Under the pieces are notes generated by a model that was not told the DNA's origin, ran no database searches, and saw only the letters and a list, made by a program, of their open reading frames with translations. 24,998 nucleotides of DNA from a virus. Location of the stretch: IMG/VR virus record IMGVR_UViG_3300027759_000392, positions 1 through 24,998 of that record; one strand, given 5' to 3'. How positions within the stretch are numbered: the stretch's first letter is position 1; every line of letters begins with the position of its first letter. The translations under genes and the position numbers were made by a program. Shown here in pieces: positions 1 through 24,998 of this stretch.

Positions 1-387
1 TCCAGACGAACCACTTGATCCGCTACTACCAGATGAACCACTAGTTCCAGACGAACCACTTGATCCGCTACTACCAGATGAACCACTAGTTCCAGACGAA
101 CCACTTGATCCGCTACTACCAGATGAACCACTAGTTCCAGACGAACCACTTGATCCGCTTATTCCGCTAGATCCAGACGAACCACTTGATCCGCTACTAC
201 CAGATGAACCACTAGTTCCAGACGAACCACTTGATCCGCTACTACCAGATGAACCACTAGTTCCAGACGAACCACTTGATCCGCTACTACCAGATGAACC
301 ACTAGTTCCAGACGAACCACTTGATCCGCTTATTCCGCTAGATCCAGACGAACCACTTGATCCGCTACTACCAGATGAACCACTAGT
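1..387 (-). repeat. Hierarchical tandem repeat: 45-bp and 36-bp units in a 171-bp super-unit
   Basis: The stretch consists of 45-bp units that look identical (starting at 1, 46, 91, 172, 217, 262 and 343) and a 36-bp variant unit (starting at 136 and 307). The two unit types share their first 24 bp on the plus strand. Three 45-bp units plus one 36-bp unit make a 171-bp super-unit, and 1-171 reads identical to 172-342. On the minus strand the 45-bp unit encodes one Thr-Ser-Gly followed by four Ser-Ser-Gly triplets. The 36-bp unit encodes Ser-Ser-Gly, Ile-Ser-Gly and two more Ser-Ser-Gly. In total 43 X-Ser-Gly triplets are visible. Neighbouring triplets use different serine codons while whole units match exactly, so the array seems to have grown recently by unit and super-unit duplication. 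It runs off the left edge. Confidence 0.97.
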
Positions 388-2205
388 TCCAGACGTACCA
401 CTACTGCTTCCAGAAGCAATTTGTTTTTTTATTATATTATTTTCAATTACTAAATACTGAGTTGCAGTAGTTGTTGTTGTCGGCAATTCAGTAAATACTA
501 AATTATTACTACCGCTATAATATAATGTACCTGTTGTTAAACTATCTGAATTAGAAAAAACCGGCAAATAACCGCTAACACCAGACCCATCAATTACTTT
601 TTTGCCACTTAATGGACTAAGATTTATTGCTTGATTTATATATCCAGAACTAATAAATAAAGTATCTGAGAATTCTGAAACGACCTCATCAGTATTTATT
701 GCGCGAACTTTTACAAAATAATTAGTATCTTCTTTTACTGGAAAAATAAAAGATGGATCTATTGTTGAATATACAAAATCCGCAAAACCAGTTATTCTTT
801 TTGCTATTTGTATTCCTGTTACAGTATCATTTAAATCATTGAATCCGCTAATATTCGGCGTAAAAATTGGCAAATATCTATTATCAGAATATGTTCCAGT
901 ATAAATTGTACCACTAAACCAACCGCCAGAAGGTAAAAATGAAAAAGAATTATTTCCTGTATAATTATAAGATAAAAAAACTTCCGAAGAATTTGTGTAT
1001 CCAGAAGGTATTCTTATTTCTGTTATATAATTAAAACCTGTAGTTGTAGAGAAAACTCCTGTTGGATAAGAACCAAAATTATCTACATAAACCGTATGAT
1101 CGACCCATTGAATACCAGAAGATGCATAAGTATTAAAAATATTAGAACTACCGCTTATTCCAGTTCCAGTGCCATAATAAATTGATTGAATATTTTCACT
1201 AACCCTATTTTCAATAAAATAATCGTATTTATTTTTATTAATACCGCTTTCTTCTACTAAAATATGATAATTACAATCTTGAGACTGTTCAACGTGATCC
1301 CATTTTAAAAAAGCTTCAAGATTTAAATTTTTATCTGTTTTGTTTAAGCTTGAGCTTACATATCCAGTTAAATTAAATAATTTATTTGGTAAACTAGATA
1401 AAGAATAAGAATTAGGTTTTACTCCTGAAGAAGTTATCTTTTGTCCACTATAAAGATAATTGTAAGGAATAAAATGCAAATAATAAGGATTTCTTACAAA
1501 ATTATCAGTTTCAGCATTTTGATTTGTATTTATTAAATCTGAAATAGAAACTGAATTTAAATTTGGATTTTTAATTTCAACATTATATAAATAATCATCA
1601 ACATCAGGATTAAAAATCGTTCCTGTAGTTGCAAAAATAGAGACTTTATCAATTATAGTTTCATCTACATAAGATAAACCCACAGTAACTATATTGCTTA
1701 TTGAATAATTATTTACGCTTATATTTGGAGTTCCAAAATTAATTAAAGCCACTCCGGTACTTTTTCTACCTTGATTATCTATGCTTACAGTATCAATGAA
1801 AAATGTATTTAAACCTGATATATTTTGAACACCAGTTGCGTTTATAAAAGTTTGCAATAAATCCGAAGAGTCTACTGAAAAAGAAGTTTGTTTTGTAGAA
1901 AATGGAAAAGTATATATTAACTGTCTATTAATATCATAATAATTTATATCAAAACCTGAAAATCCTACATCTCTAATTGTTCCATTTAATATCTGTTTTG
2001 TTACTGGTTTTTCAACAGTCCAACTTAAATTAATAGTATTTTCCGCTAAATAGCCTACAATAAATGGGGTATTTATATCTAAACCATATATTGTTGGTGA
2101 AACAGTAGTATCTTTATAAGAGTATTGACCATTAAAAGCCAAATCTATACTTTTAACTGTAAAAGCGTTACTATAATCAATTCCTGTTGATGGAATAAAA
2201 GCCAT
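1..2205 (-). CDS. Tail-tip fibre protein with C-terminal Ser-Gly triplet repeat (3' end missing)
   Basis: This frame is open without a stop from an ATG at 2205 to the left edge, giving 735 residues, and the gene continues beyond the window. I read it triplet by triplet. Residues 1-590 are beta-rich and contain stretches that look like fibronectin-III or Ig-like repeats (for example around residues 45-150). Residues 603-735 become a strict X-Ser-Gly repeat with glycine at every third position. The gene starts 8 bp after the J-like hub gene, the place where lambdoid phages encode side or tip fibres. It therefore probably forms or attaches to an elongated tip fibre that contacts the host. The repeat could form a collagen-like or polyglycine-type shaft (inference). 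The receptor-binding end would lie off the window. The frame and fibre nature are fairly sure; the exact family is not recognised. There is no Shine-Dalgarno motif before the ATG. Confidence 0.85.
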   Translation of the reverse strand, partial: MAFIPSTGIDYSNAFTVKSIDLAFNGQYSYKDTTVSPTIYGLDINTPFIVGYLAENTINLSWTVEKPVTKQILNGTIRDVGFSGFDINYYDINRQLIYTFPFSTKQTSFSVDSSDLLQTFINATGVQNISGLNTFFIDTVSIDNQGRKSTGVALINFGTPNISVNNYSISNIVTVGLSYVDETIIDKVSIFATTGTIFNPDVDDYLYNVEIKNPNLNSVSISDLINTNQNAETDNFVRNPYYLHFIPYNYLYSGQKITSSGVKPNSYSLSSLPNKLFNLTGYVSSSLNKTDKNLNLEAFLKWDHVEQSQDCNYHILVEESGINKNKYDYFIENRVSENIQSIYYGTGTGISGSSNIFNTYASSGIQWVDHTVYVDNFGSYPTGVFSTTTGFNYITEIRIPSGYTNSSEVFLSYNYTGNNSFSFLPSGGWFSGTIYTGTYSDNRYLPIFTPNISGFNDLNDTVTGIQIAKRITGFADFVYSTIDPSFIFPVKEDTNYFVKVRAINTDEVVSEFSDTLFISSGYINQAINLSPLSGKKVIDGSGVSGYLPVFSNSDSLTTGTLYYSGSNNLVFTELPTTTTTATQYLVIENNIIKKQIASGSSSGTSGTSGSSGSSGSSGSSGSSGISGSSGSSGTSGSSGSSGSSGSSGTSGSSGSSGSSGSSGTSGSSGSSGSSGSSGSSGISGSSGSSGTSGSSGSSGSSGSSGTSGSSGSSGSSGSSGTSGSSGSSGSSGSSG

Positions 2206-2213
2206 ATATTACA

Positions 2214-5200
2214 TTACACATTAATTAATTTAATATTTTGATCAAAAGCGTAAAAATCAATTGAATATTGAGGATTAAAACTAATCCTATTTAAAGTTGT
2301 TTCTCCTAAAAACAAATTTATAAATCTAGCCTCCGATCTTAAAATTTTAAATTTTAAAGTTTTTCCATCTTTAGTTACTATACAATATAAACCATGAACT
2401 TTTGCATTAGTAGAAACAGAACCAGAATTAAATATACTTACAAAATCTATCTTTAATTGTTTAAATTTATTTTCTGCAAAACCTGCATCTAAAGTTTCAT
2501 TTTCTATATTAAATGAATAATCATAATCAGAATTAATTGAAGTTAAATAATTTATGTTTTGATCGAATAATTGACCTTGTGTAAAAAACGTTTGAATCTG
2601 CAAATCACTAAAAGCTGAAGAAATATAAGTATCTGTAGAGAATGTTATTTCTTTTTTATTATCTTGGCTTATATCTATATATTCATCTTTTTCAACAAAA
2701 TCGAATTTTTCATAAGAATATTTCATTGCTGCTAATGAATATTCATTAGCAGAGTTTTCTCCTATATTAGTTATTCTATACAAATCTCCATCTTCTTTAT
2801 AATTATTAAGATAAATAGTGAAAGAAGCATCGCTTCTTAAATTTGAAAAAGAACCATAATCAAGATCCGGAAATAAAGAAAAATTAACATTATTTATTCT
2901 TGCATATGGTGTATTAAAAGCAACAACACCATACAAAGGGTTACCTTTAGCTCTTGTAATATCTCTTAATTTTTCATTATTATAATAATAAATTATAGAA
3001 GAACCATCGTAGACAACACTCAAAAGATCAGTTGAAACTACTGTTTTATTTAAATTCGTTGTTGTCGTTGTATTGTTTATATTTTCTATAGCGTATAAAG
3101 AACCATTAGCTATATATAAACCATAATTTATATCAGTTTGATCCGCTGTAGTATTATTTATTTCACTTAATCCACAAACTAAATAAGTTCCATCATAAGT
3201 CACTTTAAAAGATATTTGACAATTATTTACATAACTTTGTTTTGTAAAAGCTTTTCTAGTCCAACTTGCTGTTCCAGTCCCATCAGCATAAACAGTTTTT
3301 CCATCTTCTGAAGATATTACTTTACTTACTATATTCCAAGATACATAAGCATAATCAATTAATTTTAATTTTAAATTAGTATTATCTACTTCGCTCACAT
3401 AGTAAGATAACTCTGATAATTCATCATTAACTAAACTAAATATTTTAATAATACTTCCTAAAGCATTTTCAGAGACTTCTCTGTCAACACCTATATAACT
3501 ATTTTTATAATCTAAATAAGTTATTCTTCCAAAATTAATATTACTATTCTTTAATGCATCACTTATTCTTACAATATCTCCAACTTTTAATAAAGACATT
3601 TCTATACCACCGTTAAAATTCACAATTTGAGATTCTAATTTACCAGTAGTTAAAAACCATTTACCAACTCTTTGAGCTTGATATTTAGAAGTGATTCCAA
3701 ATCCAAGAATTTCTTTTTCAATTATTCCATACTTTTGAATTGAATTCGTATCTTCGACATAAACAATTTTATCTTTAAAATTATCAAGTTGATCAAGATA
3801 AGATACTTTAATTACTGAAAAAGCAGTGTTTAAATTACCAGAAGAATAGCTAAACAATCCATCTTTTACATTAGAATTATTAAATACATAAGAAACAGGT
3901 TTTTTCACATCACTTGTCAAATTTAAATACCCATTTTTAAAATAAAAGACTCCTCTAAAAATAGAAGTTAAATCAGATAATACTCTTAACCCTTCCGTTT
4001 CACTATTAATAAAAAGATTTGCCGCAAATCTCGACTCTAGAAAATCAGAAAAACCTTCTTGTCTAGCAACACATTTTCCAGATTTAACATTTAAATTAGT
4101 ATCAAAAATCTTTGTTGAAGCGTATTTTATAGAAACAGCTTCGCTAGACGAAGAAAAATTTGTTATTATATTTTTATATCCAGAAATATAAGAAACAGCA
4201 AAAGACTTTATTTTGTCTTGAGTGTTTAATAAAGAAGGATCTTTTAATATATATTCTTTAAGAGCTATAAAAAAATTACCACTTAAATCTGATTCTATAA
4301 ACTTACGAGGACCAAAATCATTATATAATTTTATTGTAGCAATTGATCCATTTGTTGTTATAGCTCCAATTACTTTTTTAACATTTAAATTTAAATCTTT
4401 ACCTACTTCATTTTTAATATCATACAAAAACAAAACGCTACCAAATGGATACTTATTTTGTAAAGTAAAAATATCATCTGTGGTTGTTATTTGTATTGTA
4501 TTGAAACCTTCTTGACCAAAAGTAAAAGAATTATTAAAATAAAAATTTTGTTGAGCATATTTTGTAGAACAATTCGTTTTAACTAATTCATCACAGTATT
4601 TTGATATTTTATATAATTCCCATTTATTAATATCATTTTCTGTTAATATAGATTTTGCCAAACCATATCTTCCATTAACACACAAATCATGAAATATCCA
4701 AGCTGGATTATCAGTCCATCTTAAAGATTTACTATAATTACCGCTCCAATCTCCTAAATATTCTTTAGCCTCCGAATCGTAATTATCTGGAACGGTTATT
4801 TTTAAAAGCTTACAATCAAAACTTCTTACTGGAACAGAAGCGAAATGTTTAGAACTTACTTTATTTCTACAAATAGCAGAAAAAGGGTATAAAAAATTAT
4901 AATTAACAATTTCAATTACACTATTAACAGAAAAAGCTCTAGTTAAAATACCTTTTCTAGGACCACTCGCTGGTATTCTTTGTTGAACACTATAAACGTT
5001 AACAACAAATTCAGAATTAATGTTATCTAATTTATCGTATTTATCTATTTCTAATTCAAAAGTCAATAAAACAGGATTTTGTTTAGCTATTAGATAACCT
5101 TGAAAAAGCAAATATTCAGTTTTTTGTTTAAAAGAGTTTGTCAAACTAATTACAAAACGAACCGTATTATTCTTAGCAGTCCCTTTGTCGTCTATATAAT

Positions 5201-5771
5201 ATAAATCATCTAAACTAATAACAACTTTTATTAAATTAGCGTATTTATTTTTTAAATAGTGAGAAAAAACTCTAGCATTATTTTTTAAATCTATAATAGA
5301 TTTTTCAACAGCGTCCTCAGTTTTTTCACTAAAAGAAGTTAATATATAATTAGGAGATATTTTATCTCCATTAACTTGAGAAAATTCAGAAATACTTTTA
5401 TTTAAGTCGTATATTTTAGTTTTATATTCATATACTGAACTTGATATACTTGGAATATTAGAAGTTTCAGATCCTAAAGATAAAGAAAAATCTGAAGAAC
5501 TAACATTGAATAAATTACTTTTTCTATCTTTTATAGAAACATCATTAAAATAAATTCCATAAGCTAAAGATCCATTTGTTTGAGTTGAAACGTTTGAACT
5601 TAAATCTATATAATTTAAAGTATTTCCAAAAGAATCTGTCAATCCTTCAATTGGACCCTCTGAAATCAAATCAACCGCTTCATAAAAACTTTCAGAATTA
5701 ACTGTAAAACCCTCAGAATTCGCAGAGTCATTAAACATTTTAATATCTGATTTGGATAAACTTATTTTCAT
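2214..5771 (-). CDS. J: J-like central tail hub / host specificity protein
   Basis: This 1185-residue protein matches the pattern of the lambda gpJ family, the trimeric hub closing the tail tip. Evidence includes the N-terminal D-L-I-S-E-G-P-I-E-G-L element at residues 34-44 and the 'I-T-V-P-D-N-Y-D' followed by 'Y-L-G-D-W-S-G' segment near 325-344. The N-P-A-W-I-F-H-D-L element with R-Y-G follows at 355-370. Residues 570-770 match the middle J region (R-F-A-A-N-L-F through the A-Q-R-V-G-K-W helix). Residues about 825-967 look like an inserted lectin-like beta-sandwich. After that, the Y-S-L-A-A-M-K-Y-S-Y-E-K-F segment at 1011-1023 resembles the fibronectin-III ends of J proteins. The start overlaps the stop of the I-like gene as ATGA, implying coupled translation. 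In lambda, J also binds the receptor; here that role may be shared with the fibre gene downstream. Confidence 0.93.
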   Translation of the reverse strand: MKISLSKSDIKMFNDSANSEGFTVNSESFYEAVDLISEGPIEGLTDSFGNTLNYIDLSSNVSTQTNGSLAYGIYFNDVSIKDRKSNLFNVSSSDFSLSLGSETSNIPSISSSVYEYKTKIYDLNKSISEFSQVNGDKISPNYILTSFSEKTEDAVEKSIIDLKNNARVFSHYLKNKYANLIKVVISLDDLYYIDDKGTAKNNTVRFVISLTNSFKQKTEYLLFQGYLIAKQNPVLLTFELEIDKYDKLDNINSEFVVNVYSVQQRIPASGPRKGILTRAFSVNSVIEIVNYNFLYPFSAICRNKVSSKHFASVPVRSFDCKLLKITVPDNYDSEAKEYLGDWSGNYSKSLRWTDNPAWIFHDLCVNGRYGLAKSILTENDINKWELYKISKYCDELVKTNCSTKYAQQNFYFNNSFTFGQEGFNTIQITTTDDIFTLQNKYPFGSVLFLYDIKNEVGKDLNLNVKKVIGAITTNGSIATIKLYNDFGPRKFIESDLSGNFFIALKEYILKDPSLLNTQDKIKSFAVSYISGYKNIITNFSSSSEAVSIKYASTKIFDTNLNVKSGKCVARQEGFSDFLESRFAANLFINSETEGLRVLSDLTSIFRGVFYFKNGYLNLTSDVKKPVSYVFNNSNVKDGLFSYSSGNLNTAFSVIKVSYLDQLDNFKDKIVYVEDTNSIQKYGIIEKEILGFGITSKYQAQRVGKWFLTTGKLESQIVNFNGGIEMSLLKVGDIVRISDALKNSNINFGRITYLDYKNSYIGVDREVSENALGSIIKIFSLVNDELSELSYYVSEVDNTNLKLKLIDYAYVSWNIVSKVISSEDGKTVYADGTGTASWTRKAFTKQSYVNNCQISFKVTYDGTYLVCGLSEINNTTADQTDINYGLYIANGSLYAIENINNTTTTTNLNKTVVSTDLLSVVYDGSSIIYYYNNEKLRDITRAKGNPLYGVVAFNTPYARINNVNFSLFPDLDYGSFSNLRSDASFTIYLNNYKEDGDLYRITNIGENSANEYSLAAMKYSYEKFDFVEKDEYIDISQDNKKEITFSTDTYISSAFSDLQIQTFFTQGQLFDQNINYLTSINSDYDYSFNIENETLDAGFAENKFKQLKIDFVSIFNSGSVSTNAKVHGLYCIVTKDGKTLKFKILRSEARFINLFLGETTLNRISFNPQYSIDFYAFDQNIKLINV
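2871..3299 (-). other. Lectin-like (ConA/LamG-type) domain inserted in the J-like hub
   Basis: Residues 825-967 of the hub protein alternate hydrophobic and polar residues, with features of a concanavalin A/LamG-type beta-sandwich. These include an early W-T-R-K, a central Y-G-L-Y-I-A-N-G-S-L-Y strand pair, and a V-V-Y-D-G-S-S-I-I-Y-Y-Y-N-N-E-K-L segment, which is the usual 'strand, ligand-loop, strand' hairpin. It closes with a G-V-V-A-F-N-T strand and N-N-V-N-F-S. It sits between the conserved J core and the C-terminal fibronectin-like part, so it looks like an exchangeable insertion on the outer face of the tip. Binding to a surface glycan is an inference. No catalytic residues are recognised. 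Confidence 0.6.
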
Positions 5772-6262
5772 AATGCAATTTCATTTATGTTAGTGACATT
5801 ATTAGAAATCACTATAGATCCAATTTTTAAACGTCCATAACCGATAGAAATAGGAACGTTTCTTTTAGTTACGTTTTCATAAGAAGAAAACAATCTAGAA
5901 TTCGTTTTTATATCAACTGGCGATTTTGGAGTTAATAACTTTGTAATTAAAAATTGAATACCTATAGATATGGCTAAAATCAATAGGCTTATACCAAAAT
6001 CACTTCCCATTATTAATGGAATCACTTCGATTTTAGAATTTGATTTTAATATAGGAGAGTTTATATATTCAACAGGCACGATCTTTCCATCGACATAAAT
6101 AATAAAATTAGATATATATTCTTCCAATATACCCAAAGTACTAACTAGTCGTCCAGTATTAGCTTCTATAGCTTCAAAAGCTTCAGCTACAGTTAGAATG
6201 TTTAAATTCCAATCTAGCTTTATATAATTTTCAAAAATGCCATGTAGTTTTACATTGACCAT
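5768..6262 (-). CDS. I: I-like tail tip assembly protein
   Basis: This 164-residue protein fits the lambda gpI family, required with gpK, gpL and gpJ to start tail assembly at the tip. Residues 1-82 resemble the ubiquitin-like beta-grasp half, starting V-N-V-K-L-H-G-I and ending with a K-I-E-V-I-P-L-I strand. Residues 88-110 are a strongly hydrophobic segment that could span or touch a membrane. Near the C-terminus, P-I-S-I-G-Y-G-R-L-K-I-G-S (137-149) matches the P-I-P-I-x-Y-G-R-x-x-V-G-S signature of the family. The gene lies 7 bp after the K-like gene, and its TGA overlaps the J start (ATGA). The K-I-J order is that of lambda. Confidence 0.9.
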   Translation of the reverse strand: MVNVKLHGIFENYIKLDWNLNILTVAEAFEAIEANTGRLVSTLGILEEYISNFIIYVDGKIVPVEYINSPILKSNSKIEVIPLIMGSDFGISLLILAISIGIQFLITKLLTPKSPVDIKTNSRLFSSYENVTKRNVPISIGYGRLKIGSIVISNNVTNINEIAL

Positions 6263-6269
6263 GATAATA

Positions 6270-6596
6270 CTATTTACACTTCATTTCAGACCAATTATCA
6301 GTATTAATATTATAAATCAACATGTCTAAACAATGAAATTTTTGATAATGAATATCAGATTCTGAAAAACTGTCTGCATTATTATGGTTATGAAATAAAT
6401 ATTTTATAGTAAATTTATTTTTAATCTGCAAATAATCAATTGGCGATATCAAAAAAAAATTATTTGATTCTGGATGTTTATTATCTAATTCTATAAAAAA
6501 CTGTTCAATTCCATCGAATACCACAAATCCACAAACTTCAGTGGTTTTGTTAATGCATAAAGATTTAATATGCTGTTTTAAATTGTCATTTATCAT
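6270..6596 (-). CDS. K: K-like JAB/JAMM metallopeptidase domain protein (short)
   Basis: I place the start at the ATG at 6596, giving 108 residues and an 11-bp overlap with the L-like gene. A longer frame from 6665 would add 23 hydrophobic residues, but that DNA encodes the conserved end of the L-like protein, so the extension is probably spurious. The protein shows the JAB/MPN fold pattern of the N-terminal half of lambda gpK. Glu20 lies in E-V-C-G-F, followed by F-F-L-I-S-P-I-D-Y, and a JAMM motif is formed by H69-x-H71, six residues, then S78-x-x-D81. These would bind a catalytic zinc. Lambda gpK also has an NlpC/P60 cell-wall peptidase half, which is absent here. The role is tail tip assembly, with possible proteolysis or peptidoglycan-related activity by family analogy. 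Confidence 0.85.
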   Translation of the reverse strand: MINDNLKQHIKSLCINKTTEVCGFVVFDGIEQFFIELDNKHPESNNFFLISPIDYLQIKNKFTIKYLFHNHNNADSFSESDIHYQKFHCLDMLIYNINTDNWSEMKCK

Positions 6597-7647
6597 TATT
6601 AAATGGATAAGTTGCTGAAAAAGCGCCAAAAGGCAAAGCCCCATCATCAGATAAATAATCTTCAAATCTTAATAAACATCCTCTCAAGGTTTTTGAGCAT
6701 TTATCTTGTTTCCAAACATTAGTATTTTTATCTGGAAATTTACCAATGACATTGTTAGAAATACAAACATAAAAAGATTTTGGTTTATTAATAAAATTAA
6801 CATTATTCACATCTTGTTGTTCATCTAAACTGAAAGATGGATCAACATAAACAAAATCTCCAGAATTATATATTGCAGTTGATGACCATTCTCCTTTATA
6901 AGTAATAGCTGTTAAACCATAAGAATTATTAGCTAAATCTTGTTTATAAACGCTTAAAAATGTTTTATCATTTTCATCAGCTATCGGTAAACCTGGGTCT
7001 GGAGAATTAGCATTTCCTTGCCAAGTAGATTCTTTAAAATATAAATTACTTGGTTGTAATTTATTTAAAGGAGTTGAATTAATTTGCGGCCCTTTAAATG
7101 CTGGAGTATTTCCATAATTACAGCCATAACATCTGTAATTCCAAGAACAAGTATCATTAGTGACTTTTCTGGTAGGCAACGATAAATTTTCAATGTCAAC
7201 TTTAGTTACTAATTCTAATTCTACGCTTTCTGAATTTTCTGATTTTTTTAAATTAATTATAAACTTATCATATGCTATATAAGTGTTAAAAGCTGAAACT
7301 CCAAATGGATTAACTCCATCTGTAAAATTAATAGAATCTAAATCTTTACCCAATATTTTTTTTCTAAACGCTTTTTTACCAATAAGATCTGCGCGATCTT
7401 TAAGTATTTTAGAAAAATAATTATTTATATTAGCCATTTTTAAAACAGGTCTGCTTTGTTTTCCATCTGATGAAGTTTCAAACGAAGAGAATTCACAAGG
7501 TATAAAGATATATTGGTGACCTTGAAAAACTATATTAGATGAAAAATTTTTAGAACCATGAAAACGAAGATAACCCTCATTTGATTCTAGCTCTATTTCA
7601 AACAAGTCCAGTATTAGATAGTTATTTAATTTAAATAAAGTTTTCAT
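6586..7647 (-). CDS. L: L-like minor tail tip protein with cysteine cluster
   Basis: This 353-residue protein resembles lambda gpL, a tip component reported to bind an iron-sulfur cluster through C-terminal cysteines. Residues 1-160 form the N-terminal domain (E-I-E-L, F-H-G and P-C-E-F-S-S-F-E stretches). A first cysteine set lies at C167, C173 and C176 (C-S-W-N-Y-R-C-Y-G-C), and a second at C317 and C324 (D-K-C-S-K-T-L-R-G-C). The second is followed by L-R-F and L-P-F-G-A-F, the typical end of the family. Between the two sets, about 140 residues contain a carbohydrate-binding-like module. The start overlaps the end of the 914-residue gene by 4 bp, and the end overlaps the K-like gene. A G-G-A-A-A-A stretch upstream is the only faint ribosome-binding candidate in the operon. 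Confidence 0.9.
   Translation of the reverse strand: MKTLFKLNNYLILDLFEIELESNEGYLRFHGSKNFSSNIVFQGHQYIFIPCEFSSFETSSDGKQSRPVLKMANINNYFSKILKDRADLIGKKAFRKKILGKDLDSINFTDGVNPFGVSAFNTYIAYDKFIINLKKSENSESVELELVTKVDIENLSLPTRKVTNDTCSWNYRCYGCNYGNTPAFKGPQINSTPLNKLQPSNLYFKESTWQGNANSPDPGLPIADENDKTFLSVYKQDLANNSYGLTAITYKGEWSSTAIYNSGDFVYVDPSFSLDEQQDVNNVNFINKPKSFYVCISNNVIGKFPDKNTNVWKQDKCSKTLRGCLLRFEDYLSDDGALPFGAFSATYPFNNDK
6700..6906 (-). other. CBM5/12-like module inserted in the L-like protein
   Basis: Residues about 248-316 follow the pattern of small chitin/cellulose-binding modules of the CBM5/12 type. There is an entry Y-K-G-E-W-S-S, then Y-N-S-G-D-F-V-Y-V, then S-F-Y-V-C-I-S-N-N, then G-K-F-P-D-K-N-T-N-V-W. 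The order 'W..Y..GD.V...Y.C...P..N..W' is characteristic. It lies between the two conserved cysteine sets, so it would protrude from the tip as a loop domain. The specific ligand is unknown. Confidence 0.55.
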
Positions 7648-10388
7648 AGATTTTTTCCAGCTAAATTAAAAGCATTTGGTAATCTTACTTGATTTGTTTT
7701 TATATTCAAAAATGATGACGTTCCCCCTGTAAAAAGTTTAAAATAAGTATTTAATAATGAATTATTTAATTGTTCATTTTCATTAGTATTTAACAATCTA
7801 TTATAAAAAATTATATCAAAATAACTCATACTTTCATCTGCTGTGGTACAATTACTTATCAATTTTAAAGTAGTACCATCAATCATTGATGTTATATATT
7901 TATCTGCAAAACCTACATATGAACCCATATTATAAGTAACAATTAAATTTCCATTTATATAAACTGAATATGTTGTATTTGTTCGTTTTATATTTAATAA
8001 CATTGGATAATAATCATTAGCATTTAATAAACTTTTAGATAATTGAATAAAATTATTTTTAGCTAATACTCCAGGCATAAACCATAAAGCATCTGCCATT
8101 TTTGTATTATCGATCATTTCATTAAACAATGGGCTAATAAAAAATTCAAAAACATTAAATTCTTTTTTATAATATCTTACGTTACCATTATAAGGAAATG
8201 GTTTTATTAAAATTTGATTTGCAATTGTTTTATTTAAATTCAGAGACCAATCTAAAATTTTAAATTTTGATAATTTATAAGTACTATTATCCGTAAATTT
8301 TGTATCTATTGTTATAGGTCTATAAGCCAACACCATATAAAGATCAAATTGATTACAATCTTTCTTTATCATTGTTGTGTTTGACGCTCCAAATGTATAA
8401 TCAAGATATTGAGAACCATTTAATGTAATAGAATTTTTTGCAGTATGTGAATAAAAAGAATTATTAAAAATACTAATATCATCACTTCCATCTAAAGTTG
8501 CAGTAGTACTGGTATCTTTCCAATTTTTATTTGTAGAATTTATAGCAGAATTTTCAAACCTAAAAACATAATCAGAAGCAATATTTCCATTATCTATCGT
8601 AAAATTAGCTTTTATATTCGAATAGCCATTTAAAATTTTACCAGCAGAAGATTGATTATCATTAATTCTGTTGAAAAATAAACTAGGATCAAATGAAGCA
8701 CTTGGTTTAGCAATCTTTTGATCAGTTTTTGTTCCTACATCGGAACTAAAATAATTAGGACTGTAACCTAATTTATTTGTATTTGATGTTATTTGAAGAA
8801 GTGGATATAAAGAACCGGCTTCTCCATAGGTATGTGGATAAGAAGATAGCGTACCAAAATTAGATCCATTGATTATAGAAGCAAAAAACTCTTTTCCATT
8901 TTCAGCAATTGTTATAGCGCCTAGTTGAGTTTCATAAAGTTTATAAGTTGTAGCTCCTTTGTTATTTGGAGATCCAAAAATAGGAAAAATAAATCCATAT
9001 GAATTATTATATTGATCCGTTCCACCAACACTAGCCTGACTATTTCCATATATCCAAGCCACTAATGCTTTAGAACCTCCACCTCCAGCAGTAATAGAAG
9101 AATTTATTTTTGAAATAACATTATAATTTAAATCTGTATACTGTTTATCATTAACAATATCTGATACTATATTAAAATTAAAAACTGATCCTCCATTTTT
9201 TGCATCTGTAATGTTTGAATTTGTTTGTGAGTAAGCCGCTGAAGTTTGAGAAAAAAGTTGATCAAAAGAAAATATACTAAAACCGTTTTCTAATCTTTTT
9301 TCAATAGAACCTTTTAAATCTCCACCTTTACCAGCGTACCCCAAAAGTTTAGTAGTATCAGATAAATAAATATTTATATTAGTGCCATAAGTTGGATCTC
9401 CAGTGAAATTTTTCAATGGGCCATTTAAATTTAAACAATATTGATTTTCATCATTTGCAGTAAAAGTAGTTAAATCAGGCAAATAGACATTTATTCCAGA
9501 TATATATTTAAAATTATTGTTTCCTTTATTTGCTGAAATAAATTTTTCATATAAGTTATAATTAATATAAACAGATTGAGGAGGTATATAAATATCAAGA
9601 GCTTTTTCAGTAAACATTAAATCCACTTTATTACTCATGTTACCAGTTAATACTTCATTAGATAATTGAGTATCCAATTGATTTATTCCTGTAGCGTAAA
9701 CAGATTCTCCCGTAACACCATCAACCCAAGTGAACATTCTAGCATAATAAGACTGATTTAATGCAAACGCAGCTCCATCATCATAAGTTTGTATTTTTTG
9801 AAAAATATCTTCATCTGCAAATCCATAATTTGTAGAAAATCTTGGAGTAGAGTTATTAATAGGAACATTAAAAGTTTTTGAAACTTTTTTAGTATTGAAA
9901 GCTGTATCTATAGCTATATCCAAACCATATCCAGTAACAAAATAATTATTTAAATATCCAGTTCCAGTTGGAGGTCTCCAATAAAAAGAATAACTTAACC
10001 CATTTTCTGGATCATAATTTTTTAAAGCTCTGAAATTTCTAATGTGTCCACCTGTAGTATCAACTATTCTATGACCTGTTGCATATATTGTTATATCACC
10101 GCTAGGATCTGTTAAACCATCTTCAGTTGATTCTGAAGATATTATTATTGATGATGTCTCATAACCAGATACATTTAAAGAAGTTGGATTAAAAAATATA
10201 TCAAAGTAATCAGAATTTCCATTAGGAATAATTAATTGAGTATCAGATAATAAAAAATTATCATCAGTACTAACCATTCTATAAAGAACCTCTGAATTTC
10301 CATTGTTATAAATATAAACAGGATAACTAATACCAAAACCAGTCATGCATTCACCAATAAATTTACCAGTAAAATTTGTATATGTCAT
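7644..10388 (-). CDS. Multidomain adhesin-like tail protein inserted in the M-L block
   Basis: This 914-residue beta-rich protein has no counterpart in lambda and sits between the M-like and L-like genes, overlapping both by 4 bp (ATGA). Residues about 10-106 resemble an ASH/HYDIN-type Ig domain (V-Y-I-Y-N-N-G-N-S, then F-F-N-P-T-S, ending I-T-I-Y-A-T-G-H). Residues about 112-240 look fibronectin-III-like. Residues 296-400 contain I-N-I-Y-L-S-D-T-T-K-L-L-G-Y-A-G-K-G-G, which recalls the Gly-rich strands of phage receptor-binding tips. Residues about 600-890 look like a concanavalin A/LamG-type domain, with S-I-T-L-N-G-S-Q-Y-L near the start and F-Y-N-R-L-L-N-T-N-E-N-E-Q-L at the end. The likely role is a tip appendage binding host surface polymers. 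The gene frame is certain; the domain names rest on pattern reading. Confidence 0.85.
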   Translation of the reverse strand: MTYTNFTGKFIGECMTGFGISYPVYIYNNGNSEVLYRMVSTDDNFLLSDTQLIIPNGNSDYFDIFFNPTSLNVSGYETSSIIISSESTEDGLTDPSGDITIYATGHRIVDTTGGHIRNFRALKNYDPENGLSYSFYWRPPTGTGYLNNYFVTGYGLDIAIDTAFNTKKVSKTFNVPINNSTPRFSTNYGFADEDIFQKIQTYDDGAAFALNQSYYARMFTWVDGVTGESVYATGINQLDTQLSNEVLTGNMSNKVDLMFTEKALDIYIPPQSVYINYNLYEKFISANKGNNNFKYISGINVYLPDLTTFTANDENQYCLNLNGPLKNFTGDPTYGTNINIYLSDTTKLLGYAGKGGDLKGSIEKRLENGFSIFSFDQLFSQTSAAYSQTNSNITDAKNGGSVFNFNIVSDIVNDKQYTDLNYNVISKINSSITAGGGGSKALVAWIYGNSQASVGGTDQYNNSYGFIFPIFGSPNNKGATTYKLYETQLGAITIAENGKEFFASIINGSNFGTLSSYPHTYGEAGSLYPLLQITSNTNKLGYSPNYFSSDVGTKTDQKIAKPSASFDPSLFFNRINDNQSSAGKILNGYSNIKANFTIDNGNIASDYVFRFENSAINSTNKNWKDTSTTATLDGSDDISIFNNSFYSHTAKNSITLNGSQYLDYTFGASNTTMIKKDCNQFDLYMVLAYRPITIDTKFTDNSTYKLSKFKILDWSLNLNKTIANQILIKPFPYNGNVRYYKKEFNVFEFFISPLFNEMIDNTKMADALWFMPGVLAKNNFIQLSKSLLNANDYYPMLLNIKRTNTTYSVYINGNLIVTYNMGSYVGFADKYITSMIDGTTLKLISNCTTADESMSYFDIIFYNRLLNTNENEQLNNSLLNTYFKLFTGGTSSFLNIKTNQVRLPNAFNLAGKNL

Positions 10389-12382
10389 AGTTGTAATAAG
10401 GTATTAAAAAATATGTCAGAATCTGTTTTACCTTTAAACTCTAAAAACTTAGCAGATATCTCATGATTATTGTAAAATTTATATGTATGACTCCACTCTG
10501 GACAATAAACATCTATTGTTTTATTATAAGGTGCAGGCAAGTCTATTTCAAAAATCTTAAAACCAGCCTTATCATCTAAAAACTTTAATAAAGCTATAGT
10601 TTCTTTATCAGATCTATTATGGAATGAAAAATCAAAAATTAAAACGGTTTTATTTATACCATTATTTTCAAAAGCTGGCGAAGTCATTTCATAATCATTT
10701 TTTAAAAATCTTGGAGAGATTGGAACAGTATAATCGATATCAGGTTTAAAATAAAATTTATTAGTAAATAAAGAATTTAATCCAGTTGGACTTGTCGAAT
10801 TATTTAAAATAACATTATTAGCTCCGGTATACCAATAATAGCCTTCTAAAAAATTATCTGCATTTTTATAAAACACAACATCATCTTTAACATATGTTCT
10901 TGTTTGTTCGTAATACCTAAGAACTTCTTCATTTGTAACTAAAAATCCGCGATAATCTAAACTAGAATCATAAACTGAAACACAATTTATATTGACTGTA
11001 TTAACATTAGACTCTTTAGATGAATAATTTAAATTTTCAAAATATATTTTAGCGTTATTTTTATATGGATAAAATAAATCCATATTTACATTTTGATAAG
11101 ATTCTTCTATATTTAATGGCGCATATTCAAAAGTATTTTGAAAAAATCCTATTAATGCTTTCGATTGTTTATCAGATAATCCATCATAATTCAAAGAAAA
11201 ATTACTAGTTAAGTTATTTATATTTGGAGTTACATTGGTATAATAACCATCTCCATATTGCATTTTTAAAGATTTAGTGGAAAAATTAGCAGAACATCCA
11301 TAGGTTTTTTTAAACAAAAGATCTGGATTCTTTGTCAAAAATTGAGATCCTAAAATATTTATTGGACAATAACGATAATCAGAAGCTGTAAAATCTTGAG
11401 TAGATAAATATAAATTATCATCATTAGTGAAATGTTTTTTAAATAGATATTTTTCTATTTGCAATATTTGATCATCAGTAGGTACTTTTGAGTATCCTAA
11501 TATTTCGTAATAAGAAATATTGCTTGCGTCATAATTATATAATTCGCTTGCAGCCGTATTTCCATGAGCATTACCTGCTGTGCCTAATCTTAAATTGTCT
11601 GCATTTGGATGAAAATAATTTGCACTAACTGTGCTTAATACTTGATAGCCATTATTTCTTATTCGTAAAGTATTTGATGTATTATTTTTTATTATAGATA
11701 ATATATTTTTATTATTTAATAATTTTGCTGGCGAAAATGCAGAATTTATTGTTGAAGGAGATGGATAGATGGCTTCTTCCGGTCCACCAATAAATTCTTC
11801 TGAACCATTAGGAACATTACTATTTAAAAGTCCATTAGAATTATTTCCATAAACACCCCAATAGCCACTTGATTTTACCGGATTTGAATCGTCAGTATTT
11901 ATTATTGTAGAAAAATTAGAATAATAACCATCAACTTTTTGAGATCCATTTCTTAAAGAATCGAATTCATAAACAACAAACCAACATCTATCATCTGATA
12001 AAAAACCCGCAAAATCAATTGATGTGTATAATTGATTATAATCTTGATTTTCATTAAACGCTTTAAATGATACGGTATTTTTTTGATCATCAAAAGTTGG
12101 ACGAGTTTCTTTTGCAACTGTAGAATCCAAATTAACTAGATATTGTAAAGAATGACCTGGAGCTGAATTGTACCAAACATTAACTTTTCCAGAACCATCA
12201 AATTTAAGATTATTTAAATTATCTAAATTAAACCAAGCAAACAATCCAGATAAATTAGTTGGATAAGCGGAGTTTCCTGTGTGATACTGAAAATCAACTA
12301 AGTCATATTGATTATAAGAAGTTGATAAAGAAAAATCCTTTATACCAGAAACTGAAAATTGTGAATCTATAAATTTACTCAT
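10385..12382 (-). CDS. M: M-like minor tail protein: lectin-like domain plus two M-like domains
   Basis: Lambda gpM is about 109 residues; this homologue has 665. Residues about 40-320 look like a concanavalin A-like lectin domain: S-G-L-F-A-W-F-N, G-K-V-N-V-W-Y-N near the start, and Y-Y-E-I-L-G-Y followed by Q-I-E-K-Y-L-F-K-K-H at the end. Residues 358-470 contain M-Q-Y-G-D-G-Y-Y and F-S-L-N-Y-D-G-L, the gpM/minor tail pattern. Residues 555-650 repeat it, with F-D-F-S-F-H-N-R, A-L-L-K-F-L-D-D-K-A-G, and a C-P-E-W closing part. A short Y-V-K-D-D-V-V-F-Y module (about 490-520) lies between the two copies. It probably joins the tape measure end of the tail to the tip, and the lectin domain faces outward. 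Its stop and start overlap the neighbouring genes by 4 bp. Confidence 0.82.
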   Translation of the reverse strand: MSKFIDSQFSVSGIKDFSLSTSYNQYDLVDFQYHTGNSAYPTNLSGLFAWFNLDNLNNLKFDGSGKVNVWYNSAPGHSLQYLVNLDSTVAKETRPTFDDQKNTVSFKAFNENQDYNQLYTSIDFAGFLSDDRCWFVVYEFDSLRNGSQKVDGYYSNFSTIINTDDSNPVKSSGYWGVYGNNSNGLLNSNVPNGSEEFIGGPEEAIYPSPSTINSAFSPAKLLNNKNILSIIKNNTSNTLRIRNNGYQVLSTVSANYFHPNADNLRLGTAGNAHGNTAASELYNYDASNISYYEILGYSKVPTDDQILQIEKYLFKKHFTNDDNLYLSTQDFTASDYRYCPINILGSQFLTKNPDLLFKKTYGCSANFSTKSLKMQYGDGYYTNVTPNINNLTSNFSLNYDGLSDKQSKALIGFFQNTFEYAPLNIEESYQNVNMDLFYPYKNNAKIYFENLNYSSKESNVNTVNINCVSVYDSSLDYRGFLVTNEEVLRYYEQTRTYVKDDVVFYKNADNFLEGYYWYTGANNVILNNSTSPTGLNSLFTNKFYFKPDIDYTVPISPRFLKNDYEMTSPAFENNGINKTVLIFDFSFHNRSDKETIALLKFLDDKAGFKIFEIDLPAPYNKTIDVYCPEWSHTYKFYNNHEISAKFLEFKGKTDSDIFFNTLLQL
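10433..10720 (-). other. Second M-like minor tail domain
   Basis: Residues 555-650 of the same protein repeat the order 'strand F-D-F-S-F, helix A-L-L-K-F-L, strands to C-P-E-W, final I-S-A-K-F-L-E-F strand'. This is closer to the C-terminal half of lambda gpM than the first copy. Confidence 0.6.
10973..11311 (-). other. First M-like minor tail domain
   Basis: Residues 358-470 of the 665-residue protein. The key strings are Y-G-D-G-Y-Y at 376-381, the F-S-L-N-Y-D-G-L strand at 395-402, and a helix with K-A-L-I-G-F-F after it. Together these give the 'GDGY, beta strand, helix, beta' order of the phage minor tail M family. Confidence 0.55.
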
Positions 12383-13185
12383 AATGTATTTCTTAATGGT
12401 GCTACACGTTGAGTTATAGCCAGATTACTTTGAACTATTCCATCAGAACTAGTATCAATTGATCTAGATTGAATTTTTCCTGAAATAGTAAAAGTATTTA
12501 ATAATGAATTGGCATAATTTTTTAAATACAATTCGCAATATGTATTTTTTCCTTCTATTTCAGCAATATTATTTTGTTTTACTATGTTTCCTTCTACGGA
12601 AACGTTTTTTAATCTATTTGTTTTTGCTACTCTAAAAGGAGTTGTATACCCAACTTCAAAAAATGGAATTCGATCACATTGTTCGGAATAAGTATATTTA
12701 AATATTTCATCAAAACCAAACGATTTATTTACATCTATTATATAACTATGATTAGCATGAGCTATATTTGTTAATGGAGAATTTCTAGAAGATGTAAATT
12801 CTCTTATATTTACAGTGCTGTTTGTTGAATTTATTTTTCCATACCAATCAAAAGTGACATCCATAATAACAGAAGAAAAATCTGCAACAGCAAATGACAT
12901 TGATTTTAAATAACAATTGTCTATTGAAATCCCACCAAATGAACAATTTATAGAACTCTCTGAATTATCGACGGGAAATAAATAAGACGGAACTGTTCCA
13001 TTTAAATAAAACTGAGAAGATAAAGATCCTATTACTGTATTTTCTGGAGCGTATCTTAGCAAACTTCCATCAGACAAAAGAACTGGTGATATATTTGATT
13101 GTAAAGAAATAGACACAGAATTAGAATAATAAACAGTATTATTAATTCTAAAATCTATATTCTCATATTTGATAAATTTGCTCAT
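12379..13185 (-). CDS. Beta-rich tail protein, probable tail-tube-like paralogue 2
   Basis: I do not recognise a named family in these 268 residues. The sequence is almost all beta, with few charged residues. Two segments match the 314-residue protein upstream in the operon. One is residues 92-118 (Y-L-K-S-M-S-F-A-V to F-D-W-Y-G-K-I), against Y-L-N-T-F-G-L-S-C to V-Y-G-D-V. The other is the C-terminal segment I-S-G-K-I-Q-S-R-S-I-D-T-S-S-D-G, against V-K-L-V-S-Q-E-F-N-S-S-A-D-D. Such 'Y-L-x-S-x-S' strands occur in tail tube proteins, so a tube, distal-tail or tip ring role is plausible. The gene begins M-S-K-F-I, as does the next gene. It shares one base with the preceding fibre gene (TAATG) and overlaps the M-like gene by 4 bp. 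Confidence 0.8.
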   Translation of the reverse strand: MSKFIKYENIDFRINNTVYYSNSVSISLQSNISPVLLSDGSLLRYAPENTVIGSLSSQFYLNGTVPSYLFPVDNSESSINCSFGGISIDNCYLKSMSFAVADFSSVIMDVTFDWYGKINSTNSTVNIREFTSSRNSPLTNIAHANHSYIIDVNKSFGFDEIFKYTYSEQCDRIPFFEVGYTTPFRVAKTNRLKNVSVEGNIVKQNNIAEIEGKNTYCELYLKNYANSLLNTFTISGKIQSRSIDTSSDGIVQSNLAITQRVAPLRNTL

Positions 13186-14987
13186 TAAACTATTGTGTAA
13201 GCAATTGTTGTTACTACATTAAAATTAGCAGCCGCCGCTTTAGTACCATTTGTATTGCATAATCTATATTGCAATAATTGACCAGAAGTAAAACTAGTTG
13301 ATCCAATGAAATTAGCTTTAGTTTTAACTACGATAGTATTTGTGCTAATACCAGCAACAGTAGTTGCAGCAATAATACCGCTTGTTGGAAAACTCACGGG
13401 ATTACTTGGAGGACTAACAAAAAAACCCGAAACAAATCCATCTGGAGTAAATTCATTATATATTGGTGAAATAGCTGATATTTCAAATCTATAACCACCA
13501 GCAGTTTCAGCAGCAAGATCAGAAGTCATAAACATAACTCTTTCGACGCTTCCATTAAAATTTGCTATTGTAAACGGTGAATCTACAGAATTATTACCAG
13601 AAGGATTGCTGCTTGAGTTAGGATACAATGGATTAAAATAAATATCAGTACCAGTTACTTGTGTTTGATATGTTTGTACAAATTTACCTTTACAGTATGT
13701 ATCATTAGAAGTATAACTGCCATCAATGTCTAAACTTCCCGCTGTGCTTAATTTAGCTACCACATCAGGAGACGCTCCATTATAACCATTTTTGATAAAT
13801 ACAAAAGAATCGTTTAGACCTGGAAAAACAGTATCTGCATATAAATTTCCAATTGACCATTTATCTGTACTTGGCGAACTGTCATAACGAGAAAAAGTTA
13901 CTAAACTATTTCTTGGTCCACTATCACCACCTCCAAATGCCTTATTAGCTGCAACAACTATTTGCGTAGATCCCTGAATATTTGTTGATTGGAAATAAGC
14001 AGGAGTGGCTGATGAAGGCCCTGTCGAAGACGTTCTAACATCTAACCTATATGATGGACCAGTTGTTCCAAAACCAAAAAGACCATCATTTGATATAACT
14101 AAATTACTTTCAGATAATGTTGAAACTGAACCTATATATGTAGAACTAGCGCTTGATCCAACATAAGATGTAGCTGTTGAATTTTTATAACTGCTTACGC
14201 ATCTACTAACATTCGTTTGAAACCTCGATACTTCTCCAGCAGTACCACTTACATGCAGCGTATAAGCTGGAATCGCATGACCAATACCCACTTTAGGAAC
14301 GGTCAAACTGTTGTCCACGTAAACAGCATTGTAACCTACATTAATATCACCAAGATTATTATAATTTAAAAATAAAATTTCATCAGTTGCACTTGTTTTA
14401 ATTTCTGTATTATATGGATCAAAAAGTATGGCGTTACCTGAATTTTGAAATTGAATTGACACTCCGCTTACTAAAAATTTATCTGATAAAACTCCAGTAG
14501 AATCAGTTATACCAAAATTACCACTTTGATCTACTACAAATAAATTACTAAATGTTGAACCATTATTTAACGAAGATTCTAAATATATTTTTTTATCATT
14601 AGGCTTTTTACTAAATTCATAATAAGTATTTGGATCGCTTAATGAAAAAGCTATCTTTCTACCAGAATCAACAGTGCTTAATCTAATTTGACCTGAACCA
14701 TTTGTAGCAGTTAAATTATCTACAACATCCAACGAAACAAATGGACTCCTATCATTTATTCCAACAAAACCATAATTTCCACTAACTGACATTCCATAAA
14801 TGCCATTGTTCTCTAAAATAGTAAAACCTTGATTATTTTGAGCGTAAAAACCAGTAAAAGCTTTACTCAATTCATCTCTTGTTATTTTATTATCTTGAGA
14901 TGAATCAGTATTTGATATCAAAAATATATCAGTTGCTGCAACATTTATTCCTAATTTATCAGATAACGATGATAGTGGTATTCCCAT
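13185..14987 (-). CDS. Tail fibre-like protein with G-I-G fibre repeats
   Basis: This 600-residue protein carries three copies of the fibre repeat 'G-I-G..-P-x-x-x-L-x-V'. They are F-V-G-I-N-D-R-S-P near 74-82, V-G-I-G-H-A-I-P near 233-240 and F-G-F-G-T-T-G-P near 304-311; each is followed by a short L-D-V or L-H-V strand. The N-terminus (D-I-F-L-I-S-N-T, then K-I-T-R-D-E-L) is the usual start of such fibres and may be the attachment end. Residues about 440-600 form a separate beta-rich, Ala/Thr-rich C-terminal domain that could be the trimeric head. No S74 chaperone-peptidase domain, which many such fibres have, is present. It lies between two probable tube-like paralogues, an unusual place for a fibre. 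Function in adhesion is inferred. Confidence 0.82.
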   Translation of the reverse strand: MGIPLSSLSDKLGINVAATDIFLISNTDSSQDNKITRDELSKAFTGFYAQNNQGFTILENNGIYGMSVSGNYGFVGINDRSPFVSLDVVDNLTATNGSGQIRLSTVDSGRKIAFSLSDPNTYYEFSKKPNDKKIYLESSLNNGSTFSNLFVVDQSGNFGITDSTGVLSDKFLVSGVSIQFQNSGNAILFDPYNTEIKTSATDEILFLNYNNLGDINVGYNAVYVDNSLTVPKVGIGHAIPAYTLHVSGTAGEVSRFQTNVSRCVSSYKNSTATSYVGSSASSTYIGSVSTLSESNLVISNDGLFGFGTTGPSYRLDVRTSSTGPSSATPAYFQSTNIQGSTQIVVAANKAFGGGDSGPRNSLVTFSRYDSSPSTDKWSIGNLYADTVFPGLNDSFVFIKNGYNGASPDVVAKLSTAGSLDIDGSYTSNDTYCKGKFVQTYQTQVTGTDIYFNPLYPNSSSNPSGNNSVDSPFTIANFNGSVERVMFMTSDLAAETAGGYRFEISAISPIYNEFTPDGFVSGFFVSPPSNPVSFPTSGIIAATTVAGISTNTIVVKTKANFIGSTSFTSGQLLQYRLCNTNGTKAAAANFNVVTTIAYTIV

Positions 14988-14988
14988 A

Positions 14989-15933
14989 TTAATTGTTTAG
15001 ATAACCTTTATAATTAAGTTTTACACTTAAAACGTCATCAGCACTTGAATTAAATTCTTGAGACACTAGTTTTACGTTAGTAAATGATTGATTAAACATA
15101 TTTATTCCAACAGCTTTTCTATAAGTAAATAATGGTATATTTCCATTAACTACTAAATCCGAACCATTAACTGGTAAAGTTTCGTCTTGAAAAACTGTTC
15201 CATTTATGTTTATTGAAAAACTAGTATCATTATCATTATTTAATATATCATACAAAGATCTGGAAGTATAGTCGTCCACCTCTAAAGTAAAAGAAGTGTC
15301 TATTTCAATTGGTAAATTCAATAAAACTTCATAAGGCACATAATTAGGCCCCGGTTCAGTTGGTCCTGTTGGACCAGAATAAGAATAACCACTTTGATTT
15401 AATATATAAATAGGTCTTTTAGTACAATTTATATTATAATTAAAATCAGTAATTCTATTTGTGCTTGATCCGCTACATGTTAAAATTATATCTTTAATTT
15501 GTGGAACTGATATATATGGAGCTTTTAAATTTCCAGAAGCATTATAATTAGGACCGACATCCCCATAAACAATTATATCTGATTTTGTTGTTGGTATTTC
15601 TCCAACTGAACAAGACAAACCAAAAGTATTTAAATAACCCGATAAGAATCCAAATTTTTTATTATTATAATTTAAACTTCCTCTAAAACCTATAGCATTT
15701 TTATTTTTATTTTCGCCAGTAAATGCTAAAAACGGTTCGTTATATAATAAATATTTATTTATAGAAAAATTCGCTACAGGAACTTCTGCAATAACTTGTT
15801 TGTTATAACCAACACCAATTGTTTTAATTGGCGCATAGTTAACGCTGTATCCGCCATCTACTGAAATAATTCCAGAGATAGCGCTATTATTTAAGAAGAA
15901 AAAATTCTCGTAATTTAGCGTTGCGCCTTTCAT
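14989..15933 (-). CDS. Beta-rich tail protein, probable tail-tube-like paralogue 1
   Basis: These 314 residues have no family I can name with confidence. The protein starts 4 bp after the tape measure stop and ends 1 bp before the fibre gene. Residues 80-127 (G-F-R-G-S-L-N-Y, then G-Y-L-N-T-F-G-L-S-C-S-V-G-E-I-P, then V-Y-G-D-V) have the feel of a tail tube strand pattern with a V-G-E-I-P turn. Residues 210-310 form a second half ending in an N-S-S-A-D-D-V-L-S-V-K-L motif. A short S-G-P-T-G-P-T-E-P-G-P linker (186-196) separates the halves. It resembles the 268-residue protein two genes on. A tube, tail-terminating or distal-tail ring role is the best guess. Confidence 0.8.
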   Translation of the reverse strand: MKGATLNYENFFFLNNSAISGIISVDGGYSVNYAPIKTIGVGYNKQVIAEVPVANFSINKYLLYNEPFLAFTGENKNKNAIGFRGSLNYNNKKFGFLSGYLNTFGLSCSVGEIPTTKSDIIVYGDVGPNYNASGNLKAPYISVPQIKDIILTCSGSSTNRITDFNYNINCTKRPIYILNQSGYSYSGPTGPTEPGPNYVPYEVLLNLPIEIDTSFTLEVDDYTSRSLYDILNNDNDTSFSININGTVFQDETLPVNGSDLVVNGNIPLFTYRKAVGINMFNQSFTNVKLVSQEFNSSADDVLSVKLNYKGYLNN

Positions 15934-15937
15934 ATTA

Positions 15938-18900
15938 TTAGTTTCTTATTCCTGCTAATGAACCACCAAAGCGTTTTTCTTTTCTAATTGTCTCTAGAAC
16001 AACATCATAAACTTTACTATTTAAGTTTTGTGATAACTCGACATCTTGTTGAGCATAGCTTGTACTATTTGCTCCCATTTGAATTTTGCCATCTCTTTGA
16101 ACTGTAGTATTAAAATTAAACGAATTACTAGCGTTACTATTATTATTTACAGTACTATTATTTCCAGCCGCCGTTCCAAATCCAGTAGATGAAACACCGC
16201 CTGTTGCATATCGTTTTACAACTGGAGAATCAATTAAACCACCAGTAGCATAAGTTGGAACTGTATCTGATAAACGAGAGCCAATTGAACCACCAGCCTG
16301 TCTTCTAAAACGTGATCCACTGAAATCGGTTTTTAATGCCAATTTTCCATATTCATTTCCTATCTGTTGAGGCGTAGTTGGAGTATTAAATTTATTCATT
16401 CCAGATGATATTCCCAAACTAACTGCCGCACCGGCTAATGATCCAATTAATGCGGCTCTTTGTTGTTTTTGCGCTCTTTTCTTTTGTCTAGCTGTTTCTA
16501 TTTCTGATCGTTTTTGATCTCTCAATTCGTTATATAATTTACTTTCTTCTAATCCATAACTAGTCATGTTAGATTCCATAGAAGAAATGTCCTCAAATTT
16601 ATTGTTAAATGATCCACCAGCAGCAAAACGAGGAGCAGCAGAAAAGTTTAATTTATCAAGTGAGGCTGGACCGCCCATTGCCATTACAGCATTTCTATTT
16701 AATACATATTCACCATTCTCAAGCATTGCTGGATATTTATCTCCAGAACCAACTCCAGAAATATACATGCCAGATTGAGCGCGAATGACTCCCCCTCTTT
16801 GTTTGCCACCTACTGGTAAATTAGGAACACCGATATTTCCTAATATTCCATAAACTGCCGATTGCATTAATGTTGAGCTTATAGAATCAAGGAATTTACT
16901 AGCTATGCCCATTAAAGCTTCTCCTAAATTATTTGATTCTCTTATTGCAGCTTTGATTCCATCAACTAATCCATCAGCAAACATCTTTGGAAGATTTTCT
17001 CCTAAATTCAATAACAAATCATCACCTTCTTGTTTAAGGCTTCCCCAACCTTTTTTAAATCTTCCCGCAAATGTGTTATTAACTTTTTCTATTTGCGTGT
17101 TTAGTCTAACTTGAGCGTCAATATCATCTCTAGTTATTTGTAAAGCTTGTTGCTTAGTTTTAATTTGTTCTTGATATCTCTTAATCGTTCCAGCTAAAAC
17201 AATGTTACCAGCACTTCTTGCTTCTGTTTCTTGTTTTTCTAAGAAAGTTAATTGTTCTGCTTGAGTCATTTTATCATTGAAACCAGCTTGACTCAAATTA
17301 CTTTCGAAAGTGCTAGTATTATAACCAGTATTACTTGCGGCAGAAGCTATGCGAGATTCTTGTATGCGTTGAAGAGCTTGAAATTGTAATCTTTGTTGTG
17401 GACTATAAGAAGATAAAGCTTTTTCTCTTAATTGCATATCCTCATAGCTTGTTGGAGTTGAAGAATTTATTTGTTGATCCGTCATTACAGCATAAGGATT
17501 ATTTTGCATTTCTTGTACAGTCGCCGACCCTCCTAACGATTCACTCAATTGTGTTTCAATTAACGCCATTATTGTTTTATTCAATTCTAAAGTCGCGGCA
17601 GTATTTTCCTGTTCAGCCGCCATCTCCAAAACTCTTTGTTGAATTTCAGCGTTAATTGCGGCATCTTCTGCTGCTCTTTGCTCCTTTAATATATCAGCTT
17701 GTATACCAAATTTTCTTTCGCTAATTTGAGATCTTCCCATTCCATACGCTTCTCTTTGATCATCCAAACGTCTTTGCATAGCATTTACATTTGCGCTACT
17801 GCGAGCTTTAGCGATTTCTGAAGAATTACCTATGCTTGCGGAAAGATCTTTCATCTTTTCCATACGCATTAAATTATCTTTATCAACTTGGGCTTTTGCT
17901 ACAGATATTTCTTTATCGGCGGCAATTCTTGCTTCGCTTAATTGTTTGTTTATTTCTAATTCTTTTTTAGCGTTGGCTTGTTTTTGTTCGAATAAAATTT
18001 GAGCTTCATTTTTTTCTTTTAAAATATCAGACAGCTTATCTCTTTCAGCTTGATTGGCGAATTTTAAAGCGGTTTCTTGAAGATTTATTAATTCTTGTTG
18101 ATATGCAATAATTTTTGATCTTTCTTCTTCTGAAATTCCAGTATCTTCTAAAATCTTTGCTAAAGATGTTAAAGTAGTTTTAATTTCTTCAGGATTATTA
18201 AAAGGTAAACCTACTCCTAGCTCTACACCTTTTTTACCTGCCGTAGCCATATTTGCAGAAAATCTCGTTTCTTGAACTTTGGCAAATTGAGCTTCTTTTA
18301 AACCACTAACAATACCATTTACATCTCCACTATAATTTCCACTTTGAATTTGAGGTAAAACTTTATTTTTATAAAATTCAGCATTTACTTGTGAATTTGA
18401 AAGACTAGATTTAAAAGAGCCACTAAGTTCTTGTGCGTTTTTTGTTAAAAAATTTGATTTTTCATTGTCTTGCTCTGCAATAGCTTTGTCATAATCTTGT
18501 TGAGATTTTTGCAATAACATTTGGGCTTTTTGGCCTGCATTTGCAGCGGTAAAATCAAATTTTCTAGCGTCTGGAAGGTTACTGGATATAAAAGAATTTA
18601 TACTGTCTTGAAAGTTTGTTGAAAAATCAAGAATAGAAGACTGTATTCTTCTAGTGCTTGAATCCTTTTCAAAAGATAAAGCTATATCAAAAAGATTTTT
18701 ATTTAAATCTCTTTCTATTTTTCTAAAAATTTCCGCAAAAGATTTTGTAGCTATTTCTCTAAAATTAATAATTTGTTTTTGTACGTTACTACCAAGTTCA
18801 GATTTTTCTAAATCATTAGCTATTATAATTAACTGTTCTATAGGTATATCTTGTATTCTTAATATGGCTTTTTGTAACTTATCTTTATAATTAGTATCGG

Positions 18901-21900
18901 TTTCTTTCGTTATTCCAATAGAACCTAATAAATCTTTAGCTACAGTAATTGGTGAAGCTTTATTTTCAACTTTTTTTCTAGCTTCCTCAACTGAATTTGC
19001 GCCACCACCTTCATAACCACCATAAAGCTCCATTTGTGTTATTGTTGATCTTAAATTTTTTGCATCTGCGACTTCTCTAAGATTTTTAATTAATTTTGAT
19101 TTTTCATTTTTATCTAAAGAAAAATTAAATACAGAACCCAAATCTTTTGAATCGGTTTTACTAAATAAAGCGTTTTGCAAACTTGTTTTTTTTGTAGTTT
19201 GATTGGTATAGTCTTGCAAATTTTTTGTCATTTCTTGCACGCTTCCTCCAGCAGCTAAAAACATTTCCTGTAATTTAACATCAGCTATTTCATTAAATCC
19301 TGTAGATAGTTTTTTTGTAGCGTTTTCTATATCAGAAGATGATGCGCCAGACGCTATCATTTGACTCAAAGATTTTTGAGCTTCTATATAAGAAGAAGCC
19401 GCAGATATATTAGTTTGAGTTTTTTGAGCTTGCTCTTGATTTAATTGAGACAACTCTTCTGTGGTTAGCGCTGCTGCATTTAAAGCTGAAGTCAAACCAA
19501 CTAAAGCTCCAATAGCGCCACCAATAATCGTTCCAGGTAAACCAAATGAAGCGCCAATACCAGCGCCTGTTGATATAGCAGTTAAACCAGTACTTAAACC
19601 AGATTGAACACTTCTTTCCGTGGAGGTCATATCTGTTCGTTTTCTATCTCCAAATGCTATTTGCTCTGCAAATCCAGCAATCATTGGACCAGCAAGAGAA
19701 ATAGCTGTACTAGCGGATGATAAAGATTTACTTAATTTACTCTGTTGTCCATAGATTTCTTGACTAGCCTTACTCATTGCTGTATCTAATTTATCACCAG
19801 ACACCCCTCCTTTAGATAAACTGTTTTTCAATTTACCCATTTCAGAATCAATTAATTTTGTTCTTCCTCCGAATGCGCTTTCAAAATAACCTAACTGCTT
19901 ATCTGCTGATTGAACTGAATTAACAAAATCTGCAATAGCTTTATCAATATCATTTGTATTGAAAGTAGCATTACTTGCACCTGTTGGAGATTGATATGTA
20001 GGACTAACTCTTTGTGATGCATTAGGATTTCCAGAAGGATAAAAAGCAGATGATCCTGAAGGTGTTCCTGATGGAATGTATGAATAACTTGGACCAAATG
20101 AAGCAAAATTTGGAATCAATCCTCCACTCATCAATCCAGCATCCTTCTGCCCTCTCATTGAATCACTCAATGCATTTCCTAAACCACCATGATCAGATAT
20201 TGCGGAACTAAATGTTGGCTGACTTTTATTTCTTATGTGTGGGAAAGGCTTAGTATCGAATATGGCTTTATTGCCGCTCATGCTTTCTTCTAAGCCCATT
20301 ACTGCTTGTTTATACGCAAAGTTAGGAATAAAACCTGAAGCATGAGAATTAACTAATTCAATCAATGCCATATCTAGTTTTGCGGCATTGTATTTGTGAC
20401 CAGCTATTCCATTTTCAAAATCAGAAATTGCAATCTCCTTGCCATTGATTAAAAGCTTAGAACTCTTAGCCATTTTTGCCCAAGATAATTGAGGAAAAAT
20501 AGCTTTTGCAGGAATAGATTTGCCGCTCGCGTAATCTGCTAAAGCTTGTTCTTGTGGTAATAATACAGATTTAATAGTGCTGCCGGAACCAATTTTTTGA
20601 GCAATGCTTCCATATAATTGAGAACCTAATCCTTGACCTCTAAACTTTTTACCAACTTCAACGCCTTCGATTTCATAATTATTTTTGCCAGTTTTTATGG
20701 CTGATATATTTCCTTTTCCTTTTATAGAAGAAGATATCATTGAAGCAAAATTAGGAATAAAACCTTCAGAAGCTTCTGCTCTATAAAAACTAGGATTATT
20801 AACATATGAAGTTAATAATTCATTTGTTTTTTGCGAAAGTACCTTAACCAATTCAGGACTATTTTTAGCAATCTCATCATAATTTGTTGCTGCTAAAGGT
20901 AAAAACTCTTTACCTAAAGCGCTCATATATTGTAAATGCTGTGGATTTCCAGGTTCGTTAAAAACACCCAATAACTCTCTTAATCTAGCAGCAGCTTTTG
21001 GATTTTTTGTAGTAAAATTATTATATTTTTTAGTAATAATTCCTGTTGCACTGCCTCCAGTTTGTGAATCTTTAGGACCACCTTTAATTTCTATACCAAC
21101 TAAATCAAGTAAATCTGCAGGATTAGTATTAACTAATTCCATGAAAGAATCGAAAGATGATTCGCCTTGTATAGTATCTGGTTCAAGAGATTGACCTAAA
21201 ATTAAAGATTTTATTTTAGATTTATTAGCTTGTAAACTTATAGAAGAACGAACAAATTTCTCATATATTGGACCAAAAACATTTCCGTCACCAGCTTTTT
21301 TATTATAATCTGTTTTATTAGTTCTGAATTGTGTGGATCTAAAAGTATCTGCTGCACCTGCCCCTGCAATATTTAATGTTGGCTGTTTTGCGTCGAATGA
21401 TGGATTAGCGTATTTTTTAAACCAAGGTATTCTCAACATGCTTATAGGAGGAGCAAAGTTTGGAATAAAACCTTTATTTAACAATTTATGTTCTTCAGGA
21501 ACAAATAATTTTATTGATTTGCTGAAAGCGATTTTATCTTCTTCACCATTTTCATATTTTCGCCCAGTTGATTCTATCGCTTTTGCAACTAAATTCCCAA
21601 GTGTTATACCGCCCAATTTTGCTTCTCCACCTGAATATAATTTATCTGAAGATTCAAAATCAAGTCTTGCATTACTTTTTCTAGATCTAGCAAAAAGTTT
21701 TTCTTTTTGTTTACCTATATCTTTTTCAAAAGCTTCACCAGATAAAGCGCTCAATAAACCCGTAAATTGTCTTCCAAACTCAACTGTTTCACCAGTCGCT
21801 AAAGACGGAACTTTATTTTCTAATCGGGAAAGATTTTCAATATTAGATGAAGATAAATCTATTCCTTTGTTTTTTAAGTCTTTTAAATTTTTGGCCCATT

Positions 21901-24109
21901 GTGTCGCATTAAAAGTAGTTATCTTGTTTGCAGGCATCGATTCTTTAATCTTTGCAATATTTCCAGATAAAACTAAATCTGCGGCTTCTTTTCTATAAGT
22001 AGCATTGCTTTTTCCTTTAATTTCTTCTATATCATATTTGATACCAAATCCAGTTATTTTATCATTAATTACTTCTTTTTTTCCAAGTTTGTTAGTGATC
22101 TCGGTTTCAAGATCAGCAACTTCTTGAATTTGTTTTTTTTCTTTTAAACTATCGATTTTTAATAAATTCAAATGACCAGTATAACTTTTATCTATAACGT
22201 TTTTCGGATTTCCAAAGTTAGGTATAAATCCACTATTCATATACGGATCAACACCCGTTCTACTTATAGCATTTTGTCTATGTGCGCGGCCAGCTTTTGA
22301 TCCAGCAGGAGGATTAATAAAAGGTTGAGCAAAACCGGGGACGTATTTAACATCTTCCGCAGTATTCATTACTCCACCAACAGGAGATTTCACTACTTTA
22401 CCGGGAGCATAACCACCAGCTTGTGCGCCAACTGTTTCAGCCATTCTTGTTGCAGCAGGAATATAACCTCCTGCGCGAGTGACCTGCAAACCACCAGATC
22501 CTTTTACTCGCACACCTTGACCGGCCAATTGAGTTGCTAATTGTTTTGCAAGAGTTGACTGTATTTGATATTCTGCTGTTTGCTGTCTTGCTAATTGAAG
22601 CAGCAACTGAGCTTGTGCAGCTTGATTACCCATAGAGCCAGCAAGAGCTTGCGACACCGGCCCTTGTTGCTGCATGATTTGCAAAATAGATTGTTCAATG
22701 TTTTTTCTATTTTGAGTTTCTGTCGTGATACCAGCAATCTGAGGCAAAGCCTGAGCGAGATAAGTGAAAGAGTTTTGTATTAACTTAAAGAGCGTAAAGA
22801 AAGCGGCAATAGCACCGGGACCAGCTATTACATTACGAATACCTTTTAATAAACCATTTGCGAAAGTAGAACCAACTCCTTCTCCTTCAAGAATCTCGTT
22901 CATGCTTTCGACAAGTGATTTCAATTGTTCTGTACCATATCTAGCTAATGGCTCAAATGTTACTTTACCAATATTATTTGCTAGTTGTTGTGTAGAAGTG
23001 GCTGTTTGCTTTAATAAAGCGTCAAGAGTTTGATTTAGTTTTGCAGTAGCGACTTCAGCTTCATTTGTTGCTGATGCGCCTCTTTGTAAAGCTCCAGCAT
23101 ACACGCCTTGAGACTTATTTAAATCACCAACAATAGCTTTTAAGATGTTAACTTGATAAACACCAGCGACTTGTTCAGATAACTGCGCTCTTTGAGCGTC
23201 TCCTAAGTTTTTATAAGCACCTGCGAAATTTTGCAGAACAGTAACTGCTGGTAAAGTATTTCCTTGTACATCTCTTACTGCTATATTAAAAGCCTCTAAT
23301 TGATCAAGAGTTTCTGTACGTTGTAAACGAGTAAAAATTGTTTTTAATGCGTTACCAATAACTGCGCCGCCTCTTGCTGTGCTTTGTTGAGCGGCTGTAA
23401 CTAATGCATTTAACTGATCCAAGCTAACTCCCGCTTCTTGCGCCGCTTGACCTGTACGAGATAATGCTTCAGCCAAGTCTCCTGCACCAACTGCGAAATC
23501 TTGTTCGACGGCTACGAGCTTATTTAATATTTGACTCGTTGTTACTCCAGTTGCAGCAAAACCGTTTACAGTAGAAGTTAGAGCGTCAACAGAATTTGCA
23601 GTGCTGATTCCAGCGACTCTTGCTAAAGTTAATGCGTCTTTCGTTCTTATCAAAACTTCTTCAGCTTTTAAACCTTGACGAGAGAATTCAAGAGCAGCTT
23701 TAGACGCATCATCAAATGAAGAAGCTGTTTGTTTACCAACGCTAAATAAATCTGTACTAAATTTTTGTAATTGACTAGTAGTTAATCCGAAAACACGATT
23801 AATATCAGCAAGATTCTTTTCAACATCGATAGTAACATTAGCTAGTTCTTTAAAACTACGAATGACACCACCAAGAACAGCGGTTGAAGCTCCGAATGCA
23901 ATAACGCGAGCATTAGAAGCAGCAAGAGCCGCCTCAAAATCCTTAACATCACCAGTCATTCTTCCAAGCGGCTGAGAGAAAGCTCGTTGATTAACGCTTA
24001 AATTAACCTGATTGTTCTGAGCGAATTTTTGATTGTACGCTTGAACACCAGCTTGAATAGAAGCTGTTAATGCTGCTTGATTGGCGGCGACATTGATTTG
24101 AACGGCCAT
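15938..24109 (-). CDS. Tail tape measure protein with embedded enzyme-like cassette
   Basis: This 2723-residue protein has a phage tail tape measure N-terminus. Residues 60-400 are helical, with A-F-G-A-S-T-A-V-L-G-G, D-V-E-K-N-L-A-D-I-N-R-V-F-G, and the G-V-S-L-D-Q-L-N-A-L-V-T-A-A helix followed by G-N-A-L-K-T-I-F-T-R-L. Residues 540-630 are Gly/Pro-rich. Residues 627-1336 carry five G-F/L-I-P-N-F repeats that separate enzyme-like blocks. Residues 1504-1548 are a Gly/Ala-rich hydrophobic stretch. From 1550 to about 2400 the chain is mostly long helices and coiled coils. The C-terminus holds P-A-M-L-E-N-G-E-Y-V-L-N-R-N-A-V (2460-2475), several A-T-G-G/A-A-G-G repeats, and K-E-K-R-F-G-G-S at the end, all usual for tape measures. 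It sets tail length and is expected to leave through the tip into the envelope. It starts 28 bp after the chaperone-like gene, with no Shine-Dalgarno motif. Confidence 0.95.
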   Translation of the reverse strand: MAVQINVAANQAALTASIQAGVQAYNQKFAQNNQVNLSVNQRAFSQPLGRMTGDVKDFEAALAASNARVIAFGASTAVLGGVIRSFKELANVTIDVEKNLADINRVFGLTTSQLQKFSTDLFSVGKQTASSFDDASKAALEFSRQGLKAEEVLIRTKDALTLARVAGISTANSVDALTSTVNGFAATGVTTSQILNKLVAVEQDFAVGAGDLAEALSRTGQAAQEAGVSLDQLNALVTAAQQSTARGGAVIGNALKTIFTRLQRTETLDQLEAFNIAVRDVQGNTLPAVTVLQNFAGAYKNLGDAQRAQLSEQVAGVYQVNILKAIVGDLNKSQGVYAGALQRGASATNEAEVATAKLNQTLDALLKQTATSTQQLANNIGKVTFEPLARYGTEQLKSLVESMNEILEGEGVGSTFANGLLKGIRNVIAGPGAIAAFFTLFKLIQNSFTYLAQALPQIAGITTETQNRKNIEQSILQIMQQQGPVSQALAGSMGNQAAQAQLLLQLARQQTAEYQIQSTLAKQLATQLAGQGVRVKGSGGLQVTRAGGYIPAATRMAETVGAQAGGYAPGKVVKSPVGGVMNTAEDVKYVPGFAQPFINPPAGSKAGRAHRQNAISRTGVDPYMNSGFIPNFGNPKNVIDKSYTGHLNLLKIDSLKEKKQIQEVADLETEITNKLGKKEVINDKITGFGIKYDIEEIKGKSNATYRKEAADLVLSGNIAKIKESMPANKITTFNATQWAKNLKDLKNKGIDLSSSNIENLSRLENKVPSLATGETVEFGRQFTGLLSALSGEAFEKDIGKQKEKLFARSRKSNARLDFESSDKLYSGGEAKLGGITLGNLVAKAIESTGRKYENGEEDKIAFSKSIKLFVPEEHKLLNKGFIPNFAPPISMLRIPWFKKYANPSFDAKQPTLNIAGAGAADTFRSTQFRTNKTDYNKKAGDGNVFGPIYEKFVRSSISLQANKSKIKSLILGQSLEPDTIQGESSFDSFMELVNTNPADLLDLVGIEIKGGPKDSQTGGSATGIITKKYNNFTTKNPKAAARLRELLGVFNEPGNPQHLQYMSALGKEFLPLAATNYDEIAKNSPELVKVLSQKTNELLTSYVNNPSFYRAEASEGFIPNFASMISSSIKGKGNISAIKTGKNNYEIEGVEVGKKFRGQGLGSQLYGSIAQKIGSGSTIKSVLLPQEQALADYASGKSIPAKAIFPQLSWAKMAKSSKLLINGKEIAISDFENGIAGHKYNAAKLDMALIELVNSHASGFIPNFAYKQAVMGLEESMSGNKAIFDTKPFPHIRNKSQPTFSSAISDHGGLGNALSDSMRGQKDAGLMSGGLIPNFASFGPSYSYIPSGTPSGSSAFYPSGNPNASQRVSPTYQSPTGASNATFNTNDIDKAIADFVNSVQSADKQLGYFESAFGGRTKLIDSEMGKLKNSLSKGGVSGDKLDTAMSKASQEIYGQQSKLSKSLSSASTAISLAGPMIAGFAEQIAFGDRKRTDMTSTERSVQSGLSTGLTAISTGAGIGASFGLPGTIIGGAIGALVGLTSALNAAALTTEELSQLNQEQAQKTQTNISAASSYIEAQKSLSQMIASGASSSDIENATKKLSTGFNEIADVKLQEMFLAAGGSVQEMTKNLQDYTNQTTKKTSLQNALFSKTDSKDLGSVFNFSLDKNEKSKLIKNLREVADAKNLRSTITQMELYGGYEGGGANSVEEARKKVENKASPITVAKDLLGSIGITKETDTNYKDKLQKAILRIQDIPIEQLIIIANDLEKSELGSNVQKQIINFREIATKSFAEIFRKIERDLNKNLFDIALSFEKDSSTRRIQSSILDFSTNFQDSINSFISSNLPDARKFDFTAANAGQKAQMLLQKSQQDYDKAIAEQDNEKSNFLTKNAQELSGSFKSSLSNSQVNAEFYKNKVLPQIQSGNYSGDVNGIVSGLKEAQFAKVQETRFSANMATAGKKGVELGVGLPFNNPEEIKTTLTSLAKILEDTGISEEERSKIIAYQQELINLQETALKFANQAERDKLSDILKEKNEAQILFEQKQANAKKELEINKQLSEARIAADKEISVAKAQVDKDNLMRMEKMKDLSASIGNSSEIAKARSSANVNAMQRRLDDQREAYGMGRSQISERKFGIQADILKEQRAAEDAAINAEIQQRVLEMAAEQENTAATLELNKTIMALIETQLSESLGGSATVQEMQNNPYAVMTDQQINSSTPTSYEDMQLREKALSSYSPQQRLQFQALQRIQESRIASAASNTGYNTSTFESNLSQAGFNDKMTQAEQLTFLEKQETEARSAGNIVLAGTIKRYQEQIKTKQQALQITRDDIDAQVRLNTQIEKVNNTFAGRFKKGWGSLKQEGDDLLLNLGENLPKMFADGLVDGIKAAIRESNNLGEALMGIASKFLDSISSTLMQSAVYGILGNIGVPNLPVGGKQRGGVIRAQSGMYISGVGSGDKYPAMLENGEYVLNRNAVMAMGGPASLDKLNFSAAPRFAAGGSFNNKFEDISSMESNMTSYGLEESKLYNELRDQKRSEIETARQKKRAQKQQRAALIGSLAGAAVSLGISSGMNKFNTPTTPQQIGNEYGKLALKTDFSGSRFRRQAGGSIGSRLSDTVPTYATGGLIDSPVVKRYATGGVSSTGFGTAAGNNSTVNNNSNASNSFNFNTTVQRDGKIQMGANSTSYAQQDVELSQNLNSKVYDVVLETIRKEKRFGGSLAGIRN
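19466..19600 (-). other. Hydrophobic Gly-rich segment of the tape measure
   Basis: Residues 1504-1548 contain a run of Gly, Ala, Ile, Leu and Thr with no charged residues (including G-T-I-I-G-G-A-I-G-A-L-V-G-L). Tape measures of long-tailed phages often have such stretches, which can insert into the cytoplasmic membrane during DNA entry. Membrane insertion here is inferred. Confidence 0.5.
20102..20122 (-). repeat. Tape measure heptapeptide repeat 5 (G-L-I-P-N-F-A)
   Basis: Residues 1330-1336; the copy with Leu instead of Phe at position 2. It closes the repeat cassette, just before a Ser/Pro/Gly-rich linker and the long helical part. Confidence 0.9.
20315..20335 (-). repeat. Tape measure heptapeptide repeat 4 (G-F-I-P-N-F-A)
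   Basis: Residues 1259-1265. It follows the GNAT-like block and opens a 64-residue block with D-T-K-P-F-P-H-I-R and S-A-I-S-D-H-G-G that I do not recognise as an enzyme. Confidence 0.92.
20465..20743 (-). other. GNAT acetyltransferase-like block inside the tape measure
   Basis: Residues 1123-1215, between repeats 3 and 4. The strand E-I-E-G-V-E-V-G-K-K-F (1146-1156) is followed by R-G-Q-G-L-G (1157-1162) and the helix S-Q-L-Y-G-S-I-A-Q-K-I. This is motif A of the GNAT fold (R/Q-x-x-G-x-G/A), which holds the acetyl-CoA pyrophosphate. A later strand S-V-L-L-P and helix A-L-A-D-Y-A-S-G, then L-S-W-A-K, would fit the end of the fold. The block is shorter than a complete GNAT (about 140 residues), so the first strands are missing or unrecognisable. 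Activity is unproven. Confidence 0.55.
20744..20764 (-). repeat. Tape measure heptapeptide repeat 3 (G-F-I-P-N-F-A)
   Basis: Residues 1116-1122. It separates the second nuclease-like block from the GNAT-like block. Confidence 0.92.
20810..21397 (-). other. Second PD-(D/E)XK nuclease-like block inside the tape measure
   Basis: Residues 905-1100, between repeats 2 and 3. A helix with G-P-I-Y-E-K-F-V (Glu950) is followed, after about 50 residues, by the hydrophobic strand D-L-L-D-L-V-G-I-E-I-K-G-G. Asp999 or Asp1002 and E1007-x-K1009 would form the PD-(D/E)XK metal-binding set; a further Lys/Tyr-rich helix (K-K-Y) follows. The order 'helix Glu, Asp, E-x-K' is the core of restriction-endonuclease-like folds. 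Assignment is by pattern only. Confidence 0.45.
21452..21472 (-). repeat. Tape measure heptapeptide repeat 2 (G-F-I-P-N-F-A)
   Basis: Residues 880-886. It lies between the two nuclease-like blocks, preceded by a charged P-E-E-H-K-L-L-N-K linker. Confidence 0.92.
21500..22192 (-). other. First PD-(D/E)XK nuclease-like block inside the tape measure
   Basis: Residues 640-870, between repeats 1 and 2. The N-terminal half is charged and of unknown fold. The C-terminal half has the helix G-E-A-F-E-K-D-I-G (Glu792 or Glu795), then A-R-L-D-F-E-S with Asp817, then G-G-E-A-K-L-G with E829-A-K831. That is a D-x11-E-x-K arrangement as in PD-(D/E)XK nucleases. A helix (L-G-N-L-V-A-K-A-I-E-S) follows. The call rests on motif order alone. 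Confidence 0.4.
22211..22231 (-). repeat. Tape measure heptapeptide repeat 1 (G-F-I-P-N-F-G)
   Basis: Residues 627-633, with Gly in the last position. It opens the cassette after a Gly/Pro-rich stretch that holds related strings (A-G-G-Y-I-P at 546-551, Y-V-P-G-F-A at 589-594). Confidence 0.9.
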
Positions 24110-24137
24110 ATGCTTTATTTACACGTTAAAATTACTA

Positions 24138-24998
24138 TTAACCGAATATTTTCATCATATCGTCCATACTCAATGATCCGCCTTTCTTTTTGGCTTCGTC
24201 TGCTAAAGATAAAGTCTTTTGACCTTTAGCCTTTAATCCTATATATTCAAGGTCTTCTGATGTTGCACCAACTATTGAACTAGCTTGATTTTCTTTGTTG
24301 TTCTTTTTTTCAATTGTTTTCTTGGCGTTTTCATTGGCGTTCACATAATCAATTATTTTATCAGGATCGTCTTTAATATCTTGAGGCATTTTATCATTTT
24401 GTTGAAAAACGTTCTTAAAAAATCGAGCATAAATAAGTAATTTTACTTGATTGTAAGTCAGTTCGCACACGCATTTACCGAAGAATTCAGTAGGATTTTC
24501 AGCAAATGGCATATATAAATTGAAAAAATCTTGTAAAATTAGATGTTGAATCGTGTTGTCATTTATGTTTTTGTAAACCTCTGAGTATTGTTTTATAATA
24601 CAAGTGAGAGTTTCAGAATCAATATTATCGAAATCATCTTCTTCAAAAGCTTCTTCACTTAACTTTTTATCTTTATACAAACATTTTAATATATAATAAT
24701 CATTAACTCTTTCTTCAGCATAACTTTCGGCGGTTCTTTGAAAGAATGCTGCTCTTGTATTTTTTAAATCGTTTAAACGTTTTTGCGCCGATTCAATATC
24801 ATTATTAACTCTTGTTATTTCTGATTTTAGATATAATGCTTTCTTTTGTTTATTGAAGTTTTCTATTAAGTTTTGCTCTTGTGTTATTAAAGATTCTTGT
24901 TTATTTGACCATTGTTTCTCATCAACCAATCGTTCTAGTGTTTCACTATTTGTAGGAACGCCGCGTTTTTTAGCTTGATCAAAATAGACATCATAAAT
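24138..24998 (-). CDS. Putative tail assembly chaperone upstream of the tape measure (5' end missing)
   Basis: The frame is open from the right edge to a stop at 24138, giving at least 286 residues. A TTG at 24929 is sometimes a possible start, but the frame continues upstream of it without a stop (reading I-Y-D-V-Y-F-D-Q-A-K-K-R-G-V-P), so the true start lies outside the window. The visible protein is rich in charged helices: a coiled coil over the first 100 residues, a globular part with C-V-C-E-L-T-Y-N-Q-V-K-L-L, then a Lys/Asn-rich linker. It ends in an acidic-hydrophobic tail, S-M-D-D-M-M-K-I-F-G. I do not recognise a family. Its position directly before the tape measure is where tail assembly chaperones of the G/GT type lie, so that is the best guess. 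Confidence 0.85.
   Translation of the reverse strand: MYDVYFDQAKKRGVPTNSETLERLVDEKQWSNKQESLITQEQNLIENFNKQKKALYLKSEITRVNNDIESAQKRLNDLKNTRAAFFQRTAESYAEERVNDYYILKCLYKDKKLSEEAFEEDDFDNIDSETLTCIIKQYSEVYKNINDNTIQHLILQDFFNLYMPFAENPTEFFGKCVCELTYNQVKLLIYARFFKNVFQQNDKMPQDIKDDPDKIIDYVNANENAKKTIEKKNNKENQASSIVGATSEDLEYIGLKAKGQKTLSLADEAKKKGGSLSMDDMMKIFG

Follow-up and report, generated by a model that had tools for sequence, protein, structure and literature searches.

A repeat-bearing, probable fibre gene beside lambda-type tail-tip genes

We analysed an entire viral record from IMG/VR (IMGVR_UViG_3300027759_000392; 24,998 bases), which we will call the window. At its left end, on the minus strand, an open reading frame (ORF) with 735 visible codons is cut by the contig edge at position 1, and the 3' part of this ORF is an array of Gly-X-Y triplets. 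Homologs of the lambda genes J, I, K, and L lie upstream of it, adjoining and on the same strand:

1–2205 (−): tail-fibre gene (most likely); ATG at 2205, 735 codons visible, no stop (ORF list; matches to tail-fibre families in PHROGs)
420–2205 (−): N-terminal region of this gene, 595 amino acids, with putative FN3-like beta-sandwich domains (27 relatives, AlphaFold2, Foldseek)
2214–5771 (−): homolog of lambda gpJ, central tail fibre / host specificity (Pfam Phage-tail_3, PHROG 31, tblastn)
5768–6262 (−): homolog of lambda gpI, tail assembly (PHROG 32)
6270–6665 (−): homolog of lambda gpK-type minor tail proteins (PHROG 30)
6586–7647 (−): homolog of lambda gpL, minor tail protein L (Pfam Phage_tail_L, E = 1.5e-34)

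A tblastn search with the gpJ homolog found 1,505 phage records, phi80 J among them. Most likely, the first gene encodes the tail fibre of a siphovirus whose tail tip is of the lambda type, and the array is its collagen-like shaft. An initial annotation, made from the letters alone, had already taken the array for a phage fibre shaft, and the adjoining J/I/K/L homologs bear this out. The array also aligns to three families in PHROGs (phrog_5073, 6320, and 1806; tail fibre or "collagen like minor tail"; E = 1e-23 to 1e-11), but it is the low-complexity array, not the N-terminal domain, that produces these matches. Similarly, the match of the array to Pfam's Collagen model (PF01391; E = 4.1e-18, which exceeds the gathering score) rests on the glycine period and does not settle the fold.

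Another 27 viral loci in IMG/VR share the conserved N-terminal part of 595 residues, which has no protein match in INPHARED. The AlphaFold2 model of this region is of medium confidence (overall pLDDT 61), but its start is predicted well, with blocks over residues 11–220 at 67–93. Foldseek matched the model to FN3 proteins and to the central tail fibre of lambda (8xci).

We also noticed motifs and repeats in other genes of the window. A tape-measure-like ORF of 2,723 amino acids (15938–24109, −) has five copies of the motif G[FL]IPNF[AG] (at 22231–22211, 21472–21452, 20764–20744, 20335–20315, and 20122–20102, all −). The copies are 71–253 residues apart, as if they separated inserted domains. 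The ORF at 14989–15933 contains a 26-bp tandem repeat (15187–15240, 2.1 copies). And a 600-amino-acid ORF (13185–14987, −) has VGIGHAIPAYTLHVSG-like segments, which look like the stretches found ahead of S74 chaperones in phage fibres; it is possibly a second fibre or a decoration protein.

Anatomy of the array

The Gly-X-Y array occupies 1–399 (−) and is cut by the contig end at position 1. It has 44 complete triplets (34 GSS, 8 GTS, and 2 GIS), with glycine at the first position of all 44 and no proline. The triplets are arranged in two kinds of units. Unit U is 45 bp (GTSGSSGSSGSSGSS) and codes for GTS GSS GSS GSS GSS, while unit V is 36 bp (GSSGISGSSGSS) and codes for GSS GIS GSS GSS. One V and three U make up a super-unit of 171 bp. 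The minus strand parses exactly into GGTACGTCT (399–391), then U V U U U V U U U, and then 3 more bases:

346–390 (−): unit U1 (45 bp), from the exact parse
175–345 (−): super-unit copy 1 (171 bp), comprising V1 (310–345), U2 (265–309), U3 (220–264), and U4 (175–219)
4–174 (−): super-unit copy 2 (171 bp), comprising V2 (139–174), U5 (94–138), U6 (49–93), and U7 (4–48)

All seven copies of U are identical, as are both copies of V, so that super-unit copy 2 is identical to copy 1. Tandem Repeats Finder (TRF) reports a period of 171 bp, with a score of 797 and 99% matches. The exact parse and TRF thus agree with the initial annotation on the 45-bp unit, the 36-bp variant, the 171-bp super-unit, and the identity of the copies. 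The extent it gave, 1–387, is right at the contig edge and too short at the other end, where the array reaches ~399–402.

The longest exact repeat within the array is 224 bp (at an offset of 171), as compared to 19 bp elsewhere in the window and 14–19 bp in 10 shuffled sequences, so the array is not due to chance. The lengths of U and V are both multiples of 9 bp, and the Gly-X-Y register is preserved. Several serine and glycine codons are mixed within each unit, so the units are identical because whole units were duplicated, and not because of codon bias. The units look recently duplicated.

The array's sequence appears to be private to this phage. An exact 35-mer from the unit does not occur elsewhere in IMG/VR, and the best ungapped match to U in the loci that we fetched is 39/45. 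In INPHARED, the DNA matches to the window are to the array only, and they lie in two 735-kb records of uncultured phages.

The contig ends within the array

Because the record ends in the array and the ORF has no stop, the visible copy number should not be trusted: two super-units is a minimum. The initial annotation's duplicated super-unit is present as two identical copies, but two need not be the full count; it had missed that the contig breaks off inside the array.

Among the 28 relatives' records with a matching N-terminus, 21 also stop within sequence with a glycine at every third codon. Several of these contigs end exactly where an exact repeat reaches 127 bp (L017, L009, L058, and L044) or 99 bp (L008 and L047), which we take to be typical k-mer sizes for metaSPAdes. 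So the window's contig end is most likely a stop by the assembler.

Could the assembler also have altered the visible part of the array? If so, short-read assembly partly created the copy number and the doubled super-unit, and the true array has another length or another order. The initial annotation had named an assembly artefact as what would undo its reading, and the ends of the window and of its relatives speak for one. Furthermore, a 127-mer is too short to resolve the 224-bp repeat, and this leaves the doubled super-unit in doubt. However, independent records of other genotypes yield identical arrays, and in L062, L063, and L071, a 211-bp internal repeat is crossed into unique sequence. 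The 45-bp and 36-bp units are also shorter than one read. We consider it unlikely, but far from negligible, that assembly shaped the array in this way.

Contig ends of this kind matter beyond the window. In phages of this type, contigs break in the fibre gene, so the distal part of the fibre, which is expected to determine host range, is often absent from viral databases. K-mer-sized contig ends may be a general reason for the missing C-termini of fibres in viral metagenome records.

Array lengths differ between strains of other phages

The initial annotation suggested that the array is expanding or contracting by slippage or recombination, and that copy number be compared among related phages. 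For this class of gene, length change of that kind is supported. The clearest case is a pair of loci, L196 and L205, with complete ORFs of 2,003 and 1,931 codons. Although the in-gene flanks are 99.92% identical, many substitutions and many indels separate the two arrays, and the net sizes of the indels are all multiples of 9. A 270-bp indel lies between copies of an 83-bp exact direct repeat, and a 36-bp indel lies between copies of a 53-bp repeat. A 127-mer is longer than either of these repeats, so the indels are not explained by simple k-mer collapse. In a second pair, 108 bp of the L071 array are missing from L040, and there are zero mismatches over the ~2.2 kb around this gap; it is probably a deletion.

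In other comparisons, array length is constant. Six near-identical records of one genotype (L062, L063, L064, L066, L070, and L071) all have an array of 119 triplets, with no indels. The arrays of L050, L051, and L085 are identical, and L095 and L173, whose flanks are 99.87% identical, both have 66 triplets. These cases would fit an array that is stable on ecological time, with units that are identical because of one recent expansion or homogenisation. Given the many indels between L196 and L205 despite 99.9% identity of the in-gene flanks, and the probable 108-bp deletion in L040, we doubt this explanation, although it retains a sizeable chance. In other phages of this fibre class, array length drifts between strains, and we saw no flicker within one genotype. 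By analogy, length would change in the window's phage as well. The question of fibre length is made testable by these natural alleles, which have direct repeats at their edges.

Modules and their exchange among the relatives

Beyond the common N-terminus, the relatives diverge: they continue with other Gly-X-Y arrays, or with a short domain followed by a jelly-roll module and an array. The module between the arrays has ~157 residues and a predicted TNF/C1q-like fold; one such module lies at 8200–8670 of L003. It has no match to Pfam's C1q family, and the jelly-roll assignment rests on a fold search with a model of medium confidence (pLDDT 72). The top matches from Foldseek were the central spike of phi812, a fibre of cyanophage A-1(L), APRIL, Bacillus BxpB/ExsFA, and C1QL3. 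The families matched by this module are mostly trimeric. One complete array-bearing protein, in L196, ends with a Peptidase_S74 domain (a chaperone).

In L016 and L018, the DNA encoding the N-terminus is 97.1% identical and the upstream DNA is 99.5% identical, but the continuations are wholly different. Judging from these alignments, this is an exchange of modules. In both this pair and L040/L071, near-identical DNA gives way abruptly, within or close to the fibre gene, to unrelated or diverged DNA, and these boundaries probably mark recent exchanges. We also noticed that L087, which has its fibre type in common with the window, is a contig from a metagenome-assembled genome labelled as an uncultured Bacteroidetes (Loclat). 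This is possibly a hint about the host, or else a phage contig that was mis-binned.

Collagen or another fold?

Pro-free Gly-(Ser/Thr)-Ser shafts are not rare; they are common in viral metagenomes. At least 120 viral stretches in IMG/VR carry such arrays, as judged from matches to a degenerate DNA pattern that spans twelve Gly-(Ser/Thr-like) triplets. The fetched loci include 38 complete ORFs, with 12 to 517 triplets each. In 17,559 triplets from 114 loci, proline accounts for 0.2–0.3% per position. So the initial annotation's view that this composition is unusual for a fibre shaft does not hold for metagenomic phages. Its statement that the array is not classical collagen, since proline is absent, is fair as a description of the sequence. 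In the literature, GTSGSSG-like strings led to no paper on a phage shaft, and we found no solved structure of a Pro-free Ser/Thr phage shaft. Collagen-like phage fibres are already known; the interest lies in the Pro-free class as a structural question and in its frequent loss at contig ends.

The window's array has the regular glycines of collagen (44/44) but not the proline-rich X and Y positions. Across the collected arrays, the first position is glycine in 20,071 of 20,243 triplets, a ratio that is an upper bound because the arrays were gathered with a pattern that favours glycine. X is something other than serine or threonine in ~10% of triplets, and the glycine codons vary synonymously (GGT/GGA/GGC/GGG). 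This variation implies that mutation reaches the glycine codons and that missense changes there appear to be removed. We read the array as a collagen-like shaft because of its 44/44 glycines, the FN3-like N-terminus, and the TNF/C1q-like modules between the relatives' arrays. In particular, the strict glycine register, together with putatively trimeric modules beside the arrays, favours a collagen-like triple helix.

We also considered that the shaft might have another glycine-rich fold, such as a polyglycine-II-like bundle or a beta structure, or that it might be a flexible, possibly glycosylated, Ser/Thr-rich spacer. Proline is practically absent from the 17,559 triplets even though the codons TCN (Ser) and ACN (Thr) are one mutation from proline, and at X it is ~8-fold rarer than alanine. 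In bacterial collagens, 19–31% of X positions are proline (PMC8968730). A Pro-free sequence should form a weak triple helix unless it is cold, glycosylated, or otherwise stabilised. Matches to animal collagens in the PDB rest only on the glycine period, and we set them aside because essentially only the glycine columns match. However, a polyglycine-II sandwich seems inconsistent with glycine at one position in three, few GG pairs across the arrays, and no GG in the window's array: the sandwich of S16 gp38 has over 50% glycine and GG-containing motifs (PMC6851490). The strict three-residue register and the trimeric neighbour modules also point to a triple helix. Overall, a fold other than collagen seems rather unlikely.

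That the array does not belong to a phage fibre at all, but to a host surface adhesin, to a DNA-level element, or to an antisense product (PDEPLDPLLP..., 2–460, +), is very improbable: the antisense frame is open and one relative is in a genome labelled as Bacteroidetes, but the record is viral, its tail-tip genes and an ORF the size of a tape measure share one operon direction, and 27 viral loci conserve the minus-strand protein. We rejected the antisense ORF as a by-product of the repeat.

The proposed role of the array

We propose that the array is a collagen-like fibre shaft on a lambda-type tail tip and that its length can drift without breaking the frame; we give this proposal as a whole a probability of roughly 0.7. 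Close to J, the fibre is probably attached to the tail tip by its conserved, FN3-rich N-terminus. Along the Gly-(Ser/Thr)-Ser repeat, three chains are probably wound around one another. By analogy with the relatives, the shaft would then carry trimeric jelly-roll modules and more repeat, and a distal receptor-binding or chaperone domain would lie beyond the contig end. Three observations speak against the proposal: the lack of proline, the constant length in six records of one genotype, and a visible gene part that ends before the C-terminus and shows no trimerisation or receptor-binding domain.

Because the DNA consists of near-identical copies whose lengths are multiples of 9 bp, whole triplets could be added or removed by replication slippage or unequal recombination, leaving the frame and the glycine register intact. 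And because whole triplets could be gained or lost safely, fibre length might drift quickly over evolutionary time. Each 171-bp super-unit would correspond to ~16.5 nm of shaft, at 0.29 nm per residue.

More speculatively, the Pro-free shafts may be a widespread class of phage fibres whose fold or stabilisation is unlike that of known collagens, with DNA in multiples of 9 bp as a frame-safe device for changing length and exchanging modules. We think that this broader idea is more likely wrong than right by a good way. If it is true, the shafts might be cold-adapted, glycosylated, or a non-collagen bundle.

Comparison to known systems

The BclA-type spore filaments of Bacillus, which combine a collagen-like region with a C1q/TNF-like domain, resemble the window's relatives, which place a TNF/C1q-like jelly roll beside Gly-X-Y arrays; the BxpB/ExsFA matches from Foldseek are exosporium proteins. 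In contrast, the visible part of the window's gene has no jelly roll. BclA is built of GPT triplets. FibU, the collagen-like upper fibre of S. aureus phage 80alpha, has an Ig-like N-terminal anchor and then a predicted collagen-like segment, as proposed here, but this segment has only ~30 residues, the baseplate is that of a Gram-positive phage, and the density accounts for twelve copies (six dimers) (PMC7048315).

The closest characterised relatives in kind are EPclA and EPclB (Ghosh et al. 2012, PMC3368898), which E. coli prophages have as side tail fibres. These form trimers, and both a real triple helix and a coiled coil were demonstrated. The EPcl shafts are rich in proline and charge (GPK, GPQ, GPA, GER), whereas X and Y in the window's array are almost only serine and threonine, with no proline. 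Nevertheless, the EPcl proteins are also phage fibres with a Gly-X-Y shaft between globular modules, the lengths of their collagen-like (Col) regions vary by multiples of three residues, and their modules are exchanged among phages (PMC3368898).
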